Source: Accumulibacter sp.
Lineage (GTDB): Bacteria; Pseudomonadota; Gammaproteobacteria; Burkholderiales; Rhodocyclaceae
NCBI RefSeq assembly: GCF_029255285.1
Contig: NZ_JAPUVI010000086.1
Location: 40,757-104,756, forward strand
Reading direction: 5' to 3'
DNA length: 64,000 nucleotides
Position 1 is the stretch's first letter; each line of letters begins with the position of its first letter. Position numbers and translations under genes: made by a program. Positions 1 to 64,000 of this stretch are shown here, in pieces. The notes below the pieces were generated by a model. The model did no database searches, was not told the origin of the DNA, and saw nothing but the letters and a program-made list of their open reading frames with translations.

Positions 1-585
1 GGTGAGCAGCAACTCGTCGAGCGTCGGCAGGGTCGTGGGGACTTGGGGGCAGCGGACGATTTCGCCGTCTATGACCGGAAAGAAGGGATACTTTCCGCGG
101 CAATCGCTGGCATAGCCGAATCCCAGGCGTTGCGTGAGACGCAAGGCATGGCGGCTCATCCGCCAACCGGCGGCGCCGTGCGCCGTCGCCGGTTGGCCAA
201 AAATCGCCTCGAAACGCCGCCAGGCATGCGTCATTTCGACCTCGATCCAGGGATTGTCGGCTGACAGCACCTTGTCTTCCCAGAGGACGCGATTCCAGGC
301 GTGTATGGCCACCTCGAAACCCGCGTCGCGCGCTTGACGCATGATGTCCGCGGCGCGCGTGCCGATATCGGGAGCCGGCAGGATCAATCCATCAAGGCGG
401 GCGGAGAAGTCGTAGTAACGGCAGGGCGAGGACTGGCGCGCTTCGCGCCCGCTGCAGTCCGGGCCAAGCGAAAAGAAGAAGGTCGCCGACGCTCCGAGCC
501 GCGGCAACAGTTCCAGGAGGAAGGGAACGCCGACGAGCGTCCCGCGGCAGGTGTCTACGTCGATCTTGAGGGCGATGCGCTTCAT
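1..585 (-). CDS. ArnD-like polysaccharide deacetylase family protein (C-terminus cut by window edge)
   Basis: The reverse strand reads without a stop from an ATG at 585 to the window edge, 195 codons. The product begins MKRIALKIDVDTCRG and continues with a PFLLELLPRLG segment and ATFFFSLGPDC, which is the start of the ArnD branch of NodB-type deacetylases; the DVD carries the metal-site Asp. Further on is an EVAIHAWNR segment with the His expected in the second motif. ArnD deformylates undecaprenyl-phosphate-linked 4-formamido-arabinose during lipid A modification, but close relatives act on other lipid-linked sugars, so the substrate is inferred. The C-terminus lies outside the window. The Mth938-like gene ends 51 bp upstream on the same strand, so co-transcription is possible. 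Confidence 0.8.
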   Translation of the reverse strand, partial: MKRIALKIDVDTCRGTLVGVPFLLELLPRLGASATFFFSLGPDCSGREARQSSPCRYYDFSARLDGLILPAPDIGTRAADIMRQARDAGFEVAIHAWNRVLWEDKVLSADNPWIEVEMTHAWRRFEAIFGQPATAHGAAGWRMSRHALRLTQRLGFGYASDCRGKYPFFPVIDGEIVRCPQVPTTLPTLDELLLT

Positions 586-636
586 CGTGCCGAGCCCGAC
601 GGGTGACGCCTGGTCGCCGACGACGGGTGGTGGCCG

Positions 637-1008
637 TCAGACAAGGAGCAGGCCGACAGCGACCTTGCGGCCTTCACCCACCAGGACGTTGTAAGTCCGG
701 CAGGCCGCCGGCAAATCCATCACCTCCAGCCCTTTCTGGCGCCGCACCAAGGGTTGCAGCAACTCGGGGCTCGGGAAGCGAAGGCGGTCGCCGGTCCCCA
801 GCAGGACGATTTCGGCATCGAGCGAGGCGAGCCATTCGATGTCAGCGATGGACAGCGTTTCGAAGGTCGCTTGCGTCCAGTCCGGGATCAGACGATCGGG
901 CAGTACCGCCAGGTTGCCGGTGTGGCGGACGCCGTTTACGCTGACATAGCCGGCACCGTAGGCGGAAAAGGTGTTCAGGCCAACGCTGCTGTCGAGCTGC
1001 AGTTTCAT
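637..1008 (-). CDS. Mth938-like domain (DUF498/DUF598) protein
   Basis: This 123-residue protein matches the small single-domain Mth938-like family in length and pattern. A central EIVLLGTGDRLRFP segment and a C-terminal EGRKVAVGLLLV strand are typical; mitochondrial NDUFAF3 is a distant member. The biochemical role of the bacterial proteins is not established. The ATG at 1008 is the first residue of the conserved domain. A TATAAT hexamer on the minus strand (1046-1041) sits at a sensible distance for a promoter. The gene reads away from alaC and towards the deacetylase gene. Confidence 0.8.
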   Translation of the reverse strand: MKLQLDSSVGLNTFSAYGAGYVSVNGVRHTGNLAVLPDRLIPDWTQATFETLSIADIEWLASLDAEIVLLGTGDRLRFPSPELLQPLVRRQKGLEVMDLPAACRTYNVLVGEGRKVAVGLLLV

Positions 1009-1040
1009 GAAAATTGCGGTGCACAGGACGTTAAAGTAGG

Positions 1041-1046
1041 ATTATA
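1041..1046 (-). promoter_or_regulatory. Candidate -10 box (TATAAT) for the Mth938-like gene
   Basis: A perfect TATAAT lies on the minus strand about 33 nt upstream of the ATG at 1008, inside the 146-bp gap to alaC. No convincing -35 hexamer is seen at 17 bp; CTGAAC at 1069-1064 is the nearest weak match. Confidence 0.35.
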
Positions 1047-1154
1047 GCTTTTTTGCTGCAGCCGTTCAGAGTCGGATATCTCGTCGTCGCCGCCCCGCGC
1101 CGCGTGTTTGTCGTTTGCCCGACCACTGTCACGATCCTTTTCCGAGCACCCGCC

Positions 1155-2339
1155 ATGAGAGAGTTTTCGCGCATCAAACGCTTGCCACCCTACGTCTTCA
1201 GCATTACCAGCGAGCTGAAGATGGCTGCCCGTCGGCGCGGCGAGGACATCATCGACATGAGCATGGGGAATCCCGACGGACCGACCCCGCAGCACATCAC
1301 CGACAAGCTGGTCGAGGCGGCACTGCGCGAGAATACGCATGGTTATTCGATCTCGAAGGGGATTCCGCGGCTGCGCAAGGCGATCTGCGACTGGTATCAA
1401 CGGCGCTACGACGTGAGCTTCGACCCGGAAAGCGAAGCCGTGGTGACGATCGGTTCGAAGGAAGGACTCGCGCACCTGATGCTGGCCACGCTCGATCGCG
1501 GCGACACGGTGCTGGTGCCGAATCCTTCTTACCCGATTCACATCTACGGGGCGATCATCGCGGGGGCCGACATCCGCTCGGTCCGCATGACGCCCGACGT
1601 CGATTTTTTCGAGGAAGTCGAGCGCGCAATCCGCGAGTCGATTCCCAAGCCGAAGATGATGATCCTCGGTTTCCCGAGCAACCCGACGGCGCGCTGCGTC
1701 GACCTCGGTTTCTTCGAGCGTATCGTTGCCCTGGCCCGCCAGCACGACATTCTGGTGGTGCACGACCTGGCTTACGCCGACATCTGCTTCGACGGCTACC
1801 AGGCGCCGTCGATCATGCAGGTCGCCGGGGCTCGCGAGGTTGCCGTCGAATTCTTCACCATGTCCAAGAGCTACAACATGGCCGGTTGGCGTGTTGGCTA
1901 CATGGTCGGCAACCGGGAGTTGTGTCACGCGCTGGTGCGCATCAAGAGTTACCACGACTACGGAACCTTCACGCCGATCCAGGTCGCTTCGGTGATTGCG
2001 CTCGACGGTCCTCAGCAATGCGTCGAGGAAGTGCGCCAACTGTACCAGGGAAGGCGCAACGTACTCGCCAAGGGGCTGCATGAGGCCGGCTGGATGGTCG
2101 AAGTACCGAAGGCGTCGATGTACATCTGGGCGAAAATCCCCGCCGCCTACCTGCAGATGGGGTCTCTCGAATTTGCCAAGAAACTGTTGACCGATGCCAA
2201 GGTGGCCGTCTCGCCCGGTGTCGGTTTCGGCGAGTATGGCGACGATCACGTCCGCTTCGCGCTGATCGAGAACGAAGAGCGTACGCGGCAAGCGGTACGG
2301 GGAATCAAGGACATGTTCAGAAAGGACGGGCTGCTCTAG
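1155..2339 (+). CDS. alaC: Alanine transaminase AlaC-like, class I/II PLP aminotransferase
   Basis: The 394-residue product starts [15 protein letters not shown], the family-typical AlaC N-terminus. I therefore reject the 34-codon upstream extension to 1053. It has the fold-type I aminotransferase landmarks: a PNPSYPIH segment, GFPSNPTA, an HDLAYADI stretch with the PLP-pairing Asp, and the PLP lysine in [13 protein letters not shown]. AlaC makes alanine from pyruvate and glutamate; related LL-diaminopimelate aminotransferases are the main alternative. In many beta- and gammaproteobacteria this gene lies upstream of hom and thrC. Here a second aminotransferase gene starts 4 bp after its stop, so the two are probably co-transcribed. 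Confidence 0.88.
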
Positions 2340-2343
2340 GCTC

Positions 2344-3582
2344 ATGGCGATGAAACCGATACTCAAGTCCACCAAACTCGACAACGTCTGCTACGACATT
2401 CGCGGCGCCGTGCTGCAGAAGGCCAAGCAAATGGAAGACGAGGGTCACCACATCGTCAAGCTCAATATCGGCAACCTGGCCGCTTTCGGTTTCGAGGCGC
2501 CGGAAGAAATCCAGCTCGACATGATCCGCAACCTGCCGAACGCCGCGGGCTACTCGGATTCGAAAGGAATCTTCTCGGCCCGCAAGGCGGTGATGCATTA
2601 CACGCAGCAGAAGCACATCAAGGGCGTCACGCTGGAGGACATCTATATCGGTAACGGTGTCTCCGAGCTGATCGTGATGGCCATGAACGCGCTGCTCAAT
2701 GCCGGCGATGAAGTGCTGGTACCGGCACCCGACTATCCGTTGTGGACCGCGGCGGTGAGCCTGTCGGGCGGCACGCCTTGCCACTACCTGTGCGACGAGG
2801 CAAACGAATGGCTGCCCGATCTCGACGATCTGCGCGCCAAGATCACGCCGCGCACACGCGCCCTGGTGGTGATCAATCCCAACAACCCGACCGGCGCCTT
2901 GTATCCCCCGAGCGTGCTGCGCGAGATGGTCGCCATCGCGCGCCAGCATGGACTGATCCTCTACGCCGACGAGGTCTACGACAAGGTGCTCTACGACGGT
3001 GCAACGCATACGGCAATCGCTTCGCTGTCCGACGACGTACTGACGGTGACCTTCAACGGTTTGTCCAAGAACTACCGCTCGTGCGGCTATCGCGCGGGCT
3101 GGATGGTCGTTTCCGGAGACCTGCGCGACGCCCGCGACTATGTCGAGGGGCTGGACATCCTGGCGTCGATGCGCCTGTGCTCCAACGTTCCGGCACAGCA
3201 CGCGATTCAGACGGCGCTCGGCGGCTACCAGAGCATCGACGACCTCATCGCGCCGGGCGGCCGCATGTGCCGCCAGCGTGACCTGGCGCACGCCTTGATC
3301 ACGGCGATTCCCGGCGTCACCTGCGTCAAGCCCAAGGCCGCCCTGTACATGTTTCCGCGCCTCGACCGGCGACTCTACCCGATCGACAACGACCAGGATT
3401 TCATCGCCGAGCTGCTGCAGGAGGAGCGCGTGCTGCTGGTTCAGGGCAGCGGCTTCAACTGGCCAGAGCCGGACCACTTTCGCCTCGTCTTCCTGCCCTA
3501 CGAGGACGACCTGCGTGACGCCATCGGCCGCATCGCGCGTTTCCTCGCCACCTATCGCAAACGCTTCGGGGCGCCAAGCTAG
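2344..3582 (+). CDS. alaA: Glutamate-pyruvate aminotransferase AlaA-like
   Basis: The 412-residue product resembles AlaA (YfbQ). It begins with a KSTKLDNVCYDIRG segment, then KLNIGN, VPAPDYPLWTA, INPNNPTGALYP, and the PLP lysine in GLSKNYRSCGYRAGW. It interconverts glutamate plus pyruvate with 2-oxoglutarate plus alanine. Two in-frame ATGs (2344 and 2350) are possible starts. Only 4 bp separate it from alaC, so two different alanine transaminases appear to be made from one transcript. hom follows after 72 bp. The C-terminal half is complete and no frameshift is visible. Confidence 0.88.
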   Translation: MAMKPILKSTKLDNVCYDIRGAVLQKAKQMEDEGHHIVKLNIGNLAAFGFEAPEEIQLDMIRNLPNAAGYSDSKGIFSARKAVMHYTQQKHIKGVTLEDIYIGNGVSELIVMAMNALLNAGDEVLVPAPDYPLWTAAVSLSGGTPCHYLCDEANEWLPDLDDLRAKITPRTRALVVINPNNPTGALYPPSVLREMVAIARQHGLILYADEVYDKVLYDGATHTAIASLSDDVLTVTFNGLSKNYRSCGYRAGWMVVSGDLRDARDYVEGLDILASMRLCSNVPAQHAIQTALGGYQSIDDLIAPGGRMCRQRDLAHALITAIPGVTCVKPKAALYMFPRLDRRLYPIDNDQDFIAELLQEERVLLVQGSGFNWPEPDHFRLVFLPYEDDLRDAIGRIARFLATYRKRFGAPS

Positions 3583-3654
3583 AGGCCGGCCGCAGGCCTG
3601 ACTGACGGCCGCCAGCCCCCATCGCCCTCCACAACCTTAAGCGCACACTGCCCT

Positions 3655-4965
3655 ATGAAACCCATCAACGTTGGACTGCTCGGCCTCGGCACCGTCGGCG
3701 GAGGAACCTACTCCGTACTCAGGCGCAACGCCCAGGAAATCACTCGTCGAGCCGGCCGGCCGATCGCCGTGAGCGTCGTCGCCGACCGCAAGCTGGCGCG
3801 CATTCGCGAGCTGACTGGCGGCAGTTGCCGGGCCACCGACGATCCCTTTGCCGTCGTCGCCGACCCGGAAGTCGACATCGTCGTCGAGTTGATCGGTGGC
3901 GACGACGTGGCCAAGACGCTGGTCATGCAGGCGATCGAGCATGGCAAACATGTCGTCACCGCCAACAAGGCCCTGCTCGCCAAGCACGGCAACGAGATTT
4001 TCGCCGCCGCGCAGAAGCGGGGCGTCATGGTCGCCTTCGAGGCCGCCGTCGCCGGCGGCATCCCGATCATCAAGGCCTTACGCGAGGGGCTGACGGCCAA
4101 CCGCATCGAGTGGATCGCCGGCATCATCAACGGCACGACGAACTTCATCCTGTCCGAGATGCGTGACAAGGGGCTGTCCTTTGCCACGGTGTTGGCGGAG
4201 GCGCAGCGTCTCGGCTACGCGGAGGCCGATCCGACCTTCGACGTCGAGGGGGTGGACGCCGCGCACAAGCTGTCGATCATGTCGGCGATCGCCTTCGGCA
4301 ACTCGATGAGCTTCGACCAGGCTTTCATCGAAGGCATCAGCCGGCTCGATGCGGCCGACATCCGCTACGCCGAGCAACTCGGCTACCGCATCAAGCTGCT
4401 TGGCATCACCAAGCGCACCGCCGAAGGCGTCGAACTGCGCGTCCATCCGACGCTGATTCCCGCCAGGCGGCTGATCGCCAACGTCGAGGGCGCGATGAAC
4501 GCCGTCCTGGTCAAGGGCGACGCGGTCGGTGCCACGCTCTACTACGGCAAGGGAGCCGGCGCCGAACCCACGGCGTCGGCCGTGATCGCCGACCTGGTCG
4601 ATGTGACGCGGATGCATACCGCCGACCCGGAGCATCGCGTGCCGCATCTTGCCTTCCAGCCCGACGCGATGGTCGATCTCGCGATCCTGCCAATGGCCGA
4701 TGTCGTCACGAGCTATTACCTGCGCCTACGCGTCGAGGATCGCCCCGGCGTTCTTGCCGACGTGACGCGCATCCTTGCCGACGACGGCATTTCGATCGTC
4801 GCGATGATCCAGCGCGAGCCGGGGGAAGGCGAAGAACAGACGGACATCATCATGCTGACCCACAAGACGCGCGAAAGAAACGTCGATACGGCAATTGCCG
4901 GCATCGAAGCCTTGTCGGCGGTCAAGGGACCGATAATTCGCCTGCGCCTGGAAGATCTGCAGTAA
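3655..4965 (+). CDS. hom: Homoserine dehydrogenase
   Basis: This 436-residue protein reduces aspartate semialdehyde to homoserine for threonine and methionine synthesis. The N-terminal NAD(P) fold starts at residue 5 with GLLGLGTVGGGT. The dehydrogenase core includes the TANKALLAKHG and GIINGTTNFIL motifs and the ADPTFDVEGVDAAHK signature. A C-terminal ACT domain (RVEDRPGVLADVTRIL) implies feedback control by an amino acid, probably threonine. It follows alaC-alaA on the same strand. Threonine synthase, the usual next gene in related genomes, is absent: a converging sensor-kinase gene lies there instead. Confidence 0.95.
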   Translation: MKPINVGLLGLGTVGGGTYSVLRRNAQEITRRAGRPIAVSVVADRKLARIRELTGGSCRATDDPFAVVADPEVDIVVELIGGDDVAKTLVMQAIEHGKHVVTANKALLAKHGNEIFAAAQKRGVMVAFEAAVAGGIPIIKALREGLTANRIEWIAGIINGTTNFILSEMRDKGLSFATVLAEAQRLGYAEADPTFDVEGVDAAHKLSIMSAIAFGNSMSFDQAFIEGISRLDAADIRYAEQLGYRIKLLGITKRTAEGVELRVHPTLIPARRLIANVEGAMNAVLVKGDAVGATLYYGKGAGAEPTASAVIADLVDVTRMHTADPEHRVPHLAFQPDAMVDLAILPMADVVTSYYLRLRVEDRPGVLADVTRILADDGISIVAMIQREPGEGEEQTDIIMLTHKTRERNVDTAIAGIEALSAVKGPIIRLRLEDLQ

Positions 4966-4994
4966 GGCGCTGGCGCACCGAGGGTTTGCCGCAA

Positions 4995-5021
4995 CGCGAC
5001 CGGTTTCACACCGGCGTCGCG
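4995..5021. terminator. Hairpin between converging hom and sensor-kinase genes
   Basis: Arms CGCGACCGGT and ACCGGCGTCGCG pair with a two-base bulge around a five-base loop. It lies between two converging stop codons (4965 and 5167), as expected for a bidirectional terminator. No U-tract follows in either direction, so factor-independent function is doubtful. Confidence 0.3.
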
Positions 5022-5166
5022 CTTGCCGGACCAAGCACCGCGGTCGGGACCATGGGAAGCGCCATTCTCGACCGCTCCGGTTTGGGCCGTCTTGGCCAGA
5101 GGGTTGCCGCGCCACCCGGGACGCCGGCCGAGGCCAGGCTAAGGGACCGAATTCACCGACGCCGGC

Positions 5167-7233
5167 TCAGGTTTCGAGGCCGTCGCGCAGGATCTTTTCG
5201 ATCTTCTCGAAAGCGAAATTCTCGGCATGTTGCCGCAGAAGCTGCCCAAGCGCCTCGTCCTGCGCCTCCACTCGCGCGATCAACCTGTGGATGCGCTCGA
5301 CATTCAAGGCGACGACCGCTTCGCCCAGTTCGCGCCGCAATTCTGATGGCAGCGCCTCGACGTCCGCCCGTTCTGCAACCCGCGACGACCGGTTCACCGT
5401 CGCCTCACGCTGGTAACGCACACCCAAGAGCCGCGCCAAGCACGCGAAGACGTCGGCGCGACGAAATGGCTTGTGCAGAATGTCATCCATGCCCGCCGCC
5501 AACATTTCTCCACGCTGCTCGGCGAACACCGAAGCGGTGAGCGCGACTATCTTGACGTCCTTTCCACCGTCCAGAGCACGGATGCGCCGGGTGGCCTCCA
5601 GTCCGTCCATGCCGGGCATGCGTCGGTCCATCCAGATGAAATGGGGGCGCCACGACTGGAACAACTCGACGCCGCGCAGGCCGTTCTCCGCAGTCTTCAC
5701 CGGGAACCCTGCTTCTTCCAGCAGCCTGGCAAGCAGCAAGGCGTTCTCAGGCTGGTCCTCGACAATCAGGATCCGGAACTCCGGCTGGCCTGGCGCCAAG
5801 GCGAGAACCTCACCGTCTTCTCCAGGCAAGCCGCTCACTTCGGGTGCCGACACGGGCTCGATCGGCAGGTCGATAGAGAAGCAACTGCCCTGGCCAATCT
5901 CGCTGACGACACGGATTCGGCCGCCCATCAACTCGACGAACTGACGTGTAATCGCCAATCCGAGGCCGGTTCCACTGTGCACCGACGCCTGGCCCGCCTG
6001 TACGAACGGTTCGAAGATCATCGCCTGTTCCGCCAACGCGATACCCGGGCCGCTATCCACCACATCGATGCGCAGGCGGCGACCGTCTGCGCCGCCAGTG
6101 GCATCCAGCCGCAGCGTGACCCCACCCTGCTCGGTAAACTTGATGGCGTTACCGAGCAGGTTGACCAGCACCTGCCGCAACCGGACTTCGTCGCCCCGAA
6201 TGTGCGGTGCCACCGGCCCGCGACGTTCCAGGCGCAGATCGAGACTCTTTTCGCGTGCGCGCTGCCCCATCATGGCAACGACATCGTTCACCGCCGAGTC
6301 GAAGTCAAATGGCGCCACCTCCAAAACGATGCGGCCAGCCTCGATCTTGGCCATGTCGAGGATGTCGTTGATCAGGCGCAGCAGGTGTTCACCACTGCGG
6401 TTGATGATGTCCAGATGTTCCCGGTCGCGACCGGTGATGACGGCTTCCCGGCACATCAGCACCGAGAAGCCGAGGATGGAGTTGAGCGGCGTGCGCAGTT
6501 CGTGGCTCATGTTGGCCAGGAAGGTGCTCTTGGCCCGGTTGGCCGTCTCGGCCAACTCTTTGGCATGCTCCAGTTCGGCCGTGCGAACCGCCACCAGTTC
6601 CTCGAGGTGATTGCGATAGCTTTGCAACTCCAGTTCCGCACGCTTGCGTTCGGCGAGTTCGAGCGTCAGCTTCCGGTTGAGGTCGGACAACTCGGCGGTA
6701 CGCGACTTGATGGTCTGTTCCTGGCGTTCGTAGAGCAGCGCATTGCGCAACACCAGAGCCAGAATGGTCGACAAAGGCCCAATCAAGGTCGTCGTGGCCG
6801 CCAGTTCAGCCTCCTCGGGCAAGCCGAGCAGGAGCAGCCCTCCGACGTGGTGAGTACCGACCATCAAGGGCATGGCCATCGTCAGACCCATTCCTTCATC
6901 GAGCAGGATGCGCGCCGCTTCCGAAGAGTCGCCGGGACGCCACACTTCGACGGCCGGCATGCCCCGGACCATGCCGCATAGGCGGCGAAATCCCGCCGCA
7001 TCACCGACCGGTTTACGGCGCTTCGGATCGACGCTGACGATCCGGTAGTCGCTCGCTGCCGAATCGTTGTCGAACTGGATCAACAGCACGCTGCGAGCGG
7101 CGGTCATCGCACGTAGTTCCTTGGTCAAATAGCTGCCCGTATTGCCAGGGTTGTCCGCACGGTCGAGAACGTTGCTCAGAACGTCGATGGTCATGAACGA
7201 CAGGGCGGGATCGTTGAAAGCGTCCCTGGTCAT
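5167..7233 (-). CDS. Hybrid sensor histidine kinase (GAF-coiled coil-HisKA-HATPase-REC), last gene of corrinoid operon
   Basis: From the ATG at 7233 the protein has 688 residues; the ATG overlaps the DUF1638 stop as ATGA, like the other junctions in this operon. Order: GAF-like sensory region (about 10-165), coiled coil (170-240), HisKA with phospho-acceptor His in SHELRTP (about residue 244), HATPase ([14 protein letters not shown]), and a receiver with phospho-acceptor Asp in [11 protein letters not shown] (about 536). A helical tail of roughly 85 residues follows, with no obvious Hpt histidine. No membrane segments are seen, so it should be cytoplasmic. It probably passes phosphate from His to its own receiver; no separate output regulator is encoded nearby. 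Its place in a B12-methyltransferase operon suggests it senses the pathway state or substrate (inference). GTG at 7248 is an alternative start. Confidence 0.9.
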
Positions 7234-7841
7234 CCCGCTATCGCCCACTCATCGAGCCGCCCCATCGCCTCGCTGATCGCGCTGTGCAGGCAATCGAGCG
7301 GTGTGGCACGTGACTCCCATGGCAGACCGCAATAGTCCGCAATCGCCCGCAGCTTCTCTTGCGGCACGGACAGCAAGCCAGTATCGAGATAGACGATCAG
7401 GCGATGCAAGTCGCCCATCAGCCCTCTGGCATTGGCCCGATCGAGACCCAACTCGTTCGCGAAGAAGCGCTCGCCTCGCTGCGCCCATTCCGGCAGCAGG
7501 AAGTAGGCACCGTCGCGCGCGTCCCGCCGGTAGCGTTCGCGGCCGAGCAGCAGTTCGGCACAGTTGGCTCCCTTGGTCAGCACGACGCCGGGTTGCGCCG
7601 CAAGCTGCCGCATCCCGACGTAGCAGTCGCCATAAACCAGGACCACCCCTCGCCCGGTCCTCCGTTCCTCCTCGACGATCGCTTCCAGTTGCTCACCGAG
7701 TCTAGCCGGACAAACGTGCAACATGGAGCGCACGACGCGAATCCGTAGCGCGGGCCAGTGGATCTGCCAGAGCGCCTCGACCTCGGCCGCGAACACCGAG
7801 CATACGACCAGCGTCGGTGGACAAGGCCCGCATCCGGTCAC
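7230..7841 (-). CDS. DUF1638 protein of corrinoid methyltransferase operon
   Basis: The 203-residue product carries the DUF1638 pattern: an N-terminal [15 protein letters not shown] strand, [30 protein letters not shown] and a [11 protein letters not shown] segment. Conserved Cys residues occur in each motif. The biochemical function is unknown; family members occur beside corrinoid proteins and MtaA/UroD-type methyltransferases, and that is the context here. It starts with GTG at 7841, overlapping the UroD-like stop (GTGA), and its own stop overlaps the kinase ATG. Translation is therefore likely coupled in both directions. Confidence 0.85.
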
Positions 7842-8863
7842 CGGCGATCCCCAGCAAATTCCTCCACCGATTTCCGGAAGGCGTGAATGTTGGCCGGAGG
7901 CGTATCGATGTACATGTCACCTTTGCAACTGGCCAGAATGAAGCGCGGGTCGTCGCGCCGATTCTCCAGTGTCTTGCGGCACACCGCTTCGACATCCGCT
8001 GCCGCGGCTCGCCGCATCCACGGTGACGCGGGCCCGCTGAGCAGAATGGAGTCTGCGCCAAGAAGCCGGCGCGCCCGTTTCAGGTTGTCGCCCTGCGCGA
8101 GCACGAAACCGGCGACGGAAGGCAAACCCGACAAAACATCCAGGTTGGCCACGAGGGGAAATTCCAAATGGTGCAGGACGACCGGCCCATGAACTCGCGC
8201 CAAGGTATCAACCAGCACGGGCCGCGAAAACTCCTGCAATATCTCGCGGGTGACGAAACCTGGCGAAGCGAAGCCGATTGTCCACACGACAAAGGCAGCG
8301 CCATCGGCGAAGCAGCGGTTGGCCAGGTCCGCGGCGAAGGGAGTCACTCGCTGCATGATCGCCTCAGCCGCTGGACGATCGAACAGCAAGGTTTCCAGCC
8401 AGGCATCCAGACCCATTACCAGCCCGGGAATGTCGATTGGCGCGACGAGAAGCACGGCTACCGGCACTTCGCGCCCGTGTTCGGCGACCACGCGCCGCAA
8501 CGCCTCCCGCAGGTACGACAGACGCGGATGCCGGTCCGGATCGGGAAGCGGCAAACCTTTCCATTCGGAGGCCGCCTCGATGGCTGGGGTCGACACCACG
8601 GGCGGTCCCTTGTCGAAATAGCGGGCCTTGCTGCCGAATGCCTCGCCGATCGCGGCGACGATCACGGGGCCGAACAATATGTCCGGGGCAAAGGTTTCGC
8701 GTACCGCCGTCTGCCCGCGAGCATAAGCCGCCGGGTCATTGTAATGCTCCTCCAGGGAGCAGCCGGTCAAAGCCGCGCTGTACTGGCTCAACGGCATGGT
8801 GAACATTCGCCGGTCGGCCATTTCACCCGCCAACAGGCATTGCAGGCGCTGGAGGCTGTTCAC
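7838..8863 (-). CDS. UroD-like (MtaA/MtbA/CmuA-type) corrinoid methyltransferase
   Basis: This 341-residue protein has the uroporphyrinogen decarboxylase fold used by methylcobalamin:CoM/tetrahydrofolate-type methyltransferases. Visible landmarks are the N-terminal RLQCLLAGE, FGPVIVAAIGEAFG, and DTPPANIHAF near the C-terminus. Canonical MtaA/MtbA bind zinc with His-X-Cys plus a distal Cys. Here the first motif reads LHHLEF (H231, H232, L233), so the Cys is missing, while a distal Cys is kept in ASCKGD (C313). It probably moves a methyl group to or from the adjacent corrinoid protein, with an unidentified partner. GTG start at 8863 overlaps the upstream stop. It is not the haem-pathway hemE by context. 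Confidence 0.85.
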   Translation of the reverse strand: MNSLQRLQCLLAGEMADRRMFTMPLSQYSAALTGCSLEEHYNDPAAYARGQTAVRETFAPDILFGPVIVAAIGEAFGSKARYFDKGPPVVSTPAIEAASEWKGLPLPDPDRHPRLSYLREALRRVVAEHGREVPVAVLLVAPIDIPGLVMGLDAWLETLLFDRPAAEAIMQRVTPFAADLANRCFADGAAFVVWTIGFASPGFVTREILQEFSRPVLVDTLARVHGPVVLHHLEFPLVANLDVLSGLPSVAGFVLAQGDNLKRARRLLGADSILLSGPASPWMRRAAAADVEAVCRKTLENRRDDPRFILASCKGDMYIDTPPANIHAFRKSVEEFAGDRR

Positions 8864-9567
8864 CGGGCGTCCTCGAAGCGTTCGCCGCGCGCCCAGAGCT
8901 CCGCGAAAAGATGGGGCGCTTCGAGCATGTCCGGCGCGGTGCCATCTCCCCCCACCTCATCGCACAGCCCGTCGGCAACGAGAAACACGGCGCCGCCCAC
9001 CGCCAGTTGAATGCGACCGGACAGCCCTCGGGCGTCGAGCTCACGCCGGACTTCCTTGATGTTCAGTGCCGTCGTCACGGTCATCGCCGACACGCCGATG
9101 ACCCGCGCGCCAATCTCGATCGCCTTGTCTACGAACTCGGCCGCCGGCACATCGTTGCCCAGATCGCAAACGACCCACCCGCTGGAGCGCAGCATCGTCG
9201 CCACCATGCGGCGACCCAGGGCATGGAAGTCTTCCTCCGCGTTGCCGAGAACCACCGGCCCTTTGGCCGTTCTTTGTTCGCTGTTCTGCGCGAACGATCC
9301 GGCGGACTTGGTCAACATGTCTTCGGCCACCTTGGCCGCGACATAGGCTTGAGCCAGCGAAAAGCGTTCCGAGTTGATACCGCGACCGATTCTTTTCAGG
9401 GCCGGCTCGAGAAGATCCTTGTACGCCGCGGCATAACCGTGTCGCGCAGCCCAGTAGTCGAGCAATTGTCCAGCCCGTTCGCGATCGGCGCGGCTGATTG
9501 CGGCCACCAAGGCCCGCCGAATGTTCAGATCGGAAAGCTCGCCGTCCGGGTGCTCGCCTGGTGTCAT
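8860..9567 (-). CDS. Methyltransferase cognate corrinoid (B12-binding) protein, MtbC/MtaC-like
   Basis: From ATG 9567 the product has 235 residues. A helical cap (about 10-95) precedes a Rossmann-like B12 domain. The base-off motif D-x-H-x-x-G is present as DFHALG (D113, H115, G118), followed by VSAMTV and AVGGAVF for the nucleotide tail. It should carry methylcobalamin between two methyltransferase active sites. It is the first gene of a four-gene operon; its stop overlaps the GTG of the UroD-like gene. A GTG at 9579 would add four residues, but ATG 9567 has a GGTGG-type ribosome site at better spacing. Confidence 0.9.
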   Translation of the reverse strand: MTPGEHPDGELSDLNIRRALVAAISRADRERAGQLLDYWAARHGYAAAYKDLLEPALKRIGRGINSERFSLAQAYVAAKVAEDMLTKSAGSFAQNSEQRTAKGPVVLGNAEEDFHALGRRMVATMLRSSGWVVCDLGNDVPAAEFVDKAIEIGARVIGVSAMTVTTALNIKEVRRELDARGLSGRIQLAVGGAVFLVADGLCDEVGGDGTAPDMLEAPHLFAELWARGERFEDAR

Positions 9568-10189
9568 CTCGACGTCCACCTATACTATCCGGACACGCCG
9601 CGGATCGCGATCGGTGCTAGGCCGACGTTGCCTGCGAGCTGCCGAGCGCGCGTCCTGGCCGACTGGAGAGCGCGATATCGGCCGCTGGGGTGCCTGGGAG
9701 GGATCATTTCACCGCGCTGCGCGGCGTCGATGCGTGTACGCTCGCATTGAGCCATTGCTACATTGCTACATTGCTAATGTTGGTGCTCCGGTCGTCGGAG
9801 CGTTCGTGTGGCATCGTGGGCCCCACTATTCTTGATGCTCGGGATGGATGCCAAGCCCATCCGTCAGGCTGTTTCCCTGGCAAATGGTGGCGATCCGGTC
9901 ACCCGCTGACTGGGCAGGATTCCAAGCAGCGTATAGTTCGTATTACATTCTCGACTGAGCAATTGATACCCATGCGAAACCATCGGTGCTGCCTTCGCTT
10001 TTCGCTTCACTCATTGAGAGTTGATAGCTTGCCTGTCCGATCGTCACTCCGGAAGCGCCGGTGTTTGCGCGCCCACGACAGTCGACCCGCCGCGTGCCGA
10101 GTCGGACATGCTCCGGAACTTCGGTCTAGCCATGGCCTGACCGCCGGTACAAGCCGGCGCCGACTCCCTTGCTTCCGCAGGAGGCCCCA
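9568..10189. other. Intergenic region between corrinoid operon and caspase gene
   Basis: About 620 bp between two diverging transcription units, with no convincing gene on either strand. It is visibly more AT-rich than its surroundings between about 9750 and 10030. It holds a triple octamer repeat at 9753-9776. A minus-strand TAGTAT around 9584-9589 could be the -10 of the corrinoid operon. The right end carries the caspase ribosome site. Confidence 0.6.
9753..9776. repeat. Three perfect tandem copies of CATTGCTA
   Basis: The octamer CATTGCTA occurs three times head to tail without mismatch, in the non-coding gap upstream of both diverging units. It could be a repeated operator or a slippage-prone tract; nothing in the sequence decides this. 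Confidence 0.85.
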
Positions 10190-13100
10190 ATGACGCGCTT
10201 ACTGGCCCTCGGGCTGATGCTTCTGGTCTCGCTTGCCTCTGCGCAGCCGAGTGGTCTGCCGAGCGGACAGCCGTCCGCCAAGCCGGTGTTCACCATCGAT
10301 CCGGGCGTGCACGCGGGCAACGCGTATCGCCTCGCGACAACGCCCGACGAACGTCATCTGGTCAGCGTCGGGCTCGACAAGACCATACGCGTCTGGGACG
10401 TCGACAGCGGACGGCAAGTGCGGCGACTCATTCTGCCGGTGGCCGGCCGCCATGACGGGCTGCTTTACGCGCTGTCCCTGTCGCCCGACGGCCGTCTGGC
10501 CGCCGTTGGCGGCAGTCTTTACAGCTTCGGCAAGGGACGCTCGGTGGCCATCGTCTCGCTGCAGGATGGCCGCATCGTAGGCGCTTTTCCCGGTTTCGAG
10601 TCACCGATCACGGCGCTTGCCTGGTCGTCCGACGGCCGCCTGCTGGCCATCGGTTTCGTCGACGACAGTGGCGGCACCGAAAGCGGCCTGCGCATCCTCG
10701 AGGTCGACGGCGGCCGCCGTGTGTTCGAGGACCGATCGCTGACGGGCAACATCTCGGCCCTTGCCTTTCGCGCCGACGGTACGCTCTTCGCGACTTCGCA
10801 CAACTATCCCGCCGCCAGTCGGGTAGTCCTCTACAAGCCGGCCGGCACCGGTTTCAACCGCGTCGCCGAGCGCGTCCTGACGGACCGCGGCGCTTTTCGG
10901 GCCTACTGGACAGCCGACGAGCGGGCGGTCCTCGTTTTCGGCCACGGCCTCTACGATGGCGAATCGCTCGCCGCGCTGCCGTATCGATTGAACCGCAGCG
11001 CCATGCCGACGGGCGTTCGCTCGCTGATCGTTCGCGAATCGCCCGACGGTCGCCATATCTTCGGCGCCGCCCACGCGCGCGACAGCGCCAGCGGGCTCAT
11101 CCGGCGCTGGAACGGGACGGGCTACCAGCGCCAGGGCTTCGACGACCTGCGTGTCCCCGACCGTCGCATCGCCGATGTCGTTGCTTTGCGCAGCGGCGTT
11201 CTCGCCTACCTTTCCGAAGACGGCGCGCTTGCCGCGGTCGGCCCGGACATGCAAATTCTCTGGCGCAACGCGCGCGCGGTGGCCGAACTCGATGGTCATC
11301 CCGAAGCGCTGCTGGTTTCCTCCGATGAGCAGCGGGTCGCGCTGCCGGTACTGGCCGAGCAGAAAGGCCGCCTGCTGGCCTTTACGCTCGACAACCCCGG
11401 GTTTGCCGCCGTCGACGCGGCCCGCGAAGCATGGCAGGCACCGCTGACCAGTCGCTCGGGTATGAATGTGCTGGCCTGGCAGGGGACGAGCGAAGGCACC
11501 GTCAATGGCCAGCCGCTTCCGAAAACCAACCGGCGCGAGCGCTCGCTGTCGGTAGCAGTGCATTCGAGCGAAGCGGCCTTGGTCTATGGATCGTCACAAC
11601 GCTTCCTGCGCAAGGTAAGCGATCAGGGCGGCGAACTATGGAAACGTTACCTGCAGGCCGACGTGGTCGCCGTAAATCTGCTCGAAAAGCGCGCTTTGGT
11701 CGTCGCCGCGACCCTCGACGGCTTCATTCATTTGCTGCGTTGGCGCGATGGCGAGCCACTGATGAGCTATTATCTGCAACCCGGCGACCGCAAGTGGCTG
11801 GCCATCTCACGGGCGGGCTATTACGAAGCCGCCATCGGCGCCGAGGACCATGCTGGCTGGATCGTCAGTAGCGACCCGGGGCGAACGGCCGACTTCTTTC
11901 CCCTGTCGCGTTTTCGCGCCACTTATCTGCTCCCGGGAATGGTTCGCCAGGTCCTTTCCGCTGGCGACCAGCGCCAGGGGATCGGCGCCGCCAAGCGCGA
12001 GCGCGGCAACGTGCGGACACTGGAGAGTGCCTCGACCGCCAAGCCCGCTGGTGATGCTCCGGCGCCATCGGCAGCGCGTCAGACGGCGAACGGGAAATCC
12101 GGAACGGGCCGGCCAGCCAGTCCCGACGACGGGCAGGGTCAGGAAATCAGTGCACCCGCTGTCGACCGTCTGCCGCCAGTGGTCGACATCGTCAGGCCGG
12201 GATACGAGGCCAGCGTCAGCAAATCGCCGCTCACGCTGGCTTATCGGCTGCGCACGCCGGCCGGTGCACCGGTGATCCGAGTCCGGCTGCGGGTCAATGG
12301 CCAGGAAGCGCCGCTCGGCGCCGAGGCCTGGGTTGCGCAACCGGCCGGCGAGGCGACGCGCGAGCTGACTGTCGAACTGCCGGCCGAGGATGCCGAGTTG
12401 CAACTGATCGCCGAGAACGCCCACGGCGCCTCTGTACCGGCCGTCGTACGCGTGCGCTATCTGGGGGAAAAGAAAGTCGCGGCCGCCGAGAACGACCTCT
12501 ATGTCCTGGCGGTCGGCGTGTCGGCCTACGACAAGCCTGAGTATCGACTGGACCTCGCGGCCAAGGACGCCGCGGACTTTGCGACGCTGATGCGGCGACA
12601 GGAGGGAACGATGTACCGCAAGGTGGTCGTCCGCACGCTGGTGGACGGCGCGGCGTCGAAACAGGCGGTCGAAGCGGCGCTGGCCTGGCTGAGAGGTGCC
12701 GTCCGGCCGCACGATACGGCGATGGTCTTTCTCGCCGGACATGGCGTCAACGATGGTCGCGGCGAGTATCTCTACCTGCCGCGCGATGCCGACGCGTCGC
12801 GCCTCGACGCCACCGGCGTCAGCTTCTCGCTGATCCGCCGGACCCTGACCAGTCTGCCCGGCCGTACGCTGATGTTCGTGGACACCTGCCACGCCGGCAA
12901 CGTCATCGGCACAGCGCGCCAGCGGCTCGACAACACCGAGGCCATCAACGAACTGGCGAGCGCTGAGAACAACATCGTCGTCTTCGCGTCGTCCGCGGGA
13001 ACGCAGGAATCGATGGAGGATCCGGCGTGGGGCAACGGAGCCTTTACCAAGGCTCTGCTCGAGGGCCTGCGCGGCGCGGCCGATCTGAAGAAACGCGGCC

Positions 13101-13243
13101 GGATCACTTACAAGCAACTCGACGCCTACGTCTCGGACCGCGTCGACGAACTGACGCGCGGACTGCAGACGCCGGTCACGCCGGTACTGCAGGGTCTGCC
13201 GGATTTCATCATCGTACTGCTTGCCCAGTGGCGACAGCCATGA
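10190..13243 (+). CDS. Exported beta-propeller protein with C-terminal caspase (peptidase C14) domain
   Basis: The 1017-residue product starts at ATG 10190, six bases after an AGGAGG ribosome site. A signal peptide (about 1-19, ending SLASA) predicts export. Residues about 35-560 contain WD40-like blades (DKTIRVWDV, LSPDGRLAAVG, AWSSDGRLLAIG). A low-complexity linker rich in Ala, Pro and Ser follows (about 590-660), then an Ig-like segment. The caspase-like domain runs from about 775 to 1010, with catalytic His in LAGHGVND (H851) and Cys in VDTCHAG (C900). It is therefore probably a periplasmic or outer-surface orthocaspase-type protease, with the propeller giving substrate or partner contact. 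The biological role is unknown. No zymogen partner is seen nearby; the next gene is metabolic. Confidence 0.9.
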   Translation: MTRLLALGLMLLVSLASAQPSGLPSGQPSAKPVFTIDPGVHAGNAYRLATTPDERHLVSVGLDKTIRVWDVDSGRQVRRLILPVAGRHDGLLYALSLSPDGRLAAVGGSLYSFGKGRSVAIVSLQDGRIVGAFPGFESPITALAWSSDGRLLAIGFVDDSGGTESGLRILEVDGGRRVFEDRSLTGNISALAFRADGTLFATSHNYPAASRVVLYKPAGTGFNRVAERVLTDRGAFRAYWTADERAVLVFGHGLYDGESLAALPYRLNRSAMPTGVRSLIVRESPDGRHIFGAAHARDSASGLIRRWNGTGYQRQGFDDLRVPDRRIADVVALRSGVLAYLSEDGALAAVGPDMQILWRNARAVAELDGHPEALLVSSDEQRVALPVLAEQKGRLLAFTLDNPGFAAVDAAREAWQAPLTSRSGMNVLAWQGTSEGTVNGQPLPKTNRRERSLSVAVHSSEAALVYGSSQRFLRKVSDQGGELWKRYLQADVVAVNLLEKRALVVAATLDGFIHLLRWRDGEPLMSYYLQPGDRKWLAISRAGYYEAAIGAEDHAGWIVSSDPGRTADFFPLSRFRATYLLPGMVRQVLSAGDQRQGIGAAKRERGNVRTLESASTAKPAGDAPAPSAARQTANGKSGTGRPASPDDGQGQEISAPAVDRLPPVVDIVRPGYEASVSKSPLTLAYRLRTPAGAPVIRVRLRVNGQEAPLGAEAWVAQPAGEATRELTVELPAEDAELQLIAENAHGASVPAVVRVRYLGEKKVAAAENDLYVLAVGVSAYDKPEYRLDLAAKDAADFATLMRRQEGTMYRKVVVRTLVDGAASKQAVEAALAWLRGAVRPHDTAMVFLAGHGVNDGRGEYLYLPRDADASRLDATGVSFSLIRRTLTSLPGRTLMFVDTCHAGNVIGTARQRLDNTEAINELASAENNIVVFASSAGTQESMEDPAWGNGAFTKALLEGLRGAADLKKRGRITYKQLDAYVSDRVDELTRGLQTPVTPVLQGLPDFIIVLLAQWRQP

Positions 13244-13265
13244 CCTTTTGTGAAAGTCAAGCCTA

Positions 13266-14429
13266 ATGCGTCCCCCACCTCTTGCCGGTCTTCGCGTCCT
13301 CGATCTGACACGCCTTTTGCCAGGGCCGCTGGCCAGCATGCACCTTGCCGACCTTGGTGCTGACGTCGTCAAGATCGAAGACACCGGCGCTGGCGACTAC
13401 GCGCGCGGCGCCGGCGCGATCCATGGCCAGATCAGCTATTTCCAGCTCGTCAACCGCAACAAGCGCAGCCTTTGCCTCGACCTCAAGCAGGCGGCGGGAG
13501 TCGCCGCCTTCATGCGCCTCGCGGCGACAGCCGACGTCATTCTCGAGGGCTTCCGCCCTGGCGTTGTAGACAAGCTGGGTATCGGCTACGCGGCCGTCGC
13601 GGCGATCAACCCGCGCGTTACTTACTGTGCGATTACCGGCTACGGGCAGGACGGACCTTACCGCGACCGCGCCGGCCACGACCTCAACTATCTCGCCTAT
13701 TGCGGGCTGCTCGACCAGATCGGCCTGCCCGGCAGCGCACCGGCGGTGCCGAATTTCCAGATCGGCGATCTCCTCGGCGGCTCGCTGACCGCGTTGCTCG
13801 GGGTGCTGGCCGGGGTCGTCGACGCGCGCCAGAGCGGCCGCGGCCGTTACGTCGATGTGTCGATGACCGACGCCGTTTTCGCGCACACTCTCTTTCCGCT
13901 GCTCGCCGTTCTTGGCCTGGGGCAGGCGCTACCGCGTGGCGAAGACGTCCTCTCGGGCGGCATGCCTAGCTACGGCGTCTATGCGACGCGTGACGGCCGA
14001 TACATGGCGGTTAGTGCGATGGAGCCGAAGTTCTGGCAAGGCCTTTGCGACGCCATCGAACGCCCGGACCTCAAACCGTTCGCCTTTGCTTGCGGCGCCG
14101 ACGGCCAGCGTATTCGGCGCGAACTTGAGCTGGCCTTCGCCGAACGTAGCTTTGCCGAGTGGACGACCGTCTTCGAGCGCGTCGACTGCTGCGTGACCCC
14201 AGTACTGCGCCTCGAGGAGAGTATCGAGAACGCGCAACTGCGGGCGCGGGCCATGATCGTCGAGGTCGACGGCGTCAAGCAATTTGCCCCGCCGTTCAAG
14301 ATCAGTGACCTACCCTTCGAGGCTCGGCTGCCACCGCCGGCCGCGGGCGAGCACAGCGAGGACGTTCTACGGTCCGCCGGTTTCAGTGATCAAGAGATCG
14401 GCGGCCTGCGCGCGCAGAAAGTGATCTGA
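13266..14429 (+). CDS. CaiB/BaiF family protein, alpha-methylacyl-CoA racemase-like
   Basis: This 387-residue protein belongs to the family III CoA-transferase fold (PLAGLRVLDLTRLLPGPLA, then DVVKIED). Two features favour racemase over transferase. AGHDLNY supplies His138 and NFQIGDLLGG supplies Asp168, a 30-residue spacing equal to that of the catalytic pair of mycobacterial MCR. The enzyme would epimerise 2-methylacyl-CoA thioesters in branched-chain or isoprenoid degradation. It starts 22 bp after the caspase stop on the same strand, so it may share a transcript without functional kinship. Confidence 0.85.
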   Translation: MRPPPLAGLRVLDLTRLLPGPLASMHLADLGADVVKIEDTGAGDYARGAGAIHGQISYFQLVNRNKRSLCLDLKQAAGVAAFMRLAATADVILEGFRPGVVDKLGIGYAAVAAINPRVTYCAITGYGQDGPYRDRAGHDLNYLAYCGLLDQIGLPGSAPAVPNFQIGDLLGGSLTALLGVLAGVVDARQSGRGRYVDVSMTDAVFAHTLFPLLAVLGLGQALPRGEDVLSGGMPSYGVYATRDGRYMAVSAMEPKFWQGLCDAIERPDLKPFAFACGADGQRIRRELELAFAERSFAEWTTVFERVDCCVTPVLRLEESIENAQLRARAMIVEVDGVKQFAPPFKISDLPFEARLPPPAAGEHSEDVLRSAGFSDQEIGGLRAQKVI

Positions 14430-14495
14430 TTCCTTCCCACTGCGTCATGGTCACGCGAGCCGGGCGGCCACCGGGCCAGCGGCGCGACCCCGACA

Positions 14496-15371
14496 TCAGG
14501 CGGGCGGCGAGTCCGGTTCGAGCGCCCGAATGGCTAGCACGCCGACCGAGATGTTGTCGCTGCCGCCGCGCTCGCGCGCCAGTTGGATGAGTTGCCGGCA
14601 GGCTTCCTCCGGCTCCGCAGTATCGACGATGCGGGCGATCTCGCGCGCATCGACAGTGTCCCACAGCCCGTCGGAACAGAGAACGAAACAGTCGCCAACT
14701 TGCGGCGGATCGCCATGCTGAGCGATGACCCACAGCTTCTCCTGTGTTCCCACGGAACGCAGGAGAACGTTGCGGGCCGGGTGATGGGCCGCCTGCTCGG
14801 GGCGGATCAGGCGGTTCTTGACCATCTCTGCCACGAAGCTGTCGTCCTCGGTGAGCTGCCTGCAGCGACCGGCACGGCAGCGGTACAAGCGACTGTCGCC
14901 GACATGGGCAAAGAGTACGCCACTGCCCACCAGAACGAGGGCCGTGGCCGTCGTGCCCATACCCTCGAGCCTCGAGTCCGCCGCGGCGGCGCGAAACACG
15001 GCACCGTTCGCTTCGCGCACCGCCAATGCCAGCGCCTGCGCGGCGGCGTCGCTCGTTGTCGCGTAATAGTAGCGACAGATCGTCTCGACCGCTATGGCGC
15101 TCGCCACTTCGCCTCCGTTGTGCCCACCCATGCCGTCCGCGACCACCGCCAGCACACCGAGCCGCCGACGAACTTCGGCATCGCCCGGCGAGACGAAGGC
15201 GATCGAATCCTGATTGCTCTCGCGCACGCAGCCGACATCGCTCGCCATGAACGCGTCGACCACGTAGTCTGGCGGGGTAGCGCGTGGCGCGGCCACGCCA
15301 CTCTTCCGACCGAACTGACCCGGCCAGAAACGCGACACCGCTCCCGCCACTCGCGAACTCCACTTGCCCAT
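14496..15371 (-). CDS. PP2C-family Ser/Thr protein phosphatase (Stp1-like)
   Basis: The 291-residue product has the bacterial PP2C motifs in order: RESNQD (D55), VVADGMGGHNGGEVAS (D79), LVGSGVLFAHVGDSR, LTEDDS, LCSDGLWD and SDNIS. These provide the metal-binding Asp residues for a Mn/Mg-dependent phosphatase, predicted cytoplasmic. A roughly 30-residue basic N-terminal extension precedes the domain. The partner kinase is not adjacent; the only Ser/Thr kinase in the window is the protein at 50219, so pairing would be speculative. It converges with the racemase-like gene and diverges from the ATP-grasp gene. Confidence 0.9.
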   Translation of the reverse strand: MGKWSSRVAGAVSRFWPGQFGRKSGVAAPRATPPDYVVDAFMASDVGCVRESNQDSIAFVSPGDAEVRRRLGVLAVVADGMGGHNGGEVASAIAVETICRYYYATTSDAAAQALALAVREANGAVFRAAAADSRLEGMGTTATALVLVGSGVLFAHVGDSRLYRCRAGRCRQLTEDDSFVAEMVKNRLIRPEQAAHHPARNVLLRSVGTQEKLWVIAQHGDPPQVGDCFVLCSDGLWDTVDAREIARIVDTAEPEEACRQLIQLARERGGSDNISVGVLAIRALEPDSPPA

Positions 15372-15738
15372 CTCGATTTCCCTTGCCCTGGAGCAGCGCC
15401 CCGCATCACGCGACCACCGGAAGCGACGCCTTCCGGCTTACGGTTAGCATTGTGCCAGTCCATCCGCCTTCTTCGTATACGTGGCGCAGTCATTTTCCAT
15501 CGTCGAAACGCCGACGCGCGCCGCCTGACCGCGTGACCTTAGGGCGCCGTGCGGTGGCTGAGCGCCGCACCGTGGCGGAGAATCGCGACGCACCGGCAAG
15601 GTGCATCGCCCGCGCCGCGCGCACCACGCGCTCGCACCGCACGCCTTCGCTTTCCCCTGATCCAGCGGGCGGCAGACATCCAGGAACATGGCACGATTAG
15701 TGCTTCATTCGCAACAACACACACTGGCGGTGAGCATC
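15372..15738. other. Divergent intergenic region, no gene seen
   Basis: About 370 bp between the PP2C gene and the ATP-grasp gene. Open frames here lack family-like sequence and ribosome sites. It must hold the promoters for both diverging units, but I cannot pick out hexamers with confidence. Confidence 0.5.
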
Positions 15739-17154
15739 ATGAGCGGGAATTCCTACAATGAAATGTACGACGCGGCAGGGACGCTGCGGCCGCACTACCA
15801 AGCCTTTGCCGACTGGCTCGCGGCCATGCCGCCAGAGCGCCTGGCGCGCAAGCGGGCAGAGGCCGACACGGCCTTTCACCGGGTCGGGATCACTTTCGCC
15901 GTCTACGGCGAGGAAGCCGGCACCGAGCGCTTGATCCCCTTCGACATCATCCCACGCATCATCCCGGCGGCCGAATGGGCCGCGCTGCAGGCAGGTTTGT
16001 GGCAGCGTGTGAAAGCGCTCAACGCTTTCCTGAACGACATCTATCACGACCAGGAGATCCTGCGTGCGGGAAAAATTCCCGCCGATCAAGTGCTCAACAA
16101 CGCGCAATTCCGCCGCGAGATGATGGGCGTAGACGTGCCATCCGGAATCTATGCGCACATTGCCGGGGTCGACATCGTACGCGCCGGGGCGGGCGAATCC
16201 TACGTCCTGGAAGACAATCTCCGGGTACCGTCCGGCGTTTCCTACATGATCGAAGACCGCAAGATGATGATGCGGCTCTTCCCCGAACTTTTCTCGCGGC
16301 ATCTGATCGCACCCGTCCAGCATTATCCCGACATGCTGCTCGAAAACCTGCGCACTGTCGCGCCAAAGGGCGTCAGCAATCCGACGGTCGTCCTGTTGAC
16401 GCCGGGAGCCTACAACAGCGCCTATTTCGAACACACTTTCCTGGCGCAGCAGATGGGAATCGAGCTCGTCGAAGGCAGGGACCTCTTCGTCAAGGACGAA
16501 ACGGTCTTCATGCGCACGACGCAGGGACCGCAACGGGTCGATGTCATCTACCGCCGGCTGGACGACGACTTCCTCGATCCGCTGGTCTTCAACAAGGAAT
16601 CGATGCTCGGCGTGCCGGGCTTGCTGTCAGCCTATCGTTCGGGCCATGTCACGCTGGCCAACGCGATCGGCACGGGAGTGGCCGACGACAAGTCGATTTA
16701 CCCCTACGTACCGCAGATGATCAGTTTCTATCTCGGCGAAAAGCCGAAGCTGAAGAACGTTCCGACCTGGATGTTGCGTCAACCGGAGGACCTCGAGTAC
16801 GCACTGGCACACCTGTCGGAACTGGTGGTCAAGGAGGTGCATGGCGCCGGCGGTTACGGAATGCTGGTCGGGCCGGCGGCGACCAAGGCCGAGATCGAAG
16901 AGTTTCGGGCCCGCATCGTCGCCACGCCGGAGAAATATATCGCGCAGCCGACGCTGGCCTTGTCGAGCTGTCCAACCTTCGTCGATTCGGGGATCGCGCC
17001 GCGCCACCTCGACCTGCGTCCCTTCGTCCTTTCCGGCAAGCAGATTGGACTGGTGCCGGGCGGCCTCACACGAGTAGCCTTGCGCGAAGGCTCACTGGTT
17101 GTGAATTCATCGCAAGGTGGTGGCACCAAAGACACCTGGGTGCTGGAAAACTGA
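15739..17154 (+). CDS. Circularly permuted ATP-grasp type 2 protein (DUF404/DUF407)
   Basis: From ATG 15739 the product has 471 residues. It shows the family hallmarks: ITFAVYGEEAGTERLIPFDIIPRII, LNAFLNDIYHD, SYVLEDNLRVPSGVSYM, YRRLDDDFLDP, and a C-terminal NSSQGGGTKDTWVL. The fold suggests ATP-dependent ligation of a carboxylate to an amine, but no substrate has been shown for this subgroup as far as I know. The downstream alpha-E protein starts 18 bp later, and this pairing recurs in bacteria. The transglutaminase-like and proteasome-like protease genes that often extend the locus are absent. A GTG at 15730 is an alternative start. Confidence 0.92.
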   Translation: MSGNSYNEMYDAAGTLRPHYQAFADWLAAMPPERLARKRAEADTAFHRVGITFAVYGEEAGTERLIPFDIIPRIIPAAEWAALQAGLWQRVKALNAFLNDIYHDQEILRAGKIPADQVLNNAQFRREMMGVDVPSGIYAHIAGVDIVRAGAGESYVLEDNLRVPSGVSYMIEDRKMMMRLFPELFSRHLIAPVQHYPDMLLENLRTVAPKGVSNPTVVLLTPGAYNSAYFEHTFLAQQMGIELVEGRDLFVKDETVFMRTTQGPQRVDVIYRRLDDDFLDPLVFNKESMLGVPGLLSAYRSGHVTLANAIGTGVADDKSIYPYVPQMISFYLGEKPKLKNVPTWMLRQPEDLEYALAHLSELVVKEVHGAGGYGMLVGPAATKAEIEEFRARIVATPEKYIAQPTLALSSCPTFVDSGIAPRHLDLRPFVLSGKQIGLVPGGLTRVALREGSLVVNSSQGGGTKDTWVLEN

Positions 17155-17172
17155 GCTGGACGGAGAACCGAC

Positions 17173-18105
17173 ATGCTGAGCCGAACTGCCGATCACCTCT
17201 ACTGGATGGCGCGTTACACCGAGCGGGCGGAAAACCTCGCACGACTGCTCGACGTTTCTTACCAGATGTCCCTGGTACCGCAATCGGTCGCCGCACAGAA
17301 TGAAAACTGGCGCGCCATCCTGGCGCTCAACAGCCTCGAAGCGGCTTTCGCGCAAGTCTATGCCGAGGTGAATGTCGACAACGTGCTGCGCTTCATGGTT
17401 GCCGACCCCGCGAATCCCTCGTCGATCTACACCTGTTTGCGGGCGGCACGCGAAAACGCGCACGCCGTGCGCGGCACTCTCACCGCCGAAATGTGGGAGA
17501 GCGTCAACGCCACCTGGATCGAACTGCGCGAGCAGACTTTCGAGCAAATTCATTCGCGCGGCGTCAGCGAGTTTTTCGACTGGGTCAAGCTGCGCTCGGC
17601 GGTAACGCGCGGGGTGACCTTCGGCACCATGTTGAAGGATGATTCGCTCCACTTCATCCGCCTCGGCGGCTTGTTGGAGCGTGGTGACAATACGGCCCGC
17701 ATTCTCGACATGCAGTACCACATCCTGCGCAACGGCGACGAGGGAGCGAGCGATTTCTACCGCTGGGGTGCTTTGCTGCGTTCGCTCTCGGCCTTCCAGG
17801 TCTACCGCAAGGTGTATCGCGACGCGATCACGCCCGGCCGAGTCGCCGAGTTGCTGATCCTGCGCGTAGATATGCCGCGCTCCCTGCACGCCTGTGCCGA
17901 CGGCATCGTACGCATGTTGCAGCTGATCGCCAACAACGCTTCGGCTGAAACCGAGCGCCAAGCCGGCGTTCTGCATGCCGGACTCCATTTTGCGCGCATC
18001 GAGGACATCCTGTCCGGCGGCCTGCACGAGTATCTGACCGATTTTATGGACCGCATCTACGAACTCGGTGACGGCATCAGCCGCGATTTCCTGGTGGCTG
18101 CCTGA
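17173..18105 (+). CDS. Alpha-E domain protein (DUF403)
   Basis: The 310-residue product opens MLSRTADHLYWMARYTERAENLARLLD, the family signature (quoted here only as its MLSRTADHLYWMARYTER start). It is largely helical, with a LGGLLERGDNTARILDMQY segment in the middle that resembles an internal repeat of the N-terminal motif. It nearly always accompanies the permuted ATP-grasp protein, which ends 18 bp upstream, so the two probably form a complex or pathway unit. The reaction is unknown. ATG 17173 is preceded by a GGAGA ribosome site. Confidence 0.92.
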   Translation: MLSRTADHLYWMARYTERAENLARLLDVSYQMSLVPQSVAAQNENWRAILALNSLEAAFAQVYAEVNVDNVLRFMVADPANPSSIYTCLRAARENAHAVRGTLTAEMWESVNATWIELREQTFEQIHSRGVSEFFDWVKLRSAVTRGVTFGTMLKDDSLHFIRLGGLLERGDNTARILDMQYHILRNGDEGASDFYRWGALLRSLSAFQVYRKVYRDAITPGRVAELLILRVDMPRSLHACADGIVRMLQLIANNASAETERQAGVLHAGLHFARIEDILSGGLHEYLTDFMDRIYELGDGISRDFLVAA

Positions 18106-18191
18106 GCGTCCTTTTGGCAATCGGCCGGCTCTGGCGCGCCAGGCATCGCCTCGCCCGGCGCCTTGCCCAAGCGCCCGCGCCCGGGCGGCGA

Positions 18192-18220
18192 TTGACCCGA
18201 CTAAGGACTTGTGATGTAAT
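18192..18220 (+). promoter_or_regulatory. Candidate sigma-70 promoter upstream of tRNA-Val
   Basis: TTGACC (18192-18197) and TGTAAT (18215-18220) are separated by 17 bp, close to the sigma-70 consensus. A start near 18227 would give about 175 nt of leader before the mature tRNA. No gene lies between, so tRNA transcription is the simplest reading. Confidence 0.5.
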
Positions 18221-18345
18221 CCGACTTTGTGTTCGGTGAGTCATCTGGGCCGGACCAGGGAGCGCACGAGTTCGCCGCGCCCGTCTGGGCGGCGCGCTGA
18301 CCGGACGGTGGCCGGAAGGTTTTGTGGTGCTCCGGCTGGCGCGAT

Positions 18346-18363
18346 GGCTGCCTGTTGGCAGCC
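18346..18363 (+). other. Perfect 7-bp hairpin in tRNA leader
   Basis: GGCTGCC and GGCAGCC pair around a TGTT loop, 38 nt before the tRNA 5' end. No U-tract follows, so it is not a standard terminator; a processing or folding element of the precursor is possible. Confidence 0.35.
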
Positions 18364-18401
18364 GGTATGCGGTCTGAAGGTCATCCTTGAACCATGAAGC
18401 A

Positions 18402-18476
18402 GGGCGATTAACTCAGCGGTAGAGTGCCACCTTCACACGGTGGAAGTCAGTGGTTCGAACCCACTATCGCCCACCA
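18402..18476 (+). tRNA. tRNA-Val (anticodon CAC), CCA encoded
   Basis: A full cloverleaf can be drawn. Acceptor GGGCGAT pairs with ATCGCCC; the D arm is ACTC/GAGT; the anticodon stem CCACC/GGTGG closes the loop TTCACAC with anticodon CAC at 18434-18436; the T arm is AGTGG/CCACT with loop TTCGAAC. Discriminator A (18473) is followed by a genomic CCA (18474-18476). It reads valine GUG codons. A promoter-like pair lies about 180 bp upstream. Confidence 0.96.
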
Positions 18477-18527
18477 CCTCGACAAGACAAGCATTCCCGG
18501 CTCACCTCGTTACGACATCACCGAGAC

Positions 18528-20302
<1,775 letters not shown>

Positions 20303-20305
20303 GAT

Positions 20306-21058
20306 TCAGGATCTCAGTTTGTAGCCGCTGCGGAGCAGCGCCAGTGTCGCCGCCGCGGCGACCAAAAAACTGGTCACGACGACGGCCAGACTGGTTTCCG
20401 GCGCGACGTCCGAGACGCCGAAAAAGCCGAAACGAAAGCCGTCGATCATATAGAACACGGGATTGAAGCGCGACACCTGCTGCCAGAATTCGGGCAATGA
20501 ATGAATCGAGTAGAAAACCCCGGAGAGCATAGTCAAGGGCATGATCAGGAAGTTCTGAAAGGCTGCCAACTGGTCGAACTTGTCGGCCCAGATGCCCGCG
20601 ATGATACCCAGGGTGCCCATGATGCCGCCGCCGACGACGATGAAAGCCAGAATCCAGAGCGGTGCGACAAAGCTAGGCAGGGCAAACCACAAGGTGACCG
20701 CCAACACGCCAAGCCCGACCATCAGGCCGCGCAGCATCGCAGCGACGACATAGGCGAGAAAGAACTCGACGTAGGAAATCGGCGGCAGAAGGACGAACAC
20801 CACGCTGCCGGTGACTTTCGACTGGATCAGGCTGGACGAACTGTTGGCGAAAGCGTTCTGCAAGGCCGACATCATGACCAGGCCGGGAATCAGGAAGGCG
20901 GTGTAGGGCACGCCGTGCACCTGTACGTGCGCCTCGAGCACATGCGAGAAGATCATCAGATAAAGCAGCGCCGTCAGCACCGGCGCGCCGACAGTCTGAA
21001 AGCTGACCTTCCAGAAGCGCAGCACTTCCTTGTAGAGCAGGGTCCGGAAACCGCTCAT
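20306..21058 (-). CDS. ABC-2 type transporter permease (YadH-like)
   Basis: The 250-residue product begins FRTLLYKEVLRFWKVSFQT and has six hydrophobic segments with the FLIPGLVMMSALQNAF motif of ABC-2 exporters. Together with the adjacent ATPase (ATGA overlap, 21055-21058) it should form a homodimeric inner-membrane exporter like E. coli YadGH. The substrate is unknown. Its place inside the mla operon suggests an envelope lipid or glycan role (inference). Confidence 0.9.
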   Translation of the reverse strand: MSGFRTLLYKEVLRFWKVSFQTVGAPVLTALLYLMIFSHVLEAHVQVHGVPYTAFLIPGLVMMSALQNAFANSSSSLIQSKVTGSVVFVLLPPISYVEFFLAYVVAAMLRGLMVGLGVLAVTLWFALPSFVAPLWILAFIVVGGGIMGTLGIIAGIWADKFDQLAAFQNFLIMPLTMLSGVFYSIHSLPEFWQQVSRFNPVFYMIDGFRFGFFGVSDVAPETSLAVVVTSFLVAAAATLALLRSGYKLRS

Positions 21059-21978
21059 GGCGCGGTCGCCAGGCGATCACTGGCGCTCTGCATGACACCG
21101 AGGAAAACGTCCTCGAGGTCCGTCTGCGACAGACGTAGCTCGTCGATCTGGCAACCTGCCTCGCGGACGGCCGCCAGTAGAGGTTCGATCTCGCTGAGCG
21201 TGCTGAGGTGGAAAGTCCAGCAGCCGTCGCTCTCGGTGGCGCGGCTGCGCAACCGGTTTGGCAGCGACGCCTGGCCGGAGACGCGCAAGCGCAGCGTCTG
21301 TCCCGAGAAGCGTGCCAACAGATTACTCGTGGTGTCGAGGGCGACGACCCGCCCCTGCTTGAGCATGGCGATGCGCCCGCAGAGCGCTTCCGCCTCCTCG
21401 AGGTAGTGCGTCGTCAGGATCACCGTATGTCCATTGCGATTCAGTCGCCGGACGAACTGCCACAGCCCCTGGCGCAACTCGACGTCGACGCCGGCCGTCG
21501 GTTCGTCGAGGACGATGACCGGCGGCTTATGCACCAGCGCCTGGGCGACGAGAACCCGCCGCTTCATTCCCCCCGACAGACGCCGCATGTTGGTGTCGGC
21601 CTTGGCGGTCAGATCGAGGTTGGCGAGAATCTCGTCGATCCAGTCGTCGTTGTGGCGGATGCCAAAATAGCCGGATTGGATGCGCAAGCTTTCGCGCACC
21701 GAAAAAAAGGGATCGAAGACCAGCTCCTGCGGCACGACACCCAGCAGGCGGCGCGCCGCGCGGTAGTCGGTGACCACGTCGTGTCCGAGCACGCTCAAGC
21801 GGCCGGCATCCGGACGCGAAAGCCCGGCCAGGCAGGAGATCAGGGTCGTCTTTCCAGCACCGTTCGGGCCAAGCAGTCCAAAGAATTCGCCCTCGGCGAT
21901 CTGCAGCGAAACCCCGGCCAGTGCCACGACGGAAGCGAAGTGCTTTTCGACCCGGTCGATGGCGACGGCAATGCTCAT
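21055..21978 (-). CDS. ABC transporter ATP-binding protein (YadG-like)
   Basis: A 307-residue ABC ATPase with Walker A GPNGAGKTT, signature LSGGMKRR, Walker B VIVLDEPTAGVD and switch His in LTTHYLEEAE. An extra C-terminal domain of about 80 residues follows, as in YadG. It overlaps its permease gene by 4 bp. It follows mlaB after 34 bp on the same strand. No drug-type specificity can be read from the sequence. Confidence 0.92.
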   Translation of the reverse strand: MSIAVAIDRVEKHFASVVALAGVSLQIAEGEFFGLLGPNGAGKTTLISCLAGLSRPDAGRLSVLGHDVVTDYRAARRLLGVVPQELVFDPFFSVRESLRIQSGYFGIRHNDDWIDEILANLDLTAKADTNMRRLSGGMKRRVLVAQALVHKPPVIVLDEPTAGVDVELRQGLWQFVRRLNRNGHTVILTTHYLEEAEALCGRIAMLKQGRVVALDTTSNLLARFSGQTLRLRVSGQASLPNRLRSRATESDGCWTFHLSTLSEIEPLLAAVREAGCQIDELRLSQTDLEDVFLGVMQSASDRLATAP

Positions 21979-22012
21979 GGCACAGTGGCGGGCGACGAGA
22001 CGGCGCCCGCGG

Positions 22013-22318
22013 TCAGGCGAGCGGGAGCAGTTCGGACACGCCGTAAAGCGCTGCCAGGCTGATCAGGTTGGAGGGCGGATTGACCAAGCGCAGCGTCAGG
22101 CCACGTGCGTCGGCGGTACGCAACCAAGCGAGAATGACGCTCAAAGCCGACGAATCGACGTCGCTGACAGCTGTCAGGTCGAGCCGCGTCGAGCCGGCCG
22201 GCGGTGGCGTCCCGCTGGCGCTGGCCAGACAACTGCGGCCGGCGGCAAGCAGGGCGCGGGCATTGGCGATGACCATGGGCGCCGTGACGCGCAGGGCGCC
22301 ATTCGAAAGCTCGATCAT
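22013..22318 (-). CDS. mlaB: STAS-domain protein MlaB
   Basis: From ATG 22318 the product has 101 residues, a stand-alone STAS domain with DVDSSALSVILAWLRTADARG (core DVDSSALS), where the Ser is the usual regulatory position. MlaB binds the MlaF ATPase and controls assembly of the MlaFEDB complex. The start overlaps the mlaC stop (ATGA), and upstream in-frame ATGs would run into mlaC. Sequence is diverged, so identification rests mainly on position. Confidence 0.85.
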   Translation of the reverse strand: MIELSNGALRVTAPMVIANARALLAAGRSCLASASGTPPPAGSTRLDLTAVSDVDSSALSVILAWLRTADARGLTLRLVNPPSNLISLAALYGVSELLPLA

Positions 22319-22929
22319 TTCTTCCCGGTTTCGAGCTGTTTGTTGCGATTGACCAGCATCTGGATGAGACCGTCGATGCCGTTGTTGCGCACTTCCTGGT
22401 TGAACGTGTCGCGGTAGTTGGTGACGAGGCTCACTCCGGCGACGATCACGTCGTACACCTTCCAACTGTCGCCCTGCTTTTCCAGGGCGTAATCGAGTTG
22501 TACCGGCTTGCTGCCCGGCTGCACGATTTCGGTTTTCACCAGAACATCGGTGTCACCCGCTTGCATCTTGGTCGGTTTGTAGGTCACCGTCTGGTTCTTG
22601 TACGAGGTCAGCGCATTGGAGTAGGTGCGCACGAGCAGTGTCTTGAACTCGTCCGCCAAGCGCTTCTTCTGTTCCGGGCTCGCCTTGCTCCAATCGCGCC
22701 CGACCGCCAGCGCGGTCATCCGCTGAAAATTGAAATACGGCAGCACCTTGGTATCGACCAGCTCGATCGCTTTGCGCGTATTACCGCCCTGGATGTCCTT
22801 GTCCTGGCGAACGATGGTCAACACGTCGTCAGTTACGGTACGAACCAGGCCATCCGGCGACACCGGCTGGGCCAACACGGGCGACAGCATGACAAACAAA
22901 CCGAAAAGAAATGGCACGAAGCGCTTCAT
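22315..22929 (-). CDS. mlaC: Periplasmic phospholipid shuttle MlaC
   Basis: The 204-residue product starts MKRFVPFLFGLFVMLSPVLA, a clear signal peptide. Mature-domain motifs include VLPYFNFQRMTALAVGRDW, a KTLLVRTYSNAL helix and DSWKVYDVIVAGVSLVTNYR, all typical of MlaC/Ttg2D. It carries phospholipid between outer-membrane MlaA and inner-membrane MlaFEDB. ATG 22929 is chosen over 23022 because it begins the signal peptide. Confidence 0.95.
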   Translation of the reverse strand: MKRFVPFLFGLFVMLSPVLAQPVSPDGLVRTVTDDVLTIVRQDKDIQGGNTRKAIELVDTKVLPYFNFQRMTALAVGRDWSKASPEQKKRLADEFKTLLVRTYSNALTSYKNQTVTYKPTKMQAGDTDVLVKTEIVQPGSKPVQLDYALEKQGDSWKVYDVIVAGVSLVTNYRDTFNQEVRNNGIDGLIQMLVNRNKQLETGKK

Positions 22930-23027
22930 GAGCAGTATCCCGGCGGCTGAAGTGAGTTTGGTCGACGCCGCCATAGCCGAAGCGGCGCCTGGGAAAAAGA
23001 GATAGCGGTAGTAGCGAGGCAAGGCGC

Positions 23028-23735
23028 TTATTCTTCCGGCCGAAGGCGCGGCGGATCGCCATCGAACACTTCGTTGCGCCTATGCTGCAGGTAGGCGTCG
23101 CGAACGTAATTGTACTTGTCGAAAGCGGCTTCCTCGACCACCTTGTCGGACGGCAGCAGGCTGGCCCGCACGTCGATGTAGCGGACCGCGACCAGGCTGT
23201 TGCGCAAGGCCATGTCGTCAACGCGCCAGACCGGATCGAAATAGGTGTCGACCATCCAGCCGAAGGTATCGCGAGTCGTACGCGGCCCGATCAGCGGCCA
23301 GTAGAAATAGGGGCCGTCGCCCACTCCCCATTTGGCGAGTGTCTGGCCGAATTCTTCCGAATGCTTGCTCAGACCGATCTCGCCCGCCACGTCGAAAGCG
23401 CCGCCAATGCCGACGGTGCTGTTGATCAATACCCGGCCGACGTCGGAAGCCGCCTGCTCGGGCTTGCCCTGCAGCAGGTTGTTCAGGGCCGTCCATACGT
23501 CCCACAAATTGCCGAAGAAATTGCCGACGACGACCTTGACCGGCAGGGGCGCGACCGTGTCGTAACCCTTCGCCAGCGGCTTGACCACGGCCATGTCGAG
23601 GCCCTCATTGACGGCGAACATCGCACGATTGAAGCCTTCGAAAGGGTCTTTCGGATTGTTCGCCGTCGCGCAGCCGCCGACGAGGAAAACAGCGCAGGCG
23701 AGGCAGGACAGGCGCGTCGAAAACTGGGGTTTCAT
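23028..23735 (-). CDS. mlaA: Outer-membrane lipoprotein MlaA (VacJ)
   Basis: A 235-residue lipoprotein with lipobox VGGC (acylated C22). The family core is intact: DPFEGFNRAMFAVNEGLD, the FFGNLWDVWTALNNLLQGK loop, GPYFYWPLIGP and a C-terminal domain. MlaA removes misplaced phospholipid from the outer leaflet of the outer membrane. In E. coli mlaA is unlinked; here, as in several betaproteobacteria, it sits between mlaD and mlaC inside the operon. Confidence 0.96.
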   Translation of the reverse strand: MKPQFSTRLSCLACAVFLVGGCATANNPKDPFEGFNRAMFAVNEGLDMAVVKPLAKGYDTVAPLPVKVVVGNFFGNLWDVWTALNNLLQGKPEQAASDVGRVLINSTVGIGGAFDVAGEIGLSKHSEEFGQTLAKWGVGDGPYFYWPLIGPRTTRDTFGWMVDTYFDPVWRVDDMALRNSLVAVRYIDVRASLLPSDKVVEEAAFDKYNYVRDAYLQHRRNEVFDGDPPRLRPEE

Positions 23736-23750
23736 GGACGTCTTTCCATT

Positions 23751-24221
23751 CTATTTGTCGGTCGGCGCTTCGGATGCCTTGTTGAACATGAATTGACTGA
23801 TCAGCTTCTCGAGAACCACCGCCGACTGCGTCTTGGCGATGCCGTCGCCCGCCTTGAGCATTTTCTCGTCGCCGCCGGGTTCGAGTCCGACATACTGCTC
23901 GCCGAGCAGGCCCGAGGTCAGGATCAGCGCGAAAGTATCCCTGGGGAAACGATAACGGCTGTCGATGCTGAAGGTTACCACCGCTTCATAAGTCTCCGGG
24001 TCGAAACGAATATCCGCCACCCGTCCGACGACCACGCCGGCGCTCTTCACCGGGGCGCGAACCTTCAGTCCTCCGATATTAGCAAACTTGGCGGTCAGCG
24101 GGTATGCCTCGGAAAAGTTGGCGGATGCCAGATTCCCGACTTTCAGGGCCAGGAACAGCACCGCCGCCAGTCCCAGGGCGACGAAAAAACCGACCCACAG
24201 GTCGAGCAGCTTGCGACTCAT
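23751..24221 (-). CDS. mlaD: MCE-domain protein MlaD
   Basis: The 156-residue product has one N-terminal transmembrane helix (about 8-27, LWVGFFVALGLAAVLFLAL) and a single MCE domain with ANIGGLKVRAPVKSAGVVVGRV and a GLLGEQYVGLEPGG segment. It should form the hexameric periplasmic ring on MlaFE. Its ATG overlaps the mlaE stop (ATGA at 24221-24218). Confidence 0.96.
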   Translation of the reverse strand: MSRKLLDLWVGFFVALGLAAVLFLALKVGNLASANFSEAYPLTAKFANIGGLKVRAPVKSAGVVVGRVADIRFDPETYEAVVTFSIDSRYRFPRDTFALILTSGLLGEQYVGLEPGGDEKMLKAGDGIAKTQSAVVLEKLISQFMFNKASEAPTDK

Positions 24222-25033
24222 CCAGCCTCCCGGAACATGAAAGAAGTCAATACGAAGTCCAGCGCCAGGATCGCCAGGGCCGACTTGACGACCGTGCTCT
24301 TGATCGAACCCGAGACGCCTTCCGCCGTCGGCACCGCATCGTAGCCCTCGAAAACGGCGATCAGCGAAACAGCCAAACCGAAGACGAAGCTCTTGACGAT
24401 GCCGCTCCAGATATCGTAACGAAAATCCACCGACGCCTGCATCTGCGACCAGAAAGCGCCTTCATCGACGCCGATGAAGACCACGCCGATCAGGTAACCG
24501 CCGAACACCCCGGTGGCCGAGAACAGCGCGGCCAGCAAGGGCATCGAGATCACCCCGCCCCAGAAGCGCGGCGCGACGACACGGGCGATCGGGTTGACCG
24601 CCATCATGTCCATCGCGGTCAGTTGCTCGGTAGCCTTCATCAGACCGATCTCGGCCGTGATCGACGAACCGGCGCGCGAGGCAAAGAGCAGCGCGGCGAC
24701 CACGGGCCCGAGTTCGCGCACCAGCGACAGCGCGACGAGGATGCCGAGCGCGTCGGCCGAGCCGTAGCGCTGCAGTGTTTCGTAGCCCTGCATACCGAGC
24801 ACCATGCCGATGAACAACCCGGACACCATGATGATCAGCAGCGACTGAAAGCCGGAGTAGTAGATCTCGCGAATCGTCAGGCCGGGCCGCCGGAAGGACT
24901 GGCCAGACCAGCGCAGCAGGGTGACCAGAAAACGACTGGCGAAGCCCAGTCGTTGCAATGCGTCGTTGACGTGTTGTCCGATACGGCCAATCGTCGCCAG
25001 CAACGCAACGGCACCTCGCCTAGGCTTGTTCAT
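24218..25033 (-). CDS. mlaE: Mla permease MlaE
   Basis: From ATG 25033 the product has 271 residues and about five to six hydrophobic helices. The MlaE signature is present: VSGLFIGMVLGMQGYETL, the VRELGPVVAALLFASRAGS stretch and ATEQLTAMDMMAVNP. It is the membrane core of the inner-membrane phospholipid transporter. The start lies inside the 3' end of mlaF (14-bp overlap), so translation is probably coupled. Confidence 0.95.
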   Translation of the reverse strand: MNKPRRGAVALLATIGRIGQHVNDALQRLGFASRFLVTLLRWSGQSFRRPGLTIREIYYSGFQSLLIIMVSGLFIGMVLGMQGYETLQRYGSADALGILVALSLVRELGPVVAALLFASRAGSSITAEIGLMKATEQLTAMDMMAVNPIARVVAPRFWGGVISMPLLAALFSATGVFGGYLIGVVFIGVDEGAFWSQMQASVDFRYDIWSGIVKSFVFGLAVSLIAVFEGYDAVPTAEGVSGSIKSTVVKSALAILALDFVLTSFMFREAG

Positions 25034-25838
25034 CGGCGCCTTTCCCGAGCAGTTCCTGCGCCAGAGGCGTGGCCGGATAGTGGAACGGCACTGGTCCATC
25101 GGCTTCGGCGAAGACGAACTGGTGGACGAAGGGGTGTTTGGAGGCCCGGATCTCGTCGGGCGTGCCTAGCGCCACCACCTTCCCGTCCGACATGAAATAA
25201 ATGAAGTCGACCATCAGCAGGGATTCCTGGATGTCGTGGGTGACCATGATCGTCGTCGCGCCGAGGGCGTCGTTGAGCTTGCGGATCAACTGTCCAATGA
25301 CCCCCAGCGAGATCGGGTCGAGACCGGCAAAGGGCTCGTCGTACATGATCAGCATCGGGTCGAGGGCGATTGCCCGGGCCAGCGCGACGCGTCTGGCCAT
25401 GCCGCCGGAGAGCTCGGCCGGCATCAGTTGATGCGCGCCTCGCAAGCCCACGGCGTTGAGCTTCATGAGTACCATGTCGCGGATCAGTTCCTCCGGCAGA
25501 TCGGTGTGTTCACGCATCTGGTAGGCGACGTTGTCGAAAACCGAAATGTCCGTGAACAAGGCGCCGAACTGGAAGAGCATGCCCATACGCCGCCGCAGGG
25601 CATAAAGCTCGTCATCCCCGAGCGCCGGAACCGACAGACCGTCGACCACGACATCGCCGCGGCTGGGCCGGAGCTGCCCGCCGATCAGCCGCAAGAGCGT
25701 CGTCTTGCCGCAACCCGAACCACCCATGATGGCCACCACCTTGCCGCGCGGAATCTGCAGACTGATGCCGTCGAGGATCGGTCGATCATCGTAGGCAAAA
25801 TCCAGATCCTTGATTTCGACGAGATTATCGGCTGGCAC
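25020..25838 (-). CDS. mlaF: Mla ATPase MlaF
   Basis: A 272-residue ABC ATPase from GTG 25838: VEIKDLDFAYDDRPIL start, Walker A GGSGCGKTT (about 39-47), Q-loop FQFGALFTD, signature LSGGMARR, Walker B IMYDEPFAGLDP, and switch His in VTHDIQES. A much longer frame to 26282 exists, but it runs antisense into the diverging regulator gene and lacks family sequence. A TATAAT on this strand at 25874-25869 places transcription start just upstream of the GTG and supports it. First gene of the operon. Confidence 0.94.
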   Translation of the reverse strand: MPADNLVEIKDLDFAYDDRPILDGISLQIPRGKVVAIMGGSGCGKTTLLRLIGGQLRPSRGDVVVDGLSVPALGDDELYALRRRMGMLFQFGALFTDISVFDNVAYQMREHTDLPEELIRDMVLMKLNAVGLRGAHQLMPAELSGGMARRVALARAIALDPMLIMYDEPFAGLDPISLGVIGQLIRKLNDALGATTIMVTHDIQESLLMVDFIYFMSDGKVVALGTPDEIRASKHPFVHQFVFAEADGPVPFHYPATPLAQELLGKGADEQA

Positions 25839-25868
25839 TGCAGCATCCCAGGGCAAAAATGAGCCGGA

Positions 25869-25874
25869 ATTATA
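25869..25874 (-). promoter_or_regulatory. Candidate -10 box of the mla operon
   Basis: A perfect TATAAT on the minus strand ends 30 bp upstream of the GTG start of mlaF. TTCACA at 25901-25896 is the best -35 but is 21 bp away, longer than usual, so either spacing is poor or an activator is needed. Confidence 0.4.
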
Positions 25875-25971
25875 CCTGACTGCCGCAGTCGTCGATGTGA
25901 ATTGCTTCTCGCCCAATACAAGTGTGGAATAATAGCCAGCAGGCTCCTTATGTCGCGACGCCACGTTTTTC

Positions 25972-27429
<1,458 letters not shown>

Positions 27430-27441
27430 TGGCCAGGGTAC

Positions 27442-28851
27442 ATGATCTACCTTGAGTATTTCGGCTTGCGCGAGGCGCCATTCCGGATCACGCCGCACAC
27501 CGATTTTTTCTTTGCCGGAGCCAACCGTGGCGCCACGCTCAAGGCGCTGATCTACGCCATCCGGCACGACGAAGGAATCGTCAAGGTGAGCGGCGAAGTA
27601 GGCAGCGGGAAGACGATGCTCTGCCGGATGTTGCTCGAGAACCTCCCGTCAAGCGTCGAGACCGTATACCTCGCCAACCCGCTGCTGTCGCGTGACGAGA
27701 TCCTGTTCGCCATCGCCGACGAACTGCGCCTCCCGCTGGCGGACGAGCGCGGCCATCCGTTGCTGCGTGCCTTGCAGGACCGCCTGCTGACCATTTACGC
27801 CAGCGGCCGGCAGGTCGTCGCGCTGATCGACGAAGCGCACGCGATGCCGCCCGAAGCGCTCGAGGAGATTCGCCTGCTGTCCAACCTCGAATCCAATCAG
27901 CACAAGCTTCTGCAGATCGTCCTCTTCGGACAGCCCGAGCTCGATCAGCGACTCGCTGAAACCCGGATGCGCCAGCTCAACGATCGCATCACGCACCATT
28001 TCCGGCTGCAACCGCTGCCTCGGCGAGACGTCGGCGCCTACCTGACCTTCCGTCTTCGCGCCGCCGGCTACCGCGGTCCGGAGCTCTTCAGCGACGGCGC
28101 CATCCGCTTGATCGGCCAGGCCTCACAAGGGCTGACCCGGCGCATCAACATCCTGGCCGACAAAGCGCTGCTCGCCGCGTTTTCGGACAGCGTATACCGG
28201 GTCGATCGTCGTCATGTCAGAGCCGCCGTCGACGACACCGGCTTCCCTCCCCTGGGCCGTCGCTTTCGCGACGCTGCCGGCCTGTGGGCCGGCGCCGTGG
28301 CGGTCGTCTGCCTGGTTGCCGGGCTGGCTTACTTCGCCGGGTCGCATTACGCGACGGCGCGGTTGCAGGCGGCGGCGGTGGCCGCTTCGCCGCCATCGCC
28401 AGCCAACGTCGCGCCGGTGACGGCCGAGCCCGCTGTGACGCCGTCCGCTGTGACGCCGTCCGCTGTTTCGCCTGGCAAGAGCGGTGCGCTGGGCAAGCCG
28501 GTTTCGCTTGCCGAGCGAATCGCCGCCACCGAAGTGTGGCTGCAGACGACGCCGGATCACCACTATTTCATCCAGTTGCTCGTGACCGATGCCGGCAGCC
28601 AGCGAGAAGTGCTTGATTTCATGGCCAACAGTGCTAGAAGTCTGGACCCGCGACAGATTCGGGTCTATCGATCGCGCATCGCCGGACGAGACCGGCTGGG
28701 GGTCATCTACGGCGACTACTCGTCGCGCGACGAAGCCAACGCCGCGCTGGCGACGCTGACCCAGATCAGCCCGGCGAGCCAGCCCTACGTCCGCGAAGTG
28801 GGCAGGCTGCGCCTGCCGCGTCTCGCCGAAGGGCCGAAAACATCGCCCTAA
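27442..28851 (+). CDS. mshM: MshM/ExeA-like AAA ATPase with C-terminal SPOR-like domain
   Basis: The 469-residue product starts with the ExeA/MshM signature YLEYFGLREAPFRITP. An AAA domain (about 10-265) has Walker A GEVGSGKT and Walker B VVALIDEAHAMPPEALEEIR. One transmembrane helix (about 282-303) follows, then an Ala/Pro/Val linker and a C-terminal domain of about 80 residues resembling SPOR (HHYFIQLLV ... YGDYSSRDEANAAL). Such proteins are thought to help the secretin cross or anchor to peptidoglycan. It is the first structural gene of the pilus cluster and carries an in-frame 15-bp repeat in its linker. Confidence 0.85.
   Translation: MIYLEYFGLREAPFRITPHTDFFFAGANRGATLKALIYAIRHDEGIVKVSGEVGSGKTMLCRMLLENLPSSVETVYLANPLLSRDEILFAIADELRLPLADERGHPLLRALQDRLLTIYASGRQVVALIDEAHAMPPEALEEIRLLSNLESNQHKLLQIVLFGQPELDQRLAETRMRQLNDRITHHFRLQPLPRRDVGAYLTFRLRAAGYRGPELFSDGAIRLIGQASQGLTRRINILADKALLAAFSDSVYRVDRRHVRAAVDDTGFPPLGRRFRDAAGLWAGAVAVVCLVAGLAYFAGSHYATARLQAAAVAASPPSPANVAPVTAEPAVTPSAVTPSAVSPGKSGALGKPVSLAERIAATEVWLQTTPDHHYFIQLLVTDAGSQREVLDFMANSARSLDPRQIRVYRSRIAGRDRLGVIYGDYSSRDEANAALATLTQISPASQPYVREVGRLRLPRLAEGPKTSP
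28432..28461 (+). repeat. Two perfect 15-bp tandem repeats (AVTPS) plus a partial third
   Basis: GCTGTGACGCCGTCC occurs twice head to tail, followed by a diverged third unit. It encodes AVTPS-AVTPS-AVSP in the periplasmic linker of the MshM-like protein, so repeat number would change linker length without a frameshift. Confidence 0.85.
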
Positions 28852-28863
28852 GACATAAAAATC

Positions 28864-30756
28864 ATGTACTTGTATCCAAGTTCAGGCATGGTATCATCGG
28901 TCCAAACCTTGACCGGATCGAGCCCACGCGTGCCCCTGCGAACTGTCAGCCTCCTCGGCATCATCCCTCTCGTCCTGCTCCTCGGCGCTTGCACGCCGAC
29001 GACGCTGAGCGGCGGGCCGTCGGCCGGGCATTTACAAGTCGAGGGAGCGGCCAGAGCGCCAGGGTCGATTCCGCCGGTGGTGCAGCCGAACGTCTCGCTG
29101 CCGAGGCCGAAACCGACGGGCAAGACCGAGACTTACAGCGTCGTCGTCAACAACGTCAACCTGCACGACCTGCTGTTCGCTCTGGCCCGTGACGCCAAAC
29201 TGAATGTGGACATCCACCCCGGCCTGAGCGGAACGGTGACACTCAATGCCATCGAGCAAACGCTGCCACAACTGCTCACCCGCATCGCCAAGCAGGCCGA
29301 CATGCGCTTCGAACTCGACGGCCCCAACCTCGCCGTGATGCCCGACACGCCGTATCTCAAGAATTACCGGGTGGACTACTTCAACATCGCGCGTGATGTT
29401 ACCGGGACGATCTCGACCAATACGCAGATTTCGACCAGCGCGCTGGCCACTGGCAGCGGCGGTGGCGCGGGCACGGGGAGCGGCAACATCTCGCGCATTC
29501 AGATCGAGAACAAGTCGAAGAACCGTTTCTGGGAGTCGCTCGAAAAGAATCTGAAGGACCTGCTGCACGAAACGGACAAGGTCTTTCCCGAAGGCTCGAC
29601 CGAGACAGTGACCGAGCAAAGCGGCTTGCAGACGACGACCGGCACCGGCGCCCCGGCCATCACCGCGGCGCGTGGGAGCCATGTCGTGCCGACCCTGGCG
29701 GCGAGCCCGAATCCCGCGGCGCTGCAGAACACCGGCGCCACGGTCGTCAAGCGGATGACTTTTCGCGAGGCGGCGTCAGTGATTGCGAATCCCGAAGGCG
29801 GAGTCGTTACCGTCAGGGCCACCTCGAGGCAACACGAAAAGGTCCAGGAATTCCTCGACCGCGTCATGAGCAGTGCCCGCCGGCAGGTGCTGATCGAGGC
29901 GACGATCATCGAAGTCGGGCTGAGTGATGGCTACCAGCAGGGCATCGAGTGGAGTCGCCTGACGAGCGGCACCGAGTATAGCATCGCACGGCCGACGCTG
30001 ACGAGCAACGTCGGAAGCGCCGTCACTCCCTATGTCATCCGGTATCGAGACATCAATCCGCTGAACCTGCTGGCCACCGTCGAACTGCTGCGGGCGTTCG
30101 GCACGGTCAAGGTGCTTTCGAGCCCCAAGCTCGCCGTGCTCAACAACCAGACGGCGACGCTCAAGGTCTCGGAGGACTTCGTCTATTTCAACGTCAAGCA
30201 GGATGCCGTACCCGGTGGTCCCAATACCAATGCGATCGTAACGACGACGACGACGCCACAGTCGGTGTCGATCGGTTTTTTCATGAGCTTGACGGCGCAG
30301 ATCAGCGACAGCGGTACCGTCACCCTGAACGTTCGCCCGTCGATATCCAGTATCGCCGAGTTGAAGCAGGACCCGAATCCCAGCCTCGCGGCGAACAACA
30401 TCAAGAACCTCGTGCCGCAGATCAGGACGCGAGAAATCGAGTCGATGCTGCGTGTCGAAAGCGGCGATATCGCTGTTCTCGGCGGCCTGATGGAGGATCG
30501 CCTCGACAATCGGCTCGGACGCCTGCCGGGTCTGGGCGACATCCCCTTGGTCGGTGAAATCTTCAACAATCGCAGCAACTCTTCGACCAAGTCGGAGCTG
30601 GTCGTCCTCCTGCGCCCGACGGTGATCAAGGACGCCTCGATCGACGGCGACTTCAGCAGCTTCCGGGAATCGCTGCCGAACAAGGACTTCTTCCGTATCG
30701 ACCAGGTCTATCGGCCGTTTTCTCTTCCCGACCGGACGCCGGAGCCTCTGCAGTGA
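28864..30756 (+). CDS. mshL: MSHA-type pilus secretin (MshL-like lipoprotein)
   Basis: Up to 630 residues. A lipobox LLLGAC lies at C43 counted from ATG 28864; a GTG at 28930 would give a neater lipoprotein signal with C21, so the true start is uncertain. An N-terminal STN-like domain (NLHDLLFALARDAKLNVDIHPG) is followed by a Gly/Ser loop. The secretin domain has VIEATIIEVGLSD-type and VGEIFNNRSNSSTKSELVVLLRPTV motifs. It should form the outer-membrane pore for a type IV pilus or pseudopilus. The next gene's GTG overlaps its stop. Confidence 0.92.
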   Translation: MYLYPSSGMVSSVQTLTGSSPRVPLRTVSLLGIIPLVLLLGACTPTTLSGGPSAGHLQVEGAARAPGSIPPVVQPNVSLPRPKPTGKTETYSVVVNNVNLHDLLFALARDAKLNVDIHPGLSGTVTLNAIEQTLPQLLTRIAKQADMRFELDGPNLAVMPDTPYLKNYRVDYFNIARDVTGTISTNTQISTSALATGSGGGAGTGSGNISRIQIENKSKNRFWESLEKNLKDLLHETDKVFPEGSTETVTEQSGLQTTTGTGAPAITAARGSHVVPTLAASPNPAALQNTGATVVKRMTFREAASVIANPEGGVVTVRATSRQHEKVQEFLDRVMSSARRQVLIEATIIEVGLSDGYQQGIEWSRLTSGTEYSIARPTLTSNVGSAVTPYVIRYRDINPLNLLATVELLRAFGTVKVLSSPKLAVLNNQTATLKVSEDFVYFNVKQDAVPGGPNTNAIVTTTTTPQSVSIGFFMSLTAQISDSGTVTLNVRPSISSIAELKQDPNPSLAANNIKNLVPQIRTREIESMLRVESGDIAVLGGLMEDRLDNRLGRLPGLGDIPLVGEIFNNRSNSSTKSELVVLLRPTVIKDASIDGDFSSFRESLPNKDFFRIDQVYRPFSLPDRTPEPLQ

Positions 30757-31982
30757 GCCTGCTGATGGATGCCCTGCGGCGGGCCGAGGAGGCGAAGCGG
30801 CTGGCCACCCCGGGCGATCGGCCGGATGGCCCGCCGGCCGCCACCGAGCTGCGCCTCGACCCGCTGGAGGGCCCTTCGACTGCGCCGGAAGCCCCGCTGC
30901 CGCCGCTCTCCGGCTATCGCGAGTCGATCGACGCCGATCTGCTGGCCAGCGCGGCGATGTCGCCGGAACGGCGCGACCACACTAGGAAACCTGCCTCGGC
31001 CGGGGACGACGAAGCGGCCGCGCGCGCGGCGGCGAAGAATGTCTTCGCCACCAAGCAGGTACGGGCGTCGCGCCGCGCCTGGTGGTTGATAGGCGGGCTG
31101 GTCGTCGTGGCGACGCTGCTTATCGTCGGCTACGTCTGGTGGCAGTTGCGGTCGGTCGGAGGCGGCTCGCTGAGTACTCCGCCGCACGCCACGCCGGCAC
31201 GCCCACAGATGCCCTTGGTGGCGGCAAGCCAGGCGGTGCGTCCTGCGGAGGTGGAAGTGCCGACACCGCGGCCGGCCGCTCCGGCGGAGTCCGCACCCCG
31301 CACGCTGCCCAGCGCATCGTCCGGCGCGCCGCGTGCCGACGGTCCGCGCAGGGAGCCAGCGAGACCGCCGCAATTCGACACCCCGGGAGTCTTCCGTCCG
31401 AGCAGTAGCCGGGCCGGGCCGGAACGGCCCATAGACCAGGCCTACGATGCCTTGCAGGCGAACCGGCTGGACGACGCGCGCCGTGGCTACGAGCAGGTTC
31501 TGCGCGGCGATACTCACAATGCCGACGCGCTCCTTGGTCTGGCGGTGATCGCTGCCCGTCAGGGGCAGTCCGAGCGCGCACAACAGCTTTATCTGCGGGT
31601 GCTCGAAGCCGATCCCGCCAATGCCATTGCGCAGGCGGCGGTGATCGACCTGCGCGGACAGAGCGACCCCGGTCTGGCGGAAAGCCGCCTGAAGACCTTG
31701 CTGGCCAGTCAGCCGGACTCGCCCGGCCTGTTCGTCGCCCTCGGCAACCTGTATGCCCGCCAGGGTCGTTGGAGCGAGGCCCAGCAGGCCTATTTCCAGG
31801 CCTATGTGCTCGAGCCCGACAATGCCGACACCTTGTTCAACGTTGCCGTCAGCCTCGACCACCTGCGCCAGGGCAGGTTGGCGGCCCAATACTACCGGAT
31901 GGCGCTGAGTGCGGCGGAAACGCGGCGCAGCGTCTTCGACCAGAATGCCGTCGGGAAGCGCCTCCTTGAACTTCAACAGTAG
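30753..31982 (+). CDS. TPR-containing membrane protein (MshN-like)
   Basis: The 409-residue product starts with GTG overlapping the secretin stop. It opens SLLMDALRRAEEAKR, the pattern of GspB/MshN-type proteins. One transmembrane helix (about 110-130: WWLIGGLVVVATLLIVGYVWW core LIVGYVWW) is followed by a long Pro/Ala-rich linker. The C-terminal half (about 225-405) holds tetratricopeptide repeats such as AYDALQANRLDDARRGYEQVL. It probably links inner-membrane and secretin parts of the pilus machine. The mshN assignment is positional. Confidence 0.82.
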   Translation: MSLLMDALRRAEEAKRLATPGDRPDGPPAATELRLDPLEGPSTAPEAPLPPLSGYRESIDADLLASAAMSPERRDHTRKPASAGDDEAAARAAAKNVFATKQVRASRRAWWLIGGLVVVATLLIVGYVWWQLRSVGGGSLSTPPHATPARPQMPLVAASQAVRPAEVEVPTPRPAAPAESAPRTLPSASSGAPRADGPRREPARPPQFDTPGVFRPSSSRAGPERPIDQAYDALQANRLDDARRGYEQVLRGDTHNADALLGLAVIAARQGQSERAQQLYLRVLEADPANAIAQAAVIDLRGQSDPGLAESRLKTLLASQPDSPGLFVALGNLYARQGRWSEAQQAYFQAYVLEPDNADTLFNVAVSLDHLRQGRLAAQYYRMALSAAETRRSVFDQNAVGKRLLELQQ

Positions 31983-32031
31983 TTCCCGATTGCCGTCACG
32001 CCTGCCGGAGCCGGGGTGGGCGCTCGATCCG

Positions 32032-33741
32032 ATGATCCACGCCGCGACCGCGCACGCCCGGCCCTTGGGTCAGATACTGATCAGCAAGGGAATCCTCAGC
32101 GAAGATCAGTTACGCATCGCGCTGCTCGAGCAGATGAAGTCGAACCGGCCGATCGGGAAACTCCTGGTCGCGCTCGGTTTCGTCTCCGAGGCGACGCTGC
32201 GCGACGCGCTCTCCGAGAGTCTCGGCAAGCAGAGCATCGACCTCTCGAACGCGATCATCGATCCCTCAGCACTGAAGCTCGTGCCACGTGATCTCGCCAA
32301 GCGCCATCACCTGCTGGCGCTCGACTACGATGCAGAAAATCAGCGCCTGACGCTGGCCATCGCCGACATCAACGACATCGTCGCGCTCGACAAGATACGC
32401 AGCTTGGCTGGCGACGAGATCGAGATCGATACCCTGCTCGCCGGCGAAACCGAGATCGATCGGGCGATCGACCAGTACTACGGCCACGAGTTGTCGATCG
32501 ATGGCATCCTGAACGAGATCGAGACCGGCGAGATCGATTTCCGTGGTCTGCAGTCGTCGGCCGACGAATACAGTCAGCCGGTCGTTCGCCTGATCGACTC
32601 CATTCTGACCGACGCCGTGAAGCACGACGCTTCCGACATCCACTTCGAACCCGAGGCGAGTTTCCTGCGCATTCGCTACCGCATCGACGGCATGCTGCGA
32701 CAGATTCGCTCGCTGCACAAGACCTACTGGCCGGCCATGGCAGTACGCATCAAAGTGCTGTCCGGCATGAACATCGCCGAGACGCGCGCCCCGCAGGACG
32801 GTCGCATTTCGCTCAACATGCGGGGGCGACAGGTCGATTTCCGGGTTTCGGCGCAACCAACGATTCACGGTGAGAACATCGTCCTGCGCATCCTCGACCG
32901 GCAAAAAGGAATCGTTCCGCTCGAGGGTCTGGGACTGGCGGAAAAGCAGCTTGACCAGCTCAAGCTGATGATCGCGCGTCCCGAAGGAATCCTCTTCGTC
33001 ACCGGTCCCACCGGCAGCGGCAAGACGACGACGCTCTACTCGGTGCTCAACCACATCAACTCCGAAGGGGTCAACATCATGACCCTCGAAGACCCGGTCG
33101 AATATCCGATGACCCTGGTTCGCCAGACTTCCGCCGCCGAATCGGTGAAGCTCGATTTCGCCAACGGGATCCGCTCGATCATGCGTCAGGATCCGGACAT
33201 CATTCTGGTCGGCGAAGTCCGCGACGCCGAGACGGCCGAAATGGCGCTGCGCGCGGCGATGACGGGCCACCAGGTGTACTCGACGCTGCACACCAATTCG
33301 GCGATCGGGGCCATCCCGCGCCTGCTCGACATCGGTATCCTGCCAGACATCATGGCCGGCAACATCATCGGCATCATCGCCCAGCGCCTGGTGCGGCGCC
33401 TGTGCGTGCATTGCAAGAGCCCCTACCAGGCGGAAGCGCACGAAGCGCGCCTGCTGGGCAATCTGGCCGACGGACCGCGGCCGGTGATCTACCGGCCGGT
33501 CGGTTGCGAGCGCTGTGACTTCCAGGGCTATCGCGGCCGCCTGGCGATCATGGAACTGGTGCGTATCAACAGCGACATGGACGAACTCATCGCTCGCCGC
33601 AGCACCGCCCGCGAGATGCGGCAACTCGCCAGCCGCCAGGGGTTCGCGACACTGGCCGACGATGGCCTGCGACGGGTTCTCGACGGATCCACCTCGCTCG
33701 AGGAAGTCGGTCGCGTCGTCGACCTGACCGACCGGATGTAA
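32032..33741 (+). CDS. mshE: Pilus extension ATPase (GspE/PilB family, MshE-like)
   Basis: From ATG 32032 the product has 569 residues. The N-terminal domain (about 10-150) has two tandem MshEN-type repeats, PLGQILISKGILSEDQL and PIGKLLVALGFVSEATL, the c-di-GMP-binding fold of MshE. The ATPase domain has Walker A GPTGSGKTTT, Asp box EDPVEYPM, Walker B DIILVGEVRD, His box TLHTNSA, and the zinc tetracysteine as CVHC and CERC. It powers pilus assembly from the cytoplasm. ATG 32032 avoids overlap with the TPR gene; the longer frame from 31909 has no family sequence. No PilT-like retraction ATPase is in the cluster. Confidence 0.94.
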   Translation: MIHAATAHARPLGQILISKGILSEDQLRIALLEQMKSNRPIGKLLVALGFVSEATLRDALSESLGKQSIDLSNAIIDPSALKLVPRDLAKRHHLLALDYDAENQRLTLAIADINDIVALDKIRSLAGDEIEIDTLLAGETEIDRAIDQYYGHELSIDGILNEIETGEIDFRGLQSSADEYSQPVVRLIDSILTDAVKHDASDIHFEPEASFLRIRYRIDGMLRQIRSLHKTYWPAMAVRIKVLSGMNIAETRAPQDGRISLNMRGRQVDFRVSAQPTIHGENIVLRILDRQKGIVPLEGLGLAEKQLDQLKLMIARPEGILFVTGPTGSGKTTTLYSVLNHINSEGVNIMTLEDPVEYPMTLVRQTSAAESVKLDFANGIRSIMRQDPDIILVGEVRDAETAEMALRAAMTGHQVYSTLHTNSAIGAIPRLLDIGILPDIMAGNIIGIIAQRLVRRLCVHCKSPYQAEAHEARLLGNLADGPRPVIYRPVGCERCDFQGYRGRLAIMELVRINSDMDELIARRSTAREMRQLASRQGFATLADDGLRRVLDGSTSLEEVGRVVDLTDRM

Positions 33742-33746
33742 ACGCC

Positions 33747-34949
33747 GTGGCGCTGTACAACTATAAGGCGGTCAACCCCGACGGGCGCATGGTTCTCGGG
33801 CGGATAGACGCCATCAACCTGGTCGACCTAGAAATGCGCCTGCGGCGCATGGAACTCGACCTCGTCAGCGGCGAGCCCTTGCGCCGTCACCACTTGTTGC
33901 TTGGCGGCGGCGTTCCCCGCCGGGAGATCATTCACTTCTGCTTTCATCTGCAGCAACTGGTGCGCGCCGGCGTACCGATCATCGAGGGCTTGACCGATCT
34001 GCGCGACAGCCTGGAACACCCGCGTTTCCGCGAAGTCATCGCCAGCCTGATCGAATCGATCGAAGGCGGCCAAACGCTGTCGCAGGCCATGGAAGGTCAT
34101 CGACGCGTCTTCGACCGCGTCTTCGTCAGCCTGATTCGCGCCGGGGAGACGAGCGGTCGCCTGCCCGAAGTCCTGCACAGCCTCAACGAGTCGCTGAAAT
34201 GGGAGGATGAACTCGCTTCGCAAACCAAAAGGATGCTCGCTTATCCGGCTTTCGTCAGCCTGATCGTTCTCGCGGCCACATTGTTCCTGATGGTCTACAT
34301 GGTCCCGCAGCTCAAGCTGTTCATCCGCAACATGGGGCAGGTCTTGCCATGGCAAACGCAGATCCTGTTCTTCGTGTCCGATCTCCTGGTCAACTGGTGG
34401 CCTCTGGCGCTGTTACCGCCTGTGGCTGCCGTTCTCGGGCTGCGGATTCTGCTGCATCACAACCCGCTGGCGCGCATCCGTTTCGACGGCGTCAAACTCA
34501 AACTGCCGCTGCTCGGCCAAATTCTGCGCAAGATCGTCCTCGCCCGCTTCGCCAGCACCTTCGCTTTGCTCTACTCTTCCGGCATCCCGATTCTGGAGTC
34601 GATTCGTATCACACAGGATGTCGTCGGCAACCTGGTGGTACGTCAGGGGCTGGAACGAGTAGAACAACTCATCGGCGAGGGACAGAACGTCACGGCGGCC
34701 TTTCAAAGTACCGGCTTTTTCCCGCCCCTGGTGATCCGCATGCTGCGCGTCGGCGAGAATACCGGCGCGCTCGACGAGGCTCTGCTGAACGTGAGCTATT
34801 TCTACACACGCGATGTCAAGGAGTCGGTCCAGAAGGCACAGCAACTGATCGAACCCATGCTCACCGTGGTCATGGGTGGATTGCTCGGCTGGATCATGCT
34901 TTCGGTCCTCGGGCCGGTCTACGACGTGATAAGCAAGATCAAGGTCTGA
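33747..34949 (+). CDS. mshG: Pilus platform protein (GspF/PilC family, MshG-like)
   Basis: The 400-residue product from GTG 33747 has the two-repeat GspF architecture with transmembrane helices at about 170-190, 210-235 and 370-395. Signature segments are FCFHLQQLVRAGVPIIEGL and FASTFALLYSSGIPILESI. It is the inner-membrane platform that couples the ATPase to pilin polymerisation. It starts 5 bp after the ATPase stop, as expected for interacting partners. Confidence 0.94.
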   Translation: MALYNYKAVNPDGRMVLGRIDAINLVDLEMRLRRMELDLVSGEPLRRHHLLLGGGVPRREIIHFCFHLQQLVRAGVPIIEGLTDLRDSLEHPRFREVIASLIESIEGGQTLSQAMEGHRRVFDRVFVSLIRAGETSGRLPEVLHSLNESLKWEDELASQTKRMLAYPAFVSLIVLAATLFLMVYMVPQLKLFIRNMGQVLPWQTQILFFVSDLLVNWWPLALLPPVAAVLGLRILLHHNPLARIRFDGVKLKLPLLGQILRKIVLARFASTFALLYSSGIPILESIRITQDVVGNLVVRQGLERVEQLIGEGQNVTAAFQSTGFFPPLVIRMLRVGENTGALDEALLNVSYFYTRDVKESVQKAQQLIEPMLTVVMGGLLGWIMLSVLGPVYDVISKIKV

Positions 34950-34953
34950 TGCT

Positions 34954-36495
34954 GTGGGACCTCGTCGTCTTCTCTACCTGACCGCTCATCAACTGACCGC
35001 TTGCCATTGGCAGGCCGGCGCATTGACCGAGGAGGCATCGTTCGACGACAGCCCACGCGGACTGGCGAATTTCACCGAGTATCTCGCGCAGCAATCGAAG
35101 AGCGTCTTCTGGCTGCTGGCCAACGTCTCGGAAGAGGGCTTCCATCTCGAAACCATCCCCTTTCTGCGTGGCGCGGATCGTGCGGCGATCATCGCCCGCA
35201 AGCTCGGGCAGGCCTTCTTCAGCGCCACACTGACCACCGCCGTCTCACTTGGCCACGAGAAGTCGCGCCGCAAGGACGAGCGCATCATGCTCGCCGCGCT
35301 CACCAATCAGGAGCTATTCGCTCCCTGGCTGTCCGCGCTGGCGAGCGCCGAAGCCGCCCTGGCCGGCATTTACTCGCTGCCTCTTTTGGCGCCGCTGCTG
35401 CTCAGGAAGCTCGGCATTGCCGACGAACGTTGTCTGCTGCTGACCATACAGGACCAGAGCGTCCGCCAGAGCTATCTGGAAAAGGGCAAGCTGCACTTCA
35501 GCCGTCTGACTCCCTTGAACCAGAGCAGCATTGCCGGCATGGCGCAGGCGTTCTCCAGCGAAGCGCAAAAGATGCACCAGTATCTGGTCAGTCAGCGCCT
35601 CGTGGCGCGCAAACAGCCGATCACCGCCTATCTCCTCGCGCACGCCAATGCCAGGGCAGCGATCGAAAGCAGTTGCGCCGACAGCGAAACACTGTCGTTT
35701 GCCGTGCTCGACATCGAGACCTGCGCGCGCAAGTGCGGTGTCCGGACGCTGCCGGCGGATACCCGTTGCGAGCCCATTTTTCTCGATCTGCTGATGGCCA
35801 ATCCGCCACGTGCGCAGTTTGCCAGCGAGCAGCAGCGCCATGGCTACCACCTCTGGCTTGTCCGGTCGGCTCTTCAGGGCGTCGGCGTCGTCGCCTTGCT
35901 GGGCTGCCTGCTGTTGTCCGGCAAACAACTTATCGACACCTATCGACTCAGGCAGGAAATCGAAGGGCTCAGCGCGGAAACGACGCTGGCGCGCCATCGC
36001 TATGACGAAGTAGTCAAAACGTTTCCGCCGATTCCGACGACCAACGAAAACCTGCGGGCAGTCATCAATCGCTACACGGAACTCGAAAAGAGCAGCGTGT
36101 CGCCGGACTATCTCTATGCGGAAGTCAGCCGTGCCCTTCAACAGGCGACGTTGGTCGAACTCGAGAGCATCGAATGGCGGGGCGGAGCCAATCTCGCACC
36201 GCCGGTCGCCAGCGTAGCCGAGGCCGCGTCCAACCCCTCGCTTGCCGTCGCCCAGGAGAGCGCCATTGTGCGCGCGACGCTCAGACTCGGCCCGGGGAGC
36301 AATCCGCGACAAGTGCTGGAAGTTTTCAACAAGCTGGTCGAGGCCTTGCAAAGCAACCCGCAACTCGAGGTCGACGTGTTGCAGCAGCCTTTCGACGTCG
36401 AATCGGGCAAGTCGTTGAAGAGTGGCGATACGCATACCGGCGAAAGACAGCCGCATTCCTTCAAATTGCAGATCCGACGGGTCGCCACTTCGTGA
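34954..36495 (+). CDS. MshI-like protein: PilM-type cytoplasmic domain joined to PilN-type membrane segment
   Basis: The 513-residue product (GTG start 34954) has a large N-terminal cytoplasmic region that looks like a degenerate PilM/GspL actin-fold domain. One transmembrane helix (about 300-322: GVGVVALLGCLLLSG) is followed by a coiled coil and a periplasmic domain ending HSFKLQIRRV, like PilN. In Pseudomonas-type pili these are separate PilM and PilN proteins. It would form the alignment subcomplex with the next gene's product. It starts 4 bp after the platform gene. Confidence 0.75.
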   Translation: MGPRRLLYLTAHQLTACHWQAGALTEEASFDDSPRGLANFTEYLAQQSKSVFWLLANVSEEGFHLETIPFLRGADRAAIIARKLGQAFFSATLTTAVSLGHEKSRRKDERIMLAALTNQELFAPWLSALASAEAALAGIYSLPLLAPLLLRKLGIADERCLLLTIQDQSVRQSYLEKGKLHFSRLTPLNQSSIAGMAQAFSSEAQKMHQYLVSQRLVARKQPITAYLLAHANARAAIESSCADSETLSFAVLDIETCARKCGVRTLPADTRCEPIFLDLLMANPPRAQFASEQQRHGYHLWLVRSALQGVGVVALLGCLLLSGKQLIDTYRLRQEIEGLSAETTLARHRYDEVVKTFPPIPTTNENLRAVINRYTELEKSSVSPDYLYAEVSRALQQATLVELESIEWRGGANLAPPVASVAEAASNPSLAVAQESAIVRATLRLGPGSNPRQVLEVFNKLVEALQSNPQLEVDVLQQPFDVESGKSLKSGDTHTGERQPHSFKLQIRRVATS

Positions 36496-36499
36496 CGCC

Positions 36500-37108
36500 A
36501 TGAAGCTGACCCTGCGCGATTACACCAAGCTTCGGACCAGCCTGTGGACCGCCCTGCTGATGCTTGCCGTTGCCGCCGTGGCGCTGTACTTTTCTTACGG
36601 CGCCAAGGCAGCGGCCCAACTGGCCCGAGAACGCGCCATGACGCAACGCCAGGAGGCGGATGGCAAGCTCAGGCAGGTGCGCGAAGAGGAGATCGAGATC
36701 CGGCAAAAGTCGCTTCTGTTCACTCAACTGCAGGAGCGTGGCATCATTGGCCAGGAGCAGCGTCTCGAGTGGGTGGAACTGCTGAAGGAGATCCGTGACC
36801 AGCGCCGTATCATCGACCTCCAGTACGAGATCGCGCCACAGCGTCTCGTCGAGGGCAAGCCGACCGGCAGTTTCTCCTTCCATTCCAGCACCATGAAGTT
36901 GCAGCTCAAGTTGCTGCACGAGGAAGATCTGACGCGACTGATCGGCGATCTGCGCAGCCAGGCGAGGGCGCTCATCCGGGTCAAGAGCTGCGACCTTACG
37001 CGACCGCCGACAGCGGCTGCCGAGCGCGGCGACGGGCAGGCAAACTTGCTGGCCAACTGCGAGATCGACTGGCTGACGCTGCAGGATGCAAGAAAGGACA
37101 GCCGATGA
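36500..37108 (+). CDS. Bitopic pilus alignment protein (MshJ/PilO-like)
   Basis: The 202-residue product has an N-terminal cytoplasmic stub, one transmembrane helix (about 17-35), a coiled coil (about 40-75) and a small periplasmic domain with two Cys near the C-terminus. This is the PilO/GspM/MshJ layout. ATG 36500 is 4 bp after the upstream stop, and its own stop overlaps the next ATG. The longer frame from 36422 overlaps the upstream gene and is rejected. Confidence 0.75.
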   Translation: MKLTLRDYTKLRTSLWTALLMLAVAAVALYFSYGAKAAAQLARERAMTQRQEADGKLRQVREEEIEIRQKSLLFTQLQERGIIGQEQRLEWVELLKEIRDQRRIIDLQYEIAPQRLVEGKPTGSFSFHSSTMKLQLKLLHEEDLTRLIGDLRSQARALIRVKSCDLTRPPTAAAERGDGQANLLANCEIDWLTLQDARKDSR

Positions 37109-37566
37109 TCGAGTTCCTGCCTGCCACGCGTGTTGCCGTGCTCCTTGCGGTGTCGCCGCTCGTGCTGCTGTCGCCTTCGGCCCTTGGCGCGGAAAATGCG
37201 CTCGGCCGCCTGTTCTTTACTCCCGAACGCCGCCAGCAGCTCGACCGACAGCGAGAGATGAACGTTCCCGACCACTCAGCGCCCTCCGACGAGCCGACGG
37301 TAACCGTCGATGGCGTGGTGACGCGCAGCAGCGGCAAGCGTACGGCCTGGGTGAACGGCAAACCGCAGAACGATAATGACGTCTGGAGCGGCCTCAGCGT
37401 AACGCCGCGTCGCGGCGATCCGGGCGGGGTTGTGGTCAAGGCTGGCGATTTGCCGACCGCTAGCGCCCGCGTCGGCGAGACGATCAATCGTAGTACTGGC
37501 GAAGCAAGTGATCTGTTGAACGGCGGCCGGGTCCGGGTAGACGCCCAGGCTCGAACAAGCAGATAG
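37105..37566 (+). CDS. Small exported protein of the pilus cluster (MshK position)
   Basis: The 153-residue product starts ATGA-overlapped with the MshJ-like gene. It has a signal peptide (about 1-28, ending SALGA). The mature part contains EPTVTVDGVVTRSSGKRTAWVNG, a pattern of GspC/PilP-like or MshK periplasmic linkers with a VNG turn. It is otherwise polar and unstructured. Position in the operon favours a periplasmic adaptor between the alignment proteins and the secretin. Confidence 0.7.
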   Translation: MIEFLPATRVAVLLAVSPLVLLSPSALGAENALGRLFFTPERRQQLDRQREMNVPDHSAPSDEPTVTVDGVVTRSSGKRTAWVNGKPQNDNDVWSGLSVTPRRGDPGGVVVKAGDLPTASARVGETINRSTGEASDLLNGGRVRVDAQARTSR

Positions 37567-37594
37567 GTGTCGCGGCGACAACCGGCGATGCCTT

Positions 37595-37611
37595 GGGCGC
37601 CGACGGCGCCC
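37595..37611 (+). other. Perfect 7-bp hairpin between pilus genes
   Basis: GGGCGCC and GGCGCCC pair around GAC in the 68-bp gap before the next pilus gene. No U-tract follows; it could stabilise or process the polycistronic RNA. Confidence 0.3.
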
Positions 37612-37634
37612 CGATTGACAAGCGGGAGGATGTC

Positions 37635-38921
37635 ATGGCCAGACGAAAACGCCCTGTTGGCAAGGCACGGCATCAGAGCGGGGTGGCGCTGCTGGCCATC
37701 TTGACGCTGTTTTCGGTGGTCGGGCTGTACTTGTTCGTCGGGCAACTCAATGCGACACAGCATCGGATAACGCGCGATATGGCGGCGGCAACGACGCTCG
37801 TCGAGGCGAAGCAGGCACTGATCGGCGACGCCGTTTCACGTGCCTCGGTCAACGAAGCGGGGTACTTGCGTTTGCCCGACCTGGGGTTCAGTTTCGGATC
37901 GCCGGCTGAAGGCTACGCTTCGGGAGCCTTTGCCGGCAACGGCAAGGATTTCTCGGTGGTCGGCATGTTTCCGTGGAAAACGCTCGATACCGGACCGCTG
38001 CGCGATGACAGCGGACAATGCCTGTGGTACGCGGTTTCCGGCCGCTTGAAGACTGTCCCGAAAACCGACGCACTGAACTGGGATACCCTAGGCCAGATCG
38101 ACGTCATCAACGCCAACGGCAGTTTCATCGCCGTCAATCTGGCAGCCTTGCTTGTCGCACCAGGCCCGGCGCTGGAAGCGCAGAGCCGAACGCTGGCCGA
38201 CCCGGCGTACCTCGAGTGCGGTGGCAATTACGACGCTCGCAACTATCTCGACGCCTTCGACAGCGCTCACGCCGTCGCCGGGCAGCTCAACTATTTCGAC
38301 GGCTCGACCAACCGCCGGGTCGCCTCGAGCAGCGGCAACAAGAAGTTCGTCCTCGTGGACAGCGACTATTTCAACGACCGCTTCGAATTCGTCACCGTCG
38401 ACCAGATCTTCGATCCCTTGATCCGGCGCCGCGACTTCGCCGCCATGATCGGCATCCTCGCGCCGTCCGACGACCCCGGCGGTCGACTGCTCGACGATCC
38501 GACTTTTCAGGCGCATCTGAAAACGATCGTGATCAGTGGCAGCAAGGGAACCGACCGCCTCGACTGTAGCTGCAAGAACCCTCCTGCCTGCACTCCGCCG
38601 GCACGCGGAGACGCCTTTCAGGAGTTCTGTGACAACTGGAAGGAGATGTTGTTTCTCACTCAGCTTCCCACGCCGTCGCGGATACTCATCGACGGTGTGT
38701 CGTCGTCGTTTGACTGCAGCCGCGTTCTCCTCTTCGCCGGCCGCAAGACGGCGGCTCAGAGTCGCGCTACGTCGGCGGACAAAGCGAACCCGCTGAATTA
38801 TCTGGAGAACGCGAACGCGAGCTCCTTTGGCGTGCCGACGGCGAGTTCGAGCGCCTTCGCGGGTAGATCGGTCTTCGACTGGCGCAATGCGGCGGCGGAT
38901 CTGGTCAGGTGCCTGGCGTGA
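37635..38921 (+). CDS. Pilus-cluster membrane-anchored protein of unknown function (PilX-like N-terminus)
   Basis: The 428-residue product starts at ATG 37635 after a GGGAGGA ribosome site; a longer frame to 37593 is less likely. After a basic stretch comes one hydrophobic helix preceded by HQSGVALLAILTLFSVVGLY, similar to PilX-type minor-pilin N-termini but without the prepilin Glu at +5. The large exported part contains several Cys (CSCKNPPACTPP) and no domain I recognise. It lies between the assembly genes and a true prepilin, so it may be a tip or adhesin component (inference). Confidence 0.7.
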   Translation: MARRKRPVGKARHQSGVALLAILTLFSVVGLYLFVGQLNATQHRITRDMAAATTLVEAKQALIGDAVSRASVNEAGYLRLPDLGFSFGSPAEGYASGAFAGNGKDFSVVGMFPWKTLDTGPLRDDSGQCLWYAVSGRLKTVPKTDALNWDTLGQIDVINANGSFIAVNLAALLVAPGPALEAQSRTLADPAYLECGGNYDARNYLDAFDSAHAVAGQLNYFDGSTNRRVASSSGNKKFVLVDSDYFNDRFEFVTVDQIFDPLIRRRDFAAMIGILAPSDDPGGRLLDDPTFQAHLKTIVISGSKGTDRLDCSCKNPPACTPPARGDAFQEFCDNWKEMLFLTQLPTPSRILIDGVSSSFDCSRVLLFAGRKTAAQSRATSADKANPLNYLENANASSFGVPTASSSAFAGRSVFDWRNAAADLVRCLA

Positions 38922-39679
38922 CAAGCCGCTCCTGCCCGATCGCAACGGGCTCCGGATTCAGTCTGGCCGAACTGGCGGTGGTGCTGACAATCGTCTCGCT
39001 GCTCATCGGCGGCCTGCTCGTCCCCTTGACGGCGCAGGTCGACCTACGCGCCGCGCACGATACGCGACAGTCTCTCGCCGAGATCCGCGAGGCCCTGCTG
39101 GGTTATGCAGCAGTCAAGGGACGCCTGCCTTGTCCCGCATCGGCGACCACGGCGAGCAATGTCCTAGGAGCCGGCAGCGAGGCGTTTCTCGATGCCGGCG
39201 GACTTTGTCCCAATGCCGCTGGCGTTTTGCCGTGGGCGACCCTCGGGGTCCGGGAAACCGACGCCTGGGGGCGACGTTATTCGTATCGCGTCACATCGGT
39301 GTTCGCTCAGTGCGTGGCACCGCCACTCCTCACTTACGGCACACCGTGTACGGCGCCGAGCGTCTCCTTCGTCTTGACCTCGCTGGGCGACCTGCAGGTC
39401 AGGTCCGTCGCCGGCGGCAGCGTGATTGCCCAACAAGTACCGGCAATAGTGGTATCCCACGGCAAGAACGGCAATGGCGCCTATACGCCGCAGGGTACGC
39501 AATTGCCAGTCGGCACGGACGCCGACGAACTGGACAATCAGTTGACCAACGTCGGTGCAAGCACAGCCAACCTCGATTTCGTCAGCAAGAGTCCCACACC
39601 GACCTTCGACGACGAAGTCGTCTGGCTTTCTCCTGGCGTTCTCTTCAATCGCATGATCAGCGTCGGTAGATTGCCTTGA
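38909..39679 (+). CDS. Type IV prepilin-like protein
   Basis: The 256-residue product (GTG 38909, 13-bp overlap with the previous gene) has a prepilin peptidase site GSG|FSLAELAVVLTIVSLL. Gly precedes the cleaved bond, Phe is +1 and Glu is +5, followed by the hydrophobic helix. The mature domain has paired Cys residues and a C-terminal DEVVWLSPGVLFNRM seen in large minor pilins. It should be processed by a PilD-type peptidase encoded elsewhere. Its stop overlaps the ATG of the adenylate cyclase. Confidence 0.88.
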   Translation: MPGVTSRSCPIATGSGFSLAELAVVLTIVSLLIGGLLVPLTAQVDLRAAHDTRQSLAEIREALLGYAAVKGRLPCPASATTASNVLGAGSEAFLDAGGLCPNAAGVLPWATLGVRETDAWGRRYSYRVTSVFAQCVAPPLLTYGTPCTAPSVSFVLTSLGDLQVRSVAGGSVIAQQVPAIVVSHGKNGNGAYTPQGTQLPVGTDADELDNQLTNVGASTANLDFVSKSPTPTFDDEVVWLSPGVLFNRMISVGRLP

Positions 39680-41082
39680 TGGGCGGCGATCAGCCTTTTC
39701 TCGACCGACTGCGTAATGCGGGTATTTCGCCAGACGATAGCGAAGAACTGCGCTTGCAGAAATCCCTGCTGTTTTTTGCCACCGGCCTGATCAGCCTGGC
39801 GTCGATGGTCTGGCTGTTGATCTACTGGCAACTCGGGCCGCGTTTCTCGTCCAACCTGCCTTTCGGCCTCCAACTGCTGCTCGTCGGCAATCTGCTCGTC
39901 TACCTGAAGACGCTCAACTTCAACGCTTTCCGGGTCTTGCAGTTGTCGCTCTTCCTGTTCACGCCCTTCGTTGCGCAGTGGAGCATCGGCAGCTTCATCA
40001 CCGCCAGCGGCATCAGCATCTGGGCTCTATTGGCACCGGTCGGCGCCGTTCTGTTCATTGGCCCGCGACAATCGGGCGCCTGGTTTTTCGCCTACTTCTT
40101 TCTGACGATCCTTTCCGGTGCCTTTGACTTCTACCTGGCCGATGCGCCGCCGCCGTCGCAGTATACGGTGTCGCCACAGACGGCCGCCTTCTTCTTCGCA
40201 CTCAATTTTGCCGCCGTATCGACGATCGTCTATTTGCTGCTCCGCTATTCGGACAAAGAAAAGCACGCGGCGCAAGAACGCTTGCGGGAAGCGCACCGCT
40301 TGCTGCAGGTCGAGCAGGACCGTTCCGAACGATTGTTGCTGAACATTCTTCCGGGGCCTGTCGCCGAACGGCTGAAGCAAGGCAATCAGACCATCGCCGA
40401 CGGTTTCGCCGAGGTCTCGGTAATGTTCGCCGACATCGTAAACTTCACCCGTGTCGCCGAGGGGCTGACGCCGCAGCAGGTATTCGCCATGCTGAACAGG
40501 ATCTTCTCGTGCTTCGACGAACTGGCCGAGAAGTATGGTCTGGAGAAGATCAAGACCATTGGCGACGCCTACATGGTCGCCGCCGGCCTCGACGACGCGC
40601 GTCGCGACCATTTGGAGGCGCTCGCCGACATGGCGCTCGAGATGTGCGCAATGCTGCGTGACAACTCGGAGGTCAACGAGAGGAATCTCGAATTGCGTAT
40701 CGGCATCGGCACCGGCCCGGTCGTCGCAGGGGTCGTCGGCAAGAAAAAGTTCATTTACGATCTGTGGGGCGATACGGTCAACATCGCGAGTCGGATCACC
40801 ACCGAAGGCGTTCCCGGTATGGTCCAGGTCGATGAGCGCAGCTATCGACGCCTGCGCGATCGCTTCGATTTTCTCGAACCTCAGACGATTCATCTCAAGG
40901 GCAAGGGGAACATGGTCGTGCATCGCCTGATCGGCCGCCGGGCGGGACGGCCGACGCCCGGCAGTCCGACTGAGTCATCGGATCAGGGTACCGGCGGCGT
41001 CGCCGGATCGGCCAGCATGGCCTCCGGCCTGCCTGCTTCAGGACTGAGCAACGCCTCACCGCAAACGCCGGGCCGCGCATGA
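39679..41082 (+). CDS. Membrane class III adenylate cyclase
   Basis: From ATG 39679 (ATGA overlap with the prepilin gene) the product has 467 residues. Six hydrophobic segments (about 30-190) are followed by a linker coiled coil and the cyclase domain (about 240-410). Metal Asp residues lie in VMFADIVNFT (D252) and IGDAYM (D296). Lys292 and Asp361 (YDLWGD) mark ATP rather than GTP as substrate; N368 and R372 stabilise the transition state. A Ser/Pro/Gly tail ends the protein. Translational coupling to a prepilin suggests that cAMP output is tied to pilus function. Confidence 0.9.
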   Translation: MGGDQPFLDRLRNAGISPDDSEELRLQKSLLFFATGLISLASMVWLLIYWQLGPRFSSNLPFGLQLLLVGNLLVYLKTLNFNAFRVLQLSLFLFTPFVAQWSIGSFITASGISIWALLAPVGAVLFIGPRQSGAWFFAYFFLTILSGAFDFYLADAPPPSQYTVSPQTAAFFFALNFAAVSTIVYLLLRYSDKEKHAAQERLREAHRLLQVEQDRSERLLLNILPGPVAERLKQGNQTIADGFAEVSVMFADIVNFTRVAEGLTPQQVFAMLNRIFSCFDELAEKYGLEKIKTIGDAYMVAAGLDDARRDHLEALADMALEMCAMLRDNSEVNERNLELRIGIGTGPVVAGVVGKKKFIYDLWGDTVNIASRITTEGVPGMVQVDERSYRRLRDRFDFLEPQTIHLKGKGNMVVHRLIGRRAGRPTPGSPTESSDQGTGGVAGSASMASGLPASGLSNASPQTPGRA

Positions 41083-41198
41083 CCGATCACGTGTCGTGCT
41101 CACAGCCATTGCCCTTCGAGTTCATGTCAACCGCCGGACGGAGGAAACGTTATGCCGGGCAGGGATAACAAGCATAGATACTTCCACAGGAGATAAAA

Positions 41199-41483
41199 AT
41201 GGGTAGCTTGAGCACCGAGTCGTTCGACCAGTTTCTGGATTCGCTGAAACAAGCGGGCGTGGCGATCAGCAACGAGGTTGAATTGCGCGAACGACTGGCC
41301 GAAGCACAGCGCTGGCGTTTCGCCTTCGCCACTCTGGCATCGAACGGTCGTCCGCTGGGAATCCGCTTCGAAGGTGCTGGTGGCCAGGTCAGCGAGGCAG
41401 ATATCCACCGCGCTTTTGCCCGTTTCCAGTTCCCGGAGAGCCTCGAAACGGTGTTTTCTGCCAATCTTCGGGCGACGCACTGA
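41199..41483 (+). CDS. Small protein of unknown function
   Basis: A 94-residue reading frame starts with ATG nine bases after an AGGAG ribosome site. The product is acidic-to-neutral, mostly helical, with ESFDQFLDSLKQAGVAI and LAEAQRWRFAFATLASNGRPLG segments, and no signal peptide or membrane helix. I do not recognise a domain. Good ribosome site, soluble composition and position between strong genes support it as real. Confidence 0.65.
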   Translation: MGSLSTESFDQFLDSLKQAGVAISNEVELRERLAEAQRWRFAFATLASNGRPLGIRFEGAGGQVSEADIHRAFARFQFPESLETVFSANLRATH

Positions 41484-41571
41484 CCCAGCGGGCCGCCGTC
41501 TCTGGCGCCTTGCCGGCCGCAAAGTAGTCAAGCTTGTTGAACGAAGACTGCGGTGGAGTCATAATGCATTC

Positions 41572-41952
41572 ATGAATGACTCACCTCCTCAGGATCCGCG
41601 TCGCCGGCTCCGCGAACTTCTCACCATCCCCGAGCGCGATCGTAGCGACGCGCAATGGGATGAAATCATCGAGCTGGAAATCACGTTGGCGCCGGGCAAC
41701 CGCGAGTCGGAACGGCCGTTTGACCGGCAATCCGAGCGTCCGATGGACAAGCGCCAGGGGAGCGCCGGACCCGGTCGCCGCCCCGACCAGCGCAAGATGG
41801 GACCCCGTCCTGCAGGTGCTTCCCGACCAGACCCGCGGCCGCCTGTCGCCAGGCCGGAGACGGCGTCGGACACCCCACCTGATGGCCGGGTAACGAAGAG
41901 ACATACGCGACGACCCAGGCGGCCACCAGACGTGTCGGGTGGTGAAAGCTGA
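41572..41952 (+). CDS. Arg/Pro-rich protein of unknown function
   Basis: A 126-residue frame from ATG 41572. The first 45 residues look like a short folded unit (RRLRELLTIPERDRSDAQW then DEIIELEITLAPGNR). The rest is low complexity, rich in Arg, Pro and Asp, and likely disordered and basic, so nucleic-acid binding is conceivable. No family is recognised. No strong ribosome site is visible, and high GC alone can produce such frames, so this is tentative. Confidence 0.45.
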   Translation: MNDSPPQDPRRRLRELLTIPERDRSDAQWDEIIELEITLAPGNRESERPFDRQSERPMDKRQGSAGPGRRPDQRKMGPRPAGASRPDPRPPVARPETASDTPPDGRVTKRHTRRPRRPPDVSGGES

Positions 41953-41983
41953 CCCGACCCCCCTGCCCAACCCGGTAATTCCC

Positions 41984-42712
41984 TCAACGGGGCGCCTGCT
42001 CCCGTAACCACAAGCACCTGCCTTTGCTTGCTTGGTCGATGGCGGCCAGCACTTTCTGGTGTTCGGCCAACTCTTCTGGACTGGCAGGCTTTGCCTGGAG
42101 TGTTTGGCGCCGGCTGGCGGAGGACGTCTTGGCGCCGATATCGAGGCGTCCGATGCTGTCTTCGCCCAGATCGATGATCAGGCTTTCCTGACCGCGGGTC
42201 ATCGCGAGATAGACTTCGGCGAGAATCTCGGCGTCAAGTAAGGCGCCGTGCAGCGTACGATGCGAGTTGTCTACACCATAGCGTTCGCATAGAGCGTTGA
42301 GGTTGTTTTTCTTGCCGGGATGCAGATCCTTGGCCATCCGCAGCGTGTCGCAGATCCCATGGCACACCGTATCCACCGGCGCCATGTCCAACAGAGCCAG
42401 TTCAGCATTCAGGAAGCCGACATCGAACGCGGCATTGTGGATGACGAGTTCCGCGCCGCGCACGAAATCGAGAAATTCGGCCGCGATATCGGCAAAACGT
42501 GGCTTGTCGAGCAGAAACTCGCGGCTGATCCCATGCACCGACAGGGCGCCAGCATCAATGTCACGATCCGGGTTGAGGTAACGGTGGAAGTGACGCCTAG
42601 TCAGACGCCGATTACGCATTTCGACGCAGCCGATCTCGATGAGGCGATGGCCGAACTTGTGCTCGAGGCCAGTCGTTTCAGTATCGAGAAAGATCTGTCG
42701 CATGCGTGTCAT
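41984..42712 (-). CDS. dnaQ: DNA polymerase III epsilon subunit, 3'-5' proofreading exonuclease
   Basis: The 242-residue product is a DEDDh exonuclease: Exo I FLDTETTG (D10, E12), Exo II LVIHNAAFDVGFLN, Exo III HGALLDAEILA. The C-terminal tail is polar and may carry the polymerase alpha contact. It proofreads during replication. rnhA starts upstream on the same strand with a 35-bp gap, an arrangement related to the rnhA-dnaQ neighbourhood of enterics. Confidence 0.95.
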   Translation of the reverse strand: MTRMRQIFLDTETTGLEHKFGHRLIEIGCVEMRNRRLTRRHFHRYLNPDRDIDAGALSVHGISREFLLDKPRFADIAAEFLDFVRGAELVIHNAAFDVGFLNAELALLDMAPVDTVCHGICDTLRMAKDLHPGKKNNLNALCERYGVDNSHRTLHGALLDAEILAEVYLAMTRGQESLIIDLGEDSIGRLDIGAKTSSASRRQTLQAKPASPEELAEHQKVLAAIDQASKGRCLWLREQAPR

Positions 42713-42747
42713 TCCGTCGTTGAACTTGACTGCCCTTGCCAGCCCGC

Positions 42748-43236
42748 TCAGCCGGACGATGATTGTTGGCCAACCGGGGGCACAGGACCGACGTGTCGCA
42801 GCTCGTCCATTCCACGATTGGCCAGAGCGTCCGCCCGCTCGTTACCGCTGTGCCCGGCATGTCCCTTGACCCAACACCACTGGATCCGGTGTTGGCCAGC
42901 AAGCTCATCCAGACGCTGCCAGAGGTCGGCATTTTTCACTGGTTTCTTGTCCGACGTTCGCCAACCATTGCGTTTCCAGTTGTGAATCCATTCGCTGATA
43001 CCTTTCTGAAGGTATTGCGAATCAGTGTGGAGTTGAACCGTCGCCGGCTTCTTGAGAGCTTCGAGGGCACGAATCGCGGCGGTCATTTCCATTCGATTGT
43101 TCGTCGTAACGGGTTCGCCACCCCATAGCTCCTTCTCGTAATTGCCCGACTGCAAAACGACACCCCAGCCACCGGGACCAGGATTGCCGCGACAACCGCC
43201 GTCGGCGTAGATGGTGACCAGCAGTTCAGCGCCCAT
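42748..43236 (-). CDS. rnhA: Ribonuclease HI
   Basis: A 162-residue RNase HI with all four catalytic acids: D12 ([17 protein letters not shown]), E50 (NRMEMTAAI), D72 (HTDSQYL), D136 (NERADALAN), plus the basic [16 protein letters not shown] handle. It removes RNA from RNA-DNA hybrids. The short C-terminal tail after the last motif is Gly/Pro-rich. It overlaps the methyltransferase 3' end by 11 bp. Confidence 0.96.
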
Positions 43237-43951
43237 GAAGTTCGCCCCTTTTTTGGCTGACTATGGATAGCGCCTTACGAGGTGCAGGTTGTCGCTTCCA
43301 GTTCGGCAGGATCAGGCGCATGCTGTGCACGCGCTTGATCGCGCGTACCAGGTAAACGCCGCCGGCAAACCCCCACCAGCGCTCACCGATTCCTTCGATC
43401 AGGTGCCAGCGCCTCAACCAGTGCTCGTGCTGGCAAGGCGGCACGTAACAGCCGAAACTGACTCGATCAACCTCGAAGCCGAGCAGTTGCAGCCAGTCCT
43501 TGAGCCGAAGTACCGACAGATACTGACCATTCCACGGAAAGCCGGCAGGACAGTTGGGCAACCGGCGGCGCAGACCCCAGAGGGAGATCGGGTTGAAACC
43601 GGTGATCAAGACTTCGCCTTCAGGAATCAGAACGCGTTCGATCTCGCGCAGAATCTGGTGTGGATCATCATGAAATTCGAGCACGTGCGGCATGACCAGG
43701 AGGTCGACGCTATGCGCCGAGAAAGGCAGTTGACGCAGGTCACAAATGACGTCTGCCTGGCCCGACGGATAGGCGATCTGGCGCAGCGGGATGCGGTTCT
43801 GAGCGAGCAGATCGAACTGCGGCAGCCCGAGCTGGATCGCGTTGTAGCCGAACAGGTCGGCCACCGTGGCATCGATCCGCGCTTTCTCCCAAGCCATGAC
43901 GTAGCGCCCTTGCGGGGTTTGCAGCCAGGCGTCGAGGCCAGCAATTGACAT
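43226..43951 (-). CDS. Class I SAM-dependent methyltransferase (YafS-like)
   Basis: The 241-residue product from ATG 43951 is a Methyltransf_11-type enzyme with a [26 protein letters not shown] motif (core DLRQLPF and [12 protein letters not shown]). It resembles E. coli YafS, which also lies between gloB and rnhA. The glycine-rich SAM loop near residue 35-45 is weak, so activity should not be assumed. Substrate is unknown. It diverges from gloB with 27 bp between starts. Confidence 0.85.
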
Positions 43952-43978
43952 TTTCCGCAGTTCTTCCAAAATTCGACA

Positions 43979-44740
43979 ATGTTCGACGTCATCCGTATCC
44001 CGGCCTTCAAGGATAACTACATCTGGTTGTTGCACAACGGTGCCGCTGCCGCTGTCGTCGACCCTGGTGATGCGCGCCCGGTCCTCGATGTGCTCAGGAG
44101 AGAACGTCTTTCGCTGACCACCATACTCGTCACGCATCACCATGCCGATCACCAGGGGGGGGTGTCGGACTTGCTGGCGCACCATGCGGCAGAGGTTTTC
44201 GGGCCGGCAGCGGAATCCATCGCAGGCATCACGCGCCCCTTGCGTGGCGGAGAGACAATCCGCATCGCCGCCTGCGATGACGACTTCCAGGTCGTCGCGG
44301 TCCCCGGGCATACGCTGGGACACGTTGCGTATTATGGCGCAGGCTGTCTGTTCTGTGGGGATACCTTGTTCGCCGGCGGGTGTGGCCGCCTGTTCGAGGG
44401 AAGTGCCGCGCAAATGGCGGAATCACTGGCTCGGCTGGCCGCCTTGCCGGACGAAACCGCCGTCTATTGCGCGCACGAATACACACAGGCCAACCTGCGT
44501 TTTGCGCTGGCAGTCGAGCCCGGCAACCGTCGACTACAGAACCGTGCCGCCGAAGTGGCGGCGGCCCGCGCCCGAGGAGCCGCGACGGTGCCGTCGACCA
44601 TCGCCATCGAGAAGGCGACCAACCCTTTCTTGCGTTGCCGCGAACCGGAAGTGCTGGCCAGCACTCAGCGCAGGGCTCCCGAGGCGCGCGACGAAGTCGC
44701 CGTATTTGGCGCTTTGCGGGAGTGGAAGAACGCTTTCTGA
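43979..44740 (+). CDS. gloB: Hydroxyacylglutathione hydrolase (glyoxalase II)
   Basis: The 253-residue metallo-beta-lactamase-fold enzyme hydrolyses S-lactoylglutathione in methylglyoxal detoxification. Metal motif THHHADH at 52-58, GHTLGHVAY, LFCGDTLFAGGCGRLFEG and CAHEYTQANLRFA are all present, and the C-terminal HAGH domain has NPFLR. It diverges from the methyltransferase gene and converges with the receiver gene. Confidence 0.95.
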   Translation: MFDVIRIPAFKDNYIWLLHNGAAAAVVDPGDARPVLDVLRRERLSLTTILVTHHHADHQGGVSDLLAHHAAEVFGPAAESIAGITRPLRGGETIRIAACDDDFQVVAVPGHTLGHVAYYGAGCLFCGDTLFAGGCGRLFEGSAAQMAESLARLAALPDETAVYCAHEYTQANLRFALAVEPGNRRLQNRAAEVAAARARGAATVPSTIAIEKATNPFLRCREPEVLASTQRRAPEARDEVAVFGALREWKNAF

Positions 44741-44767
44741 AATGGCCTGGAGCCGGGCGATTCTGGT

Positions 44768-45199
44768 TCAGGCGGTTTGCCGGCTCACCGACGGCGTCGG
44801 TTGCCGCGCTGACTGCCAGGCCCGGCCGACCGTGTCGAGCAGCGTGCCAGCCTTGAACGGTTTGATGACGAAGCCACTGGCGCCGGCCTGAATCGATTCG
44901 CGCACGGCGTCTGCGCTGGGGTTTCCGGTAACCATCACGACGACTGTCTCCGGGTACATCACTCGGATAGCCTGCAGCGTTTCGAGACCGTCCATTTCCG
45001 GCATCATCACGTCCAGGCAGACGATGTCGGGGCGCAGACGTTCCGCGAGTTCGAGCGCCACGACGCCATTGCGCGCCTCGCCAATGACATCATAGCGGTT
45101 GTCGCGCAGGATGCTACGCAGCAGTGTCCGCGTCAAATCGCAATCGTCAACGAGCAGGACTCTCGGTCCGGATGACGTCTTGGTGCTCTTCTCGTTCAC
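44768..45199 (-). CDS. Single-domain response regulator (CheY-like)
   Basis: The 143-residue product is one receiver domain: VLLVDDCDLTR acidic pocket, phospho-Asp D63 in CLDVMMPEMDG, Thr in VMVTGNPS and Lys in VIKPFKAG. No output domain follows. It has no kinase beside it, so it is an orphan receiver that may act by protein contact, for example on chemotaxis or pilus machinery (inference). Confidence 0.92.
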   Translation of the reverse strand: MNEKSTKTSSGPRVLLVDDCDLTRTLLRSILRDNRYDVIGEARNGVVALELAERLRPDIVCLDVMMPEMDGLETLQAIRVMYPETVVVMVTGNPSADAVRESIQAGASGFVIKPFKAGTLLDTVGRAWQSARQPTPSVSRQTA

Positions 45200-45361
45200 A
45201 AGTTGGTCTCAATGTGCGGGCCGGCAGTACGGGAAAGCCATAGGCCGTGACTTCCTGTCCGGCGGTACGCCGCCCACCGCTCTGCCCGAATCCTCGTGCC
45301 GGTGCGGGAAGCGCATCTTCGTGCTAAATTCGCCGTTCGACCAGCCAGCTTGCGGCCTGCC

Positions 45362-48300
45362 ATGACTGAACCAAGCGATCCTTCCAAGGCGACTGCCTCC
45401 ATGACCATCAAGAAACTCGCGCTGGGAACCGCGTTCATCGTCCTCGTCATCGGCGCGCTCGGCTACTTTGCGCTACCGCCGCTTGTCCGGTCGATGGTCG
45501 TCGATGGGCTGTCCAACCAACTGCATCGGCCGGTAAGCGTTGAAGGCGTGAGCATAAACCCCTACACGCTGTCGGTGCAAGTAGCCGGCCTGGCGATCCA
45601 GGAAAAGGGTGGAGGGCAGACAGTCGCGGGCTTCGACAGCCTGTACCTCAATCTCGAGTCGAGTTCGCTATTGCGTGGTGGGCCGGTGGTCAGCGAGCTC
45701 AAGCTGGTCGGCCCAGTACTCAGGCTCGTTCGCTACACTGACGGACGCTTCAACTTTTCGGACTTGATCGACGAGTTCCTGGCGCGACCCGCCACGGACG
45801 ATCCGACGCCGCTGTTCTCGGTCAACAACATCCAAATCAGCGGCGGAAGAGTCGAGCTCGACGATCAGGTGCTGGACGAAAAACACCTGATCAGCGAAGT
45901 CAATATCGCCTTGCCGTTCATTTCCAGCTTGCCCACAGCCGCCGAGATTTTCGTCGAACCGGCTTTCTCGGCCGCGGTCGATGGTTCGCCGCTGGTCATC
46001 CAGGGCAAGAGCAAGCCATTTGCCGAAACCTTGGAAAGCGAGCTGGCGCTCGATCTTCGCGACGTGCAGTTGGCCAAGTACCTCGACTACCTATCGCTTC
46101 GCCTGCCGGTGCAAGTCGTCTCCGGCGCCCTCGACAGTGATCTGAAACTGAGCTTTCACCGGCAGCACGATGCTCCGGCGGCGCTGATACTTTCCGGCAG
46201 CGTTACGGTCAAGGATGTCGACGTCAAGGATGCCAGCGGCGCGGCGCTACTCGCCGTCAAACGCCTGCAGGTGCTCGCGACGAGCCTTGATCCGCTCGGA
46301 CGGAAGTTCGTGATCGACCGCGTGGCCATCGAATCACCCGAGATTCACGCGAGGGTGAGCCGGCAGGGCGAGATGAACTGGCTGCAGTTTTTCAGGCGCG
46401 AACTTGCGGCCCGGGCGGGGTCGGCCGAGGAAGTCAAGCCGGTGCCGGCGGTGTGGTCGCTCGGCGCGGCGCAGGTCAGTTCCGGCGCCCTGCATTGGCT
46501 TGACGAGTCGCACGGCACACCTTTCGACGCACGCATCGAAGGACTCGAGCTGGACCTGCGGAACCTCGACAGCCAGGGAGACGCACCCGCGCAGTTCGAT
46601 GTCGCGTGGCGGCTCGATGCCGGCGAATGGATCAAACATGCGGAGGTCTCGGTGAAGGGCGGGCGACTCGACCTGGCCAAGCGCGAGCTGTTGATCGACC
46701 AGTTTACGGCCAGCGGTAGCAAGGTATTGATCCGGCGCGTCGCGAACGGTCGCGTCGAGTTCGTGCAGCCGCCCCAATTGAAGGTCGTCGTGGCCTCACA
46801 GCAGGATACCGCCCGACCGTGGAAGGTGACGGTACTCAAGTATCGCGGCGAAGATCTTGGTTTGCGCTTCGAGGATGCGACCGTGTCGCCGACGGCAACG
46901 CAGACTATCGAAGGCTTGAACGTCTCGGCCGAGAACGTTTCCACCGAGCCGGGCAAGGCGGCGACGCTGGCCGCCCGCTTCAAACTGAACCGCAAGGGGG
47001 AAGTGGAGGTCGGTGGAACGGCCAGAGCCTTTCCTTTGGCGGTGGATCTCAAGATCAGCGCCAAAGCACTCGAGTTGTTGCCACTGCAGCCTTATTTTAC
47101 CGAGCTCCTGAACATCGAGCTGACACGCGGGCAGGTAACGTTGAGCGGCGACCTGCAGTTGCATCGGGCGGGAAACGCGGCGGGCGAAGCGGTTCCGCTG
47201 AGCGGAGGATTCTCCGGCCAGGTCACGGTCGGCGATCTTTTCGCTATCGACAAGATCAACTCGGCCGACTTCGTGAAGTGGAAATCCCTGCACCTGGGTC
47301 ATCTCGACCTGCGCCTTAATCCGAATTCGCTGGCGATTGGCGAAGTCGCTCTGGCGGACTTTTTCGCCAGGGTGATCGTTAGTCGAGAGGGCAAGCTGAA
47401 CCTGCTGCAAATCGTTCGCCAGACGGCTACGGCACCGGCCGCCGCGCCAGCGAAAGCGTCGGAGCCGGCCGTGGCGACGGCCGAAGGCAAGGCCGTAGCG
47501 CCGATAGCCACAGCGAGCAAGCCCGCGTTGCCGATCAAGATCGGCAAGATAACGCTGCAAGGCGGCGACATCCGGTTCAGCGACAACTTCATCAGGCCCA
47601 ACTACTCCGCCAACCTGAAGCAGGTCGGCGGCAGCATCAGCGGCCTGTCGTCGGCCACCGACAGTGTCGCCAGCCTGGCCCTGCGCGGCAGCTACGACAA
47701 CATCGCACCGCTGACCGTCACGGCCAAACTCAACCCGCTGGCGCTTGCCCCCTATCTCGACCTCGAGGCCGACGTCAAAGGGATCGAGATGACGTCGCTA
47801 TCGCCGTACTCCGGCAAGTATGCCGGTTACGCGATCGAGAAAGGCAAGCTCTCCCTGTTCGTAAAATACAAGATCGAAAACGGCCAACTGACCGCCGAAA
47901 ATCGGCTGTTTCTCGACCAACTCACATTTGGCGATCAGATCGCCAGTCCGGAAGCGACCAAGCTGCCGGTCACGCTGGCGGTAGCCCTGCTCAAGAATCG
48001 TAACGGCGAGATCGACATCAACCTGCCGATTTCGGGTTCGCTGGACGACCCCGAATTCAGTATTGGCGGCCTGGTCGTCAAAGTGATCGTCAATCTGCTG
48101 GTGAAGGCGGTGACCTCGCCGTTTGCCTTGCTGGGCTCGGTTTTTGCCGGTGGCGAAGAGCTCTCGACTGTCGACTTCGATTTTGGACAGGCGGTGATCA
48201 CGCCGGCCATTCAGCAACGTCTCGAGAAGCTCGCGCAAGCCCTCCTTGACCGGCCAGCGCTGAAACTCGAAATCGAAGGTCGAGCGGATACGGAGAGCGA

Positions 48301-48730
48301 TCCCGAGGGCTTGAAGCGTGCTCGCCTGGCGACCAAGGTGCGCGCCTTGAAGAGGGAGGACTTGACGAAGAACGGTGTGGAGAGCGGCTCGACTGATTCC
48401 GTCGAGGTTGGTGCGAATGAGTATCCAGCACTGCTCGAGCGCGTCTATCGGGCTGAAAAGTTCCCCAAACCGCGCAACCTGGTGGGTATGGTCAAGGGCT
48501 TGCCGGTCGAGGAAATGGAGAAATTGATTCTCGCCAACTCGTCCGTCGATGACGAAGATCTGCGCGACCTTGCCGACCGCCGGGCGAAAGCCGTGCGCGA
48601 TTGGCTGCTGGCGCATGAACTTGCCGGCGAGCGCCTGTTCATGTTGCCGGTCAAACTCGACAAACCCGAGAGCAAGGCGGGGGCAACCGATCGGCTGGCG
48701 GGCAATCGCGTGGCCTTCTCGCTCAAATGA
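45362..48730 (+). CDS. Giant DUF748 (AsmA/TAM-like) envelope protein with OmpA-like C-terminal region
   Basis: From ATG 45362 the product has 1122 residues. One N-terminal transmembrane helix (about 18-40) is followed by a very long beta-rich periplasmic region with repeated DUF748 motifs (LGLRFEDATVSPTATQTIEGL, core DATVSPTA; GDIRFSDNFIRPNYSANL). A C-terminal section (about 935-1010) has VDFDFGQAVITPAIQQRLEKL and EIEGRADTE, resembling OmpA/MotB peptidoglycan-binding elements. AsmA-like bridges are thought to move phospholipid across the periplasm; that role here is inference. MTIKK at 45401 is an alternative start. Confidence 0.88.
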   Translation: MTEPSDPSKATASMTIKKLALGTAFIVLVIGALGYFALPPLVRSMVVDGLSNQLHRPVSVEGVSINPYTLSVQVAGLAIQEKGGGQTVAGFDSLYLNLESSSLLRGGPVVSELKLVGPVLRLVRYTDGRFNFSDLIDEFLARPATDDPTPLFSVNNIQISGGRVELDDQVLDEKHLISEVNIALPFISSLPTAAEIFVEPAFSAAVDGSPLVIQGKSKPFAETLESELALDLRDVQLAKYLDYLSLRLPVQVVSGALDSDLKLSFHRQHDAPAALILSGSVTVKDVDVKDASGAALLAVKRLQVLATSLDPLGRKFVIDRVAIESPEIHARVSRQGEMNWLQFFRRELAARAGSAEEVKPVPAVWSLGAAQVSSGALHWLDESHGTPFDARIEGLELDLRNLDSQGDAPAQFDVAWRLDAGEWIKHAEVSVKGGRLDLAKRELLIDQFTASGSKVLIRRVANGRVEFVQPPQLKVVVASQQDTARPWKVTVLKYRGEDLGLRFEDATVSPTATQTIEGLNVSAENVSTEPGKAATLAARFKLNRKGEVEVGGTARAFPLAVDLKISAKALELLPLQPYFTELLNIELTRGQVTLSGDLQLHRAGNAAGEAVPLSGGFSGQVTVGDLFAIDKINSADFVKWKSLHLGHLDLRLNPNSLAIGEVALADFFARVIVSREGKLNLLQIVRQTATAPAAAPAKASEPAVATAEGKAVAPIATASKPALPIKIGKITLQGGDIRFSDNFIRPNYSANLKQVGGSISGLSSATDSVASLALRGSYDNIAPLTVTAKLNPLALAPYLDLEADVKGIEMTSLSPYSGKYAGYAIEKGKLSLFVKYKIENGQLTAENRLFLDQLTFGDQIASPEATKLPVTLAVALLKNRNGEIDINLPISGSLDDPEFSIGGLVVKVIVNLLVKAVTSPFALLGSVFAGGEELSTVDFDFGQAVITPAIQQRLEKLAQALLDRPALKLEIEGRADTESDPEGLKRARLATKVRALKREDLTKNGVESGSTDSVEVGANEYPALLERVYRAEKFPKPRNLVGMVKGLPVEEMEKLILANSSVDDEDLRDLADRRAKAVRDWLLAHELAGERLFMLPVKLDKPESKAGATDRLAGNRVAFSLK

Positions 48731-48775
48731 GCGTTCCGACACTCACCAGCCCACGTACCCCGAAAGCCGCCGCCG

Positions 48776-50125
48776 GTGAGTGAGGCCTGGCCGTACGTCG
48801 TCGTCCTGGTCACCAGCGTGATGGTCGCTTTGCAGATTGCCGTTCTCCTCCGTACGGCGCTGGCAAGGGAAAGGCTGGAAGCGAGCTTCCGCGATTTGCA
48901 GGGCGGCCTCGAGCGCTTGGAGCGCGAACTGCGCCAGGAGATGACCTTGGGGCGTCAAGAAGCGGCCAGCGCGGCACGCGGCGACCGCGAGGAGCAGTCG
49001 CTGGCGGTCGGCCGTCTGTCGCAAACCCTGGCGTCACAGTTGGGTGAGCTGGGCAAGCAGCAGGCGCAACAACTCGAGTCCTTCGCCCAGCAGTTGGCAC
49101 GCCTGACGGACAGCCACGAGCAGCGCTCCGAGCATCTGCGTCGGGCTGTCGAGGCTCGCCTCGGGGCGCTGCAGGCCGACAACGCCGGCAAGCTGGAGGA
49201 CATTCGCCGGACCGTCGACGAGAAGCTGCACGCCACACTCGAGCAGCGCTTGGGTGAATCGTTCAAGCTGGTCAGCGATCGTCTGGAACAGGTGCAGCGC
49301 GGGCTTGGCGAGATGCAGACCCTGGCTGTCGGGGTCGGCGATCTGAAGCGCGTGCTGAACAATGTCAAGACCCGCGGCATTTGGGGCGAGGTGCAACTGG
49401 CGGCCTTGCTCGAGCAGCTTCTGACGCCCGAACAATATGCCAAGAACGTGATGACGCGGCCGACCGGAAGCGACCGTGTCGAGTTTGCGGTCCGTTTGCC
49501 CGGGCGCGAGGCGGGTCATGACGAGGCGCGTCCGGTGTGGCTTCCGATCGACGCCAAGTTCCCGCTCGAGGACTACCAGCGCCTGCTCGACGCGCAGGAG
49601 AGAGGCGACACGATGGCGCTCGAACTGGCGGTCAAATCGCTCGAGACACGGCTGCGCGAAGAGGCGCGCAAGATTCACGACAAGTACGTCGAGCCGCCCC
49701 ATACGACCGATTTCGCCATCCTTTACCTGCCGACCGAAGGCCTGTACGCCGAGGCTTTGCGCCGGCCGGGGCTGGTGGACGGCCTGCAGCGCGAGTGGCG
49801 CATCTGCGTTGCCGGGCCGACGACGCTGTCGGCCCTGCTTAACAGCCTGCAGATGGGTTTCCGGACGCTGGCGATCGAGCGCCGCGCATCCGAAGTGTGG
49901 GCGGTTCTGGGTGCCATCAAAACCGAATTCGGCAGATTTGGCGAAGTTCTCGACGCGACCCGCCGGAAACTGGAGCAGGCCAGCCGAAGTATCGAGTCGG
50001 CAGGCGTGCGGACACGCCAGATCGAGCGCAAGCTGAAAAGTGTCGAGGCACTGCCGCTGCCGGAGGTGCGACGACGGCTGGGGGACCTCGAGGAGATCGC
50101 GACGACGGACGAAGAAGGCGCCTGA
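48776..50125 (+). CDS. rmuC: DNA recombination protein RmuC
   Basis: The 449-residue product (GTG 48776) has an N-terminal transmembrane helix (about 6-22), a long coiled coil (about 30-185) and the RmuC core with GIWGEVQLAALLEQLL, LPIDAKFPLEDYQ and FAILYLPTEGLYAEAL. The core has the restriction-nuclease-like fold. RmuC limits inversions at short repeats in E. coli. It follows the DUF748 gene after 45 bp on the same strand. Confidence 0.93.
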   Translation: MSEAWPYVVVLVTSVMVALQIAVLLRTALARERLEASFRDLQGGLERLERELRQEMTLGRQEAASAARGDREEQSLAVGRLSQTLASQLGELGKQQAQQLESFAQQLARLTDSHEQRSEHLRRAVEARLGALQADNAGKLEDIRRTVDEKLHATLEQRLGESFKLVSDRLEQVQRGLGEMQTLAVGVGDLKRVLNNVKTRGIWGEVQLAALLEQLLTPEQYAKNVMTRPTGSDRVEFAVRLPGREAGHDEARPVWLPIDAKFPLEDYQRLLDAQERGDTMALELAVKSLETRLREEARKIHDKYVEPPHTTDFAILYLPTEGLYAEALRRPGLVDGLQREWRICVAGPTTLSALLNSLQMGFRTLAIERRASEVWAVLGAIKTEFGRFGEVLDATRRKLEQASRSIESAGVRTRQIERKLKSVEALPLPEVRRRLGDLEEIATTDEEGA

Positions 50126-50185
50126 AAGCCGGCAATGTTGCGCTGCGCGTGACGGTGACGGCCCCGTGGCGGCAGCCTTTATGCT

Positions 50186-50191
50186 TAGAAT
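50186..50191 (+). promoter_or_regulatory. Candidate -10 box (TAGAAT) of the kinase-HDOD gene
   Basis: TAGAAT lies 27 bp upstream of GTG 50219. Transcription starting near 50198 would make the upstream TTG leaderless and favours the GTG start. No good -35 was found. Confidence 0.25.
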
Positions 50192-50218
50192 GAGTCTTTG
50201 GGGAGGCTGGTTGAATAC

Positions 50219-52642
50219 GTGAACAAGCGCGTTGGACGTTTCGAGGTAATTCGTGAACTCGGTCGGGGAGCGCAGAGCGTCGTCTATCTGGCACGGGATC
50301 CGCATCTGCAGCGGCAGGTGGCGATCAAGACGCTGCACTTCTCGCGACCCGATCCGAACCAGGACAGGCAACTGCTCGAAGAGGCGCGGGTCGTCAGCCA
50401 GTTGCGGCATCCGAGCATCGTGCCGATCTTCGAGGCGGGGGAAGAGCAGGGCGACCTTTACCTGGTGTTCCAGTATGTGCCGGGCAAGACTCTGGCCGAG
50501 TACCTGCGGCTCAGCGGCGGGCTGCCGCCGGACAGGGCGATCGCCATCATGCAACCGATCCTCGACGCGATCGCCCATGCGCACGCGGCCGGAATCATTC
50601 ATCGCGACCTGAAGCCGAGCAACATCCTCCTCGACGACGATGACAGCCCACGAGTAATGGACTTCGGCATCGCCACACGTGCCGAGGGCGTGTCCAATAG
50701 TGGCGGGCAATTGGTTGGCACGCCGGCGTACATGGCGCCGGAGTACATCGCGCAGCGCCTGAGCAGTGAAAGGTCGGACATTTTTTCCGCCGGTCTCGTG
50801 CTTTACGAGTTGCTGACCGGGCAACGAGCGGTTCCGGGCAGCGATATCAAGCAGGTGATGCACCGGATCGCGAGTGAAGACATCCGATTGCCGCCGGAAA
50901 TGAGAGCGGCGCTCGACGAGAAGCTGGTGCACCTGTTGTATCGCGCGCTGGCGCGTGATCCAGCGGAGCGCTACGCGTCCGCCGTCCAGATGCGCGAGGC
51001 ACTCGACGACTTTCTGGCACCGGAAAACCCCGCGGCGGTGGATGGTCGGCAGAGCACGATCGATTTCCTGCTGCGGCGCATGCGGCACAAGAGCGACTTC
51101 CCCGCGCTTTCCGAGTCGGTCGGCGCGATCAACAGGATCACTTCGTCGGAAACACGGAACATCTCGGACGTTGCCAACACGATCCTGAAAGATCTGTCGC
51201 TGACCAACAAGATTCTGCGCATGGTCAATTCGAGCTACTACCGCCAGGCCGGCGGCGGGAATATCAGTACCGTATCGCGCGCGGTCGTCGTTCTCGGTCT
51301 CGATGCGGTGCGCAGCATCGCCGTCACCGTAATGCTGTTCGAGCATCTGCAGAATAAGGACAATGCCAATCAACTCAAGGACGAGTTCATTCGCGCCAAT
51401 CTGGCGGCGATTCTGGCCAAAGACATCGGCAGCAAGACGGCAGCGCGCGGCGACGGCGAGCAGGTGTTCATCTGCGCGATGTTCCACAATCTCGGCCGCT
51501 TGCTCAGTCAGTACTACTTTCCGGAGGAGAGTGCCGAAATCAGGCGTGTCACGCAGCAGAAGAACTGCTCGGCTGATGCGGCAGCGCTGCAGGTGCTGGG
51601 CATTTCGTACGAGGATTTGGGCGTTGCGATTGCTCAGACTTGGGGCTTCCCGAGACTGATCGTCAACAGCATGCGCAAGCTGCCGGCCGGCAGCATCCGT
51701 CGACCGACTAACGCTGAAGAAAACCTGCGCCTGCTTTCGGCCCTCTCGAACGAGCTCTGCGTGGTGGTTGCCGACACGCCCCCCGAACAGCAGCAGAAGG
51801 AATTGCGCCGCATCGTGACACGCTTCGCAGACGTCGTTCCGCTCAATGAGCAGGATCTGCGTCGGACGATGGAGAAGTCCTTCGAACAAGTAGGGCAGCT
51901 CGCCTCCACGATCCATCTCAATCTTCAACAGACCCGCTTCGGTCGCCAAATCCGAGCCTGGGGCGGCGCGGCCGCGGCCGCAGCCGTTCCGGCCATAGCC
52001 GAGGCGACGGCGACCCGCGTAGAAGCGTTATCCGGAGCTCTGCTGGCCGATACCGCTCCCGAGATACCCGCCCCCGATGCGGAAGCTGACAACGGCAACC
52101 AAGGCGTCCCGGCCGGCGAGGCTGCGGCGGCTAGCGAAATCGTTCTTCTGGCCGGAATTCAGGATGTCAGCAACGCGCTGGTCAGCGAGTTCAAGCTCAA
52201 CGACGTGCTGCGCATCATTCTGGAAACCATGTATCGCGCCAAGGGCTTCAAGAGCGTCATCCTGTGCATCCGCGATGGGCGCAGCAATTCGATGCTCGGC
52301 CGCTTCGGCTTCGGTCCCGACGCTCAGGAGATCGCTCGGCGTTTCCGTTTTTCGCTGGTCTTCACGCCTGACATCTTTCATGCGGCGCTCGCCAATGGCG
52401 TCGACATCCTGATCACTGACACCAACGATCCGAAGATCGCGGCTCGCATTCCGGCCTGGTTTCGCCAAGCGGTCAACGCCGAGACCTTCGTTGTGTTCCC
52501 GCTTTGTCTCAAGGCCAGCCCGGTCGCCATGATCTATGCCGACGGCGAGCATGCCGGGGATATCGTAATCTCCGAAAAGGAACTGACGTTGTTGCGGACC
52601 TTGCGCAACCAGGCGGTACTGGCGGTCAAACAGTCGATCTAA
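50219..52642 (+). CDS. Ser/Thr protein kinase fused to HDOD and GAF domains
   Basis: From GTG 50219 (GGGAGG upstream) the product has 807 residues. The kinase domain (about 7-265) has a Gly loop GRGAQSVV, Lys K37, HRDLKPSN (D130), DFGIA (D148) and APEYIA; all catalytic residues are present. The HDOD domain (about 285-480) has SESVGAINRI, LTNKILRMVNSSYYR and AVVVLGLDAVRSIAV; it is a degenerate HD module of signalling proteins. An Ala-rich linker and a GAF-like domain (about 645-805) follow. No membrane helix is seen. A cytoplasmic signalling integrator is likely; ligand and targets are unknown. Confidence 0.92.
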   Translation: MNKRVGRFEVIRELGRGAQSVVYLARDPHLQRQVAIKTLHFSRPDPNQDRQLLEEARVVSQLRHPSIVPIFEAGEEQGDLYLVFQYVPGKTLAEYLRLSGGLPPDRAIAIMQPILDAIAHAHAAGIIHRDLKPSNILLDDDDSPRVMDFGIATRAEGVSNSGGQLVGTPAYMAPEYIAQRLSSERSDIFSAGLVLYELLTGQRAVPGSDIKQVMHRIASEDIRLPPEMRAALDEKLVHLLYRALARDPAERYASAVQMREALDDFLAPENPAAVDGRQSTIDFLLRRMRHKSDFPALSESVGAINRITSSETRNISDVANTILKDLSLTNKILRMVNSSYYRQAGGGNISTVSRAVVVLGLDAVRSIAVTVMLFEHLQNKDNANQLKDEFIRANLAAILAKDIGSKTAARGDGEQVFICAMFHNLGRLLSQYYFPEESAEIRRVTQQKNCSADAAALQVLGISYEDLGVAIAQTWGFPRLIVNSMRKLPAGSIRRPTNAEENLRLLSALSNELCVVVADTPPEQQQKELRRIVTRFADVVPLNEQDLRRTMEKSFEQVGQLASTIHLNLQQTRFGRQIRAWGGAAAAAAVPAIAEATATRVEALSGALLADTAPEIPAPDAEADNGNQGVPAGEAAAASEIVLLAGIQDVSNALVSEFKLNDVLRIILETMYRAKGFKSVILCIRDGRSNSMLGRFGFGPDAQEIARRFRFSLVFTPDIFHAALANGVDILITDTNDPKIAARIPAWFRQAVNAETFVVFPLCLKASPVAMIYADGEHAGDIVISEKELTLLRTLRNQAVLAVKQSI

Positions 52643-52668
52643 AGTGAAGGACTTCCTCGACTTCGCGC

Positions 52669-53463
52669 CTACCAGAGCTTCCACCACGCTTCCTTGCGGT
52701 CGAGACCGCGTGTGTAGTAGAGGCTGTCCGGGTAGTTCCGGCGCATGACGCGCTCGGCATCGTCGCGCAGGTCGTTCAAGCCAAGCGAGTCGTAGGCCTT
52801 GACCATGATGAACAACGCTTCTTCAGTCGCCGGCGCATCGGGGTAGTTCTTTACCGCATACTGGGCGCGGTTCGCCGCCGCCAGATAGGCACCGCGTTTC
52901 ATATAGTAGCGGGCGACGTGCAGTTCGAGCGAAGCCAAGGCATTGACCAGGTACTTCATGCGCAACAGCGCATCGGGCGTGTACTTGCTGTCCGGAAAGC
53001 GCGTCACCAATTCCTTGAAAGCATCGAATGACTCGCGCGCGCCCTTCGGGTCGCGCTCCGTCATGTCCTGATTGCTGATAGCTCCCATGATGCCCAAGTC
53101 TTCGTTGAAATTGATCAGGCCGCGTAAGTAGTAGACGTAGTCGACGTTCGGGTGGTTGGGATGCAGCTTGATGAAACGGTCGCAAGCAGCGATCGCCGAA
53201 GCCGGTTCGAGGTCTTTCCAGTAGGCATAGGCGATTTCGATCTGCGCTTGCTGAGCGTAGCGGCCATAGGGATAGCGTGACTCAAGCTTCTCGAAGTACT
53301 TGATTGCCTTGGTGTAGGAACCGTCGTTGAGCGCCTCCTTGGCCTCGGCGTAGAGCTTGTTGGCCGACCAGCCTATGGTTTCATCCTTCGCCTCCGGGAG
53401 CAGACCACAACCCGCCACGAGAGCGGTGACGATAAGCGCCGCGATAACCGCTAAACTACGCAT
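52669..53463 (-). CDS. bamD: Outer-membrane assembly lipoprotein BamD (ComL)
   Basis: The 264-residue lipoprotein has a signal with lipobox VAGC (C19) and five TPR-like repeats: LYAEAKEALNDGSYTKAIKYFEKL (core LNDGSYTKAI), RYPYGRYAQQAQIEIAYAYWK, and DLGIMGAISNQDMTERDPK. BamD is the essential partner of BamA for beta-barrel insertion. ATG 53463 begins the signal peptide. It diverges from rluD with starts only 44 bp apart, the usual betaproteobacterial layout. Confidence 0.96.
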   Translation of the reverse strand: MRSLAVIAALIVTALVAGCGLLPEAKDETIGWSANKLYAEAKEALNDGSYTKAIKYFEKLESRYPYGRYAQQAQIEIAYAYWKDLEPASAIAACDRFIKLHPNHPNVDYVYYLRGLINFNEDLGIMGAISNQDMTERDPKGARESFDAFKELVTRFPDSKYTPDALLRMKYLVNALASLELHVARYYMKRGAYLAAANRAQYAVKNYPDAPATEEALFIMVKAYDSLGLNDLRDDAERVMRRNYPDSLYYTRGLDRKEAWWKLW

Positions 53464-53506
53464 GATGGAAAACCCACAGAAAAGAAAGGCGCCGTCAGAC
53501 ACGTTC

Positions 53507-54586
53507 ATGAAGGACGGCGGGTCGCGCGATTATAGCGCAAACCCTGGAATCGCCCTGAGCGTGCCGGTCGACTGCGGCGGGCAACGCCTCGACCAAGTGC
53601 TTGCCCGTCTGCTCACGCAACATTCCCGTAGCCGCCTGCAGGACTGGATTCGTCAAGGACGAGTCGTGGTCGGAGGAATACGCACCGTCGAACCTCGCCA
53701 CCGACTTTGGGGCGGCGAGGCCATCGAGATCGCCGAGGCGAGCGACGCGCGAGCGGAATCGTCGGCACCCGAGGACATACCCCTGCGGATTGTGTACGAA
53801 GACGACAGCCTGATCGTTATCGACAAACCGGTGGGACTCGTCGTGCATCCGGGAAACGGCAACTGGACGGGGACTCTGCTCAATGCTTTGCTGCACCATG
53901 CGCCGCAGCTCGCCGAGGTGCCACGGGCGGGCATCGTGCATCGACTCGACAAAGATACCAGCGGCCTGATGGTCGTCGCCAAGGCACTCGAGGCCCATAC
54001 CGATCTCGTCCGGCAGTTGCAGGCACGCACGGTAAGGCGTTGCTATCAGGCGCTCGTGCGCGGCGGCGTCGATCGGGCCGGAGTGGTCGATGCGCCAATC
54101 GGGCGCCATCCGGGTGTACGCACCAAAATGGCGGTCGTTCACAACGGCAAACCGGCGCGTACGCACTATCGGGTGCTCGAGCGCTTCGTCGACTGTACGT
54201 TGATCGAATGCGCACTGGAAACCGGGCGGACGCACCAGATTCGCGTACACATGGCGTCGATCGGACATCCGCTGATCGGTGACCCGATCTACGGTGGGGC
54301 CGGTCACGTCGCGCGCGGCCCGCTGTTTTCGCGTCAGGCCCTGCATGCTTGGCGTCTAGCGCTGCTTCACCCGGAACTAGGCAGGGCGATGCAATGGCGC
54401 TCTGACTTGCCGGCCGACATGGCCGCGTTACTTCATGCGTCACGGCTCGAGTCTTTGTCCGCTCAGGACATGGATGGCGTGGACGGAGAGCGTAATGAGG
54501 AAGAGTTCTGGGACGAGGACGGCCGCTCGTCAATCCTCCACGTCGATGTCGAAGAGCCGGAAGACGATGATCCAGGAGAACAGTGA
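53507..54586 (+). CDS. rluD: 23S rRNA pseudouridine synthase RluD
   Basis: The 359-residue product has an S4 RNA-binding domain (about 24-80, RLDQVLARLLTQHSRSRLQDWI; core LARLLTQHSRS) and a pseudouridine synthase domain with catalytic D148 in HRLDKDTSGLMV, YQALVRGG and ETGRTHQIRVHM. It modifies helix 69 of 23S rRNA. A C-terminal acidic extension of about 45 residues is unusual in length. An alternative ATG at 53465 would start against bamD. Its end overlaps pgeF by 20 bp. Confidence 0.94.
   Translation: MKDGGSRDYSANPGIALSVPVDCGGQRLDQVLARLLTQHSRSRLQDWIRQGRVVVGGIRTVEPRHRLWGGEAIEIAEASDARAESSAPEDIPLRIVYEDDSLIVIDKPVGLVVHPGNGNWTGTLLNALLHHAPQLAEVPRAGIVHRLDKDTSGLMVVAKALEAHTDLVRQLQARTVRRCYQALVRGGVDRAGVVDAPIGRHPGVRTKMAVVHNGKPARTHYRVLERFVDCTLIECALETGRTHQIRVHMASIGHPLIGDPIYGGAGHVARGPLFSRQALHAWRLALLHPELGRAMQWRSDLPADMAALLHASRLESLSAQDMDGVDGERNEEEFWDEDGRSSILHVDVEEPEDDDPGEQ
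53529..53534 (-). promoter_or_regulatory. Candidate -10 box of bamD
   Basis: TATAAT on the minus strand lies 66-71 bp upstream of the bamD ATG, inside the first codons of rluD. This would place bamD transcription start within the divergent gene. The -35 region is poor. Confidence 0.3.
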
Positions 54587-55382
54587 GAGCGAGGGCTGGA
54601 TCGTCCCCGATTGGCCAGCGCCGGCACGCGTGCGAAGCCTCATCAGCAGCCGCTCGGGCGGCGTGAGCGCCACGCCGTATGCCAGTTTCAACTTGAGTGA
54701 TCATGTCGGTGACGATCCACTGGCGGTGAGCGAGAACCGTCGACGCTTGGCACGACGTTTGCCGGCTCCACCGCTATGGCTGAAACAGGTGCACGGTGCG
54801 ACGGTCGTCGATGCCGCGAAGACGGACCGGGAGTCGGCTCCGGTTGCCGATGCCGCAGTCGCTCGACAGACAGGCGTCGTCTGCGCGGTGATGACTGCGG
54901 ACTGTCTGCCGGTTCTCATCTGTGACCGCTCGGCTCGCGTCGTCGCGGCGGTCCACGCCGGCTGGCGCGGCTTGCAGGCTGGCGTCCTCGAACAAACGGT
55001 AGGCGCTGTCGGCGTTCCCGGCCGGCAGTTGCTCGCCTATCTGGGACCGGCGATAGGCCCGCAGTCGTTCGAGGTCGGCGAGGAAGTACGACGGGCTTTC
55101 GTTGATGCGTACGCCGCGGCGGCCGAAGCGTTTACCCCTTTGTCCGCTGGCGGCGGATCGGGCGGCGTGTCTGGCCGCTCCGGGACCTCGCGTGAGTCTC
55201 ATCAGTCCAAGTGGCTGGCCGATATCTATCTGCTCGCGCGGCAGGCTTTCGGCCGCGTCGGAGTAGGGGCTCTGTTTGGCGGCGGATACTGTACCGTGCG
55301 TGAGGAAAGCCGTTTTTTCTCCTACCGACGCGATGGCGTCACCGGACGAATGGCTTCCATGATCTGGCTATCCGACGATTAG
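54567..55382 (+). CDS. pgeF: Purine nucleoside phosphorylase / laccase-domain protein (YfiH/PgeF family)
   Basis: The 271-residue product has the YfiH core: LISSRSGGVS, LNLSDHVGDDP-like NLSDHVGDDP, LKQVHGATVV, MTADCLPVLI and VHAGWRGL, which supply the His-Cys-His zinc site. Members act as purine nucleoside phosphorylase/adenosine deaminase or in peptidoglycan editing. ATG 54567 lies in the end of rluD, so the two are translationally coupled; this rluD-yfiH pairing is common. Confidence 0.93.
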   Translation: MIQENSESEGWIVPDWPAPARVRSLISSRSGGVSATPYASFNLSDHVGDDPLAVSENRRRLARRLPAPPLWLKQVHGATVVDAAKTDRESAPVADAAVARQTGVVCAVMTADCLPVLICDRSARVVAAVHAGWRGLQAGVLEQTVGAVGVPGRQLLAYLGPAIGPQSFEVGEEVRRAFVDAYAAAAEAFTPLSAGGGSGGVSGRSGTSRESHQSKWLADIYLLARQAFGRVGVGALFGGGYCTVREESRFFSYRRDGVTGRMASMIWLSDD

Positions 55383-55583
55383 TCAGCGATCGGGCTCCGC
55401 CGCTCCGGCGCGTGAGCGGCCAGCGGCACGGCGGCGGCGCCCCGGGCCGCCGAAAAGCCACAGCAGCAAGGCCATCGGCAGCAACCCGTAGAAAAGGAAG
55501 GAGAGGGTGCCGGCAACCACGCTGGATTCAGTCAGCGCCATCAGCGCGGTGACGTACAGCCATCCGATCACGACGATGTACAT
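55383..55583 (-). CDS. Small two-helix membrane protein
   Basis: The 66-residue product has two hydrophobic helices (about 2-19 and 26-44) and a basic Arg/Ala/Gly tail predicted to face the cytoplasm. No function is known. It abuts the pgeF stop, with which it converges. A TATAAT on this strand at 55596-55591 lies so close to the ATG that the mRNA may be nearly leaderless, or translation may begin at an internal Met. Confidence 0.75.
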   Translation of the reverse strand: MYIVVIGWLYVTALMALTESSVVAGTLSFLFYGLLPMALLLWLFGGPGRRRRAAGRSRAGAAEPDR

Positions 55584-55921
55584 CGCGCCGATTATAGGCT
55601 TCCGAGGCGTTCAGTGCTTGCCTCTTGGCCAATGGCTCCCAACCCGCACGCTTGGCGATGGCAAGTGCTTGTTTGGCTCTTCCGAAAACTTCTTGCGCGA
55701 CTCGCATGCCGCCGAAACCCGGCGGCGATCGCGAGGGTCAGTCTTTCGGTAGGCAGAACACAATTAACGGCTGTTGCGACCGCCTGCGTGGCACCTCGGA
55801 AAGTGGCGCGGCTGAGAAAACATAGCCGGCGGCGAAAACTCGGCGCGTCGTTTAGAATCTGGGATTCATTTTCCAAGGCCCCGAAGCCGTCCGCAGACAC
55901 GGCGGCGATTGAGCGATCGAC
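55584..55921. other. Divergent intergenic region, promoter-like boxes only
   Basis: About 340 bp without a convincing gene. It holds TATAAT on the minus strand (55596-55591) for the small membrane protein and TAGAAT on the plus strand (55853-55858) ahead of the phosphatase gene. Short frames here lack family-like sequence. Confidence 0.5.
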
Positions 55922-56560
55922 ATGGAAGCTACCCATATTTGCCTCGTCCGGCACGGCGAAACCAACTGGAACGCGGAACAACGGATCCAAGGACAAATCG
56001 ACATCGGGCTGAACGCCGCCGGCCTGGCGCAGGCTGACGCGGCTGCCAAGTGGCTTTCCGGGGAACCGGTGGCCGCCTTGTACAGCAGCGACCTGTTACG
56101 CGCCCGGCAGACCGCACAAAGCATCGCCAACCGCTTGGGGTTGGTGCCGATTCTGCGGCCGGAATTCCGCGAGCGGCGTTATGGCCTTTTCGAAGGACTG
56201 ACCTACTCCGAATCACGTGCCGCCTACACGGCCGAGTATCTGTCGTTCGAGAGGCGCGACCCGGAGTTCGTGATTCCCTGTGGCGGCGAGAGCCTGCAGC
56301 AACTGCATGAGCGCGTCAGCACAGGGCTCTGGCTGCTGGCCGCCGACCATCGTGGCGAGACGATCATCGTCGTCACCCACGGCGGTGTCCTCGACATCGT
56401 CAACCGTTTGGTGCGCGGCAATCCACTGAGCGCCCCGCGCGACTTTCTGATCCCCAACGCGGCGATCAACTGGGTCAGTGTTCGCGGCGACTCCTGGAGG
56501 CTCGAAGCCTGGGGTCAGACGGCGCACTTGGCGAAGTTCGGCCTCGACGAACTTCCATGA
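55922..56560 (+). CDS. Histidine phosphatase family protein (phosphoglycerate-mutase-like)
   Basis: The 212-residue product has the branch-1 signature LVRHGETNWN (phospho-His H11), YSSDLLRARQTAQ, FRERRYGLFEGLTYSE and the second His in VVTHGGVLD. It resembles GpmB/CobC-type broad phosphatases. No cobalamin gene is beside it, so a CobC role is not supported. It converges with the CBS gene. Confidence 0.93.
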   Translation: MEATHICLVRHGETNWNAEQRIQGQIDIGLNAAGLAQADAAAKWLSGEPVAALYSSDLLRARQTAQSIANRLGLVPILRPEFRERRYGLFEGLTYSESRAAYTAEYLSFERRDPEFVIPCGGESLQQLHERVSTGLWLLAADHRGETIIVVTHGGVLDIVNRLVRGNPLSAPRDFLIPNAAINWVSVRGDSWRLEAWGQTAHLAKFGLDELP

Positions 56561-56577
56561 GGGCGCGCGCGGAATCC

Positions 56578-57009
56578 TCAGCCGGTAATGTACTTTTCCA
56601 TCTGCTGTATGATGAACTGCTGCTCGCAGATCGTTTCCTTCACCACATCGCCAATCGAAACGATACCGAGTACCCGGCCGTCCTCGTCGAGTACCGGCAA
56701 ATGACGGAAGTGCTTTTCGGTCATGATGGCCATGCACTCATCGACCGTGCGCTCAGGGGTGACGTAAAGCACTTTGTCAGTCATGATCTCGCGCACAGTG
56801 GTGTCCTTCGAGGCCTTGCCGTACAGGATGACCTTGCGCGCGTAGTCGCGCTCGGAGAAGATGCCGACCAGTTGTTTTCCATCGAGCACGAGGACAGCGC
56901 CCACGTTGTGGTCGGCCATCACTTGCAAAGCATGAAAAACAGCGTCGTCAGGGGCGACGATCACCAGCGGCCCGCTCTTGGCGGCCAGGATTTGCCTGAT
57001 TGTCTTCAT
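56578..57009 (-). CDS. CBS-domain pair protein
   Basis: The 143-residue product is two tandem CBS domains. The first has DDAVFHALQVMADHNVGAVLVLD (core MADHNVGAVLV); the second has RTVDECMAIMTEKHFRHLPVLD. Such stand-alone pairs bind adenosyl nucleotides and regulate partners. ATG 57009 overlaps the stop of a possible small upstream gene (ATGA) and has its own GAAAGGA ribosome site. Confidence 0.93.
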   Translation of the reverse strand: MKTIRQILAAKSGPLVIVAPDDAVFHALQVMADHNVGAVLVLDGKQLVGIFSERDYARKVILYGKASKDTTVREIMTDKVLYVTPERTVDECMAIMTEKHFRHLPVLDEDGRVLGIVSIGDVVKETICEQQFIIQQMEKYITG

Positions 57010-57203
57010 GAAGCGTCCTTTCTGGTCGGGAAGTCACGCCATACTAGAACGTCAGCCGCTGCTTGCCAAGGCCCGTCGGCATGGCATTCGTCAACGACCC
57101 GAGATCCCTTGTCAGGTTCCACGCGCACTGAATCGCGCGGCGCGAGCCTTGTCTCGTAACGAACGCCGAACATTTCGAAGCCGGTCGCCCATCTTGATGG
57201 CAT
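57006..57203 (-). CDS. Possible small protein coupled to the CBS gene
   Basis: A 65-residue frame from ATG 57203 has a GAGG ribosome site eight bases upstream and ends in an ATGA overlap with the CBS gene. The product is polar, with FGVRYETRLAPRDSVRVE and AAADVLVWRDFP segments; no family is recognised. The ribosome site and coupling favour it; the lack of a recognisable family argues for caution. Confidence 0.35.
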   Translation of the reverse strand: MPSRWATGFEMFGVRYETRLAPRDSVRVEPDKGSRVVDECHADGPWQAAADVLVWRDFPTRKDAS

Positions 57204-57580
57204 GGGGGCAACCTCAAAAAGTTCGCCAACTGGCCGTAGGAGGGCAATCGTTCTGCGCACCGACTGCGGCCCGAGCGGGAACAAGTCCGCTGGAACAGCG
57301 CTGGGCAAGCAGTGTAAGTTTTTCGCTCGACCAGCGACCAATCCTCAAGTCCGGCGTCCGAGAAGGCGGCGAACCCACTGGGTCGTCAGACGTCTTTGCC
57401 GCAACGTATTGGCCGTACGAACTGTCACAGTCCTTCCTGGACCGGGGCAAATATGGTGGACAAGCGTTTTAGCTCGCTCACCTGAACCCTGGCGACCGGT
57501 GGAATCCTTGCCTTCAGACACAGGAGGTGGCGGCGCCGTGACGATTGCCACTTCTTGCTTCTAATTTTTCGGAGAACTCC
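57204..57580. other. Intergenic region upstream of msrB, no gene seen
   Basis: About 375 bp of less GC-rich sequence. Frames on both strands lack ribosome sites and family-like residues. It presumably contains the promoter for msrB-msrA. Confidence 0.45.
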
Positions 57581-58093
57581 ATGGATCGTCGTCAAACATT
57601 GAGATGGCTGAGCTGCTTGTCTGCCTTCGTGCTGCCCATAGCCGCCCCTGGCCCTAGCCGGGCGGGCGAGAGGGGCGACACGCCGCTGCAAAAGACAAAA
57701 GCCGAGTGGGCGAAGCTGCTGCCGCAGCCCGCTTATCGCGTCCTCTTCGAAGAGGATACCGAACGCGCCGGAAGCAGCCCGTTGAACCACGAGAAGCGCG
57801 ACGGCACTTTCGTTTGCGCCGCGTGCTACCTGCCGCTATTCGACAGCTCGAAGAAATATGAGAGCGGTACCGGTTGGCCTAGCTTTTGGGACCACTTGCC
57901 GGGATCGATCGCGACCCGAACCGATTTCAAGCTGATCTATCCGCGTACCGAGTACCACTGTGTACACTGCGGCGGGCACCAAGGTCACGTGTTCAACGAT
58001 GGGCCAAAACCCACCGGCAAGCGCTACTGCAACAACGGCGTGGCGCTGGCTTTCGTTCCGCGGACCGACAAACTGCCGGAGCTGCGTACGTGA
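57581..58093 (+). CDS. msrB: Exported peptide-methionine (R)-S-oxide reductase MsrB
   Basis: The 170-residue product has a twin-arginine-like leader (MDRRQTLRWLSCLSAF) followed by a hydrophobic stretch and Ala sites near residue 28. The MsrB domain has zinc Cys pairs C79/C82 and C127/C130 and the catalytic Cys150 in KRYCNNG. GGAGA upstream of ATG 57581 fixes the start. It reduces the R epimer of methionine sulfoxide; export suggests periplasmic repair. Its stop overlaps the msrA start. Confidence 0.93.
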   Translation: MDRRQTLRWLSCLSAFVLPIAAPGPSRAGERGDTPLQKTKAEWAKLLPQPAYRVLFEEDTERAGSSPLNHEKRDGTFVCAACYLPLFDSSKKYESGTGWPSFWDHLPGSIATRTDFKLIYPRTEYHCVHCGGHQGHVFNDGPKPTGKRYCNNGVALAFVPRTDKLPELRT

Positions 58094-58704
58094 GCGCCCG
58101 CCGGATGACGGTCGCTGTGCTCGTCCTAAGCGTCGTTGCCGGTGCCACCGGTGCGGCTGACGCTCCGCTCGCCGGCAAGAATGAAGTCCGCAGTGCAATC
58201 TTCGCCGGTGGTTGCTTCTGGTGTATCGAAGCGGATTTCGAGAAGCTGCCGGGAGTCGTTGCCGTGCAATCCGGCTACACCGCCGGACGGACCGTCAATC
58301 CGACCTACGAGCAGGTCAGCGCGGGCAGCACTGGCCACACCGAGGCCGTCCGCGTGAGCTACGACCCGCAGAAGGTCAGCTATGCACAACTGGTAGAGTA
58401 CTTTTGGCGCCACATCGATCCCACCGTCAAGAACCGGCAGTTCTGTGACGTCGGCAGCCAATACCGCAGCGGCATCTACTGGCAGAACGAGGGCGAGCGA
58501 AGAATTGCCGAAAGCAGCCGCAACGCGCTGCTGGCGAGCGGCAAGCTGCCGCGCATCGAAACCGAGATCATGGCGGCTTCTGCCTTCTACCCGGCTGAGG
58601 AGTACCACCAGGACTACTACAGGAAGAACCCGATCCGCTATGCCTACTATCGCCAAGGTTGCGGTCGCGACGCCCGCGTCCAGCAAATTTGGGGCAGCGG
58701 CTAG
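58090..58704 (+). CDS. msrA: Exported peptide-methionine (S)-S-oxide reductase MsrA
   Basis: From GTG 58090, overlapping the msrB stop (GTGA), the product has 204 residues. A signal peptide (about 1-23, ending TGAADA) precedes the MsrA domain with AGGCFWCIEADFEKLPGV (catalytic C42), GYTAGRTVNPTYEQV and EEYHQDYY. With msrB it forms a two-enzyme, probably periplasmic, methionine-sulfoxide repair unit. ATG 58105 is an alternative start with a shorter n-region. Confidence 0.93.
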   Translation: MSARRMTVAVLVLSVVAGATGAADAPLAGKNEVRSAIFAGGCFWCIEADFEKLPGVVAVQSGYTAGRTVNPTYEQVSAGSTGHTEAVRVSYDPQKVSYAQLVEYFWRHIDPTVKNRQFCDVGSQYRSGIYWQNEGERRIAESSRNALLASGKLPRIETEIMAASAFYPAEEYHQDYYRKNPIRYAYYRQGCGRDARVQQIWGSG

Positions 58705-58746
58705 CGACTGGCCGTCGTTTCGCCCAGGCTGCCCTCCGTGGCGCCG

Positions 58747-59937
58747 TCAATCAACCTGACAGAGTAGGCCCTTGAGATACTCGCCCTCGCCGAAGTGCAG
58801 CGCTACGGGGTGATCCGGCGGCGCCGCGAGCCGCCGCAGCAGGCGTGCCTGACGTCCGGCGTCGAGCGCCGCATCGCTGACGATCTGCTGAAAATGCTCA
58901 CCGCGGATACCGCCCGAACACGAGTAAGTCATCAGCAGACCGCCTGGATTGAGCAGGCGAAAACCCAGAACATTGATGTCCCGATAGGCACGCGCCGCGC
59001 GCTCGGCGTAAGCCGCTGAAGGTGCGAACTTGGGCGGATCGAGAATGATCAGGTCGAAGCGCTGACCGGCACTTCTCAGGGTGCGCAACTCCGCAAAGAC
59101 GTCCGCTTGGCGCCATTCGGCGCGCTCGGCCGCAAGTTGCGGGTTGAGCGCCAGGTTGTCGATCGCAGTTGCCAGGGCCGGGGCCGACGAGTCGATCGAC
59201 AGCACGTGCGCCGCGCCGCCGGCCAGCGCTTGCAGCGAAAAACCACCGGTGTAGCAGAAACAGTTCAAGGTCATCCGATCGGCAGCCAGGTCGCGCGTCA
59301 GCCGCCTGTTCTCGCGCTGGTCGAGATAAAAGCCGGTCTTGTGGCCGGCCGTTACGTCGACCTGCATCCGCACGCCGTTCTCGACGATGGTCAGCGGCGT
59401 GGCGGGCGCCGTACCAAGAACCCAACCCGTCACCGCATCGAGTCCCTCGAGTCGGCGCACGTCGGAATCCGACCGCTCGTAGATTCGAGCGCAGCCGCTC
59501 GCCCTCTGCAGCGCGCCAATGATCGCCCGGCGCCATCGGTCGGCGCCGGCGGCTGTCAATTGCAGGACCACGGTGTCACCATAGCGATCGGCGATCACGC
59601 CCGGCAATCCGTCGGACTCGCCGTGCAGCAAGCGCAGGCCGTCCTGATAACGCAATTCGGGAATCGACTGACGTCGCTCGAGCGCCGCCTGTATGTGGCG
59701 CTTGAAGAAAGCGTCGTCGACGACTTCTGCCGGGTCAAAGGTCCACACCCGAGCGCGAATCTTCGACGCCGGGCTCCACGCCGCCTTGGCCAAGGGACGG
59801 CCATTGGCGGCTACAACCTCGACCGTGTCACCGGGCCGTGCGCGGCCATCGAGCCGGTCGACCGCGCCAGCAAATATCCAGGGGTGGCGGCGGGCAAGCG
59901 AGCGATCCTTGTGCGGCAAGAGTACGAGTTGCGACAT
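58747..59937 (-). CDS. rlmI: 23S rRNA cytosine methyltransferase RlmI-like
   Basis: The 396-residue product from ATG 59937 has an N-terminal PUA-like domain (about 1-75), a middle EEHEA-like region and the SAM domain with NCFCYTGGFSLQAL, LDPPKFAPS and the YSCSGG motif carrying the likely catalytic Cys. It methylates C1962 of 23S rRNA in E. coli. The longer frame to 60012 adds no family sequence. It diverges from the small exported protein. Confidence 0.92.
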   Translation of the reverse strand: MSQLVLLPHKDRSLARRHPWIFAGAVDRLDGRARPGDTVEVVAANGRPLAKAAWSPASKIRARVWTFDPAEVVDDAFFKRHIQAALERRQSIPELRYQDGLRLLHGESDGLPGVIADRYGDTVVLQLTAAGADRWRRAIIGALQRASGCARIYERSDSDVRRLEGLDAVTGWVLGTAPATPLTIVENGVRMQVDVTAGHKTGFYLDQRENRRLTRDLAADRMTLNCFCYTGGFSLQALAGGAAHVLSIDSSAPALATAIDNLALNPQLAAERAEWRQADVFAELRTLRSAGQRFDLIILDPPKFAPSAAYAERAARAYRDINVLGFRLLNPGGLLMTYSCSGGIRGEHFQQIVSDAALDAGRQARLLRRLAAPPDHPVALHFGEGEYLKGLLCQVD

Positions 59938-60032
59938 GGGGAAATCCGGTGTGTGTCGCCATTGGCGGATGGGAGCGACAGCGACGGCACAGTTTAGCGC
60001 ACTAGCGAACACGCCGGCAGTTCACTGCTTGT

Positions 60033-60069
60033 GCGACCTGTCGGCATCGACAGGTCGCCTTTGCTTCTT
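60033..60069 (+). terminator. Terminator-like hairpin in a divergent intergenic region
   Basis: A perfect 10-bp stem (GCGACCTGTC with GACAGGTCGC, loop GGCATC) is followed on the plus strand by CTTTGCTTCTT. It looks like an intrinsic terminator for plus-strand RNA, yet no plus-strand gene lies upstream; rlmI is antisense. In the minus direction it would fold in the rlmI leader. Confidence 0.5.
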
Positions 60070-60104
60070 GAGGCCAATCAAGGACGGTTTCTTGCCAGAC
60101 CGCC

Positions 60105-60110
60105 TATAAT
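60105..60110 (+). promoter_or_regulatory. Candidate -10 box for the exported protein-sco operon
   Basis: A perfect TATAAT lies 45-50 bp upstream of ATG 60155. No consensus -35 is found at 16-18 bp, so the call rests on the -10 and position. Confidence 0.35.
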
Positions 60111-60154
60111 CGGAGTCCCTGCAGTGAACACCATCCATTACCGCTGAAAGCGCG

Positions 60155-60484
60155 ATGAGACACCTGACCCTGCTCGCCTTCCTTAGCCTGTTCGTCGAAG
60201 CGGCCATGGCCGATGCCGGACTCGCCGCCGTCGGCGAGCTCGGGCGGCTGAATGGCCAAGCGCTGGCCTGCGACGAAAAGACCGTTGTCAGCCAGATCAA
60301 GGCACTGATGATCAAGTACTCTCCCAAAACCCGCCGTTACGGCGAGATCTTCGAAGAACAGAGCAGTGCTGCCTTTCTGGCCCAAGGTGAGCGCGAGTGC
60401 CCGGCGGCCACTGACTTCAACTCCAGAGTCGACGAAATGGCACAGCGCCTACCGGCTGTCTTGTCGCTCGGTCAGCCGCAATGA
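60155..60484 (+). CDS. Small exported protein upstream of sco
   Basis: The 109-residue product has a signal peptide (about 1-19, ending EAAMA). The mature part has two Cys (ACDEKTV and GEREC), likely a disulfide, and a helical pattern with VSQIKALMIKYSPKTRRYGEIFEE. No family name is recognised. Its stop overlaps the sco ATG (ATGA), so a periplasmic role beside copper delivery or redox is plausible. Confidence 0.75.
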   Translation: MRHLTLLAFLSLFVEAAMADAGLAAVGELGRLNGQALACDEKTVVSQIKALMIKYSPKTRRYGEIFEEQSSAAFLAQGERECPAATDFNSRVDEMAQRLPAVLSLGQPQ

Positions 60485-61095
60485 GGCCGAAGAGGCTTCT
60501 GCTCTGCGCGCTATTGGCGGCGGGTTTCGCACCGCTGATCGGCGGCGCGGCCGAGGACAACGAGGAGCCGACAGCCAGCTTCGAAACGCCTTCTCCGAGC
60601 CATGGCCGCTACCTTTTGATGGACGGCAACGGGCGCGCCGTAAGCAATGGCGATTTTCCAGGACGCTTCCAACTGATCTCGTTCGGCTATACCTCCTGCC
60701 CCGACGTCTGTCCGACCACGCTGGCCGAAATGGCGGCTATATTGACCCGACTCGGCAAGGAAGCGGGACGACTGCAGACCTTGTTCATCACGCTTGACCC
60801 AGAGCGTGACACGGCCAGCGTCCTACAGCATTACGTCGGTTTTTTCGACCCGCGGATCATGGCTCTGAGTGGCCCGCCAGCCTTGATTCGGCGCGCGGCC
60901 GACAACTTCCTCGTCCGTTACGAAATCGTGCGCGAACCCGGAGCACCAGCGGAACAGTACGCGGTTGACCACTCGGCGGGAATGTTCCTGCTCGGTCCGG
61001 ATGGCCGCTATATCCGCAAGTTCGCCTACGCTTTGCCCGCGGCAGAGATCGGCGAGCGGATTCGCGAAATCATGATAAGGCTTGCCAATTACTGA
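60481..61095 (+). CDS. SCO1/SenC family copper-chaperone/thioredoxin-fold protein
   Basis: The 204-residue product has an N-terminal signal/anchor and the SCO core: ISFGYTSCPDVCPTTLAEM (C73, C77), LDPERDTASVLQHYV and the copper-ligand His164 in VDHSAGMFL. It should deliver copper to cytochrome oxidase CuA or act as a periplasmic thiol reductase. No cytochrome oxidase genes lie in the window. Confidence 0.92.
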   Translation: MRPKRLLLCALLAAGFAPLIGGAAEDNEEPTASFETPSPSHGRYLLMDGNGRAVSNGDFPGRFQLISFGYTSCPDVCPTTLAEMAAILTRLGKEAGRLQTLFITLDPERDTASVLQHYVGFFDPRIMALSGPPALIRRAADNFLVRYEIVREPGAPAEQYAVDHSAGMFLLGPDGRYIRKFAYALPAAEIGERIREIMIRLANY

Positions 61096-61331
61096 AGCGG
61101 CGCGGTATCGGGGGCGTCGCGCCTTTCGCAGAGACCGGCCAGTTCGCTCTCGAGTGTCCAAAGTTCATAGCTCCAGGGCAGCGCGACAGGCACCCGACCG
61201 AGTTTCTGGTTTGGCTTGCCGTGGAAGACTCGGCTGAGGCGAAATGTCGGACGGTCATTAGAAGACGCTGGAACAGCGTGTAAGGACCGACGATCGGCGA
61301 ACGACACAATGTTGTGCACCTCAACAACCAT
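61089..61331 (-). CDS. Possible small protein in the gap before the flavoprotein gene
   Basis: An 80-residue minus-strand frame from ATG 61331 ends 7 bp inside the sco gene. Its last 45 residues look protein-like (LSRVFHGKPNQKLGRVPVAL, then SYELWTLESELAGL), unlike most shadow frames. AGGG lies ten bases upstream of the ATG, a weak ribosome site. No family is recognised. It otherwise leaves a 250-bp gap. Confidence 0.35.
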   Translation of the reverse strand: MVVEVHNIVSFADRRSLHAVPASSNDRPTFRLSRVFHGKPNQKLGRVPVALPWSYELWTLESELAGLCERRDAPDTAPLQ

Positions 61332-61347
61332 TGGAAAGCGCCCTGCA

Positions 61348-63495
61348 ATGAAAACCCATAAGTTACTGCTGCTGGCCGCTCTGGCGGCCCTTGTGCTGGC
61401 GTATTTTGGGCTCGACCTGGGCCGTTTACTGAGCCTCGACCATTTTCGCAACCAGCAAGCGACGATCGAGGCTTGGCGAAGCGCCCAACCCTTGCTGGCG
61501 GCTGCGATCTTTTTCGTCGTCTACGTCGCGGTGACCGGTCTCTCGCTGCCGGGAGCCGCCGTGCTGACACTCATCGGCGGCGCGGTTTTCGGCCTGCTGT
61601 GGGGAGTGCTGCTGGTCTCCTTCGCCTCTTCGCTAGGCGCCACTCTGGCCTTCCTGGCCTCACGTTTTCTGCTGCGCGACTGGGTACAGAAACGCTTCGG
61701 CGAACGCTTGCGGGCGATCAACGCCGGCATTGAAAACGAAGGTGGCTTCTACCTGTTCACCCTGCGCCTCGTACCGGTCTTTCCCTTCTTTGTCATCAAC
61801 CTGCTGATGGGTCTGACACCGATTCGAACGCGCACCTTTTATTGGGTCAGTCAGATCGGCATGCTCGCTGGCACATTGGTCTACGTGAACGCGGGCACGC
61901 AATTGGCGAAGATCGACTCGCCGTCCGGCATTCTTTCGCCCGGTTTGCTCGGCTCGCTGGTTTTGCTGGGAGTATTCCCGCTGCTCGCCAAGAGGGTCGT
62001 CGGCACGCTGACCGCGCGCCGCGTCTATGCCGGCTGGAAAAAGCCGACACGTTTCGGGCGCAACCTGATCGTCATCGGGGCCGGCTCGGCCGGGCTGGTC
62101 ACAGCCTATATTGCGGCGGCCGTGCGGGCCAAGGTCACTCTGATCGAGAAGCATCGCCTCGGCGGCGACTGTCTGAACACCGGCTGCGTGCCTTCGAAGG
62201 CGCTGATCCGCTCGGCGAAGTTGCTCTCGCAACTGCGACGCTCGGCGGAATTCGGCATCCGTAGCGCGCGCGCCGAGTTCGACTTCGCCGAGGTGATGGA
62301 ACGGGTGCAGCGAATAATCAAGGCCGTCGAGCCGCACGATTCGGCGGAACGTTATGCGGCGCTCGGCGTCGAGGTCATCGCCGGAAGCGCCAGGATCGTT
62401 TCGCCCTGGGAGGTCGAGGTCATCCGCCAGAGCGGAGAAAAGGAAAGAATCAGCACCCGCAGCATCGTCATTGCCACCGGTGCCCGTCCCTTCGTGCCAC
62501 CGATTCCGGGCATCGAAGAAGTCGGCTATCTGACTTCGGACAACGTCTGGGAATTGCGCGAGCTGCCACGCCGCTTGCTGGTTCTCGGCGGCGGCCCGAT
62601 CGGCTGCGAGCTGACACAAACTTTCGCCCGTTTCGGCAGCGCGGTGACACAGGTTGAAGCAGCACCACGGCTCATGATGCGCGAAGACCCAGATGTTTCC
62701 GAGTTGGTCAGCCGGCGCTTCGCCGCCGAGGGAATTGTCCTGCGGGTCAACCACCGCGCCAAGCAGTTCGTCGTCGACAATGGCGAAAAAATCCTGATCG
62801 CGGAGCACAACGGTGAGGATATACGCATCCCCTTCGACGCACTGCTGGTCGCTGTCGGCCGAGTCGCTAATCTCGCTGGCTACGGCCTCGAAGAACTGGG
62901 GATCACGGTCGGTCGAACGATCGCGACGAACGACTTCCTGCAAACGAAATATCCGAACATCTACGCCGCCGGCGACGTCGCCGGGCCGTTCCAGTTTACC
63001 CACACGGCGGCGCATCAGGCATGGTATGCCGCAGTCAATGCGCTGTTCGATCCGTTCCGCAAATTCCGTGCCGACTACTCGGTAATCCCCTGGGCGACCT
63101 TTGTGGAGCCCGAGGTGGCACGCGTCGGCATTAACGAATGCGAGGCCCGGGAACGTGACATCGCACACGAAGTGACAGTCTATGGCATCGACGACCTCGA
63201 CCGAGCGATCGCCGACGGCGAAGCGCACGGCTTCATCAAGGTTCTCACCGTTCCCGGCAAGGACAAAATCCTCGGCGTCACCATTGTCGGCGAGCACGCT
63301 GGCGACTTGATCGCCGAATACGTTCTGGCGATGCGGCAGGGCATCGGCCTAAACCGGATACTCGCCACGATACACATCTATCCGACGCTGGCCGAAGCCA
63401 ACAAGTACGTCGCTGGAAACTGGAAAAAAGCGCACGCACCACAGAAGTTGCTTGCCTGGGTCGCGCGCTTCCACGCTTGGCGGCTCGGTTATTGA
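61348..63495 (+). CDS. TVP38/TMEM64 membrane domain fused to mercuric-reductase-like flavoprotein
   Basis: From ATG 61348 the product has 715 residues. Residues about 1-215 form a TVP38/TMEM64 (SNARE-associated, DedA-like) membrane domain with GLSLPGAAVLTLIGGAVFG and LRLVPVFPFFVINLLMG. Residues about 236-715 are a class I pyridine nucleotide-disulfide oxidoreductase: FAD motif IVIGAGSAGL, redox pair C275/C280 in GGDCLNTGCVPSK, NAD motif VLGGGPIGCELTQ, second FAD motif YAAGDVAG, and the HIYPTLAEANK tail. Mercury-binding C-terminal Cys residues are absent, so it is not MerA. It probably transfers electrons at the membrane; substrate unknown. Confidence 0.92.
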   Translation: MKTHKLLLLAALAALVLAYFGLDLGRLLSLDHFRNQQATIEAWRSAQPLLAAAIFFVVYVAVTGLSLPGAAVLTLIGGAVFGLLWGVLLVSFASSLGATLAFLASRFLLRDWVQKRFGERLRAINAGIENEGGFYLFTLRLVPVFPFFVINLLMGLTPIRTRTFYWVSQIGMLAGTLVYVNAGTQLAKIDSPSGILSPGLLGSLVLLGVFPLLAKRVVGTLTARRVYAGWKKPTRFGRNLIVIGAGSAGLVTAYIAAAVRAKVTLIEKHRLGGDCLNTGCVPSKALIRSAKLLSQLRRSAEFGIRSARAEFDFAEVMERVQRIIKAVEPHDSAERYAALGVEVIAGSARIVSPWEVEVIRQSGEKERISTRSIVIATGARPFVPPIPGIEEVGYLTSDNVWELRELPRRLLVLGGGPIGCELTQTFARFGSAVTQVEAAPRLMMREDPDVSELVSRRFAAEGIVLRVNHRAKQFVVDNGEKILIAEHNGEDIRIPFDALLVAVGRVANLAGYGLEELGITVGRTIATNDFLQTKYPNIYAAGDVAGPFQFTHTAAHQAWYAAVNALFDPFRKFRADYSVIPWATFVEPEVARVGINECEARERDIAHEVTVYGIDDLDRAIADGEAHGFIKVLTVPGKDKILGVTIVGEHAGDLIAEYVLAMRQGIGLNRILATIHIYPTLAEANKYVAGNWKKAHAPQKLLAWVARFHAWRLGY

Positions 63496-63881
63496 TACGG
63501 CCCATCAAGTCACTACGCCGCATCGAGCGGCTGGATGGCGAGAAAGTAGGCGGCCAATGCCTCGTTAGTGGGGGGAGAGCGAGGCGACCCCGGTACTCGT
63601 TCCCGCGCCGTTGTTCGGGAAACCACAAGGAGCGCGTCAAAGATCAGCGGCTTATTGCCGCCACCTCCGACGCCTTTTGCGCCGAACTGCCGAGTTTCGT
63701 ACGAAGTTCAAGGCTTTTCTCGAAACGGCGGATCACCGAATTAAGGCACCGCGATCTTGGGTCGGGAAGTCAACCGAGTCGGCACTCGGTCGTTAAGGGA
63801 ACTACGACGCCACCGAAATAGAAATAGATATCTTGCAAACGAAGCGTCGTAGCAATCAATTACTAACCTAGGAGAAACCTC
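63496..63881. other. Intergenic region, no gene supported
   Basis: About 385 bp with lower GC towards the right end. A plus-strand frame at 63611-63796 contains FRTKFKAFLETADHRIKAP, which looks faintly protein-like but has no ribosome site or recognisable family. It may be a decayed gene end or chance. Confidence 0.4.
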
Positions 63882-64000
63882 ATGCGCACTATCGCCACCC
63901 TGATCATCGCCGCCGCCTTTGCCGCTTCCCCGGCTTTCGCCCAGAAGACCGAAGTCAAGGGCAAGACCGAAATCGACGCCAAGCAGGAAAACGTTGCGGC
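63882..64000 (+). CDS. Small exported protein (cut by right window edge)
   Basis: ATG 63882 follows an AGGAGA ribosome site (63870-63875). The visible 39 codons encode a clear signal peptide (MRTIATLIIAAAFAASPAFA) and a polar, Lys/Glu-rich mature start (QKTEVKGKTEIDAKQ). The remainder is outside the window; no family can be named. Confidence 0.7.
   Translation, partial: MRTIATLIIAAAFAASPAFAQKTEVKGKTEIDAKQENVA

Follow-up and report, generated by a model that had tools for sequence, protein, structure and literature searches.

A candidate corrinoid-based sensory cassette coupled to a hybrid histidine kinase in Accumulibacter sp.

Several described systems share parts with the locus studied here. 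In Phaeobacter, genetic data connect DUF1638 with the reactivation of B12 and its mutants are rescued by methionine, and in Alphaproteobacteria the family is found together with a RamA-like gene; the part of the source used here reports this mutant phenotype and proposes no specific function for DUF1638 (PMC5764234). B12 domains are also used in light sensing, where they can be fused to GGDEF and GAF domains, and the sections of the source on which we rely give the cap signature of CarH-type sensors as GxxW followed by EH (PMC11796333). MEDS and PocR are presented, in the portion of the study cited, as sensory domains for simple hydrocarbon derivatives (PMC5847659). In the open-access literature, we found no description of a corrinoid protein, a URO-D protein, DUF1638 and a signalling protein in combination.

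The four-gene locus

The stretch of DNA that we analysed (64,000 nucleotides, hereafter the window) contains four minus-strand ORFs encoding, in this order, a corrinoid protein, a URO-D-like barrel, a DUF1638 protein and a GAF-HisKA-HATPase-REC kinase. The following features were delineated:

8860..9567, minus strand: putative corrinoid-binding protein (helical cap and B12-binding domain), ATG start
9214..9231, minus strand: D-x-H-x-x-G motif (DFHALG), lower axial ligand of a base-off corrinoid, from the translation
7838..8863, minus strand: URO-D-superfamily (MtaA/CmuA-like) barrel protein without the MtaA zinc triad, from Pfam, NCBIfam and motif comparison
7230..7841, minus strand: DUF1638 protein, 203 aa, with near-invariant cysteines C14, C73 and C94, from Pfam and conservation
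5167..7233, minus strand: hybrid histidine kinase, 688 aa, with GAF, HisKA, HATPase_c and REC, from Pfam (GAF by model and fold search)
6679..7233, minus strand: kinase N-terminal GAF domain and long helix (modelled region), from model and fold search
6334..6534, minus strand: HisKA domain, residues 234-300 (Pfam), H-box SHELRTP (by eye)
5857..6195, minus strand: HATPase_c domain, residues 347-459 (Pfam)
5443..5772, minus strand: receiver (REC) domain, residues 488-597 (Pfam)
5075..9986, no strand: block common to the same-genus genome G394, 92.7% DNA identity, from DNA comparison

As stated in a preliminary description of this DNA, 4-nt start/stop overlaps on one strand were found at all three junctions (8860-8863, 7838-7841 and 7230-7233). 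The kinase overlap uses the ATG at 7233, a GTG at 7248 being also possible, and the corrinoid gene has two possible starts (GTG 9579 or ATG 9567), its 97% relative in G394 being the shorter form (235-aa ORF). Overlaps of 4 nt are by themselves ordinary in operons; judging from the genomes compared, it is the conservation of the four genes elsewhere, and not their overlap, that goes beyond chance. The flanks of the block shared with G394 differ between the two genomes (3.8 and 3.2 kb compared). A link to the nearby homoserine dehydrogenase (window 3655-4965, named by eye) was dropped because this gene is convergent and the block lies in other surroundings in G394. Scans for promoters and terminators (1 promoter-like site vs 0.8 expected, 3 terminator-like sites vs 3.9 expected) and a search for repeats were uninformative.

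The first protein is a candidate corrinoid binder by its B12-binding domain (66.3 bits for a Pfam cut-off of 32.1) and its D-x-H-x-x-G motif, the helical cap B12-binding_2 scoring slightly below the Pfam cut-off (21.2 vs 23). The DFHALG noticed earlier corresponds to this base-off motif, which was invariant in the 94 aligned corrinoid proteins (20 URO-D-less rows and 2 duplicates being excluded from the alignment).

The second protein belongs to the URO-D family (PF01208, 125.3 bits vs a Pfam cut-off of 23.9), and the solved relative nearest to the URO-D profile was MtaA (4ay7), reached by the profile only, a phmmer search of the PDB with the window protein giving no match. Its top NCBIfam model, methylcobalamin:CoM methyltransferase, was far under the cut-off (49 vs 244 bits), as was the score for TIGR01463 (37 vs 235.4 bits). 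The MtaA triad H-x-C..C, whose residues we take to be zinc ligands, was kept in none of the three URO-D subclasses in the motif comparison: the window protein has LHHLEF and SCKG at these positions and its relatives LHHLD and NSG. The first half of the earlier label "UroD-like methyltransferase" agrees with the URO-D family match, whereas a methyltransferase function is putative only, since the zinc triad is absent. The window URO-D shares no more than 20-23% identity with the other classes. It was located on a long branch of the tree in a clade with a support of 100/100, all four members of which have the four-gene order. Within the genus, it was matched in only 5 of 28 genomes, a number that includes the window's own.

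The third protein was assigned to DUF1638 (95.8 bits vs a Pfam cut-off of 27) and gave a confident AlphaFold2 model (mean pLDDT 95.8). Foldseek returned no match to this model at E <= 0.001, the best being the PrpR N-terminal domain (2.5e-3, TM about 0.4, rmsd about 10 A). A sequence search of the PDB with the single protein found nothing, and one with the DUF1638 profile found weak partial matches (best saposin C, E 0.02). Since fold and PDB sequence matches were absent or weak, we drew no function from the fold.

The fourth protein has the composition of a hybrid histidine kinase, with HisKA including its H-box (74.7 bits), HATPase_c (102.4) and Response_reg (86) in Pfam. Pfam gave no GAF match in this kinase; its first 185 residues, modelled with AlphaFold2 (mean pLDDT 82), nevertheless had 317 PDB matches at E <= 0.001 in the fold search, including entries titled as GAF domains from E 6.6e-6 (NifA) down. 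According to the model, the N-terminus is a GAF domain, as the initial GAF-HisKA-REC assignment had it.

Signalling outputs and RamA in related loci

We compared the best 80 of 382 corrinoid relatives, from named genomes of 13 phyla, one archaeal, ranked by the corrinoid protein with kinases disregarded. URO-D was retained in 78 of them. A histidine kinase or a GGDEF/EAL protein was adjacent or fused in 70 of these 78 loci (65 from the main count, plus L074, L115, L137, L139 and L110), which are not independent, many being MAG contigs and nine of the 80 Methylomonas by title. The other eight comprised three at a contig edge, four with GAF and/or PAS without visible output and one with none. 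GAF and/or PAS without an output domain were observed in L106 and L083; L088 has the trio without an adjoining signalling gene, and L054, from the class sample, the trio with no kinase beside it. Separate output ORFs were 10 nt or less from the preceding gene or overlapped it in 53/53 cases, a count that takes the first possible start and therefore overstates overlaps. The frequency with which the kinase accompanies the other genes, proposed earlier as a check, is thus high once other signalling outputs are included and, as far as gene order tells, kinase linkage of the corrinoid/URO-D pair is the rule.

DUF1638 was fused to kinases in 8 and to GGDEF in 4 of the 80 loci, and Pfam detected it in all 12 fusions at E <= 1.1e-4, above the cut-off in 8. 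The class sample contained three further fusions, L065 and L067 above the DUF1638 cut-off and L068 below. DUF1638 is not strictly needed, since it was not recognisable in L110, L129, L137 and L142 and was shortened in L120. Within the DNA compared, none of 21 DUF1638 loci without URO-D had a signalling gene (HK, GGDEF, EAL or REC).

Genes around the 80 loci and six others were clustered into groups of at least 4 loci, the small ones being partly identified. The recurrent families were the corrinoid protein, URO-D, DUF1638, kinases, RamA and response regulators, all further groups covering 6 loci at most. Neither a substrate methyltransferase nor a transporter or folate gene was prominent among the recurrent neighbours of the 80 loci.

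In 34 of the 78 paired relatives, RamA immediately precedes the corrinoid gene, as it does in L109 and in L108 (RamA-corrinoid-DUF1638, no URO-D); it was confirmed by Pfam in L040, L054, L106 and L118. It is a trait of many class I members and does not define the whole cassette. RACo_C_ter (PF14574) had no match across the 4.19 Mb of the window genome (completeness 100), and RamA was found in none of the four genomes of the window subclass (the window's and three relatives). Its absence from the window, remarked upon in the preliminary description, therefore extends to the whole genome but is not general among relatives, and the window subclass is, by these searches, a RamA-less version of the cassette.

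A proposed sensory cassette and its alternatives

In the window, the four genes follow one another in cassette order on the same strand, each touching or overlapping the next. We consider it rather probable, from sequence comparisons, that they are a member of a widespread corrinoid-based sensory cassette, the state of which would be read by DUF1638/GAF and passed to a phosphorelay or c-di-GMP. By gene content, the corrinoid protein, the URO-D-like barrel and mostly DUF1638 are a conserved input unit, tied to histidine kinases or GGDEF/EAL proteins either through gene order or as direct fusions. The suggestion that the corrinoid pair may act as a sensor for the kinase gains support from the outputs adjacent or fused in 70/78 loci and from the DUF1638 fusions in 12/80. 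The recurrence of this block across many phyla, with signalling outputs that can replace one another, suggests a type of cellular sensor not described so far.

The barrel would bind a small ligand, probably methylated or a thiol/one-carbon compound, and offer it to the corrinoid, whose methylation or redox state would be altered by ligand presence or methyl transfer. DUF1638, perhaps via its three cysteines, would dock on the corrinoid, read this state and convey it to the kinase GAF domain. Phosphate would then pass from the hybrid kinase to an Hpt/response regulator encoded separately, which in relatives is often of the GGDEF-EAL type and belongs to the same operon. In many members, a RamA-type activator would bring Co(II) to Co(I); in the RamA-less subclass of the window, the corrinoid probably does not go on cycling and may therefore be a binding or redox switch and not a turnover device. 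Somewhat less than an even chance is given to the idea that such loci form a novel type of signal input, derived from a corrinoid-based methyl-transfer machine that consists of the barrel, the corrinoid protein, DUF1638 and often ATP-driven RamA and would sense by turnover: a trace methyl-transfer reaction would gauge the supply of methyl donor or low-potential electrons, and the kinase or cyclase would read the cobalt as methylated, Co(I) or Co(II). If the sensory reading is true, bacteria from 12 phyla or more, and perhaps one archaeon, would employ B12 chemistry beyond catalysis and light sensing, in a chemical sensor that feeds a phosphorelay and c-di-GMP. DUF1638 would gain a testable role as reader of the corrinoid state, and the fusions provide a natural series for testing it.

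The trio could instead be a conventional pathway that transfers methyl groups from some unknown methylated compound, with the kinase merely its regulator. We regard this as unlikely: the proximity to MtaA, the best NCBIfam model (in spite of its low score) and the RamA of many relatives agree with it, but the recurrent neighbours include no prominent substrate methyltransferase, transporter or folate gene, DUF1638 is directly fused to kinase or GGDEF domains, the zinc triad is absent in all three classes and RamA is absent from the window genome.

A CarH-type role of the corrinoid, in sensing light or oxygen, appears very improbable. We are not aware of URO-D, DUF1638 or RamA in sensors of the CarH type. 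The use of B12 domains in light sensing would suit this reading, as would the GxxW half of the signature, present in 25/94 corrinoid proteins (every class II row, plus L142). EH, however, was never at signature spacing (W-x(8-10)-EH in 0/94) and occurred anywhere in the first 90 residues in only 5/94 (L071, L120, L126, L144 and L162), and the window protein has neither part (GRGI for GxxW, LAQAY for EH). We thus rejected the photoreceptor reading, the signature being incomplete. A B12-reactivation module for methionine synthase with the kinase as a chance neighbour, for which the methionine rescue and RamA-like co-occurrence reported in part of the Phaeobacter source would speak (PMC5764234), is the least probable reading and was rejected, RamA being missing genome-wide, the distribution (5/28 genomes) too patchy for core methionine synthesis, and the kinase nearly always present in cassette loci but in none of the 21 URO-D-less DUF1638 loci.

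Comparison with described systems

The cassette resembles the three-part methionine synthase of Phaeobacter in associating DUF1638 with a corrinoid cap/binding protein and, in the genome, with a RamA-like partner; the two genes adjoin there, whereas in the window they share an operon with URO-D between them. It differs in that the Phaeobacter system consists of methionine-synthase parts, a URO-D barrel or signalling gene being unmentioned in the part of the source used (PMC5764234). As in the MtaA/MtbA/CmuA methylcobamide methyltransferases, a URO-D barrel is paired with a DxHxxG corrinoid protein, but the cassette barrels have the zinc H-x-C..C in no class and are coupled to kinases. The position of RamA immediately before the corrinoid gene in many relatives recalls the RamA-dependent catabolic demethylases, from which the cassette is distinguished by its signalling output and the RamA-less genome of the window; a substrate methyltransferase was not seen among the recurrent neighbours of the loci compared. 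With MEDS/PocR it shares a predicted sensing of simple carbon compounds in kinases, in the portion of that study considered (PMC5847659). Unlike the cassette, MEDS and PocR are single domains. We know of no corrinoid machinery accompanying them. Finally, the cassette resembles CarH and the photocobilin B12 photoreceptors, as described in the sections cited, by a B12 domain as sensory input with GGDEF or GAF partners (PMC11796333); it differs from them by a light signature that class II has only in part and the window protein lacks, and by the addition of the barrel and DUF1638.

The four-gene block and its distribution in the genus

The ORFs and their translations bore out the preliminary description of four genes on one strand, each overlapping the next by 4 nt:

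5167-9567, minus strand: four-gene block encoding a corrinoid protein, a URO-D-superfamily protein, a DUF1638 protein and a hybrid kinase

B12-binding, URO-D, DUF1638, HisKA, HATPase_c and Response_reg domains were above Pfam cut-offs in the four proteins, and the H-box and receiver aspartate of the kinase were retained, as read by eye from the translated sequence. The GAF-HisKA-REC make-up proposed for this kinase was also recovered, HisKA and REC by Pfam and the GAF domain by an AlphaFold2 model (mean pLDDT of 82) of the N-terminus, which had no match in Pfam; in a profile search, 4 to 9 of 43 kinase N-termini matched GAF families. The fold search with this model returned 317 PDB matches at E <= 0.001, GAF domains included (NifA GAF, 6.6e-6; CodY, 3.5e-6). 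Adjoining the cassette in divergent orientation, a 1024-aa ORF (10169-13243, plus strand) carries WD40 repeats at 52.6 bits and a caspase-like Peptidase_C14 domain at 50.9 bits, against cut-offs of 27 and 21.4, respectively.

Genome-wide profile searches of the window's own genome (4.19 Mb, 113 contigs, completeness 100) recovered a single DUF1638 and two URO-D genes, that of the cassette and another at 449 bits, which was taken as HemE. The absence of the activator RamA, previously noted for the window, extends to the whole genome, in which the same type of search gave no RACo_C_ter match; this search works, since it found RACo_C_ter in a Methanosarcina control. The window URO-D was matched in five of the 28 genomes of the genus, the window's counted in, with identities of 97% (G394), 55% (G370), 54% (G388) and 26% (G385, a cassette of URO-D class II). 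G394 and the window have in common a block corresponding to window 5075-9986 (92.7% identity), the compared flanks of G394 being unlike those of the window except for a 299-bp piece resembling window 18495-18793. We infer an accessory cassette that has been moved or rearranged. In two other loci of the genus, a second hybrid kinase similar to that of the window flanks the cassette, upstream in L158 and downstream in L159, which suggests a kinase duplication or a kinase pair.

Conserved linkage of the cassette to swappable signalling outputs

The linkage of the cassette to signalling outputs is conserved, fusions are present and the outputs are swappable. Using a ten-member corrinoid alignment as query in one scan of 84,980 species, we analysed the best 80 of 382 corrinoid relatives, ranked independently of kinases. 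The corrinoid/URO-D pair was present in 78 of these 80, the two others being L109 (contig edge) and L108 (no URO-D). A DUF1638 gene above 40 bits comes next in 73 of the 78 paired loci; it is shortened in L120, and in L110, L129, L137 and L142 no DUF1638 was recognisable and the kinase comes directly. Profiles called outputs in 65 paired loci, namely 49 separate kinases, eight DUF1638-kinase fusions, four DUF1638-GGDEF fusions, three separate GGDEF-EAL proteins and one GGDEF protein (L120). With five further outputs (L074, L115, L137, L139 and the HWE kinase of L110), a kinase or GGDEF/EAL output was adjacent or fused in 70 of the 78, the retention of a kinase beside the trio being the test that the preliminary description had proposed. 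The contig edge was reached before any output in L097, L105 and L147, and GAF/PAS proteins were interrupted by the contig end in L085 and L104; L106 (GAF/PAS) and L083 (PAS, as seen in L064, which is identical) were without output, and no signalling gene adjoined the cassette in L088. In all 12 DUF1638 fusions, DUF1638 was found by Pfam at E <= 1.1e-4 (above cut-off in eight) and a kinase or GGDEF domain was above cut-off, the kinase call in L116 resting on HisKA, with the ATPase interrupted by the contig end. A GGDEF or EAL protein was encoded on the same strand within 7 kb downstream in 20 of the 80 loci. The labelled rows span thirteen phyla, one of them archaeal, many of the 80 loci coming from MAGs and nine being Methylomonas by title, so that they do not represent 80 independent events.

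Several loci had particular layouts. The GGDEF-EAL outputs of L081 and L124 bear a C-terminal CZB (chemoreceptor zinc-binding) domain. L115 (Hyphomicrobiales MAG, 9713-17160) contains tandem cassettes of different classes, class I with a kinase and then a class II corrinoid/URO-D/DUF1638 set. The archaeal bin L125 (Methanosarcinaceae MAG, 208-3603) has a class II cassette with a DUF1638-kinase fusion, whose DUF1638 lacks all three conserved cysteines (C14, C73 and C94) in the alignment. L108 (Candidatus Methylobacter oryzae, 8169-11157) lacks URO-D; its genes for RamA, the corrinoid protein and DUF1638 are consecutive, and a nearby kinase lies on the opposite strand.

DUF1638 was present in 29 of 369 genomes of the class, at 30 places, of which we examined 29, all except the window's own. 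URO-D adjoined the corrinoid gene in eight. Among these, DUF1638 was fused to a kinase in three (L065, L067, L068) and a separate kinase came next in L040 and L059; in L064 DUF1638 was fused to a PAS-bearing protein and no output was found, no kinase adjoined the cassette in L054, and L066 reached the contig end. L068 (4259-7741) comprises two consecutive corrinoid/URO-D pairs followed by a single DUF1638-kinase fusion, as if one reader were common to two inputs. The corrinoid gene was present in 20 of the 21 loci without URO-D, and a profile scan of up to 8 kb either side (shorter at contig ends) found HK, GGDEF, EAL, REC or URO-D in none of the 21.

RamA and the URO-D classes

An all-against-all clustering of 1109 neighbouring genes from 86 loci (the 80, L157-L161 and the window), called by longest ORF so that small genes may be missed, yielded as recurrent families corrinoid proteins (78 loci), URO-D (77), kinases (71), DUF1638 (51, main cluster), RamA (37) and response regulators (15 and 14); beyond these, among groups of at least four loci, there were only groups of up to six, identified in part and some of them visibly lineage-bound. 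RamA accompanies some members. In 34 of the 78 paired loci, the corrinoid gene is preceded at no more than 200 nt by a RamA-type gene (RACo_C_ter, Raco_middle and Fer2 domains), and L108 and L109 also have this gene upstream. Among 60 surveyed genomes (the window's, 14 others and those of 45 of the 80 loci), RamA was present in 30: 24/33 for class I, 4/21 for class II and 0/4 for the window class (the window and three relatives), with classes assigned by hand, L142 placed in class II and G370 87% complete. G403, with both classes, and G418, of another type, each have RamA. In the window's order, L163 (5241-8619) carries a set of another type, comprising a corrinoid protein, URO-D and RamA; neither DUF1638 nor a kinase was found at this locus, which is perhaps an ordinary demethylation set.

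At the positions around the zinc site of the methyltransferase MtaA, the URO-D residues vary with class. The aligned MtaA sequence is HICG..GCG here, against a typical VYYCG..FGTGVMP in class I (65 rows), HLASG..DNHGEIP in class II (25 rows) and LHHL[ED]..SCKG/NSG in the window class (4 rows); three rows match none of these patterns. The MtaA His position is Tyr or Phe in all 65 class I rows, and two residues further Cys occurs in 56, Asn in six and Val, Ala and Gly in one each. The motif H-x-C..C is retained in none of the three aligned classes. In a maximum-likelihood tree of 89 URO-D rows, the window clade (100/100) stood apart from the 62 rows of class I and the 23 of class II, its exact placement being unsure given the program's warning of long branches.

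A candidate route from corrinoid to output

The barrel would bind a ligand, the corrinoid would carry a state that DUF1638 may read, and the GAF domain would relay it. DUF1638 was placed at the reader step because it comes first in the fusions, with the signalling part after; the four loci without recognisable DUF1638 indicate that this step can be bypassed. Barring sequencing errors, the single ORFs that join corrinoid and URO-D in L090 and L115 suggest that this first pair, too, works as one unit.

In the DUF1638 alignment (80 of 111 sequences found), Glu20 is present in all 80 rows, C14 in 79, C94 in 78 and C73 in 77. The structure model was confident and its PDB fold matches only weak. The passages of Price et al. 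(PMC5764234) that concern DUF1638 report that methionine synthesis requires its gene together with a RamA-like one and put forward no specific function, and a report on Ruegeria on N-osmolytes mentions it as more abundant together with RamA (PMC12478193).

No description of the cassette as an input module was found among the open-access papers searched. The parts are already known and the kinase is of the ordinary hybrid type; what we rate as new is the kind of signal input.
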